Assembly: GCA_033584155.1 (NCBI GenBank)
Contig: CP138355.1
Span: forward strand, 3,667,826 to 3,731,825
Origin: Candidatus Electrothrix scaldis
Lineage (GTDB): Bacteria > Desulfobacterota > Desulfobulbia > Desulfobulbales > Desulfobulbaceae
Reading direction: 5' to 3'
Length of the DNA: 64,000 nucleotides
Shown here: positions 1 to 64,000 of the stretch, in pieces
Numbering within the stretch: position 1 is the stretch's first letter
Layout: every line of letters begins with the position of its first letter
Translations under genes and position numbers: made by a program
Notes under the pieces: model-generated
What the model was told of the DNA's origin: nothing
What the model saw: the letters and a program-made list of their open reading frames with translations, nothing else
The model's database searches: none

Positions 1-1
1 A

Positions 2-370
2 ATGCTCACCTCTATCTCTTTTGATAACGACTCTAACCGGGGCGAAATGGTGCTGTTCAAGCTCAATGAATTTCATCCCCCAATCGTCTTTGGTATTGAG
101 GAAGGAACGCCGAGAGTGGTCTGTGATTTCAAGGACACTGCAGCAGCAAAAGATCTCCCAGAGAGCCTCAAAACCTCAGGCAAATATATACAGAAGATTA
201 GGGTTGGAAAAAACAAGGGAGAAAAAAAGGTACGGGTTGTCCTGGACCTGGTCCCAAATTACAGCTATGACCTGCAACAGGTCTTCTTTAAGGAAGAAAA
301 TCTCTTTGTCATTATCATCAACACGCTGGGTAATGCGCCTACTGGCGACCCTTCTGAACTCCTAAAGTAA
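2..370 (+). CDS. AMIN-domain protein, probably truncated at the window edge
   Basis: The 122 visible residues read like an AMIN domain, the beta-sandwich that anchors envelope proteins such as AmiC or PilQ to peptidoglycan or sites of assembly. Seen: alternating hydrophobic strands, the phrase PRVVCDFKDTA typical of the domain's central strand, and a basic strand KIRVGKNKGEKKVRVVLDL. An ATG occurs at base 2, but the domain begins right there and no signal peptide is visible, so the true start is probably upstream of the window. It ends at TAA 368-370, followed by a hairpin terminator. No amidase or secretin domain follows, so this would be an AMIN-terminated envelope protein. Family assignment is by pattern only. 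Confidence 0.55.
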   Translation: MLTSISFDNDSNRGEMVLFKLNEFHPPIVFGIEEGTPRVVCDFKDTAAAKDLPESLKTSGKYIQKIRVGKNKGEKKVRVVLDLVPNYSYDLQQVFFKEENLFVIIINTLGNAPTGDPSELLK

Positions 371-420
371 TGGTTCGTGACAAATTTCCTTATTGTTTCT
401 TCAAGTCTAAAAATTGAAAA

Positions 421-459
421 AAATAGGGAAGGCGGAGTCACCCGCCTCCCCTATTTTTT
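421..459 (+). terminator. Rho-independent terminator after the AMIN gene
   Basis: A GC-rich inverted repeat (GGCGG pairing with CCGCC, extended through GGG/CCC and an A/T base, one mismatch) with a 6-nt loop, followed by TTTTTT at 454-459. It ends the plus-strand gene and runs into the 3' end of the convergent minus-strand gene, whose last codons are the Lys run read from the T tract. Confidence 0.7.
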
Positions 460-669
460 CTTATTACTTTCCCTCCATTCCTTGAAGTTAGGAAAATGTC
501 TTTCAATATGAACCTCAAAGTAATCTTTAAGCTTCTTATCTCCATTCAACCAATTCTCTAAATCAAGCAGGAAAGGATCTCTTTTAGGTTTAGACTTTAA
601 CAATGGAGCGACAGCAAGTACCACAACAACAAAGGCTGTCATTACGAGTAACCCGCTTCCATCATCCAT
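451..669 (-). CDS. Small single-span membrane protein, unknown function
   Basis: A 72-residue protein with a short polar N-terminus, one hydrophobic segment (about residues 8-24, MTAFVVVVLAVAPLL) and a charged cytoplasmic-like tail rich in Lys, Glu and aromatic residues. The start is supported by AGGAGG five bases before the ATG, one of the best ribosome sites in this region. It lies between the convergent AMIN gene and the LolB-like gene, 38 nt downstream of the latter, so it may be the last gene of that operon. I do not recognise the family. Confidence 0.6.
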   Translation of the reverse strand: MDDGSGLLVMTAFVVVVLAVAPLLKSKPKRDPFLLDLENWLNGDKKLKDYFEVHIERHFPNFKEWRESNKKK

Positions 670-706
670 TTTTTCCTCCTAAAATGATGAGCTTTTTTCT
701 CCCACC

Positions 707-1528
707 TCAAGGCTCATTGATAAGCTTCCGCTTCTCGAAATGGGGTGGTATCTTGATCTGAAAACGTTTGGCTTCCATCGACTTAAAGCCAAAAAGCTCC
801 GTAAAGACCAACGTAAAATCGGCCTCTAAGGCATCGCCGGAAATTTCTATCCGACCGGGCCAGCTACACATCTTCGGGGTTACAGAGTAGCCACTGTACT
901 TAGCCTCAAACTGAATATCACCATCAGCATCAAGGACCATATGGCGAACCAACTGATTCTCCTCATTAAGCGCCAGCTTATGATGCATATCCTTACTCAC
1001 GCCATAGGTATAGGCGACCTCGTACCAGTATAGCTTATCCTCCGCATCCATTCTGGTCGACACGGTCTGTAATCCGCTTCGATTAACACGGCCACTCAAC
1101 CAATAAAAGAGATCTGTCGTCGGGATAAACTCCGGCAAAAATTTACGAACCACATCCAGATCCATAGTTCCTGTGTACCCTATTGAGGCATTATTATCTG
1201 CCAGGGTGAATTTGTTTCCATAGGCTCCCAACAGGATTAAGGGCCTACCGAGCGGATCAATCATGGCAAGGCGGAGTGAGGAGGGATGCATGGCCTGCAT
1301 GGTGGCTGAGAAGGTCTTTCCCTGACCATAGGCCTGCCAAGAAAGCTGCACATCGCAATCCACAGCATTGACGCAGGACTGACTCAAAAAGCGAGAGAGT
1401 TTACTCTCGACCTGACGCAGCTCTTTTGAATCCTGTATCTCCACGGTTTTCGGAGGTGTTGTCGCGCAAGCGCTCAATATCAATAAAGCTGCGCAGCAGC
1501 ATAATATCCCCCGTGTACTCAATCTCAT
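707..1528 (-). CDS. LolB-like / DUF4292-like outer-membrane lipoprotein
   Basis: 273 residues with a lipoprotein signal peptide: positively charged start, hydrophobic core and lipobox LSAC with the acylated Cys at residue 21. The rest is a single beta-rich domain with features of the LolB/LppX-like fold (LRLAMIDPLGRPLILLGAYG, then paired strands ending FGFKSMEA), used by proteins that bind lipids or lipoproteins at the outer membrane. The start overlaps the stop of the upstream TPR lipoprotein by 4 nt (ATGA), so the two are translationally coupled. TPR lipoprotein plus LolB-like neighbours are common in Desulfobacterota, and a role in outer-membrane lipoprotein delivery is inference. LolB identity was not confirmed by alignment. 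Confidence 0.6.
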   Translation of the reverse strand: MRLSTRGILCCCAALLILSACATTPPKTVEIQDSKELRQVESKLSRFLSQSCVNAVDCDVQLSWQAYGQGKTFSATMQAMHPSSLRLAMIDPLGRPLILLGAYGNKFTLADNNASIGYTGTMDLDVVRKFLPEFIPTTDLFYWLSGRVNRSGLQTVSTRMDAEDKLYWYEVAYTYGVSKDMHHKLALNEENQLVRHMVLDADGDIQFEAKYSGYSVTPKMCSWPGRIEISGDALEADFTLVFTELFGFKSMEAKRFQIKIPPHFEKRKLINEP

Positions 1529-3360
1529 CTGCTCTCTCCCTTTTTAAGACGATTAATTTTTTCCTGTATTCGCTTACTTTCCCGCTCTTCGCGGCCCTTT
1601 CTGCCCTGTTTTTGTTCTTCTTTATATTCCTTATACATATCCAGGGCTTTACGCCAAACTTTTCTGGCTTTCTCTGGCTGCCCTAAGGCAAGATATGTCT
1701 CAGCCAGATGATCAAGGATTGCCGGATCATCGGATGCCAATTCCACGGCCATTTCCAGGGATTCTTTGGCCTTTTCATATTCTCCCTGCTGATAATACAC
1801 CCAGCCGAGACTATCGCGAATATACCCGTTGTCAGGCTTAAGTTTCACCGCCCGGGTAATATAATGAAGAGCCTCTGCGAGCTTTATTTTCTTATCAGCC
1901 CAGGTATACCCAACATAATTCAAGGCTCCAGCATGATCCTGATTCCCTGCAATGAGCTTCTCCATGACCTCTAATGCTGCACTCTGCTCCCCTATATAAT
2001 CCAGGAACAGTCCGTATTCGTACAGCACCTGTTCATTCTCAGGATAGACCTTTAAGGCACGTAAAAAGGTGTCCTTCCCCTTGCCTTCCTGGCCAATAAA
2101 CTGATAAATGCCAGCAAGAAGAATGTATAAATCAGGAGTACGCCCCTCTTCCTGGCTCAGAGCGGATTCCAAGAGCTGTACAGCCTCCCCATGCCGATTC
2201 AGTTCTTTCAGAGTTCGAACTCGCAAAAAGACACTTTCCTCATACTCCTTAGCCCCCGGCTCAATTTTTCCCAAAGCCGACATGGCTTTTTCATACTGCC
2301 CTTCTTGAAACCGTAGGGCTGCCAGCAAGTAACGGGCCTCAGAACGCTCATATTTCTGCAAAAAAATTTCCAGCAGCTTTATGGCCTTATCATATTCTTC
2401 CCAACGGGTATGAAGGCGAATAATAGTCAGCTCAGCTTGTTCAGGATTTTTTATACTCTTCTTCAGGCGCTGCAACTCTGTCATCGCCTTTTTATCCTTG
2501 CCCTGCAAGAGATAGAGGTGAATCAGAGCGACCTGGGCCTCTTCATTTTGTTCATCATGATGAAGAATTTCCTTGTACAGTTCCACGGCCCGGCTATATT
2601 TTTTCTGTCTGGTCAGGACATCCGCCAACTCCAGTTGCAACCCCTCTGACCAGGTAATGTCAAGGGCCTGCTCATAATGTTGCTGCCCAGCTTCAAAGTT
2701 TTCTTCTGCCACGAGAAGACGTGCCAAAAGAAGATGTGCGGAATACGAGTGTTCGTCCACCTCCAGCACATCACGAAGGGCCGTCTTGGCCATATCATAT
2801 TTATTTTCTGCAAGATACAACTCGCTGAGTAAGAGCAGAGAGGTGGTATCCTTTTCATCCAGCTGATGAATTTTTCGGTACTGTGCTGCCGCTTTTTGAT
2901 ACTCGCCCTGGCGGATATAGACCTTGGCCAGCAGCATTCTCGAGATGGTGTCTTCCTGGTGATGAACAAGATACTGCTTCAGGCGGAGAATAGCCTCTTC
3001 ACCGCGATTAAGACGCAGAAGAAGTAAAGGAATCTTGCGCAGAACAAATTCTGCATCAGGGTTGCATTGCAAAGATTTCTCGTAAAGGGTAAGGGCCTTT
3101 TCATACTCTGCTGCCAGTTCCGCATGCCGTCCCCAGAGGAAATGAAAATAGCTACAGCCCTTCTCATTCTTGCTTTGCAAGGAAGCAAGTGGGTCCTCTT
3201 GAGAGACCTCTGCCTGCACAAGAGGCACCGGGTCTGGAGCTATATGCGGGAGGGTCTTAGGCTGTCCGCAACCACTGAGCCCTGCGACAAGAGCAAGCAA
3301 GAGCAAGCTCATCTTTCCTTTTTGTGAAAAAAATTCTTTCTGATGCACCATAGATACCAT
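1525..3360 (-). CDS. Large TPR-repeat lipoprotein
   Basis: 611 residues. The N-terminus carries a lipoprotein signal (MSLLLLALVAGLSGC, Cys about residue 31), followed by a long array of roughly a dozen 34-residue TPR units covering about residues 65-570; the YxxA/G, LA and P signatures repeat throughout (for example NPDAEFVLRKIPLLLLRLNR and LGWVYYQQGEYEKAKESLE). The extreme C-terminus is a charged helix rich in Lys, Glu and Arg. TPR solenoids scaffold protein complexes; a lipidated one would act at the inner or outer membrane facing the periplasm. The start at 3360 lacks a clear ribosome site; the ATG at 3351 and the internal one at residue 17 are alternatives that all keep the lipobox. Coupled to the downstream LolB-like gene. 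Confidence 0.8.
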   Translation of the reverse strand: MVSMVHQKEFFSQKGKMSLLLLALVAGLSGCGQPKTLPHIAPDPVPLVQAEVSQEDPLASLQSKNEKGCSYFHFLWGRHAELAAEYEKALTLYEKSLQCNPDAEFVLRKIPLLLLRLNRGEEAILRLKQYLVHHQEDTISRMLLAKVYIRQGEYQKAAAQYRKIHQLDEKDTTSLLLLSELYLAENKYDMAKTALRDVLEVDEHSYSAHLLLARLLVAEENFEAGQQHYEQALDITWSEGLQLELADVLTRQKKYSRAVELYKEILHHDEQNEEAQVALIHLYLLQGKDKKAMTELQRLKKSIKNPEQAELTIIRLHTRWEEYDKAIKLLEIFLQKYERSEARYLLAALRFQEGQYEKAMSALGKIEPGAKEYEESVFLRVRTLKELNRHGEAVQLLESALSQEEGRTPDLYILLAGIYQFIGQEGKGKDTFLRALKVYPENEQVLYEYGLFLDYIGEQSAALEVMEKLIAGNQDHAGALNYVGYTWADKKIKLAEALHYITRAVKLKPDNGYIRDSLGWVYYQQGEYEKAKESLEMAVELASDDPAILDHLAETYLALGQPEKARKVWRKALDMYKEYKEEQKQGRKGREERESKRIQEKINRLKKGESR

Positions 3361-3617
3361 AGATTTCTTGCCAACTCTGCTGGTTCTGAGAGAGTTCCGA
3401 TTGCTTTAGTAAGCACCGGCGGTTTGCACAAATTTATTTATATAGCATGAAGGAGGATTCCACAACAAAAGAGATATATTTCTCCCACACTTGAAGAATC
3501 GCACAGAATCATAGATTATCCATGCTGTTTTCTGTAGAATGATGAAAAGGCCCTTTTCAAACAAAACGCAGCTTTTTTCCGCGCAACCGCAGATAAAAAA
3601 AATTAAAAACAAGCAGA

Positions 3618-4796
3618 ATGTCTTCCTCAACGCTTTACTTTCTCATTTTTTTTACCATCGCTCTGGGTGTTCATGCTCTTATGCATTATTACTTCTGGCG
3701 GCGTATGGTAAAAGATACCGACCTCAGTCGCTCAGGCAAACGCTTTGGCACGGCTGCGGTTCTTGCCCTTTTTCTTCTCCTGCCAGTGTCCCGTCTCCTG
3801 TTAAAATTTTTTTCCTTTCATCAGCTCTTTCCCCTGCTCTGGTTGGCCTATCTCTGGCTTGGGATACTGATGCTCTTTTTCTTCTTTTTTCTGTTCGCAG
3901 ATATCCTAAAAAATCTTTTCAAGGCTACACGTTGTATCACATCAAAAAAGCAAACTCTTCCTGATCCAGGACGAAGGCGCTTTCTGGCCCGATCTCTTGC
4001 CGCATCTGCCTCTGTTCTGGTGCTTGGGACCTCGGCCTTTGCCATAAAAAAATGTATAGATCCTCCTACAGTCAATACATTCTCCATCAAACTTACAGGA
4101 TTTCCTCCTGGACTTAAGGGGTTTTCTCTTGTGCAGATATCTGATATTCATATCGGCGCAATGTCCATGCGTGCTGAGCTGGAGGAAATCGTGGCGATTG
4201 TCAATGAGCTCCAGCCAGATCTTGTCGCTATAACAGGTGATTTAATGGATGGCACAGTAGAAGAGCTTGCAGGTGAGCTCTCGCCTCTCGCCAAGCTGAA
4301 AGCTCCGCATGGTGTATTTTTTGTAACTGGAAACCACGAATACTACAGCGGTGTGGAGAAGTGGCTTCCCGAGATAGAGCGACTTGGCATCACTGTCCTC
4401 AACAACAGCAGAATAGAAATCCGCCAAGGGAGTGATGCGTTCGTCTTAGCTGGGGTAACTGATGATCAGGCAGGGAAATTCGGTAAAGAACACGCTCCAG
4501 ATTTCAACAAAGCCTTAGGTGGTATCAGCAAAACGAGTGCTGTGGTTCTTCTGGCCCATCAACCGAGAGCTGTTGAAGAAGCTTCCCAGTACGGGGTGGA
4601 TCTGGTCCTTTCTGGTCATATGCATGGTGGGCAAATCTGGCCTTTTATGTACCTTGCCCCGATACAACAGCCTTACCTCAAGGGGTTTTACCAACATAAC
4701 AAGACGCTTCTTTACGTCAGCCAAGGCACAGGCTACTGGGGACCGCCCATGCGGCTTGGGACCTCTAAGGAAATCACCAAGTTTATTCTGAGTTGA
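3618..4796 (+). CDS. Membrane-anchored metallophosphoesterase (YkuE/YaeI-like)
   Basis: 392 residues. About residues 5-95 hold three to four hydrophobic spans. A Tat-like segment follows (RRRFLARSLAASAS, residues 119-132) with another hydrophobic stretch, then a calcineurin-like phosphoesterase domain. All metal-ligand motifs are present: DIH (D176, H178), GD (D208), GNHE (N239, H240), H314 and GHMHGG (H334, H336). Proteins of this type hydrolyse phosphoesters, in some cases on lipids such as UDP-diacylglucosamine, at the membrane. The internal double-Arg sequence suggests the catalytic domain may be exported. Substrate is not predictable. rsmE follows in the same direction after 33 nt, so they may be cotranscribed. 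Confidence 0.85.
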   Translation: MSSSTLYFLIFFTIALGVHALMHYYFWRRMVKDTDLSRSGKRFGTAAVLALFLLLPVSRLLLKFFSFHQLFPLLWLAYLWLGILMLFFFFFLFADILKNLFKATRCITSKKQTLPDPGRRRFLARSLAASASVLVLGTSAFAIKKCIDPPTVNTFSIKLTGFPPGLKGFSLVQISDIHIGAMSMRAELEEIVAIVNELQPDLVAITGDLMDGTVEELAGELSPLAKLKAPHGVFFVTGNHEYYSGVEKWLPEIERLGITVLNNSRIEIRQGSDAFVLAGVTDDQAGKFGKEHAPDFNKALGGISKTSAVVLLAHQPRAVEEASQYGVDLVLSGHMHGGQIWPFMYLAPIQQPYLKGFYQHNKTLLYVSQGTGYWGPPMRLGTSKEITKFILS

Positions 4797-4829
4797 CCAG
4801 ATTCTTTTCATCATTTTTCAAAAACACAC

Positions 4830-5561
4830 ATGAATCTTCTTCTTTTCGAGCAACACGAGTTACATGAAAACCACGTAGTCCTGAAAGATCACAGGGAGAA
4901 ACATATCCGTACCGTCCTTAAATTGAGCACGGGAGAGAGCCTGCGAGTTGGCATGGTGGATGGCAAGATGGGCCGGGGAAAGATTATCCGTATGGAGAAT
5001 AAGGAAGTGGAATTGCAGGTCCAGCTGGAGAACCTCCCATCCTCGCCCCCTGATATTGAACTTATCCTTGCCCTTCCCCGCCCGATCATGCTTCAACGCA
5101 TTCTGAAGCAGGCAACAGTCCTGGGGGTACGTCGGCTTCATCTGATCAGATCAGCCAAGGTGGAAAAATCTTTTTTCCAAACCCCAGTGCTGGAGCCTGC
5201 AAAAATTCGGGAGCTTCTTCTGGAAGGGCTTAGTCAAGCAGTGGATACTCGCTTGCCGGAAGTTACAATTCATCAGCGCTTCAAGCCCTTTGTCCAGGAT
5301 GTTCTTCCCACCTTGGGGGGCTATGGTTTACTTGCCCACCCTGGAATGGAAAAAATGCTTCCGCAAATCTCTCCTACTTCACAAAAAGAGGAAAAAATCT
5401 TGCTGGCAATTGGCCCGGAGGGAGGGTGGAATGATTTTGAGGTAGAAAATTTCCTTGAGCAGGGATTTTCAGGATTCTCTATGGGAAACAGAATTCTTCA
5501 TGTAGATACAGCTGTTGTCGCTTTGCTGGCGCAGTTGCAACTTCTGAGAGCAATGCAGTAG
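4830..5561 (+). CDS. rsmE: 16S rRNA m3U1498 methyltransferase RsmE
   Basis: 243 residues, the normal length for RsmE, which methylates N3 of U1498 in 16S rRNA using S-adenosylmethionine. Visible parts are an N-terminal PUA-like domain with the HIRTVLKLSTGESL segment, then a SPOUT domain with ALPRP (81-85), GPEGGW (195-200) and the knot-forming segment MGNRILHVDTAVVALLAQLQ (218-237), the counterpart of the family's RILRTETA box. It lies 33 nt after the metallophosphoesterase gene and is convergent with yifB. Confidence 0.9.
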   Translation: MNLLLFEQHELHENHVVLKDHREKHIRTVLKLSTGESLRVGMVDGKMGRGKIIRMENKEVELQVQLENLPSSPPDIELILALPRPIMLQRILKQATVLGVRRLHLIRSAKVEKSFFQTPVLEPAKIRELLLEGLSQAVDTRLPEVTIHQRFKPFVQDVLPTLGGYGLLAHPGMEKMLPQISPTSQKEEKILLAIGPEGGWNDFEVENFLEQGFSGFSMGNRILHVDTAVVALLAQLQLLRAMQ

Positions 5562-5589
5562 GAATCCTCTTAAAGAAGAGACTTCCGTC

Positions 5590-7122
5590 TCACCCTACAT
5601 CAAACTGCTGCCGCCGATACTGCACAGCTTCAGCAACATGCGCGACATCAATTTGCTCAGCTCCGGCAAGATCGGCAATGGTACGAGAAATCTTTATGAT
5701 CCGATGATAAGCCCGTGCAGACAGGCCGAGTCGGTCAATTGCATTATTGAGAAGAGTCTTTCCCTGCTGATCTAAGGGGCAAAATTTTTCAATTTGCCGG
5801 GAGCCCATTTGCGCATTGCAGTTGATAAACGACACCGCAGCAAAACGTTTTTGCTGTACCTTACGCGCTGTATTAACCCTGGCACGAATTTGTTCAGAAG
5901 ACTCCCCAGGCTTCTGGGTGCTGATTTCCTCTACCTGCACAGGAGGAACCTCCACATGCATATCAATGCGATCCAGCAGAGGACCTGAAAGCTGACCGCG
6001 ATAGCGTTGAACCTGGATCGGTGTACAGGTGCATTTTTTCACCTTATCACCGAGAAAACCGCAGGGGCAGGGATTCATAGCAGCGACCAGCATAAAATTT
6101 GCTGGGAAGCGAAGACTGGCTGCTGCTCTAGCGATGGTCACCACTCCATCCTCCAAGGGCTGGCGCATAACCTCCAGAACATGCTTGCGGAATTCCGGCA
6201 TCTCGTCAAGAAACAAGACGCCGTTATGGGCTAAGGAGACCTCGCCAGGGCGGGGAATTCTTCCACCACCGATCAGACCTGCATCGGAAATGGTATGATG
6301 AGGGGTGCGAAAGGGACGAGTCACCAGCAGGGGCATATCCTCTGGGAGCAGACCTGTGGTTGAATAGATCTTGGTGGTTTCCAGGGCCTCTTCCAGACAA
6401 AGATCCGGCAGGATAGTGGGTAGCCTCCGGGCCATCATGGTCTTGCCAGTGCCGGGAACTCCGCTGAGCAAGATGTTATGCCCCCCTGCGGCCGCGACTT
6501 CAAAGGAACGTTTGGCATGTTCCTGCCCGCGCACCTCTGAAAAATCCACGGAGTATTGATTCCGTCTGGAAAATAAGGCCTGCACATCGGTTCGAGACGG
6601 TGCAATACTCTGTTGTCCGGCAAGAAAGTCCACGGCCTGCCGCAGGCTTTGCACCGCAATGATCTCAATGCCGCTGACCACTGCCGCCTCGTGGGCATTA
6701 TCCGCAGGAACCAGAAAACGCTTAATTCTATGCTGCCTTGCTTCCAACACCATAGGAAGAACACCACGGACCGGTCGAACAGCACCGTCAAGGGAAAGCT
6801 CTCCTACAACAGCGGTCTCCTCCAGCTCAGGACAGGTCAAGGAACCCGAGGCAGCAAGGATGCCTAAGGCAATGGGCAAATCATAGCCTGCGCCTTCCTT
6901 TTTCACGGCTGCCGGAGCCAGATTGACTGTGATCCTGCGGGGCGGAAATTCATAACCGGAATTTTTTATTGCCGCTTTAACGCGATCCTTGGACTCACGA
7001 ACTGCGCCCTCAGCCAGCCCGACGGTGAAAAAACCGGGCAGCCCCAAGGCCAAATCCACTTCCACCCGAACTATCAGGCCGTCAATGCCGGTAACGGCAC
7101 CGCTGAGTGTTTTGGAGAGCAT
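5590..7122 (-). CDS. comM: YifB/ComM-family AAA+ ATPase (Mg-chelatase-like)
   Basis: 510 residues, typical for the family. An N-terminal Lon-protease-like ChlI domain (about 1-170) leads to an AAA+ module with Walker A GVPGTGKT (221-228), Walker B VLFLDE (302-307) and the family hallmark NPCPCG (350-355), and then a C-terminal Mg-chelatase segment. ComM is a hexameric helicase that promotes branch migration during natural transformation; outside competent species the homologue is called YifB and its role is less clear. The start ATG lies at 7120-7122. No competence genes are in the window apart from pilus parts near 52-61 kb. Confidence 0.88.
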   Translation of the reverse strand: MLSKTLSGAVTGIDGLIVRVEVDLALGLPGFFTVGLAEGAVRESKDRVKAAIKNSGYEFPPRRITVNLAPAAVKKEGAGYDLPIALGILAASGSLTCPELEETAVVGELSLDGAVRPVRGVLPMVLEARQHRIKRFLVPADNAHEAAVVSGIEIIAVQSLRQAVDFLAGQQSIAPSRTDVQALFSRRNQYSVDFSEVRGQEHAKRSFEVAAAGGHNILLSGVPGTGKTMMARRLPTILPDLCLEEALETTKIYSTTGLLPEDMPLLVTRPFRTPHHTISDAGLIGGGRIPRPGEVSLAHNGVLFLDEMPEFRKHVLEVMRQPLEDGVVTIARAAASLRFPANFMLVAAMNPCPCGFLGDKVKKCTCTPIQVQRYRGQLSGPLLDRIDMHVEVPPVQVEEISTQKPGESSEQIRARVNTARKVQQKRFAAVSFINCNAQMGSRQIEKFCPLDQQGKTLLNNAIDRLGLSARAYHRIIKISRTIADLAGAEQIDVAHVAEAVQYRRQQFDVG

Positions 7123-7154
7123 AGATTTTTTATATTAAATTTTACCCAAACAAA

Positions 7155-8198
7155 TCAGACAAAAAAATTAAATATCTCTACGAGTTGAGGTATAATCTTT
7201 TCTACCGAATAATGCCGTTCTACAACAGTCCTTCCTTTCTCACCCATTTGCTTCCGCAGTGCAACACTATCAACTAATGCTGTTAACGTATCTATCCATT
7301 CTGTATAGTTTCTCGGGCCAAACCCGATCTCATCTTTCCTTAGGACTTCTTTATTCATTCCGACAGGAGAGACGACAACCGGAATGCCTGTTGCCATATA
7401 CTGGAGCATCTTAAAAGAACATTTACCTTTTTCCCATTCATTATCATGCAGTGGCATAATGCCAATGTCCATTTTTTGAACGGCCTGCACTTCCGTCTCA
7501 GGTGACCAAGGCAAGAAGCAAACATTTTGCGCAGGCAAACGAGTAAATAAAGGAGGGGTATCTGCTACAACAAATAATTTCACAAAAGGAAACTTTTCAA
7601 ACAGATACAAAAGAACATTTTCAACATCATAAAGGTACTTGTAATTACCTGATGTTCCGATCCAGCCAATATATAGATACTCTTGGGAAGAAAAGGATCT
7701 CGGGTGCCAACGCTCGGTATCAACCCCGGTCGGAAGAATCCACGTTGGAACATTACAACCCACAAAATGATTAGCAAGCCATGAATTTCCGCAAATCAGC
7801 CCATCCATCTTTCGCACAATTTTCTGCGCAAAATTTTCTGTAGCTTTAAGCCTTAACCATATAGCATCATCTACATCAAAAATTCTCGGGCGTTTAGTTA
7901 GCCCTTCAGTCGTTGCAAAAGCTGTTAAAAATTCTCTCTGAATCCATGTAATATCAGATCGATAGCTTTGGATAATCGCGGGAATTCTTGATGCGATTCT
8001 GATCCCTGCTGTCCCTAGTTGAGGAATAGCTTGAAAAGGTAGTTGATATTTATGGTACCAATAACCTCCCGATTTAGCAATAAATGGATATTTTTCATTA
8101 ACATTAATATTATATTCAGCCAATCCATTGACGTATTGGCGTACACGAAATCTTGCGGAAGGCTCGTTTCTTCCGCCGGTTATTGCTGTAATATTCAA
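7155..8198 (-). CDS. Family 4-type glycosyltransferase
   Basis: 347 residues with GT-B architecture: a weak N-terminal Rossmann half and a C-terminal half with LYIGWIGTSGNYKYL, EKGKCSFKMLQYMATGIPVV (the nucleotide-sugar Glu region) and a final helix ending KIIPQLVEIF. It should transfer a sugar from an NDP donor to a cell-surface glycan precursor in the cytoplasm. The start used is TTG; in-frame sequence continues upstream for about 14 codons (a CTG could start there), so the N-terminus is uncertain. It is the last gene of the minus-strand glycan cluster, only 33 nt upstream of yifB. Donor and linkage are unknown. Confidence 0.8.
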   Translation of the reverse strand: MNITAITGGRNEPSARFRVRQYVNGLAEYNINVNEKYPFIAKSGGYWYHKYQLPFQAIPQLGTAGIRIASRIPAIIQSYRSDITWIQREFLTAFATTEGLTKRPRIFDVDDAIWLRLKATENFAQKIVRKMDGLICGNSWLANHFVGCNVPTWILPTGVDTERWHPRSFSSQEYLYIGWIGTSGNYKYLYDVENVLLYLFEKFPFVKLFVVADTPPLFTRLPAQNVCFLPWSPETEVQAVQKMDIGIMPLHDNEWEKGKCSFKMLQYMATGIPVVVSPVGMNKEVLRKDEIGFGPRNYTEWIDTLTALVDSVALRKQMGEKGRTVVERHYSVEKIIPQLVEIFNFFV

Positions 8199-8309
8199 TG
8201 GTAACCATTTGCCATCAGGGATGATTTTCTTATTTTTCAGTCTTCTTCAGTTAATACTATCAACCGAGTGCTTTTTAATGCACCGATGAACCAATATTTG
8301 AGTTACTTA

Positions 8310-9053
8310 TCATTTACTCTCTGTTTTTTTTATATAATCTCCATTTGAGAGATACTTTTCCAGAAAAACGTACAAAACTATAAAAAGATAACGCCCCCCC
8401 ATTTCTTTAATTTTTAATTTAGATATCCCACTAGTCCTATTTTTCCATCCTATAGGAACAATATCATAACTATATCCGCGAACAATTGCTTTCAATGGGA
8501 GCTCAACTGTAATATTAAAATGATGAGAAAGAATAGGCTGTATACCCTCTATCACTTCTCTACGATAGCATTTAAAAGCATTTGTTGTATCATTAAGATG
8601 TATACTGAAAAGTAATTTAATAAAAAAATTTGCAAATCTATTTATTATAAGCTTATGAATGGGATAGTCAATAACAAATCCTTTCTTTATAAATCGTGAC
8701 CCAAAAACACAATCATATCCTTCTTCCATTTTTTTATAATATTTTACTATATCATCTGGAAAATCAGATTGATCAGCCATAACAATAGCTACCGCATCAC
8801 CTGAAAAATATTTCAATCCTTTTTTTATAGCAAAACCAAAACCGTTAGGTGGTTCATTACGGATAAATTTTACTGTCCCATATTCATCAGAAAGCTTTTT
8901 CAACACTAGAGGGGTTTTATCAAAACTATTATCATCAACAACAATAACTTCATGACATATACTTTCATCATTACATTTTTTAACAATATCTGAAACAGTA
9001 GCATAAATCACATCTTCCTCATTATGAGCCGGAATCAAAATAGATAGTTTCAT
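8310..9053 (-). CDS. Family 2 glycosyltransferase, dolichol-phosphate-mannose synthase-like
   Basis: 247 residues of GT-A fold. Seen: LSILIPAHNEEDVI at the N-terminus, the nucleotide loop VVDDNSFDKT, the metal-binding AIVMADQSDFPDDI and the FGSRF element, as in polyprenyl-phosphate sugar transferases. There are no clear C-terminal membrane spans, so it is a soluble or peripheral enzyme that would charge a lipid carrier or extend a glycan. It starts only 2 nt after the stop of the upstream epimerase gene. Base composition is strongly AT-biased, as in its neighbours up to about 13.7 kb. Confidence 0.82.
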   Translation of the reverse strand: MKLSILIPAHNEEDVIYATVSDIVKKCNDESICHEVIVVDDNSFDKTPLVLKKLSDEYGTVKFIRNEPPNGFGFAIKKGLKYFSGDAVAIVMADQSDFPDDIVKYYKKMEEGYDCVFGSRFIKKGFVIDYPIHKLIINRFANFFIKLLFSIHLNDTTNAFKCYRREVIEGIQPILSHHFNITVELPLKAIVRGYSYDIVPIGWKNRTSGISKLKIKEMGGRYLFIVLYVFLEKYLSNGDYIKKTESK

Positions 9054-9055
9054 TT

Positions 9056-10120
9056 TTAACTTTTATTTATGCTAATATTTCTTTCAAATACTTCTTCAAG
9101 TATTTTTTCTATAGTATAATCCTGTTTCCACTTTGGATAATGCTCCCTGAACTTAGAAATATCACTAACCCACCAGATATGATCTCCTGTCCGATGTCGC
9201 TTTACATAATTACACCTCATTTTTTTTCCAGAAATTTTTTCTGAAATTTCAATTGCCTCTTTCATTGAACAGTTATTCTCCCGACCACCACCTATATTAT
9301 ACACTTCACCTATCCGAGGTGCCTCGTAAAATAAATGAAAAGCTTTAATTAAATCAAAACTATGAAGGTTATCTCTAACTTGCTTCCCTTTATACCCAAA
9401 AACAGAGTATTCTTGACCAGACGCAGCACACTTCATTAAATAAGCCAAAAAACCATGCAATTCCGCTCCCGAATGATTAGGACCAGTTAAACAACCGCCG
9501 CGAAATACCCCCGTCTTCATTCCAAAATATCTGCCATACTCCTGGGTTAAAATATCAGCAGCAACTTTTGAAGCACCAAAGAGAGAATGAGTACATTGAT
9601 CAATCGCCATAGTTTCGGGTATTCCATCCCTATATTCGTGCTCAGGATCAATTTCCCAACGAGTATCCTGCTCAATTAGAGGAAGTTGGTTTGGCTTGTC
9701 ACCGTATACTTTATTCGTAGAGGTAAAAATAAACACTGAGTCTGGAGCATGCAATCTTGTGTTCTCTAAAAGATTCAAGGTCCCATTCGCATTTATTGAA
9801 AAATCGGCAAAAGGGTCTTTGGCAGCCCAATCGTGTGAAGGTTGCGCAGCAGCATGAATAACAAGCTTAATATCTCTTCCATATTCGGAAAATATTTTCT
9901 CAATCGCATTATTATCTCTAATATCATTAGAATAATGAATATATCTAGAATATTTTTTTTTCAACTCAGTAATATTCCATTCTGTAGAGGCTTCATTTCC
10001 AAAAAAATGTTTTCGCATATCATTATCTATACCGATAACGACATGACCTAGCTTATGAAAATATTTTACAGCTTCCGACCCTACTAATCCACCTGTACCA
10101 GTTATCAATGTCACTATCAT
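9056..10120 (-). CDS. NAD-dependent epimerase, CDP-paratose/tyvelose 2-epimerase-like
   Basis: 354 residues, extended short-chain dehydrogenase. [10 protein letters not shown] is the NAD-binding GxxGxx[11 protein letters not shown] carries the catalytic Thr/Ser region, and the central segment [16 protein letters not shown] closely resembles the active-site stretch of CDP-tyvelose (paratose) 2-epimerases. The usual YxxxK appears shifted, near [12 protein letters not shown], where Phe occupies the Tyr position; this deserves checking. No CDP-glucose synthesis genes are nearby, so the true substrate may differ. It lies in the AT-rich glycan cluster, almost abutting the family 2 glycosyltransferase gene. 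Confidence 0.72.
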
Positions 10121-10167
10121 TATTTTCCTCTTCCTTTTCTATTTCCCCACAAAAGAATTATCATTTT

Positions 10168-11253
10168 CTATAAAAATAAAAAACTTAAATCTTTCTCATT
10201 TTTTTTAATCCACATCCATATTTCCTCAAGAATTTTGTCTGGCTTTTTCTTAGGCACCCAGCCCGTAGCTGACTTCACCTTTGCACAATCAGATACGTAG
10301 TACTTTATATCGGCAGGCCTACTCGTACTGTCAGAGATAACTTCAATAGTATTTCCTGTTAGTTCCCTGCAAATTTCCGTTGTTTCTAAAAGTGAAAGTG
10401 AATTTTCTATACCTCCTCCAACATTATAAATGTTACCACTATGATGTTTTATATCATGCAGTTGCCTATCAATCAACAAAAACAAATCATCAAAATGCAG
10501 CACGTCTCTAACTTGCTTTCCAGTTCCCCCAAAACTTATATATCTTATTTTTTTCTTAAAATAATGCGCAGCCATCCAGAATGTAAAGACCCCCTGATCG
10601 ACTTTACCCATTTGCCATGGACCCGCAATAACCCCACAACGATTTACTACGACTGGAACATCATACATATATGCATATTCGAGAGCTATGAATTCCGCTG
10701 ATAATTTCGTAGCTCCATACAAAGAGCGATATCCGTTCAGAGAAAAATCCTCTGAAATTCCTTGCGCCGAAACTCCTTGCACATATTGGTCCTTCTTAAG
10801 ACTAAACCTCGTCCTGTCCTCACTATAGGAAAGATAATTAATCATATCAAAAGGATATACCCTACTTGTCGACAGAAATATCATCTTGGCACGATGAGTT
10901 CTTGCCAACTCAAGACAATTTAACATCCCATTTAAATTAGTGTTAAGAAGATACGATGGATTCTCGCCAAAACCTGCTAGGACAGATGGTTCTGCTGAAC
11001 ACTCTATTATTGCATCAATTTTCGATCCTTCAAAGCTAAGATCTTCTTTATTTCGTATATCACCGTGAATAAACTCTATCCCCTTCTTTTTCAAGCGCGA
11101 TATATTAAGTTCAGATCCCCTCCTTTTCAGATTATCTAACGCGATGATTTCTGTATCAGGATATTTTTCTTTGAAAAGAATAGAAATATTTGATCCTATA
11201 AATCCAGCTCCACCTGTAATCAATATTTTTTTATTATCACCTGCTAGTCGCAT
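10168..11253 (-). CDS. NAD-dependent epimerase/dehydratase
   Basis: 361 residues from the chosen start (MRLAGDNKKILIT), preferred over an ATG nine codons upstream because GGAGGG precedes it and the NAD-binding motif TGGAGFIGSN then starts near residue 13. The active-site region is LSTSRVYPFD and SLYGATKLSAEFIA (YxxxK present). It resembles the adjacent epimerase in length and in the VRDVLHFDDLF / YNVGGG segments, so the two may be ancient duplicates acting in sequence on one sugar nucleotide. Its start lies 17 nt inside the end of the upstream membrane-protein gene. Exact substrate unknown. Confidence 0.78.
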   Translation of the reverse strand: MRLAGDNKKILITGGAGFIGSNISILFKEKYPDTEIIALDNLKRRGSELNISRLKKKGIEFIHGDIRNKEDLSFEGSKIDAIIECSAEPSVLAGFGENPSYLLNTNLNGMLNCLELARTHRAKMIFLSTSRVYPFDMINYLSYSEDRTRFSLKKDQYVQGVSAQGISEDFSLNGYRSLYGATKLSAEFIALEYAYMYDVPVVVNRCGVIAGPWQMGKVDQGVFTFWMAAHYFKKKIRYISFGGTGKQVRDVLHFDDLFLLIDRQLHDIKHHSGNIYNVGGGIENSLSLLETTEICRELTGNTIEVISDSTSRPADIKYYVSDCAKVKSATGWVPKKKPDKILEEIWMWIKKNEKDLSFLFL

Positions 11254-12835
11254 GCCCCCACTCTCCCTCCTGTACATCATTTTTTCTTTTCAAGACCAGA
11301 TACTTACCAATAACCTTATCGATATTGTAACATTTTTTAATATAGTTATCGATTATATTTACATTAAAGTTAAACCTTGTTTCATTTGGTTCGTACCAAT
11401 AACTATTAGACAATACCAGCAAATTGGTCTTTTTTCTTTCTAGCTCTCCAATAATTATTTTTTGAGCATCTAATGTATTCGATACACCGGGATCAAATTG
11501 ATTAAATCTTGTCGCATAATTCCTTTCAGAAAGATAATAAATAATCGTGTCATTTGCTATGAACTGATCATGATCAGTTACACCGACATAAATTGAATCG
11601 TTTTTAGAAGTATTATTTTGTATATATGAAATAGTATATTGCAAATCTAATGGAATGCTGGCACAACCGGCTCTGGATAGTTCAACAGCCACTACATTTC
11701 TATATCTTAGAGAATGTCTTTTGTTAAGAATAACAGCTTTGAAAAAACTCGCACTAAACATAATAATCACAAGTAAATACATAATTCTACTAACAGTTAA
11801 CGAAAATACCTCATAAAACCCTCTCCATATAAATGGGACCAAAAGAAAGCTAACAATGGCAGCAGGAAGAAGATGCACAAGATCAGAGCGTACCCGGACT
11901 TGATTTAAAAGAAAAAAACCAAGTAAAGAGACAAGTAAAATTCCTTGTATTAGTAAATTATTTTTTTCTTGTTTTTTTAGTATAAGAGCAATACCGATAA
12001 TGTTACCTATAAAAACGACTAGCGGAACAACGTAAAATTCTATATTTATAAAAGATAAATCAGGATAAGGAACCCATCGATACTTTGGCATAATCTCTGC
12101 TGGTAACAGTATCATTTGATTCACCAGTACGTTCAACCCAATCTTCATCCAAGCAATGGCTAAAAATGGAAGAGAAACAATAAATACTGCCCCTATAAAA
12201 TAAACAATTTCTCTCCTTTTTCCTTCTTTAAGGAAAAATATTTTGATAAAAATTGTAATAGTAACAGCAAGGAATGCCATTGCACCAAAGTCATGACGAA
12301 ATAATGCAGTTATTGCGATAAAAACTGCACAAAATATGAGTGACTGAATATTATATTTTCTTATGTAATTAAAATAACTATTTATTGATAAATATATTAA
12401 CAATAACGCTGGATAGACAGGATATACGGCAAATTGCATATAAGCTACCCAAAAAAGAGACATCGCCCAACTAACCAGAGCAACTTTTCTTGAAAAATCA
12501 AGTTGTAATACAATAACAAAACTTAATACAGAGATAGCCGCCTTCACAAAAATATCGTAAATTCGCTCAACTAATATTGACGATCCAAATACTTTAAAAA
12601 GAAAAGCCAAGGTATAATATTGACCAGGTGTATAAATCGTCCAGAAATCTCTGTATGGTATGTCCCCTTTTAATATTCTGTCGGCCCCTGTCAATACAAT
12701 TCCCTCATCATATAAACCCACTCGCATTGATAGAACAGGCACAAGATAACCAACAGAAATAGCAAACAAAATTAAAACAGCAATACTGTTTTTAATAGTG
12801 CAATTATTGAATTTTAATCCTGTAATCTTGATCAT
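11237..12835 (-). CDS. GT-C-like multi-span membrane protein
   Basis: 532 residues with about ten to eleven hydrophobic spans and a soluble C-terminal region of about 120 residues. The first loop carries YDEG and IPYRDFWTIYTPGQYY, an acidic residue followed by a Pro/Tyr-rich segment as in GT-C transferases that use polyprenyl-phosphate sugars (ArnT/PMT type), but no clear family hallmark is seen. It probably moves a sugar onto a lipid-linked glycan on the periplasmic side. Very AT-rich, with Lys codons nearly all AAA, unlike the housekeeping genes on either side. Confidence 0.65.
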   Translation of the reverse strand: MIKITGLKFNNCTIKNSIAVLILFAISVGYLVPVLSMRVGLYDEGIVLTGADRILKGDIPYRDFWTIYTPGQYYTLAFLFKVFGSSILVERIYDIFVKAAISVLSFVIVLQLDFSRKVALVSWAMSLFWVAYMQFAVYPVYPALLLIYLSINSYFNYIRKYNIQSLIFCAVFIAITALFRHDFGAMAFLAVTITIFIKIFFLKEGKRREIVYFIGAVFIVSLPFLAIAWMKIGLNVLVNQMILLPAEIMPKYRWVPYPDLSFINIEFYVVPLVVFIGNIIGIALILKKQEKNNLLIQGILLVSLLGFFLLNQVRVRSDLVHLLPAAIVSFLLVPFIWRGFYEVFSLTVSRIMYLLVIIMFSASFFKAVILNKRHSLRYRNVVAVELSRAGCASIPLDLQYTISYIQNNTSKNDSIYVGVTDHDQFIANDTIIYYLSERNYATRFNQFDPGVSNTLDAQKIIIGELERKKTNLLVLSNSYWYEPNETRFNFNVNIIDNYIKKCYNIDKVIGKYLVLKRKNDVQEGEWGHATSR

Positions 12836-12985
12836 TTCATTAAATTTAAATTAGAGTCAATTTTTAAATATTACTTCTCAATTACGGAGTATCAGATAGA
12901 ATTGAGAGTAGAAAAATTAGCTGGTTATCCTGCATTGTGAACTGATAGAATCAGAAGCGTCACTTCGCTACAGAACTATACGAGT

Positions 12986-13753
12986 TTACTTCTTATTCCC
13001 GATAGCAATCAGGTTTGCAGAAATAATATTTGGCCAATCGGATTCTGTAAAATAAACTAACATTTTTATAAACAGTCGGACAATCGTAACAACACCTTTT
13101 TTGATTGCAAAAAGAGTACCATAAATCCCTATTTCTTCCTGATAACAACAAACATCAGCAAATCCAACATGCCGAAGTAGTTGTGTTAGTGATTTCTCAT
13201 GAAAGGATATTGTATGTGTTAAATCAAGATATCTTGATGCATGACTTAAAGGATAAGCTGAGTTAATAGTTTTTACAATAATCATTCCATTGGGTTTGAG
13301 AGATCTGTACAAAGCTTGCAAAAAAGAAATAAGGTGATCTTTCTCAATATGTTCTAAGACATCGTTCATTGTAATTACATCGTATTTTTCTTCCCGCTGC
13401 AGGAAAAAATTAACTGAATCTTTAACATGACGAAGATCAACCTCTGGCTGCATCTTTAAAGCAAGCTCTATCTGGGTATCCGACATATCAATCCCGGTAA
13501 CATCTGAAAATCCTTCTTTCTGTAAATAATAAAGGAATTGACCGAGTCCGCAACCAACGTCAAGAATTTTTGCATTTTTAGGAAGCGAAGAAAAAAAACG
13601 CCGATAGTTCCATCTGTACTTTCTCGCTGTTAATTCAAAGCTTCTCAAGTCAAGACCTTGACTCTTGCTTAACGAAAAGCCTTCCTCATAATAATTATCA
13701 TACAATTCTTTCACGAGAGAGCCGATGTTCGGATTTAATAAAAAGATATACAA
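12986..13753 (-). CDS. Class I SAM-dependent methyltransferase
   Basis: 255 residues if translation starts at TTG 13753; a GTG at 13714 would give a protein 13 residues shorter with less overlap with the upstream flippase gene and looks equally plausible. Motif I is ILDVGCGLGQF, followed by VTGIDMSDTQIELA, the post-I acidic segment and YDVITMNDVLEHI (motif II). The C-terminal part has a hydrophobic stretch (LFAIKKGVVTIVRLFIKMLV) like many methyltransferases of glycan clusters that act near the membrane. It probably methylates a sugar or a glycan end; the acceptor is unknown. Confidence 0.8.
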   Translation of the reverse strand: MYIFLLNPNIGSLVKELYDNYYEEGFSLSKSQGLDLRSFELTARKYRWNYRRFFSSLPKNAKILDVGCGLGQFLYYLQKEGFSDVTGIDMSDTQIELALKMQPEVDLRHVKDSVNFFLQREEKYDVITMNDVLEHIEKDHLISFLQALYRSLKPNGMIIVKTINSAYPLSHASRYLDLTHTISFHEKSLTQLLRHVGFADVCCYQEEIGIYGTLFAIKKGVVTIVRLFIKMLVYFTESDWPNIISANLIAIGNKK

Positions 13754-14999
13754 GAGAGGTACAAGCCGCTACCAATAGAGATATTCCACCAGCAATAATA
13801 CCAATATATCGTACCAGAATGACGAGCATGAACACATTAACAGACAAAAAAATAAACTGTGACCAAAGCGTTATTTTACTCTCGCTTGCACCTCTACTGG
13901 CAAGATACCATGTTTTCAGCTGTACATGAAACTGAACAGCATTAAAAAGGCATAGGCTGAAAAACAAAACAAGTGAGACAGGATATGAGTACAGCCACAA
14001 CACCAATCCACCTATAGTAATAGAAGTAAGCACTGTCACAGGATACTGAATTTTATTTATTTTACCTAGCATGTCCTGCATATTACCATTCCTGCAAAAT
14101 ACAGGAAATATGTAGGTCAACAGAATTGTCATGAACGCACTGATGATGCCGTAAGTCGATAAAAAATGTGCTTGATAGATACCCACTTCCTCTGCCCCGA
14201 GGCTTCTATTAATAAAAACCCGGTCGACACTAAAAGTGGCCATTCCTACCAATCCATTAAGAAGTAAAAACCAACCGTGTGACAGAATATCTTTGATATA
14301 TTCCAGCCTGATTTTTTCGAAAAAAGACTGAATAATTTTTTTCAAATAACAAAAACCTGCCAAAAAATAACCAAGAAAAAAAATGCAACTGACCGCGACA
14401 AGATCCGCCAGATGCCAGCCCCAAAATAACCCTAATACTCCAAACAATACAATAAGAGCCCATATATTTTCGATAAATACATAAATAGACCAATTCTGCC
14501 TTCCTTGGGCGATATATTTTGTTAAAATCCACCAAGAGTAAAAAATCGTCATAACCAGCGTTAGACTCATTAGCTGCGGTGTAACATGAAACAATTTTAC
14601 AAAAAAATCTTGCAGAACAGCGAGAAAGGTCGTCACAAGAAGAGAGCTGACAAAAACTACCAAAAGTAAAGATGTTAAAGCCTCTCGTTTTTTTCCGTCT
14701 TCTTTCTCCTTTGATACGATTTTTATAAAAACCAAGCCCCAGCCATTCACGATCGGCATAGCAAAATAGCTCGACAAAAGAATAATCATGGTCAGCTGCC
14801 CATATACTTCAGGACCTAAATATCGTCCCATGATAATCTGGGCAGCAACGGAGAGTATCCTTGCTATCAGCATTCCGGCACCAAACATTATAAATTTCCG
14901 TACTTGTTTTATAGCTTCTGGGGAAGGAGAACGTTGAAAGATTTTTCCCCAGATATAACGAATAGCAATAACAATTACTTGATTAAGAGATACACGCAT
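13698..14999 (-). CDS. Polysaccharide flippase (Wzx/MOP family)
   Basis: 434 residues from the ATG at 14999 (MRVSLNQVIV). The open frame extends 59 codons further to a TTG at 15176, but that extension is not hydrophobic and not family-like. Twelve or so membrane spans follow, beginning KFIMFGAGMLIARILSVAAQ and IIMGRYLGPEVYGQLTMI, the typical opening of oligosaccharide-repeat flippases (the RxLGPxxYG phrase). It should flip lipid-linked glycan units to the periplasm. No Wzy polymerase is evident. It overlaps the downstream methyltransferase gene. Confidence 0.82.
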   Translation of the reverse strand: MRVSLNQVIVIAIRYIWGKIFQRSPSPEAIKQVRKFIMFGAGMLIARILSVAAQIIMGRYLGPEVYGQLTMIILLSSYFAMPIVNGWGLVFIKIVSKEKEDGKKREALTSLLLVVFVSSLLVTTFLAVLQDFFVKLFHVTPQLMSLTLVMTIFYSWWILTKYIAQGRQNWSIYVFIENIWALIVLFGVLGLFWGWHLADLVAVSCIFFLGYFLAGFCYLKKIIQSFFEKIRLEYIKDILSHGWFLLLNGLVGMATFSVDRVFINRSLGAEEVGIYQAHFLSTYGIISAFMTILLTYIFPVFCRNGNMQDMLGKINKIQYPVTVLTSITIGGLVLWLYSYPVSLVLFFSLCLFNAVQFHVQLKTWYLASRGASESKITLWSQFIFLSVNVFMLVILVRYIGIIAGGISLLVAACTSLVYLFIKSEHRLSRERIV

Positions 15000-15221
15000 A
15001 GTGCTTGTAAATTTTACGGGCTTCGGGTTGCGCAGATTTAGTTCGGTGGTTAACAAGAAAACGACTGTCAATAACTGTTGCATCCTCAATGAGGTGTGCT
15101 TGCTTAAATATACGTCATGTCGAGAAGTAGTATTGTGACATTTTCGCCACCTATTTTCTGAATTCAGAAGGATCAAATACCGGTTTGCTCAATGATTGAA
15201 TTCTACGAGAAAGCACTTCTG

Positions 15222-16739
15222 TTAACCAAACCACTCTTTAAATGGTGCATTAATCTGCCTCTGGCGCAGAAGACTAGAATCGCACTTCGGATCCAGTTCA
15301 GCTGTTAAGACTATTTGATAGGCAAAAAGTGAAGGAAAAATTTTTGCAAAGACATTGCTAATCCAGGCAAGACAATCAGTAGTTCTAGTCATACCATGTA
15401 AAACATTTTCGAATGGGATAGGGCAGTACTGCTGACTAAGTATTTTGTAGCCACACTCTGCAAAAAGCTTTTTGAATGTTTTGATAGTAAACAGGTGCAA
15501 ATGAGTACGGTCTAGGATTCCACGCTCTGTGTAATTAAATTGCCCACATAACAAACAAAGTCGTATGTAGAGATGAGCAATATTTCCTGTTGATGCAATT
15601 ATTCTACCACCGCTCTTTAAATAATCACGTGATCGCAGCAGTGTCGCTTCAGGATCATGGAGATGTTCCAATACATCGGCAAAAACGATCAGATCAAATT
15701 TTTCACCTGGAGCAACACCAAAACCATTAACAATATCATAGACATGAAAATAATCACAACTTGCACGAGCCTCTGGGCTATCGTACATATCAACTCCTGT
15801 TACAGAATAGCCCGCACTTTTTATATGCTTTGCAAGAAAGCCAGAACCACACCCAACATCTAGTGCCTTTGCATCTTTTTTTGCTTCCAACTCATGTATA
15901 AAGCCAATCAAACGGCTGTGACTCGAAAAACGATTGCGCTTAACCGTGTATTTCACTTCCGATTTTAGATCAAAAACAGGAAAATAAGCCCCAAATTGTG
16001 CTTTATGCAATCTATACTTTATCGTACTCAGAATAACATCTTTTGCATATTTAAACCCGTTAACATAGCAAATTTCATCGCCGTAGTATGTTGGAATCTC
16101 GATTTCATTAATTCTCATCTGACCTTCTAGGAGTTGAATGATAATCTCATTGTCAAAATGAAAATCATTAGAATTCCTAGAAAAAGGTATCTTTTTAAGC
16201 GTTTCAATAGTGTATGCTCTATAACCAGAATGGTACTCGCTTAAATTTGCTCCTAATGTGATATTTTGAAACTGGGTAAGAATCCTATTGCCAATATATT
16301 TATATAAAGGCATTCCTCCCGTTAATGCTGATTTTGGCACTAGCATGCGTGAACCAAACACCGCATCTGCTTGGCCCCTAATAAGTGGTTCTACCATCTC
16401 CTCAATGAGTTCTGGAGCATATTGACCGTCACCATGAAGGAGGACGACTACATCCATTCCTTGTTCAATTGCATACAAATATCCTCTTTTCTGATTCCCT
16501 CCATAGCCCAGATTCACCGCATTATAAAATATTTTTATTTTATCCCTATGTGAATGTTGTTGGCGCCCCTGTTCCGCAATATGCGATGTAGCATCATAGC
16601 TTTTATCATCAAAGATAAATACTTCGGCAATATGCTCCCAAGCAGTTTCAGGTATACGGGATATAACATTGGAAATCGTTGTTGCGGCGTTATAAGCAAC
16701 AATCAAAATGCCGATTTTTTTTTTGCGGGAAAAAGTCAT
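15222..16739 (-). CDS. Glycosyltransferase family 2 fused to a SAM methyltransferase
   Basis: 505 residues from ATG 16739 (MTFSRKKKIGILI); 13 codons of open frame upstream are less likely. Residues about 7-240 form a GT-A domain: ILIVAYNAATTI, FIFDDKSYDAT, VVLLHGDGQYAPELIEEM and VFGSRM. Residues about 295-450 form a class I methyltransferase: AKALDVGCGSGFLAKHI, VTGVDMYDS and FDLIVFADVLEHLHDP. Combining both activities suggests one protein adds a sugar and then methylates it or a neighbouring sugar, or uses the methyl group to cap chain growth. The join is a clean linker with no frameshift. The domain assignments are firm; the coupled function is inference. Confidence 0.85.
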   Translation of the reverse strand: MTFSRKKKIGILIVAYNAATTISNVISRIPETAWEHIAEVFIFDDKSYDATSHIAEQGRQQHSHRDKIKIFYNAVNLGYGGNQKRGYLYAIEQGMDVVVLLHGDGQYAPELIEEMVEPLIRGQADAVFGSRMLVPKSALTGGMPLYKYIGNRILTQFQNITLGANLSEYHSGYRAYTIETLKKIPFSRNSNDFHFDNEIIIQLLEGQMRINEIEIPTYYGDEICYVNGFKYAKDVILSTIKYRLHKAQFGAYFPVFDLKSEVKYTVKRNRFSSHSRLIGFIHELEAKKDAKALDVGCGSGFLAKHIKSAGYSVTGVDMYDSPEARASCDYFHVYDIVNGFGVAPGEKFDLIVFADVLEHLHDPEATLLRSRDYLKSGGRIIASTGNIAHLYIRLCLLCGQFNYTERGILDRTHLHLFTIKTFKKLFAECGYKILSQQYCPIPFENVLHGMTRTTDCLAWISNVFAKIFPSLFAYQIVLTAELDPKCDSSLLRQRQINAPFKEWFG

Positions 16740-16952
16740 AATATGATGGTTATTCCGGGTTAAGTTAGCCACCTGCAATCAATCTATTAAGGCGCTGCTT
16801 CGGCCTTATTTGCACTATACAAAGATAATGACCATTACCTCATCAATAGATGGACACCAAATATCCAAAGACATCAAAAAATTGCTTACACTGGCAACAA
16901 ACGACCTATCTTTCTGGCTGGTACACATTTGCCGGACAAACCAAATTGATTG

Positions 16953-18335
16953 TCAATGTTTCTGGCGCATTTGTAGATAACCCCAAATTCCAGCACCAGC
17001 ATAAATGGAGATTATCGGCATGATCACTATTCTGTATCGAGAGTATCCGCTTCCAAGAGCAAAAATATTTGCTACATAACAGATAAAAAGAAAAATAAAT
17101 AGGTGGTTCCAGAAAGGGTAATTACTCATATTAACCCTGGAAAAATGAAACAGTCCGTAGAAACTGCACACGTATTGAAGGCAAATGTATCCCAGCCCGA
17201 GGAACAATGAGAGCAAGAAGAGAGGGTTATTTTCTATCATTCCTAGCAGATATCCGCGATAGCCATACCAATTGAATTTTTTAATTTCGTATTGAGGGTT
17301 CAATAAACGAAACAAAGAGGACGTAGTTCCAGGCTCAAACATAAAATTGACCAGTTGAATCATCTGAGTTTTTATTACTACCCCGGGATTAGCGATGATC
17401 ATTTTTATAGCCATGTCCATCATTAATTTATCAACTTCACGCGAAGGCATTTTCCTGGCTTCAGGATAAACTTCAAAAAAATGCTCACTTGTCAGTTTCA
17501 TTGCTGTATCGGCATCAATATTTTCTTTGTAAGAGAGAATTTGCGTCCCCTTTCCATAAAGAAGAGCCATTCCTTTTTGCGTTTCGCATCGCAACACGCC
17601 AGCGACGTTCCAATTACGGACCAACCAACCTCCAACGAGCAGGATGAAGGGAACTACCATCAAAACAAGAGCTTTTCGTCCACTGTGCCCCCATTTTCCA
17701 GTTTTGAATTGATACGCTGCAACAAGAAGAAGAAGGACAGGAAAAAAATAATAAGTGGTTGGGCGTACCAATGTGGCCAGGGCCAATGTTAATCCGACAA
17801 AACAAGCCCATACCAAATTGTTTTTTTCCTCAAAGTACTTCACTACAGAAAAAACAAAAAAAACAGTAAAAAAAGTGGCTAGAGTTTCCGTAAGCAAAAG
17901 AAAATTATGGACAAAACTTGGAGGGTCGAAAGCAAGAAGAATAACAGCGATAATTCCTGCTCCAGAACCAAACATTTTTTTGCAAGTCAGAAAGGTGAGA
18001 ATAAGAGTTCCCGTAAAGATGAAAATCTGTAGCACTATGGTGAACGGAATATTTTTACTTGAGACAAAGAAGGAAAATGCCAGAAAAATCGGATAGCCAG
18101 GCGTACGGAAAGTTTCTGGTGTATCCCATTGATTCGGTCCTTGCAGAAATGCTCCATTTTCAAGAAGGGCCATGGCTGGACCAACGTATGTAGGGGTGTC
18201 AACCCCGATAAATCTTTGCTCATCACTGGATAGATAATACAAGAGGAAGAGTTTCATACACAAAGAAATGAGACAGATACAGATTAACAAATGGAGATGA
18301 CGCCTGTCTTGTATTGATTTATTATCAGGATTCAA
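16953..18335 (-). CDS. GT-C-like multi-span membrane protein (ArnT/PMT_2 type)
   Basis: 460 residues with roughly eleven hydrophobic spans. The N-terminal periplasmic loop has FIGVDTPTYVGPAMALLENG and FRTPGYPIFLAF, the Asp and RxPGYP pattern of PMT_2/ArnT-family glycosyltransferases, which transfer sugars from polyprenyl-phosphate donors outside the membrane. The start is TTG at 18333-18335, preceded by AAGAGG. It lies in the glycan cluster between the fused glycosyltransferase and a dolichol-phosphate-sugar synthase-like gene that could supply its donor. Confidence 0.75.
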   Translation of the reverse strand: MNPDNKSIQDRRHLHLLICICLISLCMKLFLLYYLSSDEQRFIGVDTPTYVGPAMALLENGAFLQGPNQWDTPETFRTPGYPIFLAFSFFVSSKNIPFTIVLQIFIFTGTLILTFLTCKKMFGSGAGIIAVILLAFDPPSFVHNFLLLTETLATFFTVFFVFSVVKYFEEKNNLVWACFVGLTLALATLVRPTTYYFFPVLLLLVAAYQFKTGKWGHSGRKALVLMVVPFILLVGGWLVRNWNVAGVLRCETQKGMALLYGKGTQILSYKENIDADTAMKLTSEHFFEVYPEARKMPSREVDKLMMDMAIKMIIANPGVVIKTQMIQLVNFMFEPGTTSSLFRLLNPQYEIKKFNWYGYRGYLLGMIENNPLFLLSLFLGLGYICLQYVCSFYGLFHFSRVNMSNYPFWNHLFIFLFICYVANIFALGSGYSRYRIVIMPIISIYAGAGIWGYLQMRQKH

Positions 18336-18579
18336 GTTTTTTCCTCTTATTTTTTAGCTGAGATAACCAGCCATTTAATTACCATTGGAAAGCGAGATAG
18401 CAATATCTATAAATATTTAAATTTCAAGCCGTTGCTCTTACCTTCTCATGGCACATCGACAATTCACAGCCTCTTCGTATCGCTTGCGAGACGGAATGTA
18501 TTTAATTGATTTCACGCAGTTTAACACCTTCCCAACAGAAGGCCAAGGCCAGAAATCGTCGATATTTTTCACCGAAAAA

Positions 18580-19527
18580 TTATTTCAGCTCCTTATTACA
18601 TTCCATATCAAACCACATGGCAAATAGCGTGAATAAGCTGGAGCTCATAAAGGAAAACATGGCAGCCAAGGTATTGATAGGAGGAAGATGCCCATCAATA
18701 CCAAGATAGATAAAGGCCCGCACAGTTAAAATAAGGGCGAAAAACAAGAAAAGCCCCCCAAGAAAATAAAAAAAGATGAGCGGATGAAAATCACGAATTA
18801 TGTATTTTTCTACCATCCTTCTCGTAAACCCCCTAATAAGAATCAAAGGAATAGTAAAAAGTACTTTTTTCACCTTAATACCGGAAACCTCACCTACGTT
18901 ATATACGGGACGGATTGAGATGTCCCGCACTCGCATATTGGCGATATTCAGACTGATCAGAAGATCGTTGGGCATACCGTAACGGGGATAGATAGCCTCC
19001 AGTTTCAATGCGTTCAGGGCCTGTAAGGATATCGCAGTATATCCACTCTGTGAGTCAGCTACATGCCAATAACCAGAGGCAATCTTGGTAAACAGAGACA
19101 GAAAAGAATTCCCTATATAGCGATACGTTGGAATCATCCCCCATGACTCGCCTCGGAACAGCCTGTTTCCTTTGGTGTAATCACACTCATCACGACAAAC
19201 AGGTTCCAGAATATGCGGCAAATCTTCCGGGTCCATCTGAAAATCAGCAGCCATAACCGCAGTTACATCCACCTGATTATCCCGTGCCCAAATATATCCC
19301 GTAGCAATAGCGGCCCCAACTCCCCTGTTCTGCTCATGCTGAAGACAAACAATTTTTCCGTTTGTCGCTGCCAAAGACTGGACTTTCTCCAGAGTCTGAT
19401 CCTGACTCAGGTCATCAACCACTACGATAATATCAACATAATCGGGCATGGTCGCAATAACCTGTCCGATGAGTTTTTCTTCGTTATGCGCAGGAATGAC
19501 AACGGCTATTTTCTTTTCTAAGTACAT
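18580..19527 (-). CDS. Family 2 glycosyltransferase with C-terminal membrane spans (polyprenyl-phosphate sugar synthase-like)
   Basis: 315 residues. The GT-A domain (IAVVIPAHNEEKLIG, IVVVDDLSQDQT, VTAVMAADFQMDPEDL, KGNRLF) is followed by two hydrophobic spans (about 235-265 and 285-305). This is the layout of dolichyl- or undecaprenyl-phosphate glucose/mannose synthases, which make the lipid donor used by GT-C enzymes. It starts at ATG 19527 and is the first gene of the minus-strand glycan cluster, divergent from gyrA. A partnership with the adjacent GT-C-like protein is inferred. Confidence 0.83.
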   Translation of the reverse strand: MYLEKKIAVVIPAHNEEKLIGQVIATMPDYVDIIVVVDDLSQDQTLEKVQSLAATNGKIVCLQHEQNRGVGAAIATGYIWARDNQVDVTAVMAADFQMDPEDLPHILEPVCRDECDYTKGNRLFRGESWGMIPTYRYIGNSFLSLFTKIASGYWHVADSQSGYTAISLQALNALKLEAIYPRYGMPNDLLISLNIANMRVRDISIRPVYNVGEVSGIKVKKVLFTIPLILIRGFTRRMVEKYIIRDFHPLIFFYFLGGLFLFFALILTVRAFIYLGIDGHLPPINTLAAMFSFMSSSLFTLFAMWFDMECNKELK

Positions 19528-19895
19528 ATAATGAATCCCTCAGGAAGAGCGAGGCACACTAAACAATTTAATATCTCTTGAAAAAGAGTATAGCATTCCA
19601 AGCTCTCAATGGCAAGCTGTCATCTTTTCCTGTTCTGGAGAAAAAACCTCATAACACCAGAACCTGCAACAATAGCTCAATATTAGCCGATTAAACATAC
19701 TCATCAGGCTGACCCCCGATTTCCTTCCAGCAAACTTTTCCCAGAGCCACCTAAAAAAACCGTGATTGTCCACCTTAATTAATGAAAAAAAACTGTATTT
19801 ATGGTTCAATCTCTGGATTCAGTTCACAAGCAGTATGACAGCATACAACAGATCACACTATGCTGTACCCTCTATACAATAAGTAAGCAAGCCAA
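19528..19895. other. Divergent intergenic region before gyrA, with an inverted repeat
   Basis: About 370 bases without a supported gene between the glycan cluster and gyrA. An 8-bp perfect inverted repeat, ACAGCATA (19838-19845) and TATGCTGT (19859-19866), separated by 13 bases, sits 30 bases before the gyrA ATG. It could be an operator or a leader hairpin. I could not assign confident -35/-10 boxes for either direction. Short open frames here look like chance. Confidence 0.45.
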
Positions 19896-22448
19896 ATGAC
19901 AACAGCAACAGATCAAAACAGATCACCTGAACCTCCCTCTGTCGGCATAGAACAGGAACTGCGCAAGTCCTATCTGGACTATGCGATGTCCGTTATCGTG
20001 GGAAGGGCACTTCCTGATGTTCGCGACGGTCTGAAACCAGTACACAGACGTACTCTGTTCGCCATGCGGGAACTGGGAACCACCTATAATCGGCCTTACG
20101 TCAAGTCGGCCAGGATAGTCGGTGATGTCATCGGTAAATATCATCCTCATGGTGATTCTGCTGTATATGACACCTTGGTTCGGATGGCCCAGAATTTTTC
20201 ATTGCGCTATCCTCTTGTCGATGGGCAGGGCAACTTCGGTTCTATGGATGGTGACCCTCCGGCAGCTATGCGTTACACGGAAGCGCGCATGACCAAGCTG
20301 GATCAAGAACTTGTTGCTGATATTGAAAAAGAGACTGTGGATTTCATCCCCACCTATGATAACTCACAGCTCGAACCCACAGTCCTCCCCTCTAAAATCC
20401 CCAATATCCTGATCAACGGCTCAGAGGGTATCGCGGTCGGTATGGCGACCAAAATTCCCCCGCATAACCTGACCGAGGTCCTGGATGCTCTGATTGCTCT
20501 GGTTGATGACCCAGAACTTACTGTTCATCAATTGATGGGTATCATCACCGGGCCGGATTTCCCCACCGGAGGATTTATCTGCGGACGGGCCGGAATTCGC
20601 GAGGCCTATGAGACCGGACGCGGGGTCATTGTGATGCGTGCCCGCATGCATGTTGAGCAAAAGAAAAAAGGTAGTGAATCCATCGTTGTTACTGAGATTC
20701 CTTTTCAGCAAAACAAGGCCAATCTTGTGAAAAAGATTGCCTTATTAATGAAGGAAAAACGAATTACCTCCATTGCTGAGGTGCGCGATGAATCAGACAG
20801 ACACGGGTTACGTATTGTTATGGATCTCAAAAAAGACGAGATTCCTGATGTAACCATTAACCAGCTCTTCAAGATGACACCGCTGCAAAAAAGCTTTGGT
20901 ATCATCATGCTCTGCATTGTTAATAATAAGCCGGAAGTTCTCAATCTGAAAGAAGTTCTGGTGCATTTTATAGATCACCGCCGTACAGTTATCTATAGAC
21001 GTACAGCCTTTGAGCTGCGCAAGGCGGAAGAACGTGCCCACCTCCTGGAAGGCCTCAAGATTGCTCTGGATAATCTTGACGAGGTAGTCGAGCTAATCAA
21101 GGCCTCTGCTGGACCTCCTGAAGCTAGGGCCGGTTTGATGGAGCGTTTTGAGCTCTCCGAACTCCAAGCCCAGGTTATCCTGGACATGCGCCTGCAAAAA
21201 CTGACCGGGCTGGAGCGTGATAAGATCATCCAGGAATACACAGAGCTTATGGAACGCATTGCCTGGCTCACGGAAGTGCTCTCCGACGATGCCTTGGTCA
21301 TGCAGTTAATCCGGGAGGAATTTGAGGCTGTTCGTGAGCAATACGGTGATGAACGGCTAACTGAGATCATTGACGCCCCCGATGAAATCTTACCGGAAGA
21401 CATGATTACCCCGGAAGAGATGGTGGTGACTATTTCCCATAGCGGTTACATCAAACGTAACCAACTATCCCTGTACCGCGCCCAACGCCGTGGCGGCAAA
21501 GGGGTTACAGGTATGGCAGCTGTGGATGATGATTTTGTTACGGATCTTTACACAGCATCCACTCTGGATACCTTTCTTTTCTTTACCAATAAGGGGAGAG
21601 TGTTCTGGCGTAAGGTCTACGAACTGCCTATGGCCGGTCGCACAGCACGTGGCAGGGCTATCGTCAACCTTCTCGAATTGGCAGAAGGGGAAAGACTTGC
21701 AGCTATCCTCCCAGTTTCCAATTTGGCTGAGGCTGATAAAGGGCATGCTATTCTTACGATAACCAAAAAGGGACGGGTGAAAAAGACCACCATTGCCGAG
21801 TATCAGAAACCTGTTCGTAAGGGCAAGCTGGGCTTGACCATCAAAGATGAAGATGAAATGCTCTGCGCAGCCATAACCACTGGTGATGACCGGGTGTTCC
21901 TGGTTACAAAAAATGGGCTCTCCATCCACTTCCACGAAGATAATGTCCGAATTATGGGACGTACAGCGGCCGGTGTCAAAGGTATCACGCTGGCGGACGA
22001 TGACGAGGTCGTGGCGGCAGTTGTTCTGCAAAACCACGAAGAGGAAGACACCATTCTCACGGTTACAGAAAATGGCTATGGTAAACGAACTGCGGTATCA
22101 GACTACCGTCTCCAAAAACGGGGTGGCAAGGGTATCTTTGCTATTAAAACCAGTGAACGGAACGGCAAAGTGGTTGGTGCGCTTCAAGTTGTGGACGATG
22201 ATCAGATTATGCTTATTGCTGACTCAGCCAAGGTTATCCGTCTGCCTATGGATTCCATGCGAGTGATAGGACGTAATACCCAAGGCGTTAGGATGATCAA
22301 TCTCAATGAAGGGGAAAAGGTTGTTGCCCTGTCCATGCTGGCCCGCACCAGTGAAGACGAGGACGACGAGTCTGAAAACGTAGATGACATCCTGACAAAC
22401 GTACAGGAAGATACTGATCTGGGAACAGATGAAACTTCAGCCGATTAA
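19896..22448 (+). CDS. gyrA: DNA gyrase subunit A
   Basis: 850 residues. The breakage-reunion domain has [20 protein letters not shown] and the catalytic tyrosine in RYTEA (Y127). The C-terminal beta-pinwheel domain contains the GyrA box QRRGGKG (530-536), which separates gyrase from topoisomerase IV. The quinolone-determining region reads HGDSAVYD with Ser88 and Asp92 at the positions equal to E. coli Ser83 and Asp87, the sensitive form. The acidic tail ([12 protein letters not shown]) is common in GyrA. The stop overlaps the gpsA start by 20 nt. gyrB is not in the window. Confidence 0.97.
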
Positions 22449-23448
22449 AAAGATTGCAGTTATCGGCGCGGGGAGCTGGGGAACAGCCTTAGCCAAACTT
22501 TTGGCAGATAAAGGGGAACAGGTCCTGCTCTGGAGCCACAGAATTGAGCATGTGGATGCCTTGCGCCGGGATCGTGAAAATCGAAAATACCTTCCCGGTG
22601 CTTTTCTGCCGGGAACCTTACAACCAGTACATACCTTTGAGGAGTTCCCTTCCTGTCAATGTCTGGTTATGGCTGTCCCTTCGCATGGTTACCGGGAGGT
22701 CTTCAGCCAACTCATCCCTCATCTCCAGGACGGCACGGCCCTTGTTTCTGCGGTAAAGGGTATTGAGATCGGCACTCTCCAGACCATGTGCGAGGTTATG
22801 GAGGAGGAACTTGCCCGGCAAAACAAGACAGGTACCATGTTCACCGGCGTTTTGAGCGGCCCTAGTTTTGCTGACGAGGTCGCCGCAGGCCAACCCACAG
22901 CCGTGACCGTGGGCTTTGCTGAAAGTAACGTGGCCAAGGCTGTACAGCATCTCTTTTCGACATCCTTTTTTCGGGTATATACCAGCTCAGACACTATCGG
23001 CCTGGAAATTTCCGCAGCCATGAAAAATGTCATCGCCATTGCTGCCGGTATTTCCGATGGTTTGGGGTACGGACTCAACACGCGCGCCGCCTTGATTACC
23101 CGTGGTCTTGCGGAAATAACCCGCTTAGGCTTAGCACTTGGTGCAGATCTCTCCACCTTTTCAGGACTCGGAGGTTTAGGTGATCTGGTCCTCACCTGTA
23201 CAGGCAGCCTGAGCCGCAACCGGACAGTAGGTCTCAAGCTTGGTGAGGGACGTACCTTACAGCAGACTCTGGATGAAATGACAATGGTCGCCGAAGGGGT
23301 CAAGACGACGAAATCCTGTTATAGATTGGCAGCCGATATCGGAGTGGAAATGCCCATCCTTGAGCAAACCTACCAGATCCTGTACAAAGACAAACCCTGC
23401 CGGGACGCAGTCCAGGATCTCTTTGGGAGAAGACTGAAAGAGGAGTGA
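22429..23448 (+). CDS. gpsA: Glycerol-3-phosphate dehydrogenase [NAD(P)+]
   Basis: 339 residues, the usual length. It reduces dihydroxyacetone phosphate to sn-glycerol-3-phosphate for phospholipid synthesis. Seen: NAD(P)-binding GAGSWGTA from residue 13, AVKGIE with catalytic-region Lys110, [11 protein letters not shown], and [15 protein letters not shown] with Lys199, plus GLGDLVLTC. The ATG lies inside the last codons of gyrA in another frame, a 20-nt overlap implying cotranslation. A strong terminator follows. Confidence 0.96.
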
Positions 23449-23545
23449 AAGCCCTTCTTCCCACCCGTTTTTCTCAAAAACAAAGAAAACGCTTTTTCGA
23501 AATCACGCCCCTGGAAGAGGCTGATCCTGAGACAAAACGATGCAC

Positions 23546-23585
23546 CCCGGTAGAAGTGATATACTTCTACCGGGTTTTCTTTTTT
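23546..23585 (+). terminator. Strong rho-independent terminator after gpsA
   Basis: A perfect 12-bp stem (CCCGGTAGAAGT pairing with ACTTCTACCGGG) with a 5-nt loop, followed by TTTTCTTTTTT. It ends the gyrA-gpsA transcript and lies just beyond the end of the convergent DsrE-family gene. Confidence 0.93.
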
Positions 23586-23613
23586 CTTCTACAGGAGTAG
23601 CTCAGCAAAAACA

Positions 23614-23964
23614 TCAAAAGTTAAACACCTTCGCTTCAGCAGCCATATCTATCAGATGAGGGCCGCCATCCAAGACCATATTGCTGAAGAATTCTGCCTC
23701 GTCAAGTTGACGATTTGTCGCGCAAGGAGTGCAGACACCTATAGCAACTTCATTTTCTACCAAATAAGGCAGGTAATCTGCCGGGCAATCTCCGGTATTT
23801 GTCTTTACGCTTAACTCTCTGTTCTTATTTGCCCACATAACGCCGCCATCGATGAAAAACAAGTCTACCTGATGCCCTTTGGAATGCGCTATCTTCGCAA
23901 ATTGAAAACATCGTGTGGCAGATTCGTTATCATCCTTTCCAAGGATAAACAAAAAATTCGACAT
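23614..23964 (-). CDS. DsrE-family small protein
   Basis: 116 residues with the DsrE/DsrF-like alpha-beta fold: MSNFLFILGKDDNESATRCF, HQVDLFFIDGGV, then CTPCATNRQLD with a CxxC (C78, C81) and further Cys at 19 and 60. DsrE-like proteins carry sulfur as persulfides or act in sulfur relay; here the CxxC is a likely sulfur or redox site. Start supported by AGGAGG 7 nt upstream. It follows the malate/lactate dehydrogenase-like gene after 180 bases on the same strand. Specific role unknown; no dsrAB or tusBCD genes are nearby. Confidence 0.8.
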   Translation of the reverse strand: MSNFLFILGKDDNESATRCFQFAKIAHSKGHQVDLFFIDGGVMWANKNRELSVKTNTGDCPADYLPYLVENEVAIGVCTPCATNRQLDEAEFFSNMVLDGGPHLIDMAAEAKVFNF

Positions 23965-24144
23965 GGGTTACCTCCTTTCGTGTTTTATTGTGTCAGGGCC
24001 AAAGAGCATGACGGCGCTTCTCAGCCCCATAATCGGTCTGGTACAGAACAGATCGAAGGTACCACATAAAATAAGAAAGTAAACATAAACCTACTGTTAA
24101 CAGCACACATAACCAGCGGCAAGGTAGATAGAAAAAAACTGAGT

Positions 24145-25203
24145 TCACAAAAACGGTTTCAACTTCCGATTGACATGCTCCGCACATTGCTCCAACAGAA
24201 TTTTCTCTTCAACTGACATGGGTATTTCCACTATATTTTCTACACCCTTATTGCCCATAATAAACGGAACACCAATGGTACTGTCGATACCGTAAAAAGC
24301 TCCTCCTGTATGGACTTGACCGGCGATTAGCGTATCATGTCCCATAGTAATTGCCTGAAGGAGCTTCAAGGTCGCCTTTGCTGTACCAACGGCTGTCTTT
24401 GCCCCGGAAAAATGGGTGATAAATGGCTTCACGATTGCGCGAATATCTGGTGGATACTGAAAAACCATCTCGTAGCATTCACTGATTTTCCCTTCCGACA
24501 TCATCGCCGCAATCTCCTTTCTCACTCGCGCAACCTCTGCAAAAAGCTGATTCAGTGGGCATTCCTTCCGAATCTTCCCAAAGGCCTCGCTCAACTGCTC
24601 GTCACTAAAGCCATAAATATGAACGCCACTCCACAGAGGAACCATATTTTGCCCATGCTCACCAAGCATAAACGCATGAACACGTTGCCTTGAGATACCA
24701 AGACTGATCGCTATTTCCTTTTTGAACCGCTGCGAATCAAGAAAAGCCCCCATACCGATGACCCGTTTCGGCCCTAAATGTTTGGCAAAAATGGACACGG
24801 CAAGTTCGTTAGGATTCGAAACACAGATAACTATTTCGTGACCATGCCCATATTTCGCTAAGTGAGAGGCATAATGCTCGAATACCGGAGCATTTTCTTG
24901 TGCAAGCATATCTCGATTACTGCCTGCATGACTGATATCAACCGGGAAGGTTTTTCCCGCTGCCATGACAATCAAGTCCCCTTGTATTGCTTTAGAATCG
25001 AATTCCACATCAATATGAGGACATAGCCCTGCATAGGCATCTAATAAGTCCACCGAGAATCCCGGCAAATGCCTTCTGCTCAGTCCTGTAGGATTACCAA
25101 GGAGCATCAGGTGTTTTTCCCTATCAAGTATCCGTTCTGAAATAATTAATTGCGTGAGCACACGACCTACAGATCCTCCCGCTCCAATCACAGTTATATC
25201 CAT
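24145..25203 (-). CDS. Atypical malate/lactate dehydrogenase-family oxidoreductase
   Basis: 352 residues, longer than the usual 310-320. NAD-binding GAGGSVG (7-13), Asn in VSNPNE (N130), Asp/Arg in LDSQRF (D156, R159) and the catalytic His in GEHG (H183) are all present, so the 2-hydroxyacid dehydrogenase chemistry should be intact. The mobile substrate loop is odd: between AG (82-83) and the conserved Arg (R97) there are 13 residues (KTFPVDISHAGSN) rather than about 8, and the Arg/Gln that normally separates malate from lactate specificity is missing. The substrate is therefore open. Start supported by GGAGG. Transcribed divergently from the NifX-like/MinD operon. Confidence 0.82.
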   Translation of the reverse strand: MDITVIGAGGSVGRVLTQLIISERILDREKHLMLLGNPTGLSRRHLPGFSVDLLDAYAGLCPHIDVEFDSKAIQGDLIVMAAGKTFPVDISHAGSNRDMLAQENAPVFEHYASHLAKYGHGHEIVICVSNPNELAVSIFAKHLGPKRVIGMGAFLDSQRFKKEIAISLGISRQRVHAFMLGEHGQNMVPLWSGVHIYGFSDEQLSEAFGKIRKECPLNQLFAEVARVRKEIAAMMSEGKISECYEMVFQYPPDIRAIVKPFITHFSGAKTAVGTAKATLKLLQAITMGHDTLIAGQVHTGGAFYGIDSTIGVPFIMGNKGVENIVEIPMSVEEKILLEQCAEHVNRKLKPFL

Positions 25204-25340
25204 AAGTACACCTCCGATCTTTTATTTAACCACGCGACAAACAAACTACTATATAAGAAAAATTATCACGATTTAGACAAGAAATAAAGTTGAACCGTTT
25301 ATTCAACCACGTGCCTCTGTCGCTGTATTTTTCATTGGAC

Positions 25341-25358
25341 ATCAGCTAGCTGATCAGC
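25341..25358. promoter_or_regulatory. Overlapping palindromes in the divergent regulatory region
   Basis: ATCAGCTAGCTGAT (25341-25354) is a perfect 14-bp palindrome and overlaps a second one, GCTGATCAGC (25349-25358). They lie about 140 bases before the dehydrogenase start and 85 bases before the -35 box of the divergent operon, a likely transcription-factor site. No factor can be named. Confidence 0.4.
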
Positions 25359-25443
25359 AGCGTTTTTATTGGCTCATGAGAAATAGTTATAATGCCTGCT
25401 GAAAGCTCTGTAAAACAAAAACGAACTCCCAGTCAACTAAGCG

Positions 25444-25486
25444 TTGACAAAATATTTCTGCATGTATATTTTGTGCATATGCACAA
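25444..25486 (+). promoter_or_regulatory. Promoter of the NifX-like/MinD operon with an overlapping palindromic operator
   Basis: TTGACA at 25444-25449 is a consensus -35 box; TATTTT at 25467-25472 (17-bp spacing) is an adequate -10, with TATATT slightly upstream as an alternative. A perfect 16-bp palindrome, TTGTGCATATGCACAA (25471-25486), starts at the end of the -10 and covers the probable transcription start, the place where a repressor would block initiation. The ATG follows 76 bases later. The regulator is unknown. Confidence 0.7.
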
Positions 25487-25561
25487 TAGAATGCAAAAAA
25501 AACGCACGTTTTGACCTTTAAAAGTTAAGTAAAAACATACAGTAAAAACTGGAGACAAAAG

Positions 25562-26101
25562 ATGAAACTCTGTATTACCGCAGCTGGAAATGATCTGAAC
25601 GCAGCAACAGACGCCGCCTTTGGCAGGGCCCCTTGGTTTGTTCTTATTGATATAGAATCAGGAACTACCCAGGGCATTGAAAACAGCAACTCTCAGGCTT
25701 CACAAGGTGCTGGCATTGCGGCAGCTCAAACCATGAGCGAACACGGGGTCGATGCCGTACTTACAGGCAGATTGGGGCCTAAGGCAAAAGCAGCCCTTGA
25801 GGCATCCGGGGTTGGAATGTATGAAGGATTAGGAAAGTCCACCGTAGCCGAAGCCCTGGAGCAATTTCGAGCAGGAGAGTATGGAGCTTACAGTCAGGCC
25901 GAGACCGAAAATCCTGCTTCACCCTCCCCTGCTTCGGAATCATCCAACGCAAGACAATGCTCAGGACCAGGAGCAACTCGTAGCCAAGGGGGCGGATATG
26001 GTATGGGACAAGGGCAGGGTCGGGGCCAGGGCCAAGGAAAAGGAGGCTGCGGTTGCGGCAAGGGCGCAGGCAATGGTCAGGGACGCAGGAGGGGACAGTG
26101 A
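25562..26101 (+). CDS. NifX/NifB-type cofactor-binding protein with a Gly/Cys-rich tail
   Basis: 179 residues. Residues about 1-110 match the dinitrogenase iron-molybdenum cofactor biosynthesis domain (PF02579): MKLCITAAGNDLNAATDAAFGRAPWFVLID, then VDAVLTGRLGPKAKAALEASG. The rest is a low-complexity Ser/Pro stretch and a Gly/Gln-rich tail with a GGCGCGKGAG cluster holding two Cys, which could bind metal. In sulfate reducers this domain occurs in orange-protein (ORP) complexes together with two MinD-like ATPases, exactly the neighbours here. Its stop overlaps the next gene's GTG. A nitrogenase role is unlikely as no nif structural gene is present. Confidence 0.85.
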   Translation: MKLCITAAGNDLNAATDAAFGRAPWFVLIDIESGTTQGIENSNSQASQGAGIAAAQTMSEHGVDAVLTGRLGPKAKAALEASGVGMYEGLGKSTVAEALEQFRAGEYGAYSQAETENPASPSPASESSNARQCSGPGATRSQGGGYGMGQGQGRGQGQGKGGCGCGKGAGNGQGRRRGQ

Positions 26102-27063
26102 ATAAAAGACTGCACCCGGAAATCATCAGGCACTTTCATAACACACCCTTTAGCACCCCGATAATCGGTATTACCGGAGGTAAGGGTGGAGTGGGAAAAT
26201 CAACCGTAGCGGTAAATCTGGCAGCAGCTTTTGTTGCCCAGGGCAAAAGAGTTGCTCTTGTTGATGCAGACGTGGACGCCCCAAATGACAGCCTCCTCCT
26301 TGGTATTCCCCTGGAAAATCCTCAACCGGTCACCATCATGCAGCCAATTTTTGACTCGGCTCAATGTACGGACTGTCAGAAATGCGTCAAAGCCTGCCAG
26401 ATGAACAGCCTGTTCCGACCCAAGGAGAAAAGCATTACCTTGATGGGGGAATGTAATGGCTGCGAAGCCTGCTATCTGGTTTGCCCAGCAGGTGCGATCA
26501 GCCAAGGAAGTCACTCCGTCGGTACGCTGTACAAAACCAAGCGAGGTAAGCTCACCCTCTACACCGGGGCTCTGCAACCGGGTCTGGCAGAAAGTGCTTT
26601 GATAGTCAATGCGGTCGGGGACGCTGCCTTTGCTGATGCGGAGCTCTTTGACATTATCCTGGTGGATACAGCCCCAGGCACCCATTGCAATGTGATCGGC
26701 GCGTTAAAAGGAGCCAGGCATGTACTGGCAGTGACAGAACCAACACCCTTGGGTTCCCATGATCTTGAGCTGATCCTCTCGCTTTTAGATATGTTCAGCA
26801 TCCAACGAAGCGTTGTAATTAACCGAGCAAATTTACCAGGACAAAAAGAAAAGGTGGAACAAGCAGCCCAGGCTGCTTCAGCTGCCATTGCAGCGGAAAT
26901 CAAACTGGACAAGGACCTCCTGGCTGGTTATCTGGAAGGAACACCAGTAGTTGATCTTCTGCCCAATTCAGCGGCAGCAGAAATCTTTCTGAAAATGACA
27001 GACTATCTGACAGCCACTTACTTATCCCCACATAATCAAACTCAACAGGAGCAGCAGTTATGA
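26098..27063 (+). CDS. MinD/Mrp-type P-loop ATPase with an inserted two-cluster ferredoxin domain (first copy)
   Basis: 321 residues from the GTG at 26098, chosen because AGGAGG precedes it and it makes a GTGA overlap with the upstream stop; the frame is open 45 nt further but inside the upstream gene. Deviant Walker A KGGVGKST (29-36), DADVDAPN (57-63), then eight cysteines in two CxxCxxCxxxC sets (C90/93/96/100 and C119/122/125/129) binding two [4Fe-4S] clusters. DTAPGTH continues the ATPase fold. Such proteins use ATP to handle metal-sulfur clusters and are part of ORP-type complexes. Confidence 0.9.
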   Translation: MNKRLHPEIIRHFHNTPFSTPIIGITGGKGGVGKSTVAVNLAAAFVAQGKRVALVDADVDAPNDSLLLGIPLENPQPVTIMQPIFDSAQCTDCQKCVKACQMNSLFRPKEKSITLMGECNGCEACYLVCPAGAISQGSHSVGTLYKTKRGKLTLYTGALQPGLAESALIVNAVGDAAFADAELFDIILVDTAPGTHCNVIGALKGARHVLAVTEPTPLGSHDLELILSLLDMFSIQRSVVINRANLPGQKEKVEQAAQAASAAIAAEIKLDKDLLAGYLEGTPVVDLLPNSAAAEIFLKMTDYLTATYLSPHNQTQQEQQL

Positions 27064-27944
27064 AGGAGATTGTTATTCTCAGTGGTAAGGGCGGGGTGGG
27101 CAAATCCTCACTGACAGCGGCTCTGGCTCACCTGCTGACAGAAAATGGAAAATATCGCCTTACCTTGGCTGACACGGATGTTGATGCACCCAATCTCCAC
27201 ATTGTGCTGGGAGCCGAGTTCGACCGCAGCACAGGCGTCACCGCCTCGAATAAGGCAATCATTGACTATGATAAATGCAGCAGATGCATGAATTGTGTAA
27301 GCGCCTGTGCCTTTGACTCTATTATAGGTACAGAGGAACCTGTTATCATAAGCTATTCCTGCGAGGGCTGCGGGGTATGCTCTCTGGTTTGCCCGGAAGA
27401 GGCGGTCTCGGTTCATCCGGTAGAAAACGGTCAGATTAACTTTGTAACCTCAGGAACTGTTCGGGTGGTGGCTGGAGCATTAGGAATCGGTGAGTCCAGC
27501 TCAGGACGGTTGGTGGATATCGTTAAACGGCAAGCGCGCCAGGAGGCCTCTCTGAGCGGCTGCGACCTGCTGCTCACAGATGGCCCTCCAGGAATAGGTT
27601 GCCCGGTGATAGCAGCATTAAAAGGTGCGGATTATGCCATCCTGGTCAGCGAACCCACCCCATCTGCCTTGAGCGATCTGCAACGAATTACCGAGGTGGT
27701 TCAAGGATTCAAGATACCTGCCGGTGCTGTGCTCAATCGAAGCGATATGGACCCGCAATCCGCTCAAACAACACGGGACTGGTTGACCGGGAACGAGCTC
27801 CCTTTACTCGGCGAAATCCCCTATGATCCCTATTTGCCCCAGGCCTTAGCTCGGGGGAATCTGGGTGTGAAGATGTATCCAGATGCCCCCTCATCTCTGG
27901 CAATAAAAAAGCTGCATAAGGTGGTGGAAGGCTTATTGGAGTAA
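27060..27944 (+). CDS. MinD/Mrp-type P-loop ATPase with an inserted two-cluster ferredoxin domain (second copy)
   Basis: 294 residues, homologous to the preceding gene and overlapping it by 4 nt (ATGA). Walker A KGGVGKSS (10-17), ADTDVDAPN (38-45), cysteine sets C73/76/79/83 and C101/104/107/111, and DGPPGIGCPV as the switch region. The tandem pair together with the NifX-like protein forms the minimal ORP-like set; the two ATPases probably form a heterodimer. Convergent with the GH13 gene, with a hairpin in between. Confidence 0.92.
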   Translation: MKEIVILSGKGGVGKSSLTAALAHLLTENGKYRLTLADTDVDAPNLHIVLGAEFDRSTGVTASNKAIIDYDKCSRCMNCVSACAFDSIIGTEEPVIISYSCEGCGVCSLVCPEEAVSVHPVENGQINFVTSGTVRVVAGALGIGESSSGRLVDIVKRQARQEASLSGCDLLLTDGPPGIGCPVIAALKGADYAILVSEPTPSALSDLQRITEVVQGFKIPAGAVLNRSDMDPQSAQTTRDWLTGNELPLLGEIPYDPYLPQALARGNLGVKMYPDAPSSLAIKKLHKVVEGLLE

Positions 27945-27979
27945 GCTCCTTCTCCCTCTCCCCCACAGCACGACCAATA

Positions 27980-28004
27980 AACCGGAGAAACACCTTCTCC
28001 GGTT
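27980..28004. terminator. Perfect hairpin between convergent genes
   Basis: AACCGGAGAA pairs with TTCTCCGGTT (10 bp, 5-nt loop) between the ends of the second MinD gene and the GH13 gene. No T run follows on either side, so it may be a weak or factor-assisted bidirectional terminator. Confidence 0.45.
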
Positions 28005-28041
28005 GTCTGACGCATCAGTAGCTGTTCCATAGCCTATTCCA

Positions 28042-29880
28042 TCAACTTATCCGAACAAATATTTTTCCGTAGTTAGAGGGGAGGTACACCTCATAATCAC
28101 CACTGTTATCAACCTCAATTATTTCCTTATCCGGCATTAGCTGCTCCTGCCAGCGGCCTGAAGATAATGGAACACGTAGGGTCCCATCCTGATCACTGAA
28201 GTTGATCAAGACCAATACCGAGGTTTCGTTTTGTTCTTCTGGCAAGCGAAGGTAGGCTACTAAGCCCTTATCCAACTTTGAATATTGCCTATAAAAGATA
28301 GAATTGCGGCTCCGCAGAGCGGAATATTGGTGTCGCAACTTGCCGAGTCGCCTGTAAAGATTCACCAGGGCACGCCCTTCCCGCTCATAAAAAAAATTCC
28401 AGTGCAAAGGACGGGCTGCCAAAACCCGCGAGCCACCAATATCATCTTTCCCGTAGATTTCCCCAAATTCCTGCCCCTGCCAAAGAAGAGGGACCCCTTC
28501 TGCTGTCATCAGAGCAATAGCAAAAGGCTGAAGGCGATGCCAATTCCTTCTATCCCGTCCGAACAGGTCAAAGCCGCCATCACTTAAGGGTTCTGCCTCA
28601 CTGGCAATATACATGAGACGACTCCTATCATGGCTTTCCAAAAACTGTAAGGGCGCGACCGGAAAGACATCACCATCTTTTTCATTACGATACTCTCTGG
28701 GCCAGGGGTCTGATACATCAATGAGCAATATCTCATCAATAAATTCTTCTGGTACTGAGCCGTAATCCCTTAACATATCCTGCGCCTTCAGCATAGGATT
28801 CCATCTCTTGCTGGCCGTGGTGTAGGTCTCTTGCATAATTTTTTTCGGCATATCCAGATGTTCAGCAACCTGAATAATACGCGTATGCGTTCCTCCACGA
28901 AAGCGCGGAATACCCTTACTGTATTGATATGTTTCATAAACAAGCCGGGAGTAGCCTTTCCCGAGAGGGCCGTCATAAATGCCCGGTACATAGTCGTAAC
29001 GAAAACCATCAAAATGCAGCTCGTCTAAGAAATACCTATTAACTGCCGTGAAATAATCAAAGGTGAATTCCTTGGTAAAATCAGTCCCTATTCCGAACAC
29101 ATCAGCGGCAAAAGGTCCTATCATAGGATTTTCTTCCTCTGTTATTCTATATACCTTATGATAGCAAAACTCATCGTGCATATGGGCATAGACGGCATCA
29201 TGAATCACCGCAATGCCGCGCTCGTGACAGGCATTGACCAGCCTTTTCAGCATATTGGCATCACCATAACGCTCTTCTATGGCGAAATAACTCATCGGCA
29301 TATAGCCCCAGCGGTACGGTTCTGGAATATTGGTTACCGGCATCAATTCGATACAGTTTACCCCCAGGGACTCCAAATAAATGAGTTTTTCCAGCACTTC
29401 TTCAAAAGTGTTGGCAAAATCATCTACCATCATTTCGTAGATAATTAATTCACTGATATCAGGCACAGAGAACGCACTGTCTGTCCACTGAAAATCATCC
29501 TGCACCTGAAAATCAAAGGCCGAATTTGTTCCGCTTCCACTCAGCACAGCATAGGGGTCGGCAAAAGAATAGATGAGTTCCTGCCCGTCCCGATGCAATC
29601 GATAACGATACAAATATCGCCCAGGTTGTCCTAGACTACCAATCTGGGGTAATGCATTTATATCCCCGTGAAACTGCCAGAGACCAGTTTGGCGATCCCT
29701 TTCTGTTAGCTCTACAGAAACAGCTGCAATATCAGGAGAGAACTGATCAGCACTATGGATTATATCCGCATAAAGGCTATAGTGTTTATCTGTGCTAATC
29801 CCTGGAAGATACAGCCCGAGTTGCAGACTATTCCGACCGGTTAGCCCAACATGAGCTCCGACCTGTGCCAACTCAATCAT
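28042..29880 (-). CDS. Glycoside hydrolase family 13 enzyme (alpha-amylase/branching-enzyme superfamily)
   Basis: 612 residues from ATG 29880 (AGGAGG five bases upstream); a start 42 bases further upstream is less supported. An N-terminal carbohydrate-binding-like domain (1-140) precedes the TIM barrel. Active-site regions: DAVYAH (228-233), FRYD with nucleophile D296, AEH with acid/base E340, and ESHD (H417, D418). A C-terminal beta domain follows. No signal peptide is visible, so it should work in the cytoplasm on glycogen or maltooligosaccharides. The layout resembles branching enzymes and maltooligosyl-trehalose hydrolases, but exact activity is not assignable. Divergent from the binding-protein/cyclase pair. 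Confidence 0.85.
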   Translation of the reverse strand: MIELAQVGAHVGLTGRNSLQLGLYLPGISTDKHYSLYADIIHSADQFSPDIAAVSVELTERDRQTGLWQFHGDINALPQIGSLGQPGRYLYRYRLHRDGQELIYSFADPYAVLSGSGTNSAFDFQVQDDFQWTDSAFSVPDISELIIYEMMVDDFANTFEEVLEKLIYLESLGVNCIELMPVTNIPEPYRWGYMPMSYFAIEERYGDANMLKRLVNACHERGIAVIHDAVYAHMHDEFCYHKVYRITEEENPMIGPFAADVFGIGTDFTKEFTFDYFTAVNRYFLDELHFDGFRYDYVPGIYDGPLGKGYSRLVYETYQYSKGIPRFRGGTHTRIIQVAEHLDMPKKIMQETYTTASKRWNPMLKAQDMLRDYGSVPEEFIDEILLIDVSDPWPREYRNEKDGDVFPVAPLQFLESHDRSRLMYIASEAEPLSDGGFDLFGRDRRNWHRLQPFAIALMTAEGVPLLWQGQEFGEIYGKDDIGGSRVLAARPLHWNFFYEREGRALVNLYRRLGKLRHQYSALRSRNSIFYRQYSKLDKGLVAYLRLPEEQNETSVLVLINFSDQDGTLRVPLSSGRWQEQLMPDKEIIEVDNSGDYEVYLPSNYGKIFVRIS

Positions 29881-30106
29881 TTTTTCCTCCTTATTTTTCC
29901 TAGATAGGGTTATTATATCCACTCAAATATTCTGTCTAAGCCTCACTTCGATAGACCGACAAAAAATAATGACCACCTAGCGGTGAAGTTGAACAGATAC
30001 GGAATACATCCCATCTTTTTTCCGACGTGTTAAATTTTTTCAGAATATTCCGTGAGCCATCCTTCTTCGAGCATATACAGTGAATGCAACAGGCCCGTTA
30101 CACTCT

Positions 30107-31294
30107 ATGAAGAATATGTCGAGTAACTATATAATAAAAGGCATATGTATTGCGCTCTTCTTTTTCTTTGCCTCAGCAGCTCATTCAGATGAAAAAAAAA
30201 TCTATCTCTGGCATAAGGAAGCAACAGCAAAAGAATTTATACGCGATATATGTGCCGAATTCAGCAAAAAACACGGGGTGCAAATAAAAGCTGAATATAT
30301 CCCTGTAAATCACCTCAAACAAGCCCTTATCAAGAGGGCCTTACGTGGTCGAATGCCCGAAATAGCACTTGTTCCCTCCGATTTTGTCGGACTTTTTTCC
30401 TTAATCAACTTATCAAAGGTCCCGGCGTCTCTTAACAACCCTGATATAGGAGAGAATGCCTATGGAACAGTGCGAATTGGCGGAAAAATATATGGAGCAC
30501 CTATACTCGGGGGTAACCATATTATGATGTATTATAATAAAAAAAAAGTCAAAACACCTGCGACAACTTGGGCCGAGCTTTATGCCCAAAAAGCAGCATT
30601 GGAACAGCAAGGCGTAAAACCTATAGGCTGGAGTTATAATGATGTCTACTGGTTTGTCGGTTTCATGGGACCATTTGGGGGCTGGCCAATGGAAGGAGGG
30701 GAAATTACCCTGAATACCAAGGCGATGCAAGATGCTCTTACGTTCTACAAATCTCTTGCCGATAAAGGGCTTATTCCTCAGGACTGTAACAGCGGTTGTG
30801 GGACGGATCGTTTTTTTAATGGGGAGTTCGCTTATGCCCTGAACGGTGACTGGGCTTATCTACAAACAGAAAAGGCGCTGGGCAAAGACTTCGGCGTTGC
30901 TGTGATTCCTTCAATCGGAACGAAACCTGTGACTCCGATGTATTCGACACATGCACTGGTCTTTCCCGGAAAATCACTGCAAGGCCCAATGAGAGACATC
31001 CTGGAACAGTTTACCATGACCATGCAAAGTGAGCCGATTCAACGGCGCTGGTATACAGCGCTGAAACGCCTTCCTGTGCATAAAAAAGTATTGAATGATT
31101 TCAAGCAGCAGGCTGATCCCAATCAACGGCAATTTCTGAGACAGCTTGAGATTGCCAGGGCAATGCCCAGCGAATCCAGCATGAGTTATGCATGGGAGGG
31201 AATCCGTAAAGGATTCTACCGTTTCCTGGCAGGAAGCCTTGATGCCGAACAAGCATCGGCCCTTATGCAAAAGGTTGCGGAATCTCATGATTAA
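30107..31294 (+). CDS. Periplasmic extracellular solute-binding protein, sugar type
   Basis: 395 residues from ATG 30107, which opens a good signal peptide (IIKGICIALFFFFASAAHS, cleavage near residue 27); a GTG nine codons upstream is also in frame. The mature part is a cluster-B/MalE-like binding protein: KKIYLWHKEATAKEFIRDIC, IALVPSDFVGLFSLI, GAPILGGNHIMMYYNKKKVK, FFNGEFAYALNGDWAY. ABC permease and ATPase genes are absent. Instead it overlaps a membrane nucleotide cyclase by 8 nt, so it more likely senses a ligand for the cyclase than feeds a transporter. A pair of Cys (NSGCGTD and DC upstream) is unusual for the family. Confidence 0.85.
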   Translation: MKNMSSNYIIKGICIALFFFFASAAHSDEKKIYLWHKEATAKEFIRDICAEFSKKHGVQIKAEYIPVNHLKQALIKRALRGRMPEIALVPSDFVGLFSLINLSKVPASLNNPDIGENAYGTVRIGGKIYGAPILGGNHIMMYYNKKKVKTPATTWAELYAQKAALEQQGVKPIGWSYNDVYWFVGFMGPFGGWPMEGGEITLNTKAMQDALTFYKSLADKGLIPQDCNSGCGTDRFFNGEFAYALNGDWAYLQTEKALGKDFGVAVIPSIGTKPVTPMYSTHALVFPGKSLQGPMRDILEQFTMTMQSEPIQRRWYTALKRLPVHKKVLNDFKQQADPNQRQFLRQLEIARAMPSESSMSYAWEGIRKGFYRFLAGSLDAEQASALMQKVAESHD

Positions 31295-33452
31295 CAGCAA
31301 GATGACGATGAAAAAATCCTGGTTTTCCATCTTCAGAAATTTTCCCTTTACCTTGACCATAATTATTCTGGTTGCGACCGGGGTACCGGCGCTCATCATT
31401 TCCTACTTTCTTATAGATAAAAATTATCAAACAGCAAGAGGAGGTGCAATTAAGGGGTTGAACGATCAGGCGAAGAGTATAGCGCTTGACCTAACGAACC
31501 AGCTGAATGGCACAGCTTCCCGCCTCCGTATTCTTGGAAGAACTGGAGATATGGCCTTAGCGAGTTACAGTGAGTTGTTTGGAGGGGATGCTGCCGAGGA
31601 TATGGGCAATTTCAATACAGGTAACGATCTGGTTGCATCAACATACCTTTTCATTAAAAATTCTAATATACTGAACAATAATACTCCTCCAATGGAAGTA
31701 GTACCAGACTGCGTAGCAGATATTAAGCTCCCCTCTGCGGTCATGCAATCCCTGAATCATTTTTTTCAGGAAGATTCGGATACAATGCCGTCACAGTATA
31801 TCGCCTCTGATTTTTGTAACGATCATCAAGATGAGAAATGCAAAGAAAACGAAGACAAGTGCGGAAAAGACTTCTTTGCAAAGGTCATCAAGAGAATCAG
31901 TTATGATGAGCGAGCAAAAGGAGAAAATGGCTCAACAAGCAAGGTCGTATATTCATCAAACCGCCCATGCAGGACAGATCATGGCATCGCGATCATTGTA
32001 CCACTTGCCACAAAAGAACACGTCAACAGTCCCATCACAACTCTGGGAGCCGTTATTGCTATTGTGCCGGTTGACTACCTGATTACAGTTATCCGTTCCA
32101 GAATCGCCCCCGAGAGCAAGAGAGTTTTCGATTTCCAACTCAAAGATGGCACCTCTCTTTGCAACTGGAAAACGAGCCTTTCTTCCGTTCAAGATTACGG
32201 CCAGGAGGATCTGATCTCAAGTACCCCGGCATCCTTAGGTCTCTCTTCTGACACCGACCCAGATAAGCTGATAGTGGAGTACCGTCTTGTGCTTTCCGAG
32301 CCCTCAGATATACGCTTTGCTGAGGTCGACAAGAACAAAGAACAATTGTTCTTCATCGTGCTTATATCTTTATTCGTCATCCTTATCCTCGCCTATTTCA
32401 CAGCTAATTTCATTGTTTCTCCCTTAAAAGACATGAAAAAAATCGTCAACCAATATGCTGCTGGCGACTACTCATCCTTTAAAGGAAAAATATTCTTTGC
32501 TGAGTTTGCCAATTTCACCCGTCTTCTTGAACGAATGGGAGAGAAAATCCTGGACCAATTGGCTAATCTCCAGGAGATCAACAGTGCTTATGCACGCTTT
32601 GTGCCCAACGACTTTCTCAATTACCTGCAAAAAGAATCCATTATCGAGGTGCAATTGGGCGATCATGTGGAAAAAAACATGTCTGTCCTTTTCGCAGACA
32701 TTGCTGATTTCACAACTATCTCGGAACGCATGAGTCCAAAACAAAACTTCACCTTTGTCAACTCCATCCTCAATGCCATCGGCCCTATCATTAGAAACAA
32801 TAACGGATTCATAGATAAATATATTGGCGACGCCATTATGGCGCTCTTTGATAAGAGCCCGGATGATGCCATTGCTGCCGGGATTGGCCTCCTCAATGCC
32901 GTTACAGCCTATAACGAGAAACGAAAAAAAGCAAAATACTATACTGCTCCGATAAAAATTCGGGTCGGAATCAACACTGGCCATCTGATGCTGGGAATAA
33001 TTGGTGAATACGGACGCATGGACGGGACTGTTATCAGCGATGCCGTTAACCTGGCTTCCCGCCTGGAGGGTCTTGCAAAGCTGTACGGGGCCTCGCTAGT
33101 AATCAGCGGGCACACCTTTTATCGGCTGGAAAAGCCTTTGAAATATCGCATCAGAGAACTGGATCTGGTTGCAGTCAAAGGCAAATCCCAACCTGTCAGC
33201 GTTTTTGAAGTATTGGAAGGCGATGAGAGTGAAACAATGCAAAAAAAGAGAGACTGCAAAAAACATTTCGAAAAAGGAGTCTTTCTCTATCGGGATAAGC
33301 ACTTTCACAGAACACGGCAAATAATGCAGGGAATTCTCCGTGATAACCCAAACGATAAAGCAGCGCAGTTGTACTATGATAGGTGTCAGGAGAATATAGA
33401 ATTCGGCGTCCCTGAAAACTGGCAGGCAGTCACACGACTCTATCAAAAATAA
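31287..33452 (+). CDS. Membrane class III adenylate/guanylate cyclase with periplasmic sensor and HAMP
   Basis: 721 residues from ATG 31287, inside the end of the binding-protein gene. Order: membrane span (about 21-43), periplasmic sensor region of about 300 residues with several Cys, second span (about 352-375), HAMP-like linker, helical signalling segment, catalytic domain (about 465-640) and a C-terminal TPR-like tail. Metal-binding aspartates lie in LFADIADFT and IGDAIMALF; DAVNLASRLEG is also typical. It should make cAMP or cGMP when the periplasmic part, perhaps with the binding protein, is engaged. Nucleotide specificity was not determined. Confidence 0.9.
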   Translation: MINSKMTMKKSWFSIFRNFPFTLTIIILVATGVPALIISYFLIDKNYQTARGGAIKGLNDQAKSIALDLTNQLNGTASRLRILGRTGDMALASYSELFGGDAAEDMGNFNTGNDLVASTYLFIKNSNILNNNTPPMEVVPDCVADIKLPSAVMQSLNHFFQEDSDTMPSQYIASDFCNDHQDEKCKENEDKCGKDFFAKVIKRISYDERAKGENGSTSKVVYSSNRPCRTDHGIAIIVPLATKEHVNSPITTLGAVIAIVPVDYLITVIRSRIAPESKRVFDFQLKDGTSLCNWKTSLSSVQDYGQEDLISSTPASLGLSSDTDPDKLIVEYRLVLSEPSDIRFAEVDKNKEQLFFIVLISLFVILILAYFTANFIVSPLKDMKKIVNQYAAGDYSSFKGKIFFAEFANFTRLLERMGEKILDQLANLQEINSAYARFVPNDFLNYLQKESIIEVQLGDHVEKNMSVLFADIADFTTISERMSPKQNFTFVNSILNAIGPIIRNNNGFIDKYIGDAIMALFDKSPDDAIAAGIGLLNAVTAYNEKRKKAKYYTAPIKIRVGINTGHLMLGIIGEYGRMDGTVISDAVNLASRLEGLAKLYGASLVISGHTFYRLEKPLKYRIRELDLVAVKGKSQPVSVFEVLEGDESETMQKKRDCKKHFEKGVFLYRDKHFHRTRQIMQGILRDNPNDKAAQLYYDRCQENIEFGVPENWQAVTRLYQK

Positions 33453-33598
33453 AACGATTGCTTTTTTTTCGTTGCCCATACGAACCTTATCGAATAATTA
33501 CATCCTGTTATATACGGAAAAGAAAAAAAGCTACAACGGAGAGTGAGCTACACAAAGTCAAAGCAGGTCTGATTCATTATCTATTCAGGAGGTAAAGC

Positions 33599-35731
33599 AT
33601 GGCAATCCAGTGGCATAAGTCTACCTGCCCTTATTGTGGCGTCGGCTGCGGCTTACAGGTTGGGGTGGAGCAGGGACGTATTGTAAAGGTACAGGGCATG
33701 GAGGAGCACCCAATTAATAAGGGCCGCATATGTGCCTTGGCTGCTCATTTACCACCTGTGTTTAATGCACCGAGCCGACTCACCCAACCTCTCCTGCGCC
33801 GCAACGGACAACTCATTCCAGTCAGCTGGGATGAGGCGGTGCATTATGTTGCTGGCGATCTGAACCGAATTATTGAAGAGCACGGTCCCAATGCGGTGGC
33901 TTTCTACGGTGGAGCTGCGAATCTGACTGAAGAATATTATTTGATGAATAAGCTGATAAAGGGTTGCATCGGCACCAATAATATCGAATGCTCCACCCGA
34001 CTCTGTATGGCCAGTTCAGCTGCTGGCTTTCTTTCCACCTTAGGGGCTGATGCCCCCCCTACCTGCTACGCAGACATAGAACAGGCAGACCTCTTCTATG
34101 TCGCTGGCAATAATATGGCGGTCACCTTACCTATCATCTTTCTACGCCTGAAAAAAGCTGCAGAAAAAGGAGCCAAGGTTATAATTGTTGATCCTCGCCG
34201 AACAGAAACAGCAGCTATCGCTGATATTCATCTCCAGATCAAACCAGGCACTGATGTAGCCCTGAATAACACCTTGGCCCATATCCTTCTCAAGGAAGGA
34301 TTTGTTGATGAGGAAAGTGTGGACATTCGCACCTCCGGCCTTGATGAACTAAAAATCTTTTTGGAAAAATATACGCCCAGCTACGGTGCCGAGATAACCG
34401 GCTGTCCAGCAGAACAGATCATTGCAGCTGCCCGCCTTATCGGGTCTTGCAAAAATATGCTCACCTTCTGGTTCCAAGGGTATAATCATTCCACCCAAGC
34501 GGTCTTTAAAAACAACAGCCTGCATAATCTCTCGCTCCTGACCGGCAATTTTTGTCGCCCTGGAGCTGGCCCCCTTTCCATTACCGGCGAAGCCAACGCC
34601 TTGGGGAATCGCTGGGTCGGGGCACTCAGTCATCTCCTACCCGGAATGCGCTTGGTTGCTAATCCCAGTCAACGCCAGGAGGTTGCAGATTTTTGGAATA
34701 TTCCTGTGGAAAATCTCCAATCTACACCAGGTCGTTCTATTATTGAAATTATTCAGGGCCTACACGAGGGCTCAGTTAAGGCTTTGTGGGTAACAACAAC
34801 CAACCCTGCAGCCTCTTTACCAGACACCCATTGGGTAGAGGAAGGGCTCAAAAAAGCTGAGCTACTTATTGTTCAGGATATATTCCATCCCACTGAAACA
34901 ACCCAACTTGCTGATGTAGTGCTGGCAGGAGCCCAGTGGTGTGAAAAAACAGGGACCTTCATCTCCTCAGAACGACGCATTGAATTAGTCAAAAAACTGG
35001 TAGATCCTCCAGGTGAAGCAAAAACAGATTGTGACATCATCATTGATGTGGCCCGAGCAATGGGATTTGAAGATGAGTTTTCCTATTCATCACCGAAAGA
35101 GATTTTTGAAGAATGGAAAATACTGACAAGAGGTCGGATTTGCGATATGAACGGGGTGACTTATGAAAGGCTGGAAGACGCTATCGGGCCACAGCTTCCC
35201 TGTCCGGTAAAGGACCATCCCGGAACAGAGCGCCTTTTCCTTGACTGGCGTTTTCCCAGGGCCGATGGGCGAGCCGCTCTCTTGGGACGGGAATATCAGG
35301 AAGGCGCCGAGTCACCTGATAGCGAGTATCCCTTTACCCTTGTGACAGGAAAGTTGGCAGGTCATTTCAACACCCGAACCCGCACAGGGCGAGTAGAGGA
35401 ACTACGCCGCCAGGAACCGGAGAACTACGTTGAAATCCATCCTCAAGATGCTGAGACACTCAGCATGGAGGAAAATGATGTGGTCGAAGTGGCCTCCCGG
35501 CGCGGCCGGGTCCTTGCTAAGGTACGGGTTGCTGACAGAATACTGGCAGGGACCGTGTACATGAACATGCATTTCGGTAATGCCCTCCAGGACCCGGATA
35601 ATCGCCTGGCCAATATTCTCTGCACCCATGCTATTGATCGCCATTCCAAGCAACCTGAGTACAAAATAACTGCCGTGCGTATGGCAAAAGTACAAGAGGA
35701 TTATGAGAGCATCGCAGCAGCAGAACGTTAA
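33599..35731 (+). CDS. narB: Cytoplasmic molybdopterin nitrate reductase, NarB-like
   Basis: 710 residues, the length of ferredoxin-dependent NarB. An N-terminal [4Fe-4S] site uses C10, C13, C17 and C45 (CPYCGVGC ... GRICA). The Mo ligand is Cys136 in STRLCMASSAAGF, the form seen in assimilatory/periplasmic nitrate reductases, and the C-terminal dinucleotide domain has HFNTRTRTG. Formate dehydrogenases instead carry a CxGP-type site, so annotation as FdhA would be wrong. No Tat signal is present, hence a cytoplasmic enzyme. The extra C-terminal [2Fe-2S] domain of Klebsiella-type NasA is absent. AGGAGG precedes the start. It overlaps the downstream sensor kinase gene by 29 nt. Confidence 0.8.
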   Translation: MAIQWHKSTCPYCGVGCGLQVGVEQGRIVKVQGMEEHPINKGRICALAAHLPPVFNAPSRLTQPLLRRNGQLIPVSWDEAVHYVAGDLNRIIEEHGPNAVAFYGGAANLTEEYYLMNKLIKGCIGTNNIECSTRLCMASSAAGFLSTLGADAPPTCYADIEQADLFYVAGNNMAVTLPIIFLRLKKAAEKGAKVIIVDPRRTETAAIADIHLQIKPGTDVALNNTLAHILLKEGFVDEESVDIRTSGLDELKIFLEKYTPSYGAEITGCPAEQIIAAARLIGSCKNMLTFWFQGYNHSTQAVFKNNSLHNLSLLTGNFCRPGAGPLSITGEANALGNRWVGALSHLLPGMRLVANPSQRQEVADFWNIPVENLQSTPGRSIIEIIQGLHEGSVKALWVTTTNPAASLPDTHWVEEGLKKAELLIVQDIFHPTETTQLADVVLAGAQWCEKTGTFISSERRIELVKKLVDPPGEAKTDCDIIIDVARAMGFEDEFSYSSPKEIFEEWKILTRGRICDMNGVTYERLEDAIGPQLPCPVKDHPGTERLFLDWRFPRADGRAALLGREYQEGAESPDSEYPFTLVTGKLAGHFNTRTRTGRVEELRRQEPENYVEIHPQDAETLSMEENDVVEVASRRGRVLAKVRVADRILAGTVYMNMHFGNALQDPDNRLANILCTHAIDRHSKQPEYKITAVRMAKVQEDYESIAAAER

Positions 35732-37715
35732 AACGCTCCAAAAAACGGTTAAATTCTTTGAGGCGGTACTTGCCGCCTCGCAGGATTGCGTTGTCATAAC
35801 TGACGAGGCCGCTACTATCCTGGTGGCTAATCAAAGTTTCTGTTCTCTTTTTTCCTGCTCCCCTGGTGAACTCGTTGAAACCAGCCTCTTTGACTGGTTG
35901 AGTGCCTTTGTGGGAGATCCTCTGAGCACGTGGACCTCTTTACAGAAGGAAATCTCTCGTACCGGGACTTGTAGCAATGTTGGGTTCGAGCTGATGACCA
36001 GCACAGGTCCCAAGTTTTTCAGTGTGAACGCCTCTTCCCGCCAGTTAGAGGATGACGAGGAACGAGAGGACAGCGCGATTATCAGCATATGGCGCGATAT
36101 CACCCAGCAAAAAAATACTGAAGCTGCCCTCTCCCGTGCCAATACGATGTTAGAACAACGGGTTGCCGAACGAACCGAAGAGTTACGGCTGGAGCGGGAT
36201 AACTTCGTCAACCTCCTCAAAGCGATGAAGGACGGTTGCTATATTGTCTGTGAGCAGCATGATATTCATTTTGTTAACAAGGCGCTTGCAGCGGATTTCG
36301 GCCCCTGGCAGGAGAGTAAGTGTTATGAATATTTTCATAGGAGATCGGAGCCATGTCCCTGGTGTAAGAATGATCAAGTCTTTGCCGGGGAGACAATACA
36401 TTGGGAATGGTACTCGGAACTGATCAACAAGACCTATGATATCATAGAAACACCAATGGAGGGTCCAGAGGGTGCTCACTGGAAGCTCCTGATGTTCAGA
36501 GATATTACAGAGCGAATTCAAGCGGAGCAGGAAAAGGAGAAGACTGCAGCCGAACTTCTTAAAGCAAAGAAGATGGAGGCCTTAGGGATGATGGCCGGTA
36601 GTGTGGCCCATGATCTCAATAATATTCTCGTGGGAATTGTAGGGTACCCTGAATTACTCTTGATGAAGCTCCCTGCTGATAGCCCAATGATAAAATGGGT
36701 TGAGGCGATCCGTGAATCAGGCCGTAAAGCAGCAAAAGTTGTTGCCGACCTTCTTGTTGTCGCCCGAGGAGCCAGCACTATCCGGGAGCCCTATAATCTT
36801 AATCTGCTCATCAGAGAATACCTCTCTTCCCCTGACTGTGAGCGACTCAAGGCCTTGTATCCCAATATCAAGTTTCAGCAACAGCTGGAGGCCAAACACC
36901 AGACCGTTCTTTGTTCCTCAATTCATGTGTGGAAATGTCTGATGAATCTGGTGATTAATGCGGCAGAGGCTATAGGTTCGGATACAGACGGCTCTATTAC
37001 AATCTCCTCCCAGAATCAATTTATTGAGTCAACAACAAGCTCTGATCATATGAAAAAGGGAGAGTATCTTGTGCTCAGCGTGCAAGATAACGGACCAGGC
37101 ATCCCAGCAAATGAACTGGAACATGTTTTTGAACCATTCTACACCAAGAAAGTCATGGGACGAAGCGGCACCGGGCTCGGGTTGACCATTGCCTGGAATA
37201 CTATGCGAGACCATGAAGGACAGATTCAAGTGGAGAGCAATGAACAGGGCACTTGTTTTCTCCTCTATTTTCCAGTGGCAGCACATGCGGCCTCTATTTG
37301 CATTGAGAACGATGAATTACAATTACTCGATACATGCACCAATCCTGGCAAACGTATTCTCTTGGTGGACAAAGAAGAACAAACCCTTGATGTTACACGC
37401 AGCATGCTTGAATCCCTGGGCTACACAGTAGATACAGCCTGCTCAGGAGAACAGGCTCTCCAGTTTATCAAGGATACTGCTGTTGATTTAGTCATGCTTG
37501 ATATGGCCTTGGAGCCCGGCGTCAACGGGAGACAGGTCTACGAAGAAATCCTCAAGCTCTATCCGGGTCAGAAGGCTCTTATAGCAAGTGGCTATAATGC
37601 GTGTGATGATGCGAAGGCAGCGCTTGAGATGGGGGAGAGTGAGTTCATCCAGAAACCCTACTCCTTGTCACAGTTAGGAAAGGCAGTTCGTGATATATTG
37701 AACAAAAAACCTTGA
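35703..37715 (+). CDS. Hybrid PAS sensor histidine kinase with receiver domain
   Basis: 670 residues, no membrane span. Order: PAS (about 10-135), coiled coil (about 140-165), second PAS-like domain (about 165-275) containing SEPCPWCKND, then HisKA with phospho-acceptor His in VAHDLNNIL, HATPase with LMNLVINAAEA, QDNGPGIP and GTGLGLTIA, and a C-terminal receiver with acidic residues in LLVDKEEQ, phospho-acceptor Asp in VMLDMAL and Lys in IQKPYS. It starts inside narB, so it may sense a redox or nitrogen signal tied to that enzyme. The CPWC pair could hold a metal or react with redox signals; this is inference. Confidence 0.88.
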   Translation: MRASQQQNVKTLQKTVKFFEAVLAASQDCVVITDEAATILVANQSFCSLFSCSPGELVETSLFDWLSAFVGDPLSTWTSLQKEISRTGTCSNVGFELMTSTGPKFFSVNASSRQLEDDEEREDSAIISIWRDITQQKNTEAALSRANTMLEQRVAERTEELRLERDNFVNLLKAMKDGCYIVCEQHDIHFVNKALAADFGPWQESKCYEYFHRRSEPCPWCKNDQVFAGETIHWEWYSELINKTYDIIETPMEGPEGAHWKLLMFRDITERIQAEQEKEKTAAELLKAKKMEALGMMAGSVAHDLNNILVGIVGYPELLLMKLPADSPMIKWVEAIRESGRKAAKVVADLLVVARGASTIREPYNLNLLIREYLSSPDCERLKALYPNIKFQQQLEAKHQTVLCSSIHVWKCLMNLVINAAEAIGSDTDGSITISSQNQFIESTTSSDHMKKGEYLVLSVQDNGPGIPANELEHVFEPFYTKKVMGRSGTGLGLTIAWNTMRDHEGQIQVESNEQGTCFLLYFPVAAHAASICIENDELQLLDTCTNPGKRILLVDKEEQTLDVTRSMLESLGYTVDTACSGEQALQFIKDTAVDLVMLDMALEPGVNGRQVYEEILKLYPGQKALIASGYNACDDAKAALEMGESEFIQKPYSLSQLGKAVRDILNKKP

Positions 37716-38152
37716 GCATCTCAAAAACACATATTGCTTCATTCGTATCCCTCTTTATCTGTATCACTTCTGTACACGCCCAGCAAACATCCGCCCCAAA
37801 AGATCTATTTTTCAAGTACTCGGAGTTTACCCACGTCTTTGGCGAAAAGAACTGGGATGCTGTTTGTCGCTTTGTCTCAGATACAACCAAAGCCGGGTTC
37901 GGCCCGAATGAAGAAGGATGTGCCGGAGTAAAGCGCGTATACAACAAAGATCACCATTGCTGGAATGAAATGATGTTCGCGCTACGCCAAGGATGCAAAG
38001 TAACTTCATCTGATGAGACGATAACCTGCGTGGCTCCACCGCAATGGACTGACGAGAGCATTATAGTCTATCTCGGCGCTCGTGCCGGTTTTACTTATAA
38101 CCGAAAAACAGGAACGTTGAACGCAACGTTCCTCATCTGCGGTGGTGATTGA
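37712..38152 (+). CDS. Small secreted protein of unknown function
   Basis: 146 residues starting at a TTG that overlaps the kinase stop (TTGA). Signal peptide SKTHIASFVSLFICITSVHA, cleavage about residue 23. The mature part has five or six Cys (VCRFV, EGCAG, HHCW, QGCKV, TCVAPP, LICGGD), suggesting several disulfide bonds in the periplasm, and is otherwise soluble. Not recognised. Its coupling to the kinase and narB genes suggests a related periplasmic function, without direct evidence. Confidence 0.65.
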   Translation: MSISKTHIASFVSLFICITSVHAQQTSAPKDLFFKYSEFTHVFGEKNWDAVCRFVSDTTKAGFGPNEEGCAGVKRVYNKDHHCWNEMMFALRQGCKVTSSDETITCVAPPQWTDESIIVYLGARAGFTYNRKTGTLNATFLICGGD

Positions 38153-38238
38153 CGAATCTGCGAGGTAAAAAAATCAGGTAAGGGAACAGGGGCGAACCAT
38201 CACAGTACCGCCCCGTATAGCAGAAGGAAGAAAAACGC

Positions 38239-38667
38239 TTAGACGATCTCAAGCAGCTCCAACTCAAAGGTCAGATCCTTGCCAGCCAAGGGCGGATTGG
38301 CATCCAACTGCACATGCTCATCCGTCACCTCAGTAACTTTAACCATAATAGGCTGATTACCAGGTCCTGAAAGCTGTAATTGCTGTCCTACTTCCGGGGT
38401 AATATCAGCAGGTATCTGATCACGGGGGGCATTAATCACCATTTCTTCATTACGCTGACCGTAGGCCTTGTCCGCAGGAATCGTAACATTCTTTTTTTCC
38501 CCGGGTTCCATACCTGTGATCTCCTCATCAAAGCCGACAATCACCTGACCACTGCCCAAGGTGAACTCCAGCGGTTCGACCTCTCTGGAAGAGTCAAACT
38601 GGGTGCCGTCCTCAAGGGTGCCAGTGTAATGAACTTTAACGTTGTCTCCTGATTTTGCTACAGTCAT
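38239..38667 (-). CDS. slyD: FKBP-type peptidyl-prolyl isomerase, SlyD-like
   Basis: 142 residues. The FKBP fold is split by the insert-in-flap domain typical of SlyD: VKVHYTGTLEDGTQFDSS, then EFTLGSGQVIVGFDEEITGM, the flap region AYGQRNEEMVINAPRDQI and the C-terminal LTFELELLEI. It catalyses cis-trans isomerisation of prolyl bonds and acts as a chaperone. The His/Cys-rich nickel-binding tail of E. coli SlyD is missing, so this is the short, tail-less type. AAGGAG lies 7 nt before the ATG. Confidence 0.9.
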   Translation of the reverse strand: MTVAKSGDNVKVHYTGTLEDGTQFDSSREVEPLEFTLGSGQVIVGFDEEITGMEPGEKKNVTIPADKAYGQRNEEMVINAPRDQIPADITPEVGQQLQLSGPGNQPIMVKVTEVTDEHVQLDANPPLAGKDLTFELELLEIV

Positions 38668-38779
38668 ACATGCTCCTTATCCGTTACAGGATTTGCGGAA
38701 ATGAATAGTTAGAATTGCGCAATACGCAGCAATTCTATCAAAGATATCTTTACGATGTTATTGCACATTCAAACAGCTG

Positions 38780-38965
38780 TCAACCCTTGCCGTCCAATTT
38801 ATCAGATTTTCCCTCCGGCTCCTCAAGCTCTTCCTGCACATAGCCAAACCCACAGCAGACTGGGCACTCCTCTGCTGAAAGGAGAAAACGACTTTCCCCT
38901 TTGAAAAAATTAATCTGCCCACTTCCCCCGCAAGTGGGACAGGGAGGATGCTCCTCAGTCCCCAT
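38780..38965 (-). CDS. Zinc-finger mini-protein with two CxxCxGxG-type motifs
   Basis: 61 residues from ATG 38965. It has CPTCGGSGQ and CPVCCGFGY, two half-sites of the DnaJ-type zinc centre, joined by a hydrophobic linker and followed by an acidic tail. One zinc ion would be held by the four Cys. The start overlaps the end of the uup gene by 11 nt, so it belongs to the pheA-uup operon. A longer frame exists upstream but lies inside uup. Function unknown; similar free-standing finger proteins occur next to chaperone or ribosome genes. Confidence 0.7.
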   Translation of the reverse strand: MGTEEHPPCPTCGGSGQINFFKGESRFLLSAEECPVCCGFGYVQEELEEPEGKSDKLDGKG

Positions 38966-40811
38966 TCTGCATTGCCTCCAACTCCTCCCAACGAGCGTAG
39001 AGATCAGCGACCTTCTTCTGCACAATCTCCAGTTCCTCGCAGCACTCAGCCAGTTTGGCCGGGTCTGCTGCTATTTCCGGCTCCTGTATCGCGGATTCCA
39101 GCTCCTCCTGCCGAGTCTCTGCTTCCAGAATCTTCTCTTCCATCTGATCATACTCACGCTGATCCATGTAGGAGAGCTTTTTCGCGGATTTTTTCGGAGC
39201 AGGTTTCCCTGACGCCTTCTTCTTGCTTTGCTTTTTCTCCTCCTCCGCCTTGCCCTCGATATCACTCCCTGTATTCAGGGCAGCCAGCCATTGCTCATAA
39301 TCAGCAAACAAGGTGGCATTGCCCTTGCCGTCAAATCCAAGAACCTGATCGCAGATTCGATCCAGCATAAAACGATCATGGGTCACCAGGACCAAGGCCC
39401 CGGCAAACTCATTCAGACTCTGCTCCAGGACATTCAGTGAAGGAATATCCAGGTCGTTAGTGGGCTCATCCAAAAGGAGGATATCCGCAGGTCGCCGCAT
39501 CAGCGAGGCAATGAGGATCCGCGCTTGCTCCCCACCGGAAAGCCGGGACACCGGGGTCTCCAGCTGATCAGTACGAAAGAGAAAACGCTGGGCCCAGGAG
39601 GCCACATGGATGGAACGATCCTGATATACCACGGAATCACCATCCGGGGCTAGGGCCCGCCGCAGGGTCTGCTCCTGATCCAGTTGCTCTCGACGTTGGT
39701 CAAAACTGATAATGCGGAGATTATCCGCTGTCTCAACCTTCCCTGTATCCGGCTGAAGCCCTTCCCCGCTCCCGGCAGCCGCAAAAATCTGCATCAGGGT
39801 GGACTTTCCGCAGCCGTTCCGCCCCAGCAGCCCAAGACGAGTTCCCGGTGAAAGGGTCAGGTCAAGATCGGAAAACAGAGTCCGCCCCTCAAACCCCTTG
39901 GAAATTCCGGTGGCAACCAACAACTTTTTGGTCTTGCGATCAGTGCCATCAAAGGCAATATCCACAGCGGTTCCCACCCGATTCCGCTGTTTCAGGACAG
40001 AGAGCTCATCCTGTAAGCGATAAGCTGCGTCCTTACGGGATTTTGCTTTGGTTCCCCGGGCCTTGGGACCGCGACTGAGCCATTCATTCTCCCGCCGCAC
40101 CTTATTGGCCAGCCGTTCCTCCATTTCCTGTTGCTGCTCTAAAAAGGTATCGCGTTTTTCCAGAAAGGCAGAGTAATTGCCATTGACCTGAAATGTCCCA
40201 TCAGGATAGGCAGCTGAGAGTTCGATGATTCGATTGACCGTGTTTTCCAGAAAACGACGATCATGGCTAACCATAAGATAGGCATCCGGGCTTTCCGGCA
40301 ACGAGGCCTTGAGCAGCTTTTCCAACCAGAGAATACCCTCGATGTCCAGGTGGTTGGTAGGCTCGTCCATGACCAGGACATCAGGATGGACCACCAAGGC
40401 CCGACAGATAGCCAGCCGTTTCCGCCACCCACCAGAGAGCAGGCCAACCGGGCTGTCCGGGTCTGGGAACTCGGCACGACTAAGCAGGCTGTGGACTCGA
40501 TTATACTGCTCAGCCTCCTCCAGATGAAGTCCCTCTACTGCTGGATAGAGGTTATCAGCGCAGCTTTTCTCTTCTGCAAAGACATCCGCCTGGGCCAGAT
40601 AACTGACCCGGACATGACGCTGCCGGAAGATCTCACCACTATCTGCCTCAATCAGGTCAGCAAAAATCTTCAGCAGGGTAGATTTTCCAGAGCCATTCGG
40701 TCCGATAAGCCCAACCCTATCCCCCTTGGCCAAAACCAGGCTTACTGAGGAAAACAGGGTCTGGGCACCAAATGCCTTACTCAGGTCACGACAAGAAAGC
40801 AGGTTAGACAT
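38955..40811 (-). CDS. uup: ABC-F family ATPase, Uup type
   Basis: 618 residues, two ATPase domains and no membrane span. First Walker A GPNGSGKST, signature LLSGGWRKRLAI, Walker B VLVMDEPTNHLD; second Walker A GRNGCGKST, signature RLSGGEQARI, LLLDEPTNDLD. The inter-domain linker is Arg/Lys-rich (RRENEWLSRGPKARGTKAKS). The C-terminal 90 residues form a basic linker plus coiled coil, the DNA-binding tail that defines Uup. ABC-F proteins act on the ribosome. Start overlaps the pheA end by 8 nt. Confidence 0.9.
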   Translation of the reverse strand: MSNLLSCRDLSKAFGAQTLFSSVSLVLAKGDRVGLIGPNGSGKSTLLKIFADLIEADSGEIFRQRHVRVSYLAQADVFAEEKSCADNLYPAVEGLHLEEAEQYNRVHSLLSRAEFPDPDSPVGLLSGGWRKRLAICRALVVHPDVLVMDEPTNHLDIEGILWLEKLLKASLPESPDAYLMVSHDRRFLENTVNRIIELSAAYPDGTFQVNGNYSAFLEKRDTFLEQQQEMEERLANKVRRENEWLSRGPKARGTKAKSRKDAAYRLQDELSVLKQRNRVGTAVDIAFDGTDRKTKKLLVATGISKGFEGRTLFSDLDLTLSPGTRLGLLGRNGCGKSTLMQIFAAAGSGEGLQPDTGKVETADNLRIISFDQRREQLDQEQTLRRALAPDGDSVVYQDRSIHVASWAQRFLFRTDQLETPVSRLSGGEQARILIASLMRRPADILLLDEPTNDLDIPSLNVLEQSLNEFAGALVLVTHDRFMLDRICDQVLGFDGKGNATLFADYEQWLAALNTGSDIEGKAEEEKKQSKKKASGKPAPKKSAKKLSYMDQREYDQMEEKILEAETRQEELESAIQEPEIAADPAKLAECCEELEIVQKKVADLYARWEELEAMQNGD

Positions 40812-41907
40812 GTTCGCCCACTTCCTCTCTGCTCTCCGCCTTGGGATAAGACCCCAACCACTCGTAATAGGCGCAGATTTGCCTGAGTATGGAGCAGCCC
40901 TCTTTTATAGCAGGATCTTCGATATGCCCAACCAAATCAAGGAAGAAGAGATATTTCCATTGTTTCCCCTTGATGGGACGGGATTCAATCTTGGCCAGGT
41001 TAATCCCCTTGGCCGAAAGTACGGTCAGGGCTTCATTGAGAGCACCAGGGCGATCCGCCATGCCGAGAAGCAGGGAGGTTTTATCCAGGCCGCTGGGAGC
41101 CGGAGACTGTTGTCCAATCACCAAGAAGCGGGTGGTATTGCCCTGGTAATCCTCAATCCCGCTCACGGCGACCTGAACATTATAGGTCTTGCCCGCCAGT
41201 TCACTGGCAATGGCCCCGATATTGGGATTATTGGCAGCCATCTGGGCAGCGCCTGCGGTGGAAAAAACCTCCAACGTAGGGACATCCGCCATATTCTTGC
41301 GCAGCCATTCCCGGCACTGGGCCAGAGGTTGATAATGCGAGGCAACTGTTTGGATATCCTTAATATCACCTGACTGACAAACCAGATTATGGCGGATAGG
41401 CAGGCGTGATTCCCCGCAGATCTTAACCCTATATTTCATAAATGAGTCCAAGGTTGGAAAGACCGCACCTTCAATGGAATTTTCCACCGGCACGATACCG
41501 TACTGCACCCTGCCCTTTTCCACCTCACGAAAAATCTCATCAATGGTTTCCACAGCCTTGTACTCGGCAGTCTGCCCGAAAAAACGTACCCCAGCCAGAT
41601 GGGTAAAGGTCGCCTCTGGACCCAAGAAAGCCACTTTCTCGCTTTGCTGCGCCAGTCGACAAGCAGTGATAATCTCGTGAAATATGCTTTTCAGGGCCTT
41701 TTCAGGAAACTTTTCTCCGTTATCTGCCAGCAAACGCTCAAAAATCTCCCGTTCACGGCGAGGATCCCAGGTTGAGCGTGCTGACTCCTTCTTTAACCCG
41801 CCAATCATTTCGGCGCAGTCAAGGCGTTCCTTGAGCAGGTTCAACACGGTATCGTCAATTTCGTCAATCCGTTGCCGAACCTCAGGTATGGTCTTCATTT
41901 CATCCAT
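40804..41907 (-). CDS. pheA: Bifunctional chorismate mutase / prephenate dehydratase
   Basis: 367 residues converting chorismate to phenylpyruvate for phenylalanine synthesis. An AroQ-type mutase domain (about 5-90, IPEVRQRIDEIDDTVLNLL) is followed by prephenate dehydratase (about 91-270, FLGPEATFTHLAG, VPVENSIEGAV and the catalytic TTRFLVI) and an ACT regulatory domain (about 280-355, DRPGALNEALTVL, ESRP), which binds phenylalanine for feedback inhibition. Fully intact. First gene of the pheA-uup-zinc-finger operon. Confidence 0.96.
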   Translation of the reverse strand: MDEMKTIPEVRQRIDEIDDTVLNLLKERLDCAEMIGGLKKESARSTWDPRREREIFERLLADNGEKFPEKALKSIFHEIITACRLAQQSEKVAFLGPEATFTHLAGVRFFGQTAEYKAVETIDEIFREVEKGRVQYGIVPVENSIEGAVFPTLDSFMKYRVKICGESRLPIRHNLVCQSGDIKDIQTVASHYQPLAQCREWLRKNMADVPTLEVFSTAGAAQMAANNPNIGAIASELAGKTYNVQVAVSGIEDYQGNTTRFLVIGQQSPAPSGLDKTSLLLGMADRPGALNEALTVLSAKGINLAKIESRPIKGKQWKYLFFLDLVGHIEDPAIKEGCSILRQICAYYEWLGSYPKAESREEVGEHV

Positions 41908-41937
41908 TATATATATTTTTTTAACAGGTCGTTTTCT

Positions 41938-41964
41938 GCTTGCCCAGACCTCATCTGGACAAGC
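41938..41964. terminator. Imperfect hairpin upstream of pheA
   Basis: GCTTG(C)CCAGA pairs with TCTGG(A)CAAGC, 10 pairs and one mismatch with a 5-nt loop, in the 79 bases between the CZB gene and pheA. There is no T run in either direction, so it may end the CZB transcript weakly or act in the pheA leader. No leader peptide with a Phe run was found. Confidence 0.35.
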
Positions 41965-41986
41965 GGGATTAATAGGAATTTCTCTC

Positions 41987-42445
41987 TTATGACAGATAAG
42001 AGGATAATTGCTTTTCCCCCATTGCGTTGATCACTTTTTGCAGACGCTCTACCTTCTCAATGACCTCATTAGAATAATCTTTCAGGAGAAGTGACTTAGC
42101 CCTTGCAGCCTCCCGCTTTTCTGTCGCTGCCTTTTGGGCTCGGCCAATAAGCTTACTAAACAAAGAAGGCTTTTGGTTCTCTTCACCGTAGAGGAGAGCA
42201 AATATTTCCAGATATGTCTCGTGAAGTTTTTCATGCGGCTTTTCTATATCTTTAAAGCCTGGAATACCTTTGAGCCGTTGGCCTTCTCCATGATACCATC
42301 TGCCAAACTCACAGTCACATGAACCTACCGGCACTTTGTCTTTGTCCAAGGGAATACCATCAATCAAAGCCTGGGCATTACTGAGCCATGCCCGGTGGGA
42401 CACCGCAGCGAGTTTCAAGGTGGTCATTATTTCAATTTTATCCAT
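41987..42445 (-). CDS. Stand-alone CZB (chemoreceptor zinc-binding) domain protein
   Basis: 152 residues, no membrane span. The CZB pattern is visible: early His in SHRAWL, the hallmark CEFGRWYHGEG, and HEKLHE, giving three His and one Cys for one zinc ion. CZB domains normally sit at the C-terminus of chemoreceptors or cyclases and respond to zinc or hypochlorous acid. Here a helical tail (about 100-150) replaces the receptor. GAGG precedes the ATG. No chemotaxis gene is adjacent, so the partner is unknown. Confidence 0.8.
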   Translation of the reverse strand: MDKIEIMTTLKLAAVSHRAWLSNAQALIDGIPLDKDKVPVGSCDCEFGRWYHGEGQRLKGIPGFKDIEKPHEKLHETYLEIFALLYGEENQKPSLFSKLIGRAQKAATEKREAARAKSLLLKDYSNEVIEKVERLQKVINAMGEKQLSSYLS

Positions 42446-42531
42446 ATATTCCTCTTTTTTTAAAACTTACTTTTATCCTTAAAAGAAACCGTTTCATACC
42501 GAGCATTCGAAATCACTTACTGCTTATATTA

Positions 42532-42888
42532 TTATTGAAATGCTACAGCATATGCTGTTGCCATAGTTGTTGTAGTACACCCACTACTCTCATCTGTTCC
42601 AACAGCAGAAGAAGCTGTATACCAAAACTCAACGTTTTTTTTCAATGCCTTCGCCATTAACAAGGAACTATACATAAGCTTTCCCTGAGCTGTTGTTGCA
42701 TCAAACCTAAAACGATAATTAAAATATGAGCATGTATTTTGCACATCTTCATTCACTTGCACATAACACCAGCCATTATCAACCATAATATTTTGAAACT
42801 CAACTCCTCCTATATATTCTGCCTCAGCATAGTCGGAAGAAAAAAGCAGTATAGAAACAACAATCATCACTAAATTCATAACTTTCAT
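42532..42888 (-). CDS. Small secreted protein, partner of the M23 repeat protein
   Basis: 118 residues from ATG 42888 (GGAG seven bases upstream), preferred over an ATG four codons earlier. Signal peptide about residues 1-23 (LVMIVVSILLFSSDYAEA). The mature part has three Cys, strongly aromatic strands (NGWCYVQVNEDVQ, SYFNYRFRFD, VEFWYTAS) and looks like a compact beta-sandwich. It loosely recalls SubB/pertussis-type sugar-binding subunits, but that is only an impression. It is 38 bases downstream of the large secreted gene and likely coexpressed. Confidence 0.55.
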   Translation of the reverse strand: MKVMNLVMIVVSILLFSSDYAEAEYIGGVEFQNIMVDNGWCYVQVNEDVQNTCSYFNYRFRFDATTAQGKLMYSSLLMAKALKKNVEFWYTASSAVGTDESSGCTTTTMATAYAVAFQ

Positions 42889-42926
42889 TTCAATCTCCAT
42901 TTGAGAAAAATATATTTCCGCTCCAA

Positions 42927-45386
42927 TCAGTTAGTAAGCAACAAGATCTTAAATATTGCCGGAAGCCAACCGATCTTCCTCTCATCTACAGGGGAACTAC
43001 TCTCTTCTGACAGAAGAACATTCTCAATGACTGACATAACAGCTGCAAGCTGATCTGCTGTCAATCCACATTGTGCAGTTTTCGGTGAATTGGTCAGTAA
43101 TGGATTGTTCCCGCCGCCACTATCAATGGCATAGGCATAAACCTGATGTTCCACTCCATCATTCAAAGAATCAGGAAAAGCAAAAGAAAAGCCGTGGTTC
43201 TTGTCCTCGTAGGGCAGATCGCCACGATAAACATCAGCTGAAATACCGCCTATAAAGGTTCCTGTACCGGCGGGACCATCCACATAGAAATGAACAGAGA
43301 TTGGATTAGTGGTATCCGGGTCTTTAGTCCAACCGGAGAAGGTACTACAGCCTGCGCTCTCAAAAATACCAACAGGGGGCTGATTAACCGGAGTACATTG
43401 AATGGACTTCGGGCTATTGGTCAGCAGGGAATTGGTACCGCCTTGATCGTCAAGGGCATAGACATAAATCTGATGGCTCTGCCCATCCTTCAGGCTTTCG
43501 GGAGTGGCGAAAGAAAAACCATGATTCTTGTCAGAATACGGCAGATCACCTCGGTAAATATTTGCCGAAGCACTGCCGATAAAAGCCCCTGTACCAGCAG
43601 GGCCATCGGCATAGAAATGAACATCAATAGGTGCCGTCGTGTCCGGGTCTTTGGTCCAACCGGAGAAACCGTTACAGTCTGCGCTGTCGAAATAGCCGAC
43701 AGGTTCCTGAGACACTGGCGGATCATCAGCAACAGTTATCTGTACACCGGCAGAACAGTTATTGCCTGTATTCGATTCCCCGCTGACCGCATCAACACAG
43801 GCCCCGACCCAATAGGTTCCCGGAGAAGGAGGTGCTTCCCGTCCGCTCTTATCTTCCGGTGAGCTTGCCCCGGCGGACAGAGGGTCTACGGTATCCGTAC
43901 CTATTTCCGAATCGCTGGTACTGATGGTGGAATTGGTTGATAGATAATAGCGCAACGTTGTTGCATCAGATGAGCCGCTTCCCGCATTGCGAACCGTTGC
44001 GAAGACCTTAAAATCTTCACTGGGTGAGAGCGTGTTGTCGTCCACACTTGGGGACTGAACAATAAGATCGGGAAAAGAGGTCTGCTGATCATACACCGTG
44101 AAAGAATGGGAGCCATAGGTTCCCCAGTCCTCACCCATTTGCAGACGTGCCTCGACAGAATAACTACCGCTGTTCCAGATCTCGCAATACTTAATATCTG
44201 TTGAATAGGTACTGTTGCCAGAGATCGTTGTCGGTGAATCTTTCAGCCAGCAATCAAAAAGAAATGCGCCATCTTTGAGCACGGCGATTGCCATATTATT
44301 AATGGTAACCGAGGAGGATTCGTTGTTCTGCACCCTGAACTGGGCATCAAAGTTATCTTCGCCGCTTTGATTGCTGGCGTAGATTGGATCGGCTCTGCGC
44401 CAGAAATCGTACACGCCAACGCCGCTTGGCTTATCAAGAACAGTGAAAGAATGTGAACCATAGGTTCCCCATTGGCCCTTGATTTTCAGTCGAGCCTCAG
44501 CAGAGTAACTGCCGCTATTGTATATTTCACAATACTTGATTCCAGTTTGATAAGAGCTTCCTGCGGAGATAGTTGTTGAAGAACCTTTCAACCAGCAGTC
44601 AAAGAGGAATGAGCCATCTTTGAGGATAGCGATTGCCATATCATCAACAGTGGATGACGATGAACTATTATTTTCTACCTTGAACTGGGCATCAAAGTTG
44701 TTTTCTCCGCTTTGATTACTAGCGTAGATGGGATCAGCTTTGCGCCAGAAATCGTACACGGTAGCCCCTGATTGAACAGGTTTATATTGAGTTAGGAACT
44801 CTATTGGATTAACCCATCCAAAATCATTATCCGCAGTTCCAACACCTCTGAAGGGCTTATCTGGATCTATAGAATCAGGGCGAATCCCAAAATGCAGATG
44901 AGGCCAGTATCTTGGACATTGTCCTACTGGATCCTGATCCTGTCTCCCATAGTAATCATCAACATAACCTATAAGTTCACCAGCATTATTGATTTTCGAT
45001 CCTTTTTGATATGTGCTGCTATTAATATATATATGGCCATAAAGAGCATAAAATGTTCGTTGATTACCGGTTGTAACATTTTGACCTTCATACTGAACAA
45101 GCATTACCCCTCCAGTACCTCCACAGGCAGAACCATATCCGCTAACTGAGTCTGAATAATCAACAATTGTTCCTGAAGATATAGAATATATTGGTGAACC
45201 TTTCAATAAGTAGAAATCTGAACCAAGATGTCCTGTATATCCATGCCATTGATAATATCCACCTGTATTGCTTGTTCCAGCTGGCCAAACCCATCCATTA
45301 GGATGAGTCTCATAAGCATCAACAACAGACGTGAATAATAACAAAAAACTAATCAGAAAAATTATTCTTTTAAGAAAAAGAAGCAT
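42927..45386 (-). CDS. Large secreted protein: M23 peptidase-like domain plus duplicated modules
   Basis: 819 residues with signal peptide (MLLFLKRIIFLISFLLLFTSVVDA). Residues about 35-190 hold an M23-type fold with metal ligands in HLGSD and HLHFG, and LYGH. Next come two copies of a module of about 105 residues (starting VYDFWR, containing ADPIYASNQSG and CWLK), a CARDB-like domain (about 435-545) and two copies of a module of about 100 residues (starting PVGYFDS / PVGIFES, containing GWTKDPDTT). A short C-terminal helix ends the protein. M23 enzymes cut peptide cross-links in peptidoglycan or act as inactive scaffolds. The appended modules suggest surface binding. Unusual architecture. Confidence 0.8.
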   Translation of the reverse strand: MLLFLKRIIFLISFLLLFTSVVDAYETHPNGWVWPAGTSNTGGYYQWHGYTGHLGSDFYLLKGSPIYSISSGTIVDYSDSVSGYGSACGGTGGVMLVQYEGQNVTTGNQRTFYALYGHIYINSSTYQKGSKINNAGELIGYVDDYYGRQDQDPVGQCPRYWPHLHFGIRPDSIDPDKPFRGVGTADNDFGWVNPIEFLTQYKPVQSGATVYDFWRKADPIYASNQSGENNFDAQFKVENNSSSSSTVDDMAIAILKDGSFLFDCWLKGSSTTISAGSSYQTGIKYCEIYNSGSYSAEARLKIKGQWGTYGSHSFTVLDKPSGVGVYDFWRRADPIYASNQSGEDNFDAQFRVQNNESSSVTINNMAIAVLKDGAFLFDCWLKDSPTTISGNSTYSTDIKYCEIWNSGSYSVEARLQMGEDWGTYGSHSFTVYDQQTSFPDLIVQSPSVDDNTLSPSEDFKVFATVRNAGSGSSDATTLRYYLSTNSTISTSDSEIGTDTVDPLSAGASSPEDKSGREAPPSPGTYWVGACVDAVSGESNTGNNCSAGVQITVADDPPVSQEPVGYFDSADCNGFSGWTKDPDTTAPIDVHFYADGPAGTGAFIGSASANIYRGDLPYSDKNHGFSFATPESLKDGQSHQIYVYALDDQGGTNSLLTNSPKSIQCTPVNQPPVGIFESAGCSTFSGWTKDPDTTNPISVHFYVDGPAGTGTFIGGISADVYRGDLPYEDKNHGFSFAFPDSLNDGVEHQVYAYAIDSGGGNNPLLTNSPKTAQCGLTADQLAAVMSVIENVLLSEESSSPVDERKIGWLPAIFKILLLTN
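43070..43707 (-). repeat. Tandem module B repeat within the M23 gene
   Basis: Two consecutive copies (about 43390-43707 and 43070-43380) encode homologous modules of about 100 residues; shared phrases are SGWTKDPDTT, PAGTG, ADVYRGDLPY or ANIYRGDLPY, and KNHGFSFA. The similarity is visible in DNA as well, so duplication is fairly recent or selected. Confidence 0.8.
44097..44759 (-). repeat. Tandem module A repeat within the M23 gene
   Basis: Two consecutive copies (about 44440-44759 and 44097-44414) encode modules of about 105 residues sharing VYDFWR, ADPIYASNQSGE, NFDAQF, LFDCWLK, IKYCEI and WGTYGSHSFTV. The two Cys per module are conserved. DNA identity is high along most of the length. Confidence 0.85.
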
Positions 45387-45441
45387 ACACTCTCCCGTTT
45401 TTCCAAAAATTTTCCTTGCACATCCTCAATGGTTTGAAAAT

Positions 45442-45630
45442 TCATTTCTGAGCCTTCTTCCCCAACATCCTCTCATCCAACCGCTTCGGTCCCGGATTCA
45501 GCCGCACCCGGTCGGACAACCGCTCTTTCTCCCGCATCGCCTCGACAATACGCTGAAGGCTGCTCCCGTACTTAGCCGCATGTTCTCTGCGGAAACGACG
45601 TATTCCCTCAACAACCGGATCATCAATCAT
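45442..45630 (-). CDS. Small Arg/Glu-rich protein of unknown function
   Basis: 62 residues, no signal peptide. It opens MIDDPVVEGIRRFRREHAAK, a pattern shared by small proteins of several sulfate reducers and cyanobacteria (DDPxVxExRxxRxEHAAK), and continues with a basic helix. GGAGGAG precedes the ATG. It follows the 114-residue gene, separated by a hairpin. Such proteins are often next to toxin-antitoxin or mobile genes, but no toxin is recognisable here. Confidence 0.55.
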   Translation of the reverse strand: MIDDPVVEGIRRFRREHAAKYGSSLQRIVEAMREKERLSDRVRLNPGPKRLDERMLGKKAQK

Positions 45631-45663
45631 ATGTTTCTCCTCCCGCTAGGAACATCCAAAACA

Positions 45664-45685
45664 GCCCGGAGATCTCTCTCCGGGC
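45664..45685 (-). terminator. 22-nt GC-rich hairpin, copy 1
   Basis: A 9-bp perfect stem (GCCCGGAGA / TCTCCGGGC) with a TCTC loop, 8 bases past the stop of the 114-residue gene; on the minus strand TGTTTTGG follows, a weak U tract. It is nearly identical to the palindrome at 46522-46543. Confidence 0.55.
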
Positions 45686-45693
45686 CGGAACCA

Positions 45694-46038
45694 TCACTCC
45701 CCGTCTTCCTTCTTCTTCGGCTTCTTCCGCTCACTCGACCGCGTCCCGCCGACCATCTCGTACTCCGAAGAGTCCGGTCCACAGGCCGCCTTGACGGAAG
45801 TTCGGACATGGACGAGGTAATCGCTCAAGGCCCCGGCCTTGTCTCCTTTGACATTGACCTGCCGCGTCCGCTCCGCGTTCAGCGCATCCAAGGCACTGAT
45901 CGCCCCCTCCAGGTCATCGATCCTGGCCGTTATCTCCGCCACCGATACATCAGCGGGCAGTTCCGCGCTGATTTTACCCAGGGCCTCTTTGGTTTCCCCT
46001 GCGATTTGCAGTAACTTGGGTATGCTTCCTCCGATCAT
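45694..46038 (-). CDS. Small helical protein of unknown function
   Basis: 114 residues, soluble. It is mostly helical with a Leu/Ala/Asp heptad pattern (ISAELPADVSVAEITARIDD, LEGAISALDALNAERT), then a short acidic linker and a very basic C-terminus (ERKKPKKKEDGE). AGGAGG lies 6 nt before the ATG, so translation is likely. Not recognised. The coiled-coil character and tail could suit oligomerisation or nucleic-acid contact. It sits in an island of small genes between the M23 gene and YitT. Confidence 0.6.
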   Translation of the reverse strand: MIGGSIPKLLQIAGETKEALGKISAELPADVSVAEITARIDDLEGAISALDALNAERTRQVNVKGDKAGALSDYLVHVRTSVKAACGPDSSEYEMVGGTRSSERKKPKKKEDGE

Positions 46039-46089
46039 TGCAGCCTCCTTGTGTTTCGTGTTCAGATTCTCCTGTCAGTAAAACAGGAA

Positions 46090-46470
46090 CCTTATTCACA
46101 ACAGGTACTACATTTTTTTCAGGGCGGTCTCCCTGTCACAACAGCAGGGCTCCCCGTTCAACAGGGACCGCTCCTCTCGTGCAAAGAAGGACCACTTTTA
46201 AAAAATGAACAGCCCCTCTTCAAAAAAGGATGACCTCTCTTAAAAAGAGTAGAGCCTCTCTTAACAAAAGAACCGCTTCTCTTAACGAAAGGACGACCTC
46301 TCTTGACAAAAGAAGAACCTCTCGCAAGAAAAGAACAACCACTTTTTAAAAGAGTGGAGCCTCTCTTAAAGAAAGGACGACCCCTATTAACAAGAGAAGC
46401 ACCTCTCGCAAGAAGAGAACGACCACTTTTGCCGAATGAACAGCCGCTGCTCAAGCAGCAGGCCCTATCC
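46090..46470. repeat. 21-bp tandem repeat array encoding heptapeptides on both strands
   Basis: About 15 diverged units of 21 bp. On the minus strand they read as heptads of the form xSFxKRG (RPFFKRG, CSFLARG, GSFVKRG, STLFKRG, HPFLKRG). On the plus strand, in one frame with a single stop at 46231, they read as PLLxKxE-like heptads. Most units contain a small inverted repeat (CTCTT ... AAGAG). There are no spacers, so it is not a CRISPR array. Confidence 0.8.
46158..46454 (-). CDS. Possible heptapeptide-repeat protein
   Basis: 98 codons from ATG to stop made almost completely of thirteen heptads rich in Ser, Phe/Leu, Lys/Arg and Gly, with net strong positive charge. The array is free of stops in this frame, which supports coding, but I see no ribosome site before the ATG and the plus strand is also nearly open. 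It may be a product of a repeat that keeps all frames open rather than a selected gene. Confidence 0.3.
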   Translation of the reverse strand: MSSGCSFGKSGRSLLARGASLVNRGRPFFKRGSTLLKSGCSFLARGSSFVKRGRPFVKRSGSFVKRGSTLFKRGHPFLKRGCSFFKSGPSLHERSGPC

Positions 46471-46521
46471 GCGTCGTCCTCCTGAGACGTATTTTGTCCC
46501 GAAGGGGAACCTCCGCCAACA

Positions 46522-46543
46522 GCCCGGAGAGATCTCTCCGGGC
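46522..46543. repeat. 22-nt perfect palindrome, copy 2 of the hairpin
   Basis: A perfect palindrome with halves GCCCGGAGAGA and TCTCTCCGGGC. It shares CAGCCCGGAGA at one side and CTCTCCGGGCCGG at the other with the hairpin at 45664-45685, so both come from one element. It lies just downstream, on the minus strand, of the degenerate small frames at 46552-46673. Confidence 0.7.
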
Positions 46544-46551
46544 CGGGAATG

Positions 46552-46673
46552 CTACAACGCCGCCTTGCTCAATTGAAGATCGGTCACAGCAGACATCACT
46601 CCATCTTCCTTTGCTCAAGAATCGGACTGGCCGGAACATGGTGATCAAACTCCTTGAGAAATTCGATCTGCAT
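46552..46673 (-). pseudogene. Short coherent reading frames, possibly a broken small gene
   Basis: On the minus strand a frame of about 48 codons is open from the end of yitT to TGA 46596-46598; its last 25 codons (from ATG 46673) read MQIEFLKEFDHHVPASPILE and onward to KME. A 14-codon frame (MSAVTDLQLSKAAL) then starts with a TGATG overlap and ends at 46552. The sequence looks protein-like but has no proper start in the longer part, so it may be a gene remnant or a frameshifted gene. Low confidence. Confidence 0.3.
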
Positions 46674-46731
46674 CTCCTTCCACTTCCACTTCACCAAAAC
46701 AGTCTTCCGAATAAACGCTCTATCCGGCAAA

Positions 46732-47610
46732 TCACCAATGCGGCTGATTCCCGATCCGGTAATTAATAACCTCCTGGGTGTCGCTGATCACCACAAAGGC
46801 ATTTGGATCAATCCCATGCACAATTCGTTTAAGCATGCCGATTTCTGTCAACTGGACAACGGTGTACAGGATCATCTCCTCCTTCCGGCTGTAGCCACCC
46901 TCCCCTTTGATGATGGTCACACCGCGCCGGATATCCTTGAGGATTTCCTGAGAAATCTTTTCCCAATGGCTTGAAATAATGAAAATCGCCTTTCGCTGAC
47001 TCAGACCGACCACGACCAGGTTAATTACCTTGGAGCTAACAAAGACAACGATCATAGTATAGAGGACCGCCTCAATGGAATAATAAACAGATATCATCAG
47101 GATAACCAGTCCATTGAGTACCATCAAAGTATTACCGATCTTAACGGAAAATCGTTTTAACAGAACAACGGAAAGCATATCTGTGCCCCCTTGAGAGCCC
47201 GAGGTCTTTAAACAAAGTCCCGCACCAGCCCCGAGAATTACTCCTGCTAAGAGGGCATTAAGCATCTGATCCTCGACACGAATATTAATATGTACATATA
47301 ACAAAGCGATACTCAGAGCTACGGTTCCCAGGATACTGTAGACAAAGAAACGCCGCCCCACCACCATCCAGGATAAAATAAAAAGAGGCACGTTCAGGAC
47401 AAGATAAATGAGCCCCATATCAAAGAAAGGAAATATTTTATAGATGATCAATGCAATACCGGTAACCCCTCCGGTGACAAAATTATGGGGAATAAGAATA
47501 CTGTTAATCCCGATGGCACACAGGACGCCACCAAGGAAAAGCAGCCCTATATCTCGAATAACCTGTTGAGGAGAAATGAATAAGGCCTGTGAATTACAAC
47601 TCATACGCAT
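46732..47610 (-). CDS. YitT-family membrane protein with DUF2179 domain
   Basis: 292 residues from ATG 47610; a TTG 11 codons upstream is possible. Five to six membrane spans (about 20-195), with FLGGVLCAIGINSILIPHNF and the Gly-rich GGVTGIALIIY, and KTSGSQGGTDM typical of the YitT family, then a soluble C-terminal DUF2179 domain (about 205-290: YSRKEEMILYTVVQL, DPNAFVVISDTQEV). The family is widespread and probably transports a small molecule under control of the soluble domain; the substrate is not settled. It has its own transcription unit next to the small-gene island. Confidence 0.85.
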   Translation of the reverse strand: MRMSCNSQALFISPQQVIRDIGLLFLGGVLCAIGINSILIPHNFVTGGVTGIALIIYKIFPFFDMGLIYLVLNVPLFILSWMVVGRRFFVYSILGTVALSIALLYVHINIRVEDQMLNALLAGVILGAGAGLCLKTSGSQGGTDMLSVVLLKRFSVKIGNTLMVLNGLVILMISVYYSIEAVLYTMIVVFVSSKVINLVVVGLSQRKAIFIISSHWEKISQEILKDIRRGVTIIKGEGGYSRKEEMILYTVVQLTEIGMLKRIVHGIDPNAFVVISDTQEVINYRIGNQPHW

Positions 47611-47894
47611 AAAAATAACACCAAAAACAACCTTTCGGCACAATTGCCCAAAAAGAATAAAACTTATCGTTACAATAAAAAATACTTATACATACTCTTC
47701 GCAACAAAATCCATAAAATCAGGAAAACGTTTGGCACCTAAGGCAGGGTTCATGTATATTAGGATATTTTCAACAAACTAAAACCATCGGGCATGGGGTT
47801 GCAAATAAAAAATGTCAGAACCTAAGAAAGAGAACGATTTTCGTTCGAAAAACTCCACTCAACTGATCGTAAACGCATACTAGAGGGCAAAAGG

Positions 47895-49106
47895 ATGAGC
47901 GATCCCAAGCAAGAGAGCAAGTTTGAGGTGAATAAAACCTACGCGGAAATCAACGCCCGTATTAAGGCGGGAGAGGCTGTTGTTGTCACAGCAGATGAGA
48001 TGGTTGATATTGTCCGGCAGGAAGGCCCTGTTGAGGCTGCCCGCCGCATCGATGTAGTCACCACAGGAACCTTCTCCACCATGTGTTCCTCAGGCGTATT
48101 TCTGAACTTTGGTCAAACCAATCCAACCATCAAGGCGCAAAAAGTCTGGATCAACAAGGTCTCTGCCTATGCCGGTATAGCAGCAATAGATGCTTATATC
48201 GGGGCGACTGAACCAGCCGAGGGTGACCCGCTGAACCAGGTCTATCCTGGTGAATTCCGCTACGGTGGAGGGCATGTCATTGAAGACTTGGTAGCAGGCA
48301 AGGCAGTGCATCTGGAGGCCAAGGCCTATCCCACAGATTGCTACGCCAACACCAAGTGCAAAAAAGAAATCACCCTAGCAGAGATGCCCCATGCCCTGCT
48401 CTGCAATCCTCGTAATGCATACCAGAACTACAACTGTGCGGTTAATCTCTCCGATAAGATCGTCTATACTTATATGGGCACGCTGAAACCCAACTGCCGC
48501 AATGCCAACTATTGCAGTGCAGGCCAGCTCAGCCCTCTGCTGAATGATCCCCTCTATCGCACTATCGGTATCGGCACCCGCATTTTTCTTGGCGGCGGTG
48601 TGGGCTATGTAACCTTTCAGGGAACCCAACATAACCCAGGAGCTCCACGAGGTGACAACGGAGTCCCTACCCGGCCAGCTGGCACTATCATGGTTCAGGG
48701 AGATCTCAAAAAAATGTCGCCAGATTGGCTGCGAGGTGTAAGTCTACGAGGTTATGGGACCTCACTTGCCGTCGGACTGGGAATCCCTATTCCCATCCTC
48801 AACGAGGAGATGGCTCGCTTCACTGGAGTCTCAGACGAAGAGATCTTTACCCATGTGGTTGATTACGGGCACGATTATACCAACGGCATTGCCCGTCACT
48901 ACGGCAAGGTCAGCTATGCCCAGCTCAGGAGCGGCGAGATAGAGGTAGCAGGTAAAAAAGTACCAACCTCCCCTCTTTCTTCCTTACCAGGAGCACGCAA
49001 GGTTGCCGAGACCCTTAAAGAGTGGATTGAGGCGGGCAAATTCCATCTCGGCGAGCCAGTGGATTATTTTCCTACGGCTGATTTTTCCTTTAACCCGGAA
49101 AAATAA
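47895..49106 (+). CDS. DUF39 homocysteine-biosynthesis protein (aspartate-semialdehyde sulfurtransferase)
   Basis: 403 residues matching the DUF39 (HcyS-A) family, which builds homocysteine by putting sulfur onto aspartate semialdehyde in methanogens and sulfate reducers. Seen: TTGTFSTMCSSGVFLNFGQT with a conserved Cys pocket, YGGGHVIEDLVAGKAVHLEA, CKKEITLAEM, and LGGGVGYVTFQGTQHNPG. The C-terminal ferredoxin/NIL partner found in the Methanosarcina system is not fused here nor adjacent. AGAGGG precedes the ATG. A LarE-type sulfur transferase gene follows after 6 nt, so both sulfur-handling genes are likely in one operon. Confidence 0.88.
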   Translation: MSDPKQESKFEVNKTYAEINARIKAGEAVVVTADEMVDIVRQEGPVEAARRIDVVTTGTFSTMCSSGVFLNFGQTNPTIKAQKVWINKVSAYAGIAAIDAYIGATEPAEGDPLNQVYPGEFRYGGGHVIEDLVAGKAVHLEAKAYPTDCYANTKCKKEITLAEMPHALLCNPRNAYQNYNCAVNLSDKIVYTYMGTLKPNCRNANYCSAGQLSPLLNDPLYRTIGIGTRIFLGGGVGYVTFQGTQHNPGAPRGDNGVPTRPAGTIMVQGDLKKMSPDWLRGVSLRGYGTSLAVGLGIPIPILNEEMARFTGVSDEEIFTHVVDYGHDYTNGIARHYGKVSYAQLRSGEIEVAGKKVPTSPLSSLPGARKVAETLKEWIEAGKFHLGEPVDYFPTADFSFNPEK

Positions 49107-49112
49107 CCTGCC

Positions 49113-49922
49113 TTGCCAGCAAGCAAACTCAAACAACTCCGTCGTCACCTTTCCCGCTTTGATCGGGTAGGCGTAGCCTTTTCCGGCGGAGTTGATTCCT
49201 CGTTTCTTTTGCGTATGACCCTTGAAGTTCTGGGTTCGCATAGGGTTCTGGTCCTCCATGCCCGCTCCTGCCTCCAGAGCAAACAGGAACAGGAGGATGT
49301 TCTTACCTGGGCCAGTCAGCAAGGGTATCCGGCAGCAGCAATGCAGTTGCGGCTTATCGAAACCAACCCGCTAACCTGGAAGGATTTCACAGCCAACCCG
49401 GAAAACCGCTGTTACCTCTGCAAAAAACACCTCTACAACCTCTTTCTAAAGACTCTAGAGGAAGAAGACATAAGCATCCTCCTGGACGGCACCAATGCAG
49501 ACGATCTTCGCCAAGGAGAGGACGGGAGACCAGGACTACAGGCAATTAAGGAGCTTGGCATCCATACTCCTTTGGCAGCTTGTGGCCTAACCAAAGAAGA
49601 GATCCGCAACCACAGCAGAGCTTTGAACCTGCATACCGCTGACCGACCATCCTCTTCCTGCCTTGCCACTAGAATTCCTCATGGCATACAGATTACCCCT
49701 CAACGCCTGCAAAAAATCGAGGACTTGGAGCAGGCTCTGGCTCAGGAGGGATTGACAGGCTGTCGTGTGCGCCTGGATGCAAATACGGAAGATACTGTTT
49801 TCGTCCAGTTACAGCAGAGTAACCTTGGACAAATCCACAGTGATTCCCTTAAAAAACGATTTGTCATCCCCTTGAAAAAGAAAGGCGTTCACAAGATTTA
49901 TCTTGACGTAGAAGGACGTTGA
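49113..49922 (+). CDS. larE: LarE-type ATP-dependent sulfur transferase
   Basis: 269 residues from a TTG start 6 nt after the DUF39 gene; no strong ribosome site, so translational coupling is likely. PP-loop SGGVDSS (24-30) for adenylation, NRCYLC (C100, C103), LLDGTNADD, and RPSSSCLATRIP with C183 at the position of the sacrificial/catalytic Cys. The three-Cys set resembles LarE versions that use an iron-sulfur cluster to hold sulfur. LarE supplies sulfur to the nickel-pincer cofactor of lactate racemase; larA, larB and larC are not in the window. Here it may serve the DUF39 protein. Terminator follows. Confidence 0.88.
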   Translation: MPASKLKQLRRHLSRFDRVGVAFSGGVDSSFLLRMTLEVLGSHRVLVLHARSCLQSKQEQEDVLTWASQQGYPAAAMQLRLIETNPLTWKDFTANPENRCYLCKKHLYNLFLKTLEEEDISILLDGTNADDLRQGEDGRPGLQAIKELGIHTPLAACGLTKEEIRNHSRALNLHTADRPSSSCLATRIPHGIQITPQRLQKIEDLEQALAQEGLTGCRVRLDANTEDTVFVQLQQSNLGQIHSDSLKKRFVIPLKKKGVHKIYLDVEGR

Positions 49923-49967
49923 CAGATACTAAACTATCCGGTTTAATAGCGGCTGTTGAAGATATCC

Positions 49968-49991
49968 CTCCTCAATACTGAGGAGTTTTTT
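49968..49991 (+). terminator. Rho-independent terminator after larE
   Basis: A 7-bp perfect stem CTCCTCA/TGAGGAG with loop ATAC, followed by TTTTTT (49986-49991). It ends the DUF39-larE operon and is followed at once by the HU promoter. Confidence 0.88.
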
Positions 49992-49993
49992 CT

Positions 49994-50021
49994 TTGACAA
50001 AATGATATCACATTATGTAAT
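49994..50021 (+). promoter_or_regulatory. Sigma-70-type promoter of the HU gene
   Basis: TTGACA at 49994-49999 matches the -35 consensus and TGTAAT at 50016-50021 is a good -10 at 16-bp spacing, about 84 bases before the HU start codon. Confidence 0.6.
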
Positions 50022-50104
50022 CTCACATACCGAATAAAGCGATATAAAGCTTGTATTCAGGGCCAGCTACTGAAATTCGTACTATAAAAGAGAGGAAAGG
50101 GAGA

Positions 50105-50377
50105 ATGAATAAAAAAGAATTAGTTGAGGCTATGGCCGGGGCAGCTGACATTAGCAAATCAGCAGCAGAAAAAGCACTCAATAGCATGCTGATGAGCATT
50201 ACTGAGGCCCTTTCCGAAGGTGACAAAGTCACGCTGGTCGGATTCGGTACTTTTTCTACTGCTAACCGTGCTGCACGACAGGCAAAAAATCCCCAAACAG
50301 GGGCTGTTATGGAAATTCCCGCTAAGACTGTCGCGAAATTCAAGCCGGGTAGCAAACTCTCCGAGGCTGTAAAATAA
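50105..50377 (+). CDS. hup: HU-family DNA-binding protein
   Basis: 90 residues from ATG 50105 (GGGAGA upstream); an open frame 18 codons longer is not HU-like. MNKKELVEAMAGAADISKSA forms the dimerisation helices, VTLVGFGTFSTANRAAR is the conserved core, and the beta-arm has RQAKNPQTGAVMEIP with the DNA-intercalating Pro in the NPxTG region. HU dimers bend and compact DNA. Monocistronic, between the larE terminator and tRNA-Pro. Confidence 0.95.
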   Translation: MNKKELVEAMAGAADISKSAAEKALNSMLMSITEALSEGDKVTLVGFGTFSTANRAARQAKNPQTGAVMEIPAKTVAKFKPGSKLSEAVK

Positions 50378-50512
50378 GACTGGCAAAAGCGCCTCAAGTT
50401 TTTTCAATTTCAGTATACTTTAACCTTGCCAGTAAAAGCGAATCGGATTATAAACAGCCTGTTTTTTTGTAACAGGAAAAACTGATACGCTAGGTAACAT
50501 ATAATTCGATGT

Positions 50513-50589
50513 CGGGAAGTGGCTCAGTCTGGTAGAGCACAGCGTTCGGGACGCTGGGGTCGGAGGTTCGAATCCTCTCTTCCCGACCA
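50513..50589 (+). tRNA. tRNA-Pro (anticodon CGG)
   Basis: 77 bases including the encoded CCA end. Acceptor stem CGGGAAG/CTTCCCG, D-arm stem GCTC/GAGC with GG in the loop, anticodon arm CAGCG-TTCGGGA-CGCTG giving anticodon CGG at 50559-50561... read as loop bases three to five, and T-arm with TTCGAAT. All four arms pair normally with one G-U at the end of the T stem, so it should be functional. Confidence 0.97.
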
Positions 50590-50753
50590 TTGATTTTGAG
50601 TAAAAATGAGAGGTTTCGTTCTGTAGAATATACAAGAACGAAACCTTTTTTTTTGTCAGCGCATCACGTAGAAGCAACAGCCTCTGCGTCCAAAATCTTA
50701 GATCCCATCCATATTGAACGCAATCCAATCTCAGCCATACAAATAAAAAGAAT

Positions 50754-51821
50754 ATGAAGAAAACAGTATTAGTTACTGGCGGTTGCGGATTTATCGGCGC
50801 AAACTTTGTTCGCCTTCTTCTTGAAACACGTGCAGACTGGCGAGTTATTAATCTTGATAAACTCACCTACGCCGGAAATTTACAGAATCTTGACGGGGTA
50901 AGCGAGCACCCAAACTACCGCTTTGTTCGTGGTGACATTTGTGACCAACCTCTTTTAGACACCCTGTTTGAGGAGGAACGAATCGACACGGTGGTTCACT
51001 TTGCTGCTGAATCCCATGTTGACCGCTCTATCACCGGGCCAGCCGAATTTATCAGAACAAACATCACCGGCACCTTTACCCTGCTTGAGGCGGCAAAAAA
51101 AAGCTGGCTGGACAACGACGCGCCAAATGAGGCATGCCGATTTCTCCACGTCAGCACGGATGAGGTCTACGGCTCCTTGGGAGCAACGGGTTTCTTTACC
51201 GAGCAAACGCCGTACGATCCCCGCTCCCCTTATTCTTCTTCCAAGGCATCCTCGGACCATCTGGTACGTGCCTATTTTCACACCTACGGCCTGCCCATTC
51301 TTATAACTAATTGCTCCAATAATTACGGCCCTTATCAATTCCCGGAAAAACTGATTCCCCTCATGCTCAATAACGGGCAACAAGGGAAGACGCTTCCTGT
51401 GTACGGAGACGGTGGCAATGTCCGCGACTGGCTCTATGTCCAGGATCACTGCGAAGCAATTGTTCGTGTTGTTGAACAGGGCCAATTGGGAGAGTCATAT
51501 AATATAGGGGGCCATAACGAGAAAAATAATCTCCAGGTTGTTGAGCTCCTTTGTGACATGCTTGACGAAAAGCTGGGACTGCTTCCCTCTGGAAAGGCGA
51601 GGCGTTCTTTAATTACCTTTGTCAAAGATCGCCTGGGCCATGACCGCCGCTATGCCATTGATGCAGATAAAATAGATCGAGAGTTAGGTTGGACCCCAAA
51701 ATATACTTTTGAGCAGGGCATTGAAAAGACAGTCACCTGGTACCTGAAAAATCGAGCCTGGATGGATTCGATTATTGACGGCTCCTATCAGAAATATTAT
51801 GCCAAAATGTACGGCAAGTAA
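50754..51821 (+). CDS. rfbB: dTDP-glucose 4,6-dehydratase
   Basis: 355 residues. NAD-binding [22 protein letters not shown], catalytic [10 protein letters not shown] and [11 protein letters not shown] (YxxxK), and [18 protein letters not shown] are all characteristic of RmlB. It converts dTDP-glucose to dTDP-4-keto-6-deoxyglucose, the entry to dTDP-rhamnose and other deoxysugars. rfbC follows after 36 bases; rfbA and rfbD are not in the window, so the pathway must be completed elsewhere. It could feed the nearby pilin-glycosylation candidates or the glycan cluster. Confidence 0.95.
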
Positions 51822-51857
51822 GCACAGACCATTACCTACTGATACAACAGCACATTC

Positions 51858-52400
51858 ATGAAAATACAATCAGCATCTATCCCGGACGTCCTTATCATTG
51901 AGCCCCAAGTCTTCGGCGATGAGCGGGGCTTTTTTTTAGAAAGCTTCAATCAGCGCCGCTGGCAGGAAGCAACTGGACTGCAAACAACTTTTGTTCAGCA
52001 TAATCACTCTGCTTCTGGCAAAAATGTTCTGCGCGGACTTCATTACCAAATTCAGCAACCACAGGGCAAATTGGTCCGGGTTATTGCGGGCGAGGTCTTT
52101 GATGTAGCGGTGGACCTCCGTAAAGAATCCCCCACCTTTGGCCAATGGGTTGGGGAATATCTTTCTGCTGAAAACAAAAAGCAATTTTGGGTTCCCGAAG
52201 GTTTTGCGCACGGCTTTCTCGTTCTTTCAGAAAGGGCGGAATTTCTCTATTTAGCAACAAAGTATTATGCTCCGGAGCACGAACGTTCGATCATCTGGAA
52301 CGACCCAGATCTCAATATCACATGGCCCGTCCAGGGAGAGCCCTGCCTCTCTAAAAAAGACAGGGCAGCCTGTTCCTTTCAGGAGGCAGATTATTATTAA
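51858..52400 (+). CDS. rfbC: dTDP-4-dehydrorhamnose 3,5-epimerase
   Basis: 180 residues, normal length. GDERGFFLESFNQRRW, FVQHNHSASGKNVLRGLHYQ with catalytic His region, VDLRKESPTFGQW, and VPEGFAHGFLVLS are family hallmarks. It epimerises C3 and C5 of dTDP-4-keto-6-deoxyglucose on the way to dTDP-L-rhamnose. In operon with rfbB. Confidence 0.94.
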   Translation: MKIQSASIPDVLIIEPQVFGDERGFFLESFNQRRWQEATGLQTTFVQHNHSASGKNVLRGLHYQIQQPQGKLVRVIAGEVFDVAVDLRKESPTFGQWVGEYLSAENKKQFWVPEGFAHGFLVLSERAEFLYLATKYYAPEHERSIIWNDPDLNITWPVQGEPCLSKKDRAACSFQEADYY

Positions 52401-52649
52401 TTGCCCCTCAATGTCGTACTGACATTTTTTGTCAGCTACCGTGGCAGATTTTGTCTTCGAAACATGAGGAAAGCATAGCTTAAATATACCGCTCCCTATA
52501 GACTCTCCGTAACCTCCCATTCTTAAGAAAGAAAAAAAAACATACTCCTTCAAGAGATCCTGGCACAGATAATGTATTATAAGAGGCAAAGAATACATGT
52601 CGGCACGGGTCGATATCCAAAAACTTCTATCCTGAAAATGGAGGACATC

Positions 52650-53123
52650 ATGAAACTGAATAACTTGAGAAAACAAGCAAACGAGAAAGGTTTTACCTTG
52701 ATCGAGCTGATGATCGTTATTGCGATTATTGGTATTCTGGCAGCTGTTGCTATCCCTAACTTCATTGAGTACAAGAATAAGTCCTATTGTACTGCGACAA
52801 TCAACGATGTAAATGCCGTCGGTGGTGCCTTGGCGGACTATTTCGCCAATCCTATGAATACAACAGCATCAACTGAATACAATAAAGCAGAGGGCAATGC
52901 CCGTCCGTTTATACTGGTTGGTAATTACGAAACGGGTAGTTATTCTGCAAACACCCTGCTCCTGTCCGCCTCAACAACCGGCGCATCTGCAGTAAAAGAT
53001 GGGTCAAACTATCTCATTTCAGCAACTGAAGGTGCTGCAAACTGCCCGCAGAAAGTCTGGAGCTCCGACAGTCACTGGAGCCAAAATGATGAGGGTGGCT
53101 TGGATTTCGTCAAAACGCTGTAA
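52650..53123 (+). CDS. pilA: Type IV pilin / pseudopilin (PilA-like)
   Basis: 157 residues from ATG 52650, set by GGAGG six bases upstream; the frame is open 26 codons further without pilin character. A 14-residue leader ends KG, followed by F15 of the mature protein and [20 protein letters not shown] with Glu at mature position 5, the prepilin-peptidase site. The mature chain has about 143 residues with two Cys only (C47 and C132 of the precursor), the usual disulfide of a pilin D-region, and many Ser/Thr residues. It is a full-length pilin rather than the short Geobacter conductive type. Followed by a terminator and glycosylation-type genes. Confidence 0.93.
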
Positions 53124-53150
53124 TTCAAGATTTGATACAAAGAAAACATT

Positions 53151-53179
53151 AAGCCTGCTGAAAAGCAGGCTTATTTTTT
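53151..53179 (+). terminator. Rho-independent terminator between pilA and the TMTC-like genes
   Basis: A 9-bp perfect stem AAGCCTGCT/AGCAGGCTT with a GAAA tetraloop, then ATTTTTT. The T run ends at 53179, one base before the ATG of the next gene. The gene would thus depend on read-through from pilA or on a promoter inside pilA; this arrangement often sets high pilin and low downstream expression. Confidence 0.9.
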
Positions 53180-55249
53180 ATGTCGTCCCTCTATTCAAAA
53201 GAGCATGTTTTTCGACTAAGCTTGTTGTTTTGTTTCTGCCTGCTTATTTACTCCGATATTTTCAATAACGGCTGGCATCTTGATGATTCAGGTAATATCC
53301 TGAACAATACACCGCTTCATATAACTGATCTCAATCTCGACACACTTTTCAACACTTTCTACGCCCACCCGGAAGAAACAGGCAGACTCTATCGACCGGT
53401 TGCTAATTTCACGTTCGCCCTTAACTGGTTTTTCGGACAGGATAGTCCTGTCGGTTATCATCTCGTCGATATTTTTATTCACGGCCTCACGGCGATCATG
53501 CTCTTTTTCTGCTCCTCCCTACTTCTGAGCACGCCTGCGCTCAAGCAACATCAACGTACACAAACACAAAAAAATGACATAGCCTTGCTTACGGCTGCTC
53601 TTTGGCTGGCCGCCCCTATTCATACCTCGGCAGTGACCTATATTGTCCAGCGCATGGCTCAACTTGCAGCCTTATTTTCTATTGGTGCCATTTTTTTCTA
53701 TCTCTCTGCAAGATTATCTCACAGGCGATTACACCAAGCTTTATTTTTCTGCAGTTTTTTTTGCTGCGCCCTGCTCGCCTTGGGCAGCAAAGAAAATGCT
53801 GCTCTTCTTTTTCCTTCACTTGCTCTTATTGAAGGAATTTTCTTTTTCCAATTTGCAAGAATCCAAAAATTTGCGTTCCAGAAAAAAAAACTTTTTCTGC
53901 TGATTTCCCTCTTATTTTCAGGTGGAATATTTTTCCTTAGCTGGGATTTTATTATTGCCCAAGCCAATAGCTACGGGCATAGAAATTTCACATTTCATGA
54001 GCGCATCTTGACCGAGCCGCGTATACTGCTTTTTTATCTCTCCCAAATTTTTTATCCAACTGCTTCGCGGCTTTCCATTGCTCACGATATAACTTTATCA
54101 TCCTCGCTCTTTACCCCTTGGCAAACCGTGCCAGCTATTTTATCCTGTATGGCATTAATGGTTTTAGCCATCGTGCAAATTAATAAAAGACCTCTGTTCT
54201 CCTTTGCTATTTTATATTATTTTCTTAACCATCTTGTGGAATCAACGATTATACCTTTAGAGCTTATTTTCGAACACAGAAACCTCCTTCCATCGCTCTT
54301 TCTCTTTCTCCCTCTTGCGGCATTCGCTGTTGATATAATCAATACCAAAACATGGAGAATAATTATAACAGCGCTCACCTGCTCTTTCTTTTTAATCCAA
54401 TCTGGTCAGGCCACGATAGAACGCAACAAGACCTGGAAAAATGAAGGGACATTAAACAAAGATGCCCTTAAAAAAGCCCCAGGTAGCGCACGGGTGAAAC
54501 TCAACTTGGCTGGATGGTATGCGGGCCTAAAAAAATATCAAGAAGCTTTGAACCTTTGTGAAGAGGCAGAACAGTTCGAGAAAAACGATGCATCCCGAAA
54601 CACAATCATTCCCATCGCCCGTATGCAAAAAGGCACCATTACCTACCAGCTCGGGCAGCCGGAAAAGGCTCTGGAGTATTTTCGACAGGCATATTCTCTT
54701 CGTAAAGACTACACAGCAGCAGCTGAAAAACTTATCGCCGTACTTATCGAGCTGGAACGATATGATGAGGCTCTTGATATTATAGCAGAACGATACAAAA
54801 AGACAAACGACTCCAAACTGTTCCTGCTTAAAGCATCTGTTCTTTTACGTCAAAAAAAAGCGGGTGAAGCTCTTGCCTGTTATCGCCGGGCCGAACCTTT
54901 TTACCCTAACCTTCCTTTGATTACAGCAGGCATCGGAAAAGCTCTCATCCTACAGGGAAATCATAGCGAGGCGACATTACTGTTCACCAGAGCAGTTCAA
55001 CAACAAGAGCCCATAGTCAAGCTACTCTTAATTGAAAACAACCTTCTTTCCGGAAAAAAACAAGAAGCATCCGCTCAACTGAATGAGCTTATCCGCACGG
55101 TTCCCCTGGTCAGATTGCTGAATGATCTTAATGCGCCCCGAAAAGATCCTTTTCAAATACCCGTAAATACCCCCTTACTTCGACGAGCAATCCTACATAA
55201 TGCTTCCCTGATGATATCCAGCTCCACATTAAAAGAAACAACCCTATGA
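53180..55249 (+). CDS. TMTC-like membrane protein with C-terminal TPRs (first copy)
   Basis: 689 residues. The first ~400 hold about ten to eleven membrane spans with GWHLDDSGNILNNTPLH in the first periplasmic loop; the DD pair is the expected metal/catalytic site of GT-C protein O-mannosyltransferase-like enzymes (TMTC/PMT type). Other shared phrases are FALNWFFGQDSPVGYHLVD, VQRMAQLA, GSKENA and FEHRNLLPSLFLFLPLA. The last ~270 residues are TPR units. It overlaps the next gene by 4 nt. Likely a glycosyltransferase acting on exported protein, with pilin as an obvious candidate; substrate not shown. Confidence 0.75.
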   Translation: MSSLYSKEHVFRLSLLFCFCLLIYSDIFNNGWHLDDSGNILNNTPLHITDLNLDTLFNTFYAHPEETGRLYRPVANFTFALNWFFGQDSPVGYHLVDIFIHGLTAIMLFFCSSLLLSTPALKQHQRTQTQKNDIALLTAALWLAAPIHTSAVTYIVQRMAQLAALFSIGAIFFYLSARLSHRRLHQALFFCSFFCCALLALGSKENAALLFPSLALIEGIFFFQFARIQKFAFQKKKLFLLISLLFSGGIFFLSWDFIIAQANSYGHRNFTFHERILTEPRILLFYLSQIFYPTASRLSIAHDITLSSSLFTPWQTVPAILSCMALMVLAIVQINKRPLFSFAILYYFLNHLVESTIIPLELIFEHRNLLPSLFLFLPLAAFAVDIINTKTWRIIITALTCSFFLIQSGQATIERNKTWKNEGTLNKDALKKAPGSARVKLNLAGWYAGLKKYQEALNLCEEAEQFEKNDASRNTIIPIARMQKGTITYQLGQPEKALEYFRQAYSLRKDYTAAAEKLIAVLIELERYDEALDIIAERYKKTNDSKLFLLKASVLLRQKKAGEALACYRRAEPFYPNLPLITAGIGKALILQGNHSEATLLFTRAVQQQEPIVKLLLIENNLLSGKKQEASAQLNELIRTVPLVRLLNDLNAPRKDPFQIPVNTPLLRRAILHNASLMISSSTLKETTL

Positions 55250-57339
55250 GTAAAGAGCCATATATTAAGCAGCCGACACTCTATATACTCCTCTTTCTTC
55301 TGCTGCTTGTTGCCTATATCCAGTCATTCAATGGGGAATGGCACTATGATGATTTCCCGAATATTCTGGAAAACACTCCGTTACACCTGACAGAGTTAAC
55401 ACTGACCACCCTGAAAGGGACCTTTTTTGCCTATCCGGGCAAAGAAGGTACCCTGCTTCGTCCTGTCAGCAACCTTACCTTTGCCTTGAACTGGTTTTTT
55501 CATCAGGATAGCGTAGTTGGCTATCACTTGGTTAATTTTTTTATTCATTTTTTGACAGCTGTATTTTTATATAAATCCTGCTTACTGATACTTTTTTCAC
55601 CCAAAATTCAGCTAAAAGCTCATAAAAACGCTTCTCTTATCGCCTTGCTCGCGACCCTCTTCTGGGCACTGAACCCCATCCAGGTTCAAGCGGTTTCCTA
55701 TATTGTCCAGAGAATGGCTTGCCTGGCAACGTTCTTTACCATTCTCGGCATATGGTCCTATCTTCAGGCCAGGATGACACGACCTGCTCAGAGAAGGAAA
55801 CAGGTAATCTATTATTGCTCAACTCTTATCTCTTTTTTACTCGCCTTGGGATCCAAAGAGAATGCTGTCCTGTTTCCCGGCTCCATTGTCCTCATTGAAT
55901 TTTTTATCCTTCGTGAGGATGTCAGGCTGACCAAGCAAAGCCTCCTGATTCTTTCTGCAGGTTTCCTGTTTATCCTAGGATGCACTTTAGCGCTAGCTGG
56001 TCCAAAAATTTTTCTCAGTATATTTGATAGCTATACGGGAAGAAGTTTTACCCCTTTCCAACGTTTACTGACTCAGTCCAGAATTGTTACTTTTTATCTG
56101 AGCCAAATTTTTTTTCCTGCCCCATCACGTCTCTCGCTAACCCATGATGTTCACCTCTCAACCTCTTTATTTTTCCCTTTCACAACACTTTCCTCGATAG
56201 TTTTCCTGACTCTGCTCGTCATATTTTCTTTTCGTTATCATAAAAAGCAGCCGCTTCTTTCCTTTGCAATCCTTTTCTTTCTTTTTAACCATACAGTAGA
56301 GTCCTCTTTTCTTAATCTGGAAATTATTTTTGAACACCGTAATTACCTCCCCTCACTTTTTTTATTCCTCCCTCTTGCCGCATTGCTCGGAAGAAGCATA
56401 CATCACTATCAACAAAGCAACAGATTGATATTTTTGTTTCTCTCAGCAGGAGCGTCTCTTCTGGTTTTGCTTTTCCTTGTCGGAACGTTTGAGCGCAATA
56501 AAGCTTGGTTGACGGAACGAAGCTTATGGGAGGACTCTTTAAAAAAAGCACCGGGTCACAGCCGTTCGTATGTTAATCTCGCTCACGGGTATTACCAAAG
56601 GGATAACAACGATAATAATAAAAAAGCCTTTGAGCTATACTGGCAGTCTTTGGATAAATATGCGCCCAATCCCTGGAAAGCCAGACTGGCGGCATACGGG
56701 AGTTTGGGGTATATTATGTTTCGCTATGGAAAATATGAAAAAGCATTGAAGTTTTATGATCAGGCTTTGTCTGTCGCAAAAGATAAACCCTATGGAAATC
56801 TAACAGCTGGAATTTTATCTGATAAAGCAAATACCCTATGGATAGCCGGAAAAAAACAGGAGGCACTGAACCTTATCAGCGGTCTTGCCCAAGCTAGACC
56901 TAAGAAGGGCGTATATCTCCAACAGTATGGTGAAATGCTCATAGGAATGAACCGTCTTGCTGAGGGAATGATAATTTTACGTCACGTTATCTCAGAGTTT
57001 CCTATGACAAGTACTGAGTACAGAAAAGCCCTGCTTGATTTTGCCCTTATCTACGCAAGATTAGATTCTATGAAAAAATCTTCTTTCTATATGCGATTAG
57101 CAGACCGACTCGGCGTACCCGTCGTGCCCAGCTCACTCTGCTTTATTGAGGCAAGCTTGCTGGCAGGGAAAAAAGAAAAAACAGGGCAAGCGATGCAGCA
57201 TATTCTTTATAAAATAACTTGGGCAGAGTTAATTGCCATTTTAGAAGAACGTTCACCTAATACGCCGATACTCCCTCTTAACTACCCATATCTTCTTCAA
57301 TATGCCGAAGAGTGGCTTACAGAACAAAAAACGCCATAA
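55246..57339 (+). CDS. TMTC-like membrane protein with C-terminal TPRs (second copy)
   Basis: 697 residues, paralogue of the preceding gene over its whole length: GEWHYDDFPNILENTPLHLT (DD pair kept), FALNWFFHQDSVVGYHLVN, VQRMACLA, GSKENAVLFPGS and FEHRNYLPSLFLFLPLA. C-terminal TPR region about 420-690. The two copies share the core but differ in TPRs, which suggests different protein targets or a heterodimer. Begins with an ATGA overlap. The VKOR-DsbA gene follows after 36 bases. Confidence 0.75.
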   Translation: MSKEPYIKQPTLYILLFLLLLVAYIQSFNGEWHYDDFPNILENTPLHLTELTLTTLKGTFFAYPGKEGTLLRPVSNLTFALNWFFHQDSVVGYHLVNFFIHFLTAVFLYKSCLLILFSPKIQLKAHKNASLIALLATLFWALNPIQVQAVSYIVQRMACLATFFTILGIWSYLQARMTRPAQRRKQVIYYCSTLISFLLALGSKENAVLFPGSIVLIEFFILREDVRLTKQSLLILSAGFLFILGCTLALAGPKIFLSIFDSYTGRSFTPFQRLLTQSRIVTFYLSQIFFPAPSRLSLTHDVHLSTSLFFPFTTLSSIVFLTLLVIFSFRYHKKQPLLSFAILFFLFNHTVESSFLNLEIIFEHRNYLPSLFLFLPLAALLGRSIHHYQQSNRLIFLFLSAGASLLVLLFLVGTFERNKAWLTERSLWEDSLKKAPGHSRSYVNLAHGYYQRDNNDNNKKAFELYWQSLDKYAPNPWKARLAAYGSLGYIMFRYGKYEKALKFYDQALSVAKDKPYGNLTAGILSDKANTLWIAGKKQEALNLISGLAQARPKKGVYLQQYGEMLIGMNRLAEGMIILRHVISEFPMTSTEYRKALLDFALIYARLDSMKKSSFYMRLADRLGVPVVPSSLCFIEASLLAGKKEKTGQAMQHILYKITWAELIAILEERSPNTPILPLNYPYLLQYAEEWLTEQKTP

Positions 57340-57375
57340 AAAAAACCACATCAGCCAACACTAGGTAGATAAAAA

Positions 57376-58548
57376 GTGAGCGCTATGACCATGAAGCAAA
57401 AAACACTTCCTTATCGCGTCTACACCATTCCGATACTTATTCTGGCTGCCCTTGGTATTGCGGCCTCAGCCTATCTCGGTCTTTCCCATTACCGCAACTA
57501 TACAGACATCGGTTACAGCAGTTTCTGTGCCATCTCTCAGGCCATCAATTGCGATACCGTTTCTCAAAGCCCTTGGTCTATCCTGCTGGGAATACCGGTG
57601 GCACTCTGGGGTGTTCTCGGGTATACCCTCTTTTTTATTTTGAGTCTGCCAGCCCAGATCAACACAGAAGAACGCAGAGGCCTCTGGGACCTACTCTTCC
57701 TCATCGCCCTGCTCTTCTCCCTTATCGATCTTTTCTTCGGCTACATAACCGCAGTAAAGATAGAATCGTACTGCATAGTATGTCTTTTTACCTATGCGGT
57801 AAGTTTTACCCTCCTTTTCCAAACCTGGATTATCCGGCAACGGTTTAACAGACATTCTCTGCTCACTGGAATCCAGAGTAGCCTGCACTTTCTTGTTCGG
57901 CAAAAAAGCATTATGATTCCCCTTGTCATCCTTGTGCTTGTTTTTGGAGCGTGCCGAATCGTTATGCCCACCTACTGGGAATACAAATATCCACCATTAT
58001 CAAAAGACATTGCCAGAGGAGTCACAGAAGAGGGCCATCCCTGGATCGGTGCCGAGAATCCCACACTCATCATTAAAGAATTTACAGACTATCAATGCTT
58101 CCAGTGCAGTAAGGTCCACTTCTTTTTACGGCAGCTTGTTGATAAATATTCCGACAAAATCCGTTTAGTCCATTACCATTACCCGATGGACGAAAAATTC
58201 AACACTGTGCTGGTCAAAGAGCCATTTCATACTGGTTCGGGAGATCTGGCCTTACTGACCATAGCTGCTGCTCGCCAGGGTAAATTCTGGGAGGCTAATG
58301 ATGCTCTGTATACTGTGATCCGGCACGGCATTGCTGCCTTTAATATCCAAAAATTTGCAGAAAAACTCCAGCTTGATCCAAAACAGCTCAAAAAGGATAT
58401 GTATTCGGAAACTACACTCAAACAGGTGGAATCCGATATCCGTACAGGTCTGAAAAATAATATCGTCGGCACCCCGTCTTTCATTGTCGATGGTAAAGTC
58501 TACGCAGGGCGCCTCCCCAATGAAATTATGGACATCATCAAAGAATAA
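57376..58548 (+). CDS. VKOR-DsbA fusion, disulfide-bond-forming membrane protein
   Basis: 390 residues; start GTG 57376, or ATG at 57385 or 57391. Residues about 15-160 form a four-helix VKOR domain with loop Cys C51 and C59 and the quinone-proximal CIVC (C133, C136). A fifth span (about 180-197) leads to a periplasmic thioredoxin-fold domain with CFQC (C241, C244) and the cis-Pro segment VGTPSFIVDG. VKOR oxidises the DsbA part using quinone, so one protein makes disulfides in exported proteins. It is placed directly downstream of a pilin with a Cys pair. Confidence 0.9.
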   Translation: MSAMTMKQKTLPYRVYTIPILILAALGIAASAYLGLSHYRNYTDIGYSSFCAISQAINCDTVSQSPWSILLGIPVALWGVLGYTLFFILSLPAQINTEERRGLWDLLFLIALLFSLIDLFFGYITAVKIESYCIVCLFTYAVSFTLLFQTWIIRQRFNRHSLLTGIQSSLHFLVRQKSIMIPLVILVLVFGACRIVMPTYWEYKYPPLSKDIARGVTEEGHPWIGAENPTLIIKEFTDYQCFQCSKVHFFLRQLVDKYSDKIRLVHYHYPMDEKFNTVLVKEPFHTGSGDLALLTIAAARQGKFWEANDALYTVIRHGIAAFNIQKFAEKLQLDPKQLKKDMYSETTLKQVESDIRTGLKNNIVGTPSFIVDGKVYAGRLPNEIMDIIKE

Positions 58549-58554
58549 TAGCTT

Positions 58555-60279
58555 TTGTACACTGTAACCACAAAAAAACCGGGTGGTCATACGTTCATCG
58601 GGGTGTTGCTTGCGGGCCTGGTGCTCAGCCTGGTTCTGCTGGCCTGCACCCCGCCCTTCAGCCGCGATGCCCTTATCCATCATCTCCAGCTCCCTAAACT
58701 CTACCTCCAGCATGGAGGAATCTACGAAATTCCAGAGCTGATTTTCTCTTATTACCCCATAAACCTCGACCTCCTGTACGTGGGGGCACTTTCTCTTGGC
58801 AGTGATATACTGGCCAAATACATCCATATGTTGTTCGGGTTCGGTACAGCTCTGCTTCTCTATCTCCATCTGAGAAAACGATTATCCAGCACCTATGGGA
58901 TACTGGGGGCCTTGTTTTTTCTCAGCATCCCAATCATCGTTAAGCTCTCTATCACGGTATATGTGGATCTCGGGCTTGTTTTTTTCACCACAGCCTCTCT
59001 GCTCCTGCTCTTCCGCTGGCTGGAAACAAAACGACGGCGTGATTTGCTGCTGGCGGGCATCTGTTGCGGCTTAGGGATCGGGACAAAATACAACGGCCTA
59101 CTGGTACTGTTTATTCTTACCTTTATCCTACCAATTCTGTTCATCAGAACCCAGGAGCAAAAACAAGGCGCTACTCGTCCGGCAATAAAGGCCGCTACCC
59201 TGCTCTGCTTTGCCGCCATACTCGCTGTCTCGCCGTTGCTGATCAGGAATACTATCTGGACCGGCAATCCCCTCTATCCACTCTATAACGGTTTCTTCAA
59301 TCCAACAGCTTCTCCGGCACCGGCAGAGCACCAAGTCAAAGAAAACGAAGAAAGCAATGCTGAGCGAGTCAGCAGCGGTGCTCGGGGAGTTTTTGCCAGA
59401 AGATATGTGCTCTACCAGGAAAGCGTCTTACAGCTTCTTCTTCTTCCTGTACGAATTTTCTTTGAGGGTCGTGACAATGATCCCCGCTATTTTGACGGTC
59501 GACTCAATCCCTTTCTCCTTTTCCTCCCGCTCCTCAGCTTCCTGGGAATACGACAGGACAAAAAACAGGTTCTGCTCGAAAAATTCACTCTTACAGCCTT
59601 TTCCCTCTTCTATTTCCTCTTCGCATTTAATACTGGGGTGTTGCGTGTTCGCTACCTCACGCCGATGGTTCCCTTTCTGGTGATTCTTTCCATGTACGGT
59701 TTGAAAAACCTGGGGGGCTTAGCTGAGCAATACACAAATAAAATCCGTTTCGCCAAACTTGCCGCCCCCCTAACCATAACCCTCTTGCTGCTCTGGAATG
59801 GCAGCTATCTTTGGCAGCAATTTGAGGAAGTCGATCCACTCAGCTATGTTACGGGTCGTATAAGCCGGGATGAATACCTTACCCAAAAGATCCCGGAATA
59901 TCCGGTCATGCAATACGCAAATAAAAATCTCCCGGATTCTGCCAAAATACTCTGTCTTTTTCTAGGATCACGGGGATATTACCTCGACAAAAAACATATT
60001 TTTGATTCTTACGGGAATCACAACCTCCTGCTTTCCTGGCTCCAGCAACCGGAGAGCAGCCTCGATACTGTTCTCCACAATCTTCAGGAACAAAAAATAA
60101 GCCACCTTCTTGTCCGTGCTGATCTCATGGTGCAATGGCTGAATACAGCGAAAAAGCCCTCTCGGGAACTCTGGAATCAGCTCAACAGCAATCATTTGAT
60201 TGCGGTGCATACGCATCTCAACTATATTCTTTTTCAAGTCAATTTTTCCTCTGCCCTTCCAACAGCCCAGATGCCATAA
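58555..60279 (+). CDS. GT-C-like membrane glycosyltransferase candidate
   Basis: 574 residues starting at TTG 58555, six bases after the VKOR-DsbA stop. About ten spans; the first periplasmic loop reads CTPPFSRDALIHHLQLPKLY, with the Asp and His pattern of ArnT-like proteins, and later GIGTKYNGL and SPLLIRNTIWTGNPLYPLYN. The C-terminal ~110 residues are periplasmic and soluble. Probably transfers sugar from a polyprenyl-phosphate carrier; acceptor unknown. Its stop overlaps the GspF/PilC start by one base. Confidence 0.7.
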   Translation: MYTVTTKKPGGHTFIGVLLAGLVLSLVLLACTPPFSRDALIHHLQLPKLYLQHGGIYEIPELIFSYYPINLDLLYVGALSLGSDILAKYIHMLFGFGTALLLYLHLRKRLSSTYGILGALFFLSIPIIVKLSITVYVDLGLVFFTTASLLLLFRWLETKRRRDLLLAGICCGLGIGTKYNGLLVLFILTFILPILFIRTQEQKQGATRPAIKAATLLCFAAILAVSPLLIRNTIWTGNPLYPLYNGFFNPTASPAPAEHQVKENEESNAERVSSGARGVFARRYVLYQESVLQLLLLPVRIFFEGRDNDPRYFDGRLNPFLLFLPLLSFLGIRQDKKQVLLEKFTLTAFSLFYFLFAFNTGVLRVRYLTPMVPFLVILSMYGLKNLGGLAEQYTNKIRFAKLAAPLTITLLLLWNGSYLWQQFEEVDPLSYVTGRISRDEYLTQKIPEYPVMQYANKNLPDSAKILCLFLGSRGYYLDKKHIFDSYGNHNLLLSWLQQPESSLDTVLHNLQEQKISHLLVRADLMVQWLNTAKKPSRELWNQLNSNHLIAVHTHLNYILFQVNFSSALPTAQMP

Positions 60280-61517
60280 TGCCTGTTTACGAATATACCG
60301 CCCTGAATGCCCAGGGAAAAAAACATAAAGGAGTTTTGGATGCCGACTCTATGTCGGCAGCCCGCCAAAAAATCCGTAAGGACGGCAGCTATCCGGTTGA
60401 GATTAAAGAAACCGCTCCACGGGGGCGAAGAAGAAGAAAAGAGGCTGATAAAAAAAACGTTCTCTCCCTCCAGCTCGGCACAAGAATAAAGCAGCAGGAA
60501 ATTCATGTTGCGACCCGCCAGTTGGCCACCCTGTTGGGGGCCGGTATTCCTCTGGTGCCAGCCCTGAGTGGACTTGTTGAGCAGACCAGCAATAAAGCGC
60601 TGCAAACCAAGATCACCCAGATTAAGGATTCGGTAAACGAAGGAAACTCTCTTTCTTCCTCTCTGGCTGAACATCCCCGCCTTTTTTCTAAGATCTATAT
60701 CAACATGGTCCAGGCCGGTGAGGCCTCGGGCTCCCTGGATGTGGTCCTGGAGCGGCTGGCTGAAGTGGGCGAAAGCCAACAGGCCATGCGTTCACGAATT
60801 GCTGCTGCTCTCATCTACCCAATTTTCATGGCCCTGGTCGGGGTCGGGGTTCTGTTTCTTCTTATCACCTTTATTGTCCCCTCAATCACCAAGGTCTTTA
60901 CTGACCGTAACCAAGCCCTGCCCCTGCCCACAACCCTCCTGATCAGCCTCAGCGACTTTCTCCAAAGCTACTGGGTGGTCCTGGTTGTTCTGGCCTTTGG
61001 CCTTATTATTGGCCTCCGTCTTTTTATTCAACAACCCAAGGGACAGAGGATATGGGACACCCTAAAGCTCTCCTTTCCGGTGATCAAAGATCTGAACATA
61101 AAAATGGCCGCAGCCACTCTGGGGCGGACCATGTCCAGTCTCCTGCACTCCGGTGTTCCCCTGATCACCTCTTTGGGGATTGTCAAAAACATCCTTAATA
61201 ATGTCCTGTTAGCTGATGTTATGGATCTGGCAGCTGAAGAGTTAGAAAAGGGGAAAAGCCTGTCCAGCGTCCTGCGCGGCAATAAGTACTTCACGCCCAT
61301 GCTGGTCCAGATGATTGCCGTAGGTGAACAGAGTGGCTCGCTGGAAAAGATGTTGGAAAAGGCGGCGGATAGCTATGAAAAGGAAGTGGAAACCAAGGTC
61401 ATGGCTATGACCTCAATGATTGAGCCTGTCATGATCCTGGTTATGGGTCTGGCAGTGAGTTTTATTGTTGTTTCTATCCTTTTGCCGATCTTTGAGATGA
61501 ACCAGTTGATTAAGTAA
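60279..61517 (+). CDS. gspF: Type II secretion / type IV pilus inner-membrane platform protein (GspF/PilC)
   Basis: 412 residues from ATG 60279 (TAATG overlap); a longer frame upstream is inside the previous gene. MPVYEYTALNAQGKKHKGVL is the standard GspF opening. Two T2SSF domains follow (about 80-200 and 285-405), with RQLATLLGAGIPLVPALSGL, FSKIYINMVQAGEASGSLD, and the repeat form TLGRTMSSLLHSGVPLI and MIAVGEQSGSLEKML; three membrane spans near 180, 230 and 385. The protein is the platform on which pilin or pseudopilin subunits are assembled. The N-terminal features favour GspF over PilC. No ATPase or secretin gene is adjacent. Confidence 0.9.
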   Translation: MPVYEYTALNAQGKKHKGVLDADSMSAARQKIRKDGSYPVEIKETAPRGRRRRKEADKKNVLSLQLGTRIKQQEIHVATRQLATLLGAGIPLVPALSGLVEQTSNKALQTKITQIKDSVNEGNSLSSSLAEHPRLFSKIYINMVQAGEASGSLDVVLERLAEVGESQQAMRSRIAAALIYPIFMALVGVGVLFLLITFIVPSITKVFTDRNQALPLPTTLLISLSDFLQSYWVVLVVLAFGLIIGLRLFIQQPKGQRIWDTLKLSFPVIKDLNIKMAAATLGRTMSSLLHSGVPLITSLGIVKNILNNVLLADVMDLAAEELEKGKSLSSVLRGNKYFTPMLVQMIAVGEQSGSLEKMLEKAADSYEKEVETKVMAMTSMIEPVMILVMGLAVSFIVVSILLPIFEMNQLIK

Positions 61518-61562
61518 ATCGGCTGGCCGATACCAATGAGGTGAACGTAAACAAAAGGGAAA

Positions 61563-61596
61563 GGGTCGCTAGCATATCAGCTGGCGGCCCTTTTTT
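61563..61596 (+). terminator. Rho-independent terminator after gspF
   Basis: An 11-bp stem (GGGTCGCTAGC with AGCTGGCGGCCC-type partner, two G-U pairs) and a short loop, followed by TTTTTT at 61591-61596. It closes the pilin-locus transcript. Confidence 0.85.
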
Positions 61597-61793
61597 GTGC
61601 CCTATCAAAAGGCAAGATGTTCAGAAAATCCCCTCTTCATAGGGTAATTAACCGCAAAGGATTTGTTCCTCATCAAATCGGAAGCGGTCGTTGACACTCC
61701 CTTCTCCTTCAAAATCAAAATGGAACTGATTAGGCCAGGCTTTCCAGCCTTCGGAATTATAGATCCCGGAATAGTATTCAGCGTTAGTAGCAG

Positions 61794-62006
61794 TTATTGG
61801 TTATTTTCCTGGTATTCAAGAATGTCCCCTGGTTGACATTTTAGGTGCTTACATAAAGCATCCAACGTTGAGATACGAATAGCCTTAGCTTTTCCTGTTT
61901 TTAATATTGATAGATTCTGTTCTGTGATTCCGATCAGTTTTGCAAGTTCAATAGACTTCATTTTGCGCATTGCCAGAACCACATCTATGTTTATAACTAT
62001 AGACAT
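61794..62006 (-). CDS. Small XRE-type transcription regulator
   Basis: 70 residues, a single Cro/C1 helix-turn-helix (MKSIELAKLIGITEQNLSIL) with KAIRISTLDALCKHLKCQPG as the following helices. It resembles YozG, the regulator regularly paired with DUF2975 membrane proteins, and the adjacent upstream gene is exactly such a protein. It probably represses the pair. AT-rich, with no relation to the pilus genes. Confidence 0.88.
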   Translation of the reverse strand: MSIVINIDVVLAMRKMKSIELAKLIGITEQNLSILKTGKAKAIRISTLDALCKHLKCQPGDILEYQENNQ

Positions 62007-62020
62007 ATTAATAACTCCGG

Positions 62021-62563
62021 CTAAACGGTTAAACGTTGTTCTTCAGTTAATATACGGCCTTCATCCATTACCCACGCTATAACAAAAACAATCCCAGCAA
62101 CAACAAGTGTAGTAATTTCTGGTGAACTGAAACCTACATTGATAATTCTTTGTCCTGGAGGGTTTCCCAGTGAAAACAGGACGCTTTTGGCAGATTCATA
62201 CAATATTGACAAGAAAACCCAACCAATAAGGGCTTTTGAGGTTTTTTTGAAAATAGCGACATGTTCAAAGGAAAATATCACACCCTCTTTGTAAAAGGAA
62301 AAGAGCTTCCTGATATTTATAAGTCCGTAAACTAATGCAGATAGAGGGAGCAAGCTTACAACAAACCCTATTAACTGAAATTTAATTGACAAATGATTTT
62401 GAACTAATGGAACCGAGGCAACATTTTTGGTGATTAATGTCTCTGGCAAACTATTTATAAAGGCCCAGTAGATGACGTAATACAACGGTATAGCAACTAA
62501 TAACGCAGAAATTAGCAAGTGAAAATTATTACTGAGTTTCTTGATTTTTGGTAAATTGCTCAT
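62021..62563 (-). CDS. DUF2975 membrane protein
   Basis: 180 residues from ATG 62563, selected by AGGAGG eight bases upstream; 16 further codons are open. Four membrane spans (about 17-37, 65-90, 110-130, 150-170), with LIGFVVSLLPLSALVYGLIN and the family's basic loop NIRKLFSFYKEGVIFSFE. Together with the XRE protein 14 nt downstream it forms the common two-gene YoaS/YozG-type unit of unknown function. Confidence 0.85.
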   Translation of the reverse strand: MSNLPKIKKLSNNFHLLISALLVAIPLYYVIYWAFINSLPETLITKNVASVPLVQNHLSIKFQLIGFVVSLLPLSALVYGLINIRKLFSFYKEGVIFSFEHVAIFKKTSKALIGWVFLSILYESAKSVLFSLGNPPGQRIINVGFSSPEITTLVVAGIVFVIAWVMDEGRILTEEQRLTV

Positions 62564-62941
62564 GGTAGTACCTCCTGTTAATTTTTTTGTTAGTCCACAC
62601 CATATCAACATGATTATTGCTTTGCAATAAAATATTATCGCAAAACGATAATATTTTATTCTGTCACAAATTATTTGGTTTACTAACAGGATATCAAACA
62701 GGTAAACATGGAAAACTGAGTCGTCAAAAAGTAATTAAAAATAAGGTTGTTACAAAATAATCCCTAAAAACTTCGTTATGTGCGGAATGTCGGTTAAATG
62801 AAAAGTAAACAGGAAATCGCTACAAATAGGACAAATGTATACACTCCGGTATCACAGCCCAAAATCAGACCGCGCAACCATGCAAGTTGCAGAGTGGGGT
62901 TGAAGGTTCGAATCCTACAGTGACGGGACAAAAAAAAGAAT
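62564..62941. other. AT-rich intergenic region with a tRNA-like remnant
   Basis: About 380 bases with no supported gene. At 62874-62890 there is a 5-bp stem with a 7-base loop (GCAAC-CATGCAA-GTTGC) like an anticodon arm, and at 62902-62918 a T-arm-like sequence (GAAGGTTCGAATCCTAC, one mismatch). The acceptor and D arms do not pair, so it is not a working tRNA. Upstream, the start of the DUF2975 gene has an AATATTATCG/CGATAATATT inverted repeat near 62630-62655, possibly the XRE operator. Confidence 0.4.
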
Positions 62942-63442
62942 CTACGAAGTGAGTTCAAGAAAAAATAGTTGTTCTATAAGAGAGGCTCCCCAATAGCTAA
63001 CTTCCCTTTCTTCGCATTTTGAAAAGCCGTAACCTAAATAAAGCCTCTTCGCTTGAGATAGATTATCAAATGTCCATAGCTCTATTTTCTGATAACCTGA
63101 AAATTTACAAAAATTTAAAGCATTAGTTAAAAGCTCTCCTCCGATCCCTTGACATTGATAACGAAAATCAACAATAAAAACTCGAATTCTGGCACAAGAT
63201 GGGAATCCTTCATGACTATCGACAGCAATTGAACCGATAATTACATTGTTTCTCTTTGCAACCCATAAGGAATCCTTTTTCTTATCAAACCTAGATGAAA
63301 AATTTTCAAGATAGCTTTTGACATCGTTCTTAAATTTTTCTCCCCATCCCAGGTTACAGACAAAAAAAAGTTCATGAAGAGTGGTTATCTGATCAATAAC
63401 ACCATGTGTATTAGGAAAGGTATGAATGACTTCTATATCCAT
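62942..63442 (-). CDS. GNAT-family N-acetyltransferase
   Basis: 166 residues, single GNAT domain. Acetyl-CoA-binding motif A is RYQCQGIGGELLTNAL (matching RxxGxG/A with Cys in place), preceded by the beta strand ARIRVFIVDF and followed by KIELWTFDNLSQAKRLYLGYGF (motif B). Substrate unknown. AT-rich and flanked on both sides by T-arm-like remnants, so probably acquired. Confidence 0.85.
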   Translation of the reverse strand: MDIEVIHTFPNTHGVIDQITTLHELFFVCNLGWGEKFKNDVKSYLENFSSRFDKKKDSLWVAKRNNVIIGSIAVDSHEGFPSCARIRVFIVDFRYQCQGIGGELLTNALNFCKFSGYQKIELWTFDNLSQAKRLYLGYGFSKCEEREVSYWGASLIEQLFFLELTS

Positions 63443-63535
63443 ATGTAATTATCGTTTTCCTCTTTATTCTCTAAAATAGAATAAAACATAACCCGTAATA
63501 TTGTTAAGATTAACCCGTTACGTTATTATTACATG

Positions 63536-63560
63536 GCATGCAAGGTTCGAGCCCTAGAGA
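63536..63560. other. T-arm-like sequence beyond the GNAT gene
   Basis: CAAGGTTCGAGCCCTAG at about 63541-63557 has the same layout and the same mismatch as the T-arm-like piece at 62902-62918 and shares AAGGTTCGA and CCTA with it. It may be the second boundary of an inserted segment or chance. Confidence 0.3.
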
Positions 63561-63687
63561 CAAAGCAAAAGAAAACCAGGCCACGCGCTCAGCACGGACC
63601 TGGTAACGTAGCCATAACAATAAATAGTCAAAACAGCATTGCTTACAGTATCAAGTCAACATACTAACTTGTAACCACTCTTTTTGT

Positions 63688-64000
63688 TCAAGACGATTTA
63701 TCTTTAGAGGAAGAGCTTATCTCAACCCTTGTCAAGGATACATTCAAAGGCTCACTAACCCCAGACCTTTCAATCGAGAGAGCAGCTTGAGAGCCTACCT
63801 TTCCTCTGAGTTTTTCCATTATCAAATACTTAAATGAGTTGTCTTGTGTCGCCTCTCCGTCAATATGCGTGATAACATCACCTTTCTGCACACCACTTGT
63901 CTCAGCTGGCATCTCACTTAATACATCAAGAACAACTAGCGGTCCCATATGTGTTTTTAAAGCCGGGTCATATAGCTGAGCTACTTTCAGGCCAAGACCA
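63688..64000 (-). CDS. PDZ-domain protein, N-terminal part outside the window
   Basis: The frame is open to the window edge (63949-64000 continues as GLGLKVAQLYDPALKTH), so the ATG at 63946-63948 is internal. The visible 104 residues form a C-terminal PDZ domain: GLGLKVAQL is the carboxylate-binding loop region, then VLDVLSEMPAETSGVQKGDVITHIDGEATQ and SQAALSIERSG, ending in a Ser/Lys tail (EISSSSKDKSS). Such domains end HtrA-type proteases or GspC-like proteins; the rest is not visible. Confidence 0.75.
   Translation of the reverse strand, partial: GLGLKVAQLYDPALKTHMGPLVVLDVLSEMPAETSGVQKGDVITHIDGEATQDNSFKYLIMEKLRGKVGSQAALSIERSGVSEPLNVSLTRVEISSSSKDKSS

Follow-up and report, generated by a model that had tools for sequence, protein, structure and literature searches.

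Pilin genes followed by a dedicated accessory gene are described for Pseudomonas aeruginosa, where, in the passages of PMC11841053 on TfpO cassettes, a glycosyltransferase gene lies directly after the major pilin gene with a Rho-independent terminator between the two, and each pilin group has its own accessory gene; the title of a reference cited in that paper presents TfpW as a GT-C enzyme. The eukaryotic O-mannosyltransferases TMTC1-4 (CAZy GT105) join a GT-C membrane half to a long C-terminal part, according to the relevant passages of PMC6801728. For oxidative pilus folding, PMC5478893 reports that Actinomyces oris pilus proteins need the thiol-disulfide oxidoreductase MdbA, the oxidation of which depends on the electron transport chain; these are sortase-built pili of a Gram-positive organism, and the likeness to our locus lies in the oxidative folding.

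Our literature searches on bacterial or pilin TMTC glycosylation, on GT-C pilin glycosylation with TfpW, and on Desulfobulbus pilin glycosylation found no paper, and those on VKOR, DsbA, and pilin yielded no Desulfobacterota pilin title among the matches listed. The pilA cluster of Ca. Electrothrix has itself been described before, by Geelhoed et al. 2023. That paper (PMC10580974), the only one found on the cluster in searches on cable bacterium pilins as judged from listings and passages, reports two sugar-modifying enzymes, PilA, and TPR proteins in the same cluster as the one analyzed here. In its passages on the cluster, an interaction role is assigned to the TPR proteins and an allele swap is not described; "vitamin K" does not occur in its main text, and one passage refers to the pilin in the Electronema aureum proteome, assigning it no function.

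As in the TfpO/TfpW cassette, the pilin gene of the present locus is immediately followed by an accessory gene (in the window and in 21 of 26 other genomes), with a terminator-like hairpin in between. The locus differs in its phylum, in its GT-C plus TPR architecture, in having one or two TMTC-like genes, and in the frequent presence of a VKOR-DsbA fusion and of another type of GT-C enzyme.

Organization of the locus

The window, i.e., the whole stretch of 64,000 nt that was analyzed, corresponds to forward-strand positions 3,667,826 to 3,731,825 of CP138355.1 (GCA_033584155.1) from Candidatus Electrothrix scaldis. Its features are as follows:

50754..51821, + strand: rfbB-like dTDP-glucose 4,6-dehydratase gene, upstream flank; named by resemblance (Pfam epimerase/dehydratase families)
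51858..52400, + strand: rfbC, dTDP-4-dehydrorhamnose 3,5-epimerase family, upstream flank (Pfam, 249 bits)
52650..53123, + strand: pilA, type IV pilin of 157 aa (N_methyl, 40 bits)
52889..57388, strand not applicable: divergent allele block (57-79% identity to sister genome G059 per 250-base step)
53150..53173, + strand: Rho-independent-terminator-like hairpin in the pilA-tmtcA gap (10-bp stem, 4-nt loop, then six T)
53180..55249, + strand: tmtcA, GT-C-fold membrane domain (residues about 1-445) plus TPR domain (fold, TPR, conserved D35 and D36)
55246..57339, + strand: tmtcB, diverged tmtcA paralogue (35% identical over the alignment; TPR repeats)
57376..58548, + strand: VKOR-DsbA fusion gene (Pfam VKOR, 96.4 bits, plus Thioredoxin_4 and DSBA)
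58555..60279, + strand: gtc, ArnT/PMT-like GT-C glycosyltransferase gene (PMT/PMT_2, about 47 bits)
60279..61517, + strand: gspF, probable T2SS platform protein gene, downstream flank (T2SSF, 210 bits)

A preliminary description had claimed six genes in one direction, and all six ORFs (pilA, tmtcA, tmtcB, VKOR-DsbA, GT-C, and gspF) were found on the + strand. The junctions, given there as mostly 1-4-nt overlaps or gaps under 40 nt, are so at four places (overlaps of 4 nt for tmtcA/tmtcB and 1 nt for gtc/gspF; gaps of 36 nt for tmtcB-vkor and 6 nt for vkor-gtc), the exception being the 56-nt pilA-tmtcA gap with its hairpin. The families proposed (pilin, TPR, VKOR-DsbA, GT-C-like, and GspF/PilC) are backed by the Pfam matches N_methyl, TPR, VKOR/DSBA, PMT/PMT_2, and T2SSF.

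The pilin and its putative disulfide oxidase

PilA has a 14-letter leader followed by FTLIELM, the mature protein starting FTLIE with the E5 of the N-methylation motif. Mature PilA carries C33 and C118; in the comparison of Cys positions among 45 pilins, positions are informative and presence is not, since the set admitted only pilins with precisely two Cys and a motif containing K. By one fixed rule, a hairpin is present in 26 of 42 related pilin-tmtc gaps (shuffle mean, 0.13) and absent from the other 16; the gap also holds one in G059 and G060, and none was found in the stretch of G063 examined.

The VKOR-DsbA gene is the only VKOR match in the genome. Across 19 VKOR-DsbA sequences, C51 and C59, C133 and C136, C241 and C244, and P367 are invariant, which we take to be the VKOR loop Cys pair, the VKOR CxxC, the DsbA CxxC, and the cis-Pro, respectively. 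The two-Cys pilin class was found in 21/21 loci with VKOR nearby, a count from a 3-kb subset that retains all loci showing VKOR and thereby favours a VKOR-Cys rule; the phylogeny-corrected test, with 2-3 independent pairs nearly all in the expected direction, was not significant. Two genomes, G060 and G064, have vkor at a site apart from tmtc.

Candidate glycosyltransferases

Pfam detects TPR repeats in both TMTC-A and TMTC-B (TPR_1 at E 0.1 or better in all 30 TMTC-like family members) and no family at E 0.1 in either membrane half. Residues 1-445 of TMTC-A have the GT-C membrane fold, and D35 and D36, situated shortly after the first helix (4-23) in a putatively periplasmic loop, are conserved in 30/30 TMTC-like proteins not chosen for DD, as well as in 75/75 of a second set screened for DD (a screen that dropped 1 of 83). 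The DD motif of the eukaryotic TMTC proteins presumably resembles this pair. The name TMTC-like holds for the architecture, i.e., a GT-C membrane half and a C-terminal part with TPR repeats, as in TMTC1-4; it does not extend to Pfam PF08409 (TMTC_DUF1736), over the cut-off in none of 71 genomes and matched weakly below it (E 0.1 or better) in 10 of the 71, the window genome (G000) not among them. The substrate would also differ, a pilin being the candidate here. With Foldseek alone, the rows shown for TMTC-A were filled by TPR proteins; no TMTC structure was among the matches listed in structure searches, and the viral structure library gave nothing informative.

The tandem TMTC-like pair, first considered a non-standard arrangement, recurs outside the cable bacteria. 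A single TMTC-like gene is present at the locus of Desulfobulbus rhabdoformis (L099), a relative that can be cultivated. Recent duplication as the origin of tmtcA and tmtcB was ruled out, each falling in its own starred clade of a quick tree. In G058 and G060, the tmtc genes look broken, and modification may therefore be dispensable in these two genomes. The third enzyme combines a GT-C fold with a family profile match.

Conservation and allelic divergence

Synteny was compared across relatives, as the preliminary description had suggested, with ORFs called mechanically and genes labelled from BLAST against the window proteins, single-linkage clusters, or N-terminus reading. The association is not due to chance: of the 26 other family genomes with fetched loci, which were drawn from the stronger matches (G068, G069, and G072, also strong, were left out), 21 have pilA immediately before a TMTC-like gene, and 5 have the TMTC-like gene away from pilA. 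In a second, overlapping set, the 79 named loci among the matches listed, 60 encode a pilin no more than 3 ORFs from the TMTC-like gene and 19 do not. Of the block claimed at the outset, a recurring module of pilin, GT-C-fold enzymes, and disulfide oxidase is supported; gspF and rfbB/rfbC were not seen with it in the fetched family loci from outside the genus. The latter two are indeed just upstream of pilA in the window (the rfbB-like gene being 99% identical in G059), a linkage confined among family loci to this genus, with rfbB/rfbC-like genes downstream at two named loci (L091 and L094). At a distance of at most 6 ORFs, 31 of 109 loci (duplicates included) encode proteins of a GT2-type cluster, one member of which has a Glycos_transf_2 match, and other Electrothrix carry sugar-type genes between tmtcB and vkor.

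Relative to G059, the block comprising the 3' part of pilA, tmtcA, and tmtcB is only 57-79% identical per 250-base step, with flanks at about 97%. Selection on protein alone was ruled out as the cause, as four-fold sites also differ strongly. From this observed divergence, we infer that the three constitute one matched allele exchanged between strains, with phages or another form of surface selection as the probable driving force.

Proposed model and alternatives

We consider it probable that this is a pilin-accessory modification locus, in which the pilin is glycosylated and disulfide-bonded and the matched allele is exchanged; both the glycosylation and the identity of the sugar are putative. 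Since PilA is the main pilus protein of this bacterium, such exchange would suggest that an abundant fibre has a coat that can change. pilA would be transcribed at a high level, with most transcripts ending at the hairpin and a minority continuing into the modifying genes. TMTC-A and TMTC-B, candidate transferases on account of their GT-C fold, conserved acidic residues, and pilin linkage, would draw on polyprenyl-phosphate sugars at the periplasmic face and glycosylate the pilin on Ser/Thr, with the TPR domain holding on to the substrate. The remaining GT-C enzyme, by its fold, conserved acidic residues, and linkage, may add or extend the glycan, and VKOR-DsbA, with its catalytic residues in place, would form the C33-C118 disulfide and pass electrons to quinone.

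A broader proposal, the chances of which we judge evenly balanced, is that TMTC-like proteins are a bacterial pilin O-glycosyltransferase family and that, in cable bacteria, the pilin and two transferases form a swappable allele, with a variable sugar-making cassette between tmtcB and vkor, so that the glycan coat of a fibre protein expressed at high level would recombine and be specific to the strain. Modification of PilA by such a dedicated, recombining enzyme set would offer a handle on fibre function, on phage pressure, and on a widespread pilin-modification system of sulfate reducers, and proteins described as TPR interaction factors would become probable sugar transferases.

Two alternatives concern the substrate and the activity of these proteins. 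The GT-C enzymes could act on lipid-linked glycans or on exported proteins other than the pilin, which would then be an incidental neighbour; ArnT, a lipid A modifier, is the top structural match to the third enzyme, and the genome's third TMTC-like gene has no pilin neighbour. Pilin adjacency across many genera makes this unlikely, as does the joint divergence of pilA, tmtcA, and tmtcB where the flanks on either side are conserved. Quite unlikely, too, is that the TPR membrane proteins are pilin assembly or docking factors, as PMC10580974 reads them, devoid of glycosyltransferase activity, given the GT-C fold of residues 1-445, the conserved DD pair close behind the first helix, and the sugar-type genes that surround many loci.

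The gspF gene

Within our preferred reading of a pilin modification locus, gspF is a flanking gene. Its supposed role as a pilus platform was rejected on three grounds: (i) it passes the NCBIfam model for the T2SS GspF equivalog (TIGR02120; 439.3 bits, cut-off 424), and not that for PilC (NF052606; 298 bits, cut-off 700); (ii) no gspF was seen in the genome's T2SS-like cluster (T2SS letters and PilS/PilR were named by reading, except for the T2SSE-family and N_methyl matches); and (iii) the one further T2SSF gene of the genome is a better fit to PilC models (538 bits on NF052606, also below 700). The most likely role of gspF is in type II secretion. In each of the seven Electrothrix compared, gtc is followed by gspF, the order vkor-gtc-gspF being kept in G000, G059, G063, G058, G060, G061, and G064 (gtc is split into two ORFs in G058); none of the family loci retrieved from outside Electrothrix showed gspF. 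That all six genes work jointly to make and assemble one dedicated fibre, as the preliminary description proposed and as their tight packing and this conserved order might suggest, is very improbable against the profile scores, the T2SS-like cluster, and the family loci. In other lineages, a GspF/PilC-like gene lies near a TMTC-like gene in 15 of the 79 named loci, among the matches listed, a co-occurrence that also speaks for this reading; the L126 protein, the only one scored, falls below the cut-off of both the GspF and the PilC models.

Organization of the pilin–transferase locus

Within a single 5.09-Mb contig, the window runs from 3,667,826 to 3,731,825, and its six-gene pilin locus is, with fair likelihood, best read as one for pilin glycosylation. 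The preliminary description of six codirectional genes was confirmed: all ORFs were found with order and strand kept, and family scans bore out the names pilin, VKOR-DsbA, GT-C enzyme (PMT/PMT_2), and T2SSF protein. The membrane halves of TMTC-A and TMTC-B, the two TPR proteins, gave zero Pfam matches at E 0.1. The close spacing described (overlaps of 1–4 nt or gaps below 40 nt) held at four junctions but not between pilA and tmtcA.

Features of the locus
52650–53123, +, pilA
53150–53179, hairpin with a 10-bp stem, then six T, ending at the tmtcA ATG
53180–55249, +, tmtcA, 56 nt after pilA
55246–57339, +, tmtcB, overlapping tmtcA by 4 nt
57376–58548, +, VKOR-DsbA gene (vkor), after a 36-nt gap
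58555–60279, +, GT-C gene (gtc), after a 6-nt gap
60279–61517, +, gspF, overlapping gtc by 1 nt

The pilA start is best placed at 52650, with GGAGG immediately 5'; the 14-residue leader ends in G, followed by FTLIE. Under a fixed rule, a hairpin was detected in 26/42 pilin–tmtc gaps (dinucleotide-shuffle mean 0.13, maximum 1, 30 rounds) and in 0/11 tmtc–vkor and 0/4 vkor–gtc gaps. It follows pilA in the sister genome G059 and in G060, and was not found in the G063 stretch examined. PMC11841053 places a Rho-independent terminator 3' of the pilin gene in the Pseudomonas aeruginosa pilin-accessory cassettes, with a proposed role in attenuating accessory gene expression and keeping stoichiometry; the terminator-like hairpin of the window lies in the same place. 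At 53174–53182, the putative tmtcA ATG immediately follows the T run, with no visible ribosome-binding site.

Conservation among relatives

Synteny extends to relatives. TMTC-A matches occurred in 61/73 family genomes, many being weak and to the TPR part; among 26 other family genomes fetched, picked from the stronger matches, pilA lies directly 5' of a TMTC-like gene on the same strand in 21 (in G008 and G010, a small ORF on the other strand was called in the interval), being absent there in G004, G045, G065, G067, and G070. In 15 of the 26, vkor is the gene following the TMTC-like gene or genes, with two remnant ORFs intervening in G059. Among 79 named loci (the best matches listed), a pilin lies within three ORFs of the TMTC-like gene in 60 (same strand in 39), and vkor and gtc lie within six ORFs in 25 each; carriers among the matches listed include Desulfobulbus, Desulfosarcina, Desulfofustis, Smithella, and Syntrophaceae. 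Loci L069 and L071, too, have TMTC-like genes in tandem. The vkor–gtc–gspF linkage is kept in 7/7 Electrothrix examined; in G060 this trio sits 83 kb away from tmtc, and in G064 a separate contig carries it.

Several further arrangements were seen. tmtcA appears to be divided among several ORFs in G058:C82 (L041) and G060:C1 (L040), as does tmtcB in G060, through either true loss or assembly error. In L109, L123, L125, L126, L131, and L133, TMTC-like genes lie on the strand opposite to pilins with 0–1 Cys; these loci have a GspF/PilC-like gene close by, and vkor was not seen in them. The window's genome has a third TMTC-like gene (C1:2988092–2989747, L057) without a pilin neighbour, and minor-pilin-like genes plus a sensor/regulator-like pair at C1:3545–3551 kb (L170), ~175 kb from pilA; such genes adjoin pilA in Electronema (L039) and several relatives. 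PMC10580974 (2023) refers to the Electronema aureum proteome. At window positions 7155–19527, a minus-strand run resembles, by reading, glycosyltransferases, membrane GT-C-like proteins, and sugar epimerases.

A divergent pilin-plus-transferase allele

The most interesting result is a pilin-plus-transferase allele. The window and G059 are 97.5% identical over 46,726–52,889 and 96.5% over 57,389–64,000, versus 57–79% per 250-base step from ~52,750 to ~57,250.

Four-fold site differences, window versus G059
rfbB, 3.6%
rfbC, 10.0%
pilA, 35.8%
tmtcA, 52.8%
tmtcB, 64.7%
vkor, 26.1% (intermediate)
gtc, 4.3%
gspF, 5.2%

Because vkor is intermediate, the right-hand edge of the block is blurred. G059 tmtcB is 75% identical to that of G063, versus 58% to that of the window. 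Replacement with a divergent allele accounts for these differences better than does selection acting only on the protein. G061 and G064 carry a more distant form still (best local matches: pilA 44–46%, tmtc 34–46%, vkor 42–43%), flanked by rfbB/C (86–90%) and gspF (87–88%). The G059 alignment also fails up to ~46,725, close to the end of the compared stretch, and ORFs on both strands at 45331–46766 contain short repeated amino-acid units.

The stretch from the TMTC-like genes to vkor measures ~8.5 kb in G063, ~7.5 kb in G058, and ~10.6 kb in G061. By Pfam, it encodes a DegT aminotransferase, GT2, hexapeptide protein, ACP synthase III, and methyltransferase in G063 (two further proteins being without match), a GNAT acetyltransferase in G058, and a methyltransferase in G061, the sole protein tested there. 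G059 keeps aminotransferase remnants where the window has its 36-nt gap; a 57% identical aminotransferase lies elsewhere in the window's genome. Adjoining vkor in G063, a ~600-aa protein (L163:11105–12910) has no Pfam match; N-terminal look-alikes occur in G058 (L164) and G060 (L167).

VKOR-DsbA, pilin cysteines, and gspF

Six Cys and the Pro of the GTP motif are invariant in 19/19 VKOR-DsbA sequences; VKOR exceeded the cut-off in 10/11 genomes searched, and the window's copy is the sole match in its genome. Half of the pilins near TMTC-like genes (30/60) are of the C33/CP class, and vkor lies within six ORFs at 21/30 of their loci versus 0/30 others, or 21/24 versus 0/21 where at least 3 kb lay downstream or vkor was seen. 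The three exceptions in this subset are L108, L122, and L091, the first two being Electrothrix with vkor farther away or on a separate contig. The association is phylogenetically clumped, with 2–3 independent pairs in the expected direction, rare ties, and no significance. Both Cys positions (C33 and C118) are invariant in 45 pilins, a set selected for two Cys, with S/T34 in 44/45 and S/T88 in 41/45; these two residues are candidate acceptors and nothing more.

The proposal that the locus modifies and assembles one exported fibre stands mostly for modification and not for assembly: gspF exceeds the GspF cut-off, and the T2SS-like cluster at 3.485–3.497 Mb, with N_methyl proteins and a T2SSE ATPase, has no gspF seen among its ORFs. 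Two genes in the genome match the T2SSF family, the non-window one fitting PilC models better. An older link to pilus assembly may nonetheless exist, because a GspF/PilC-like gene lies within six ORFs of the TMTC-like gene in 15 of the 79 loci listed as best matches, in other lineages.
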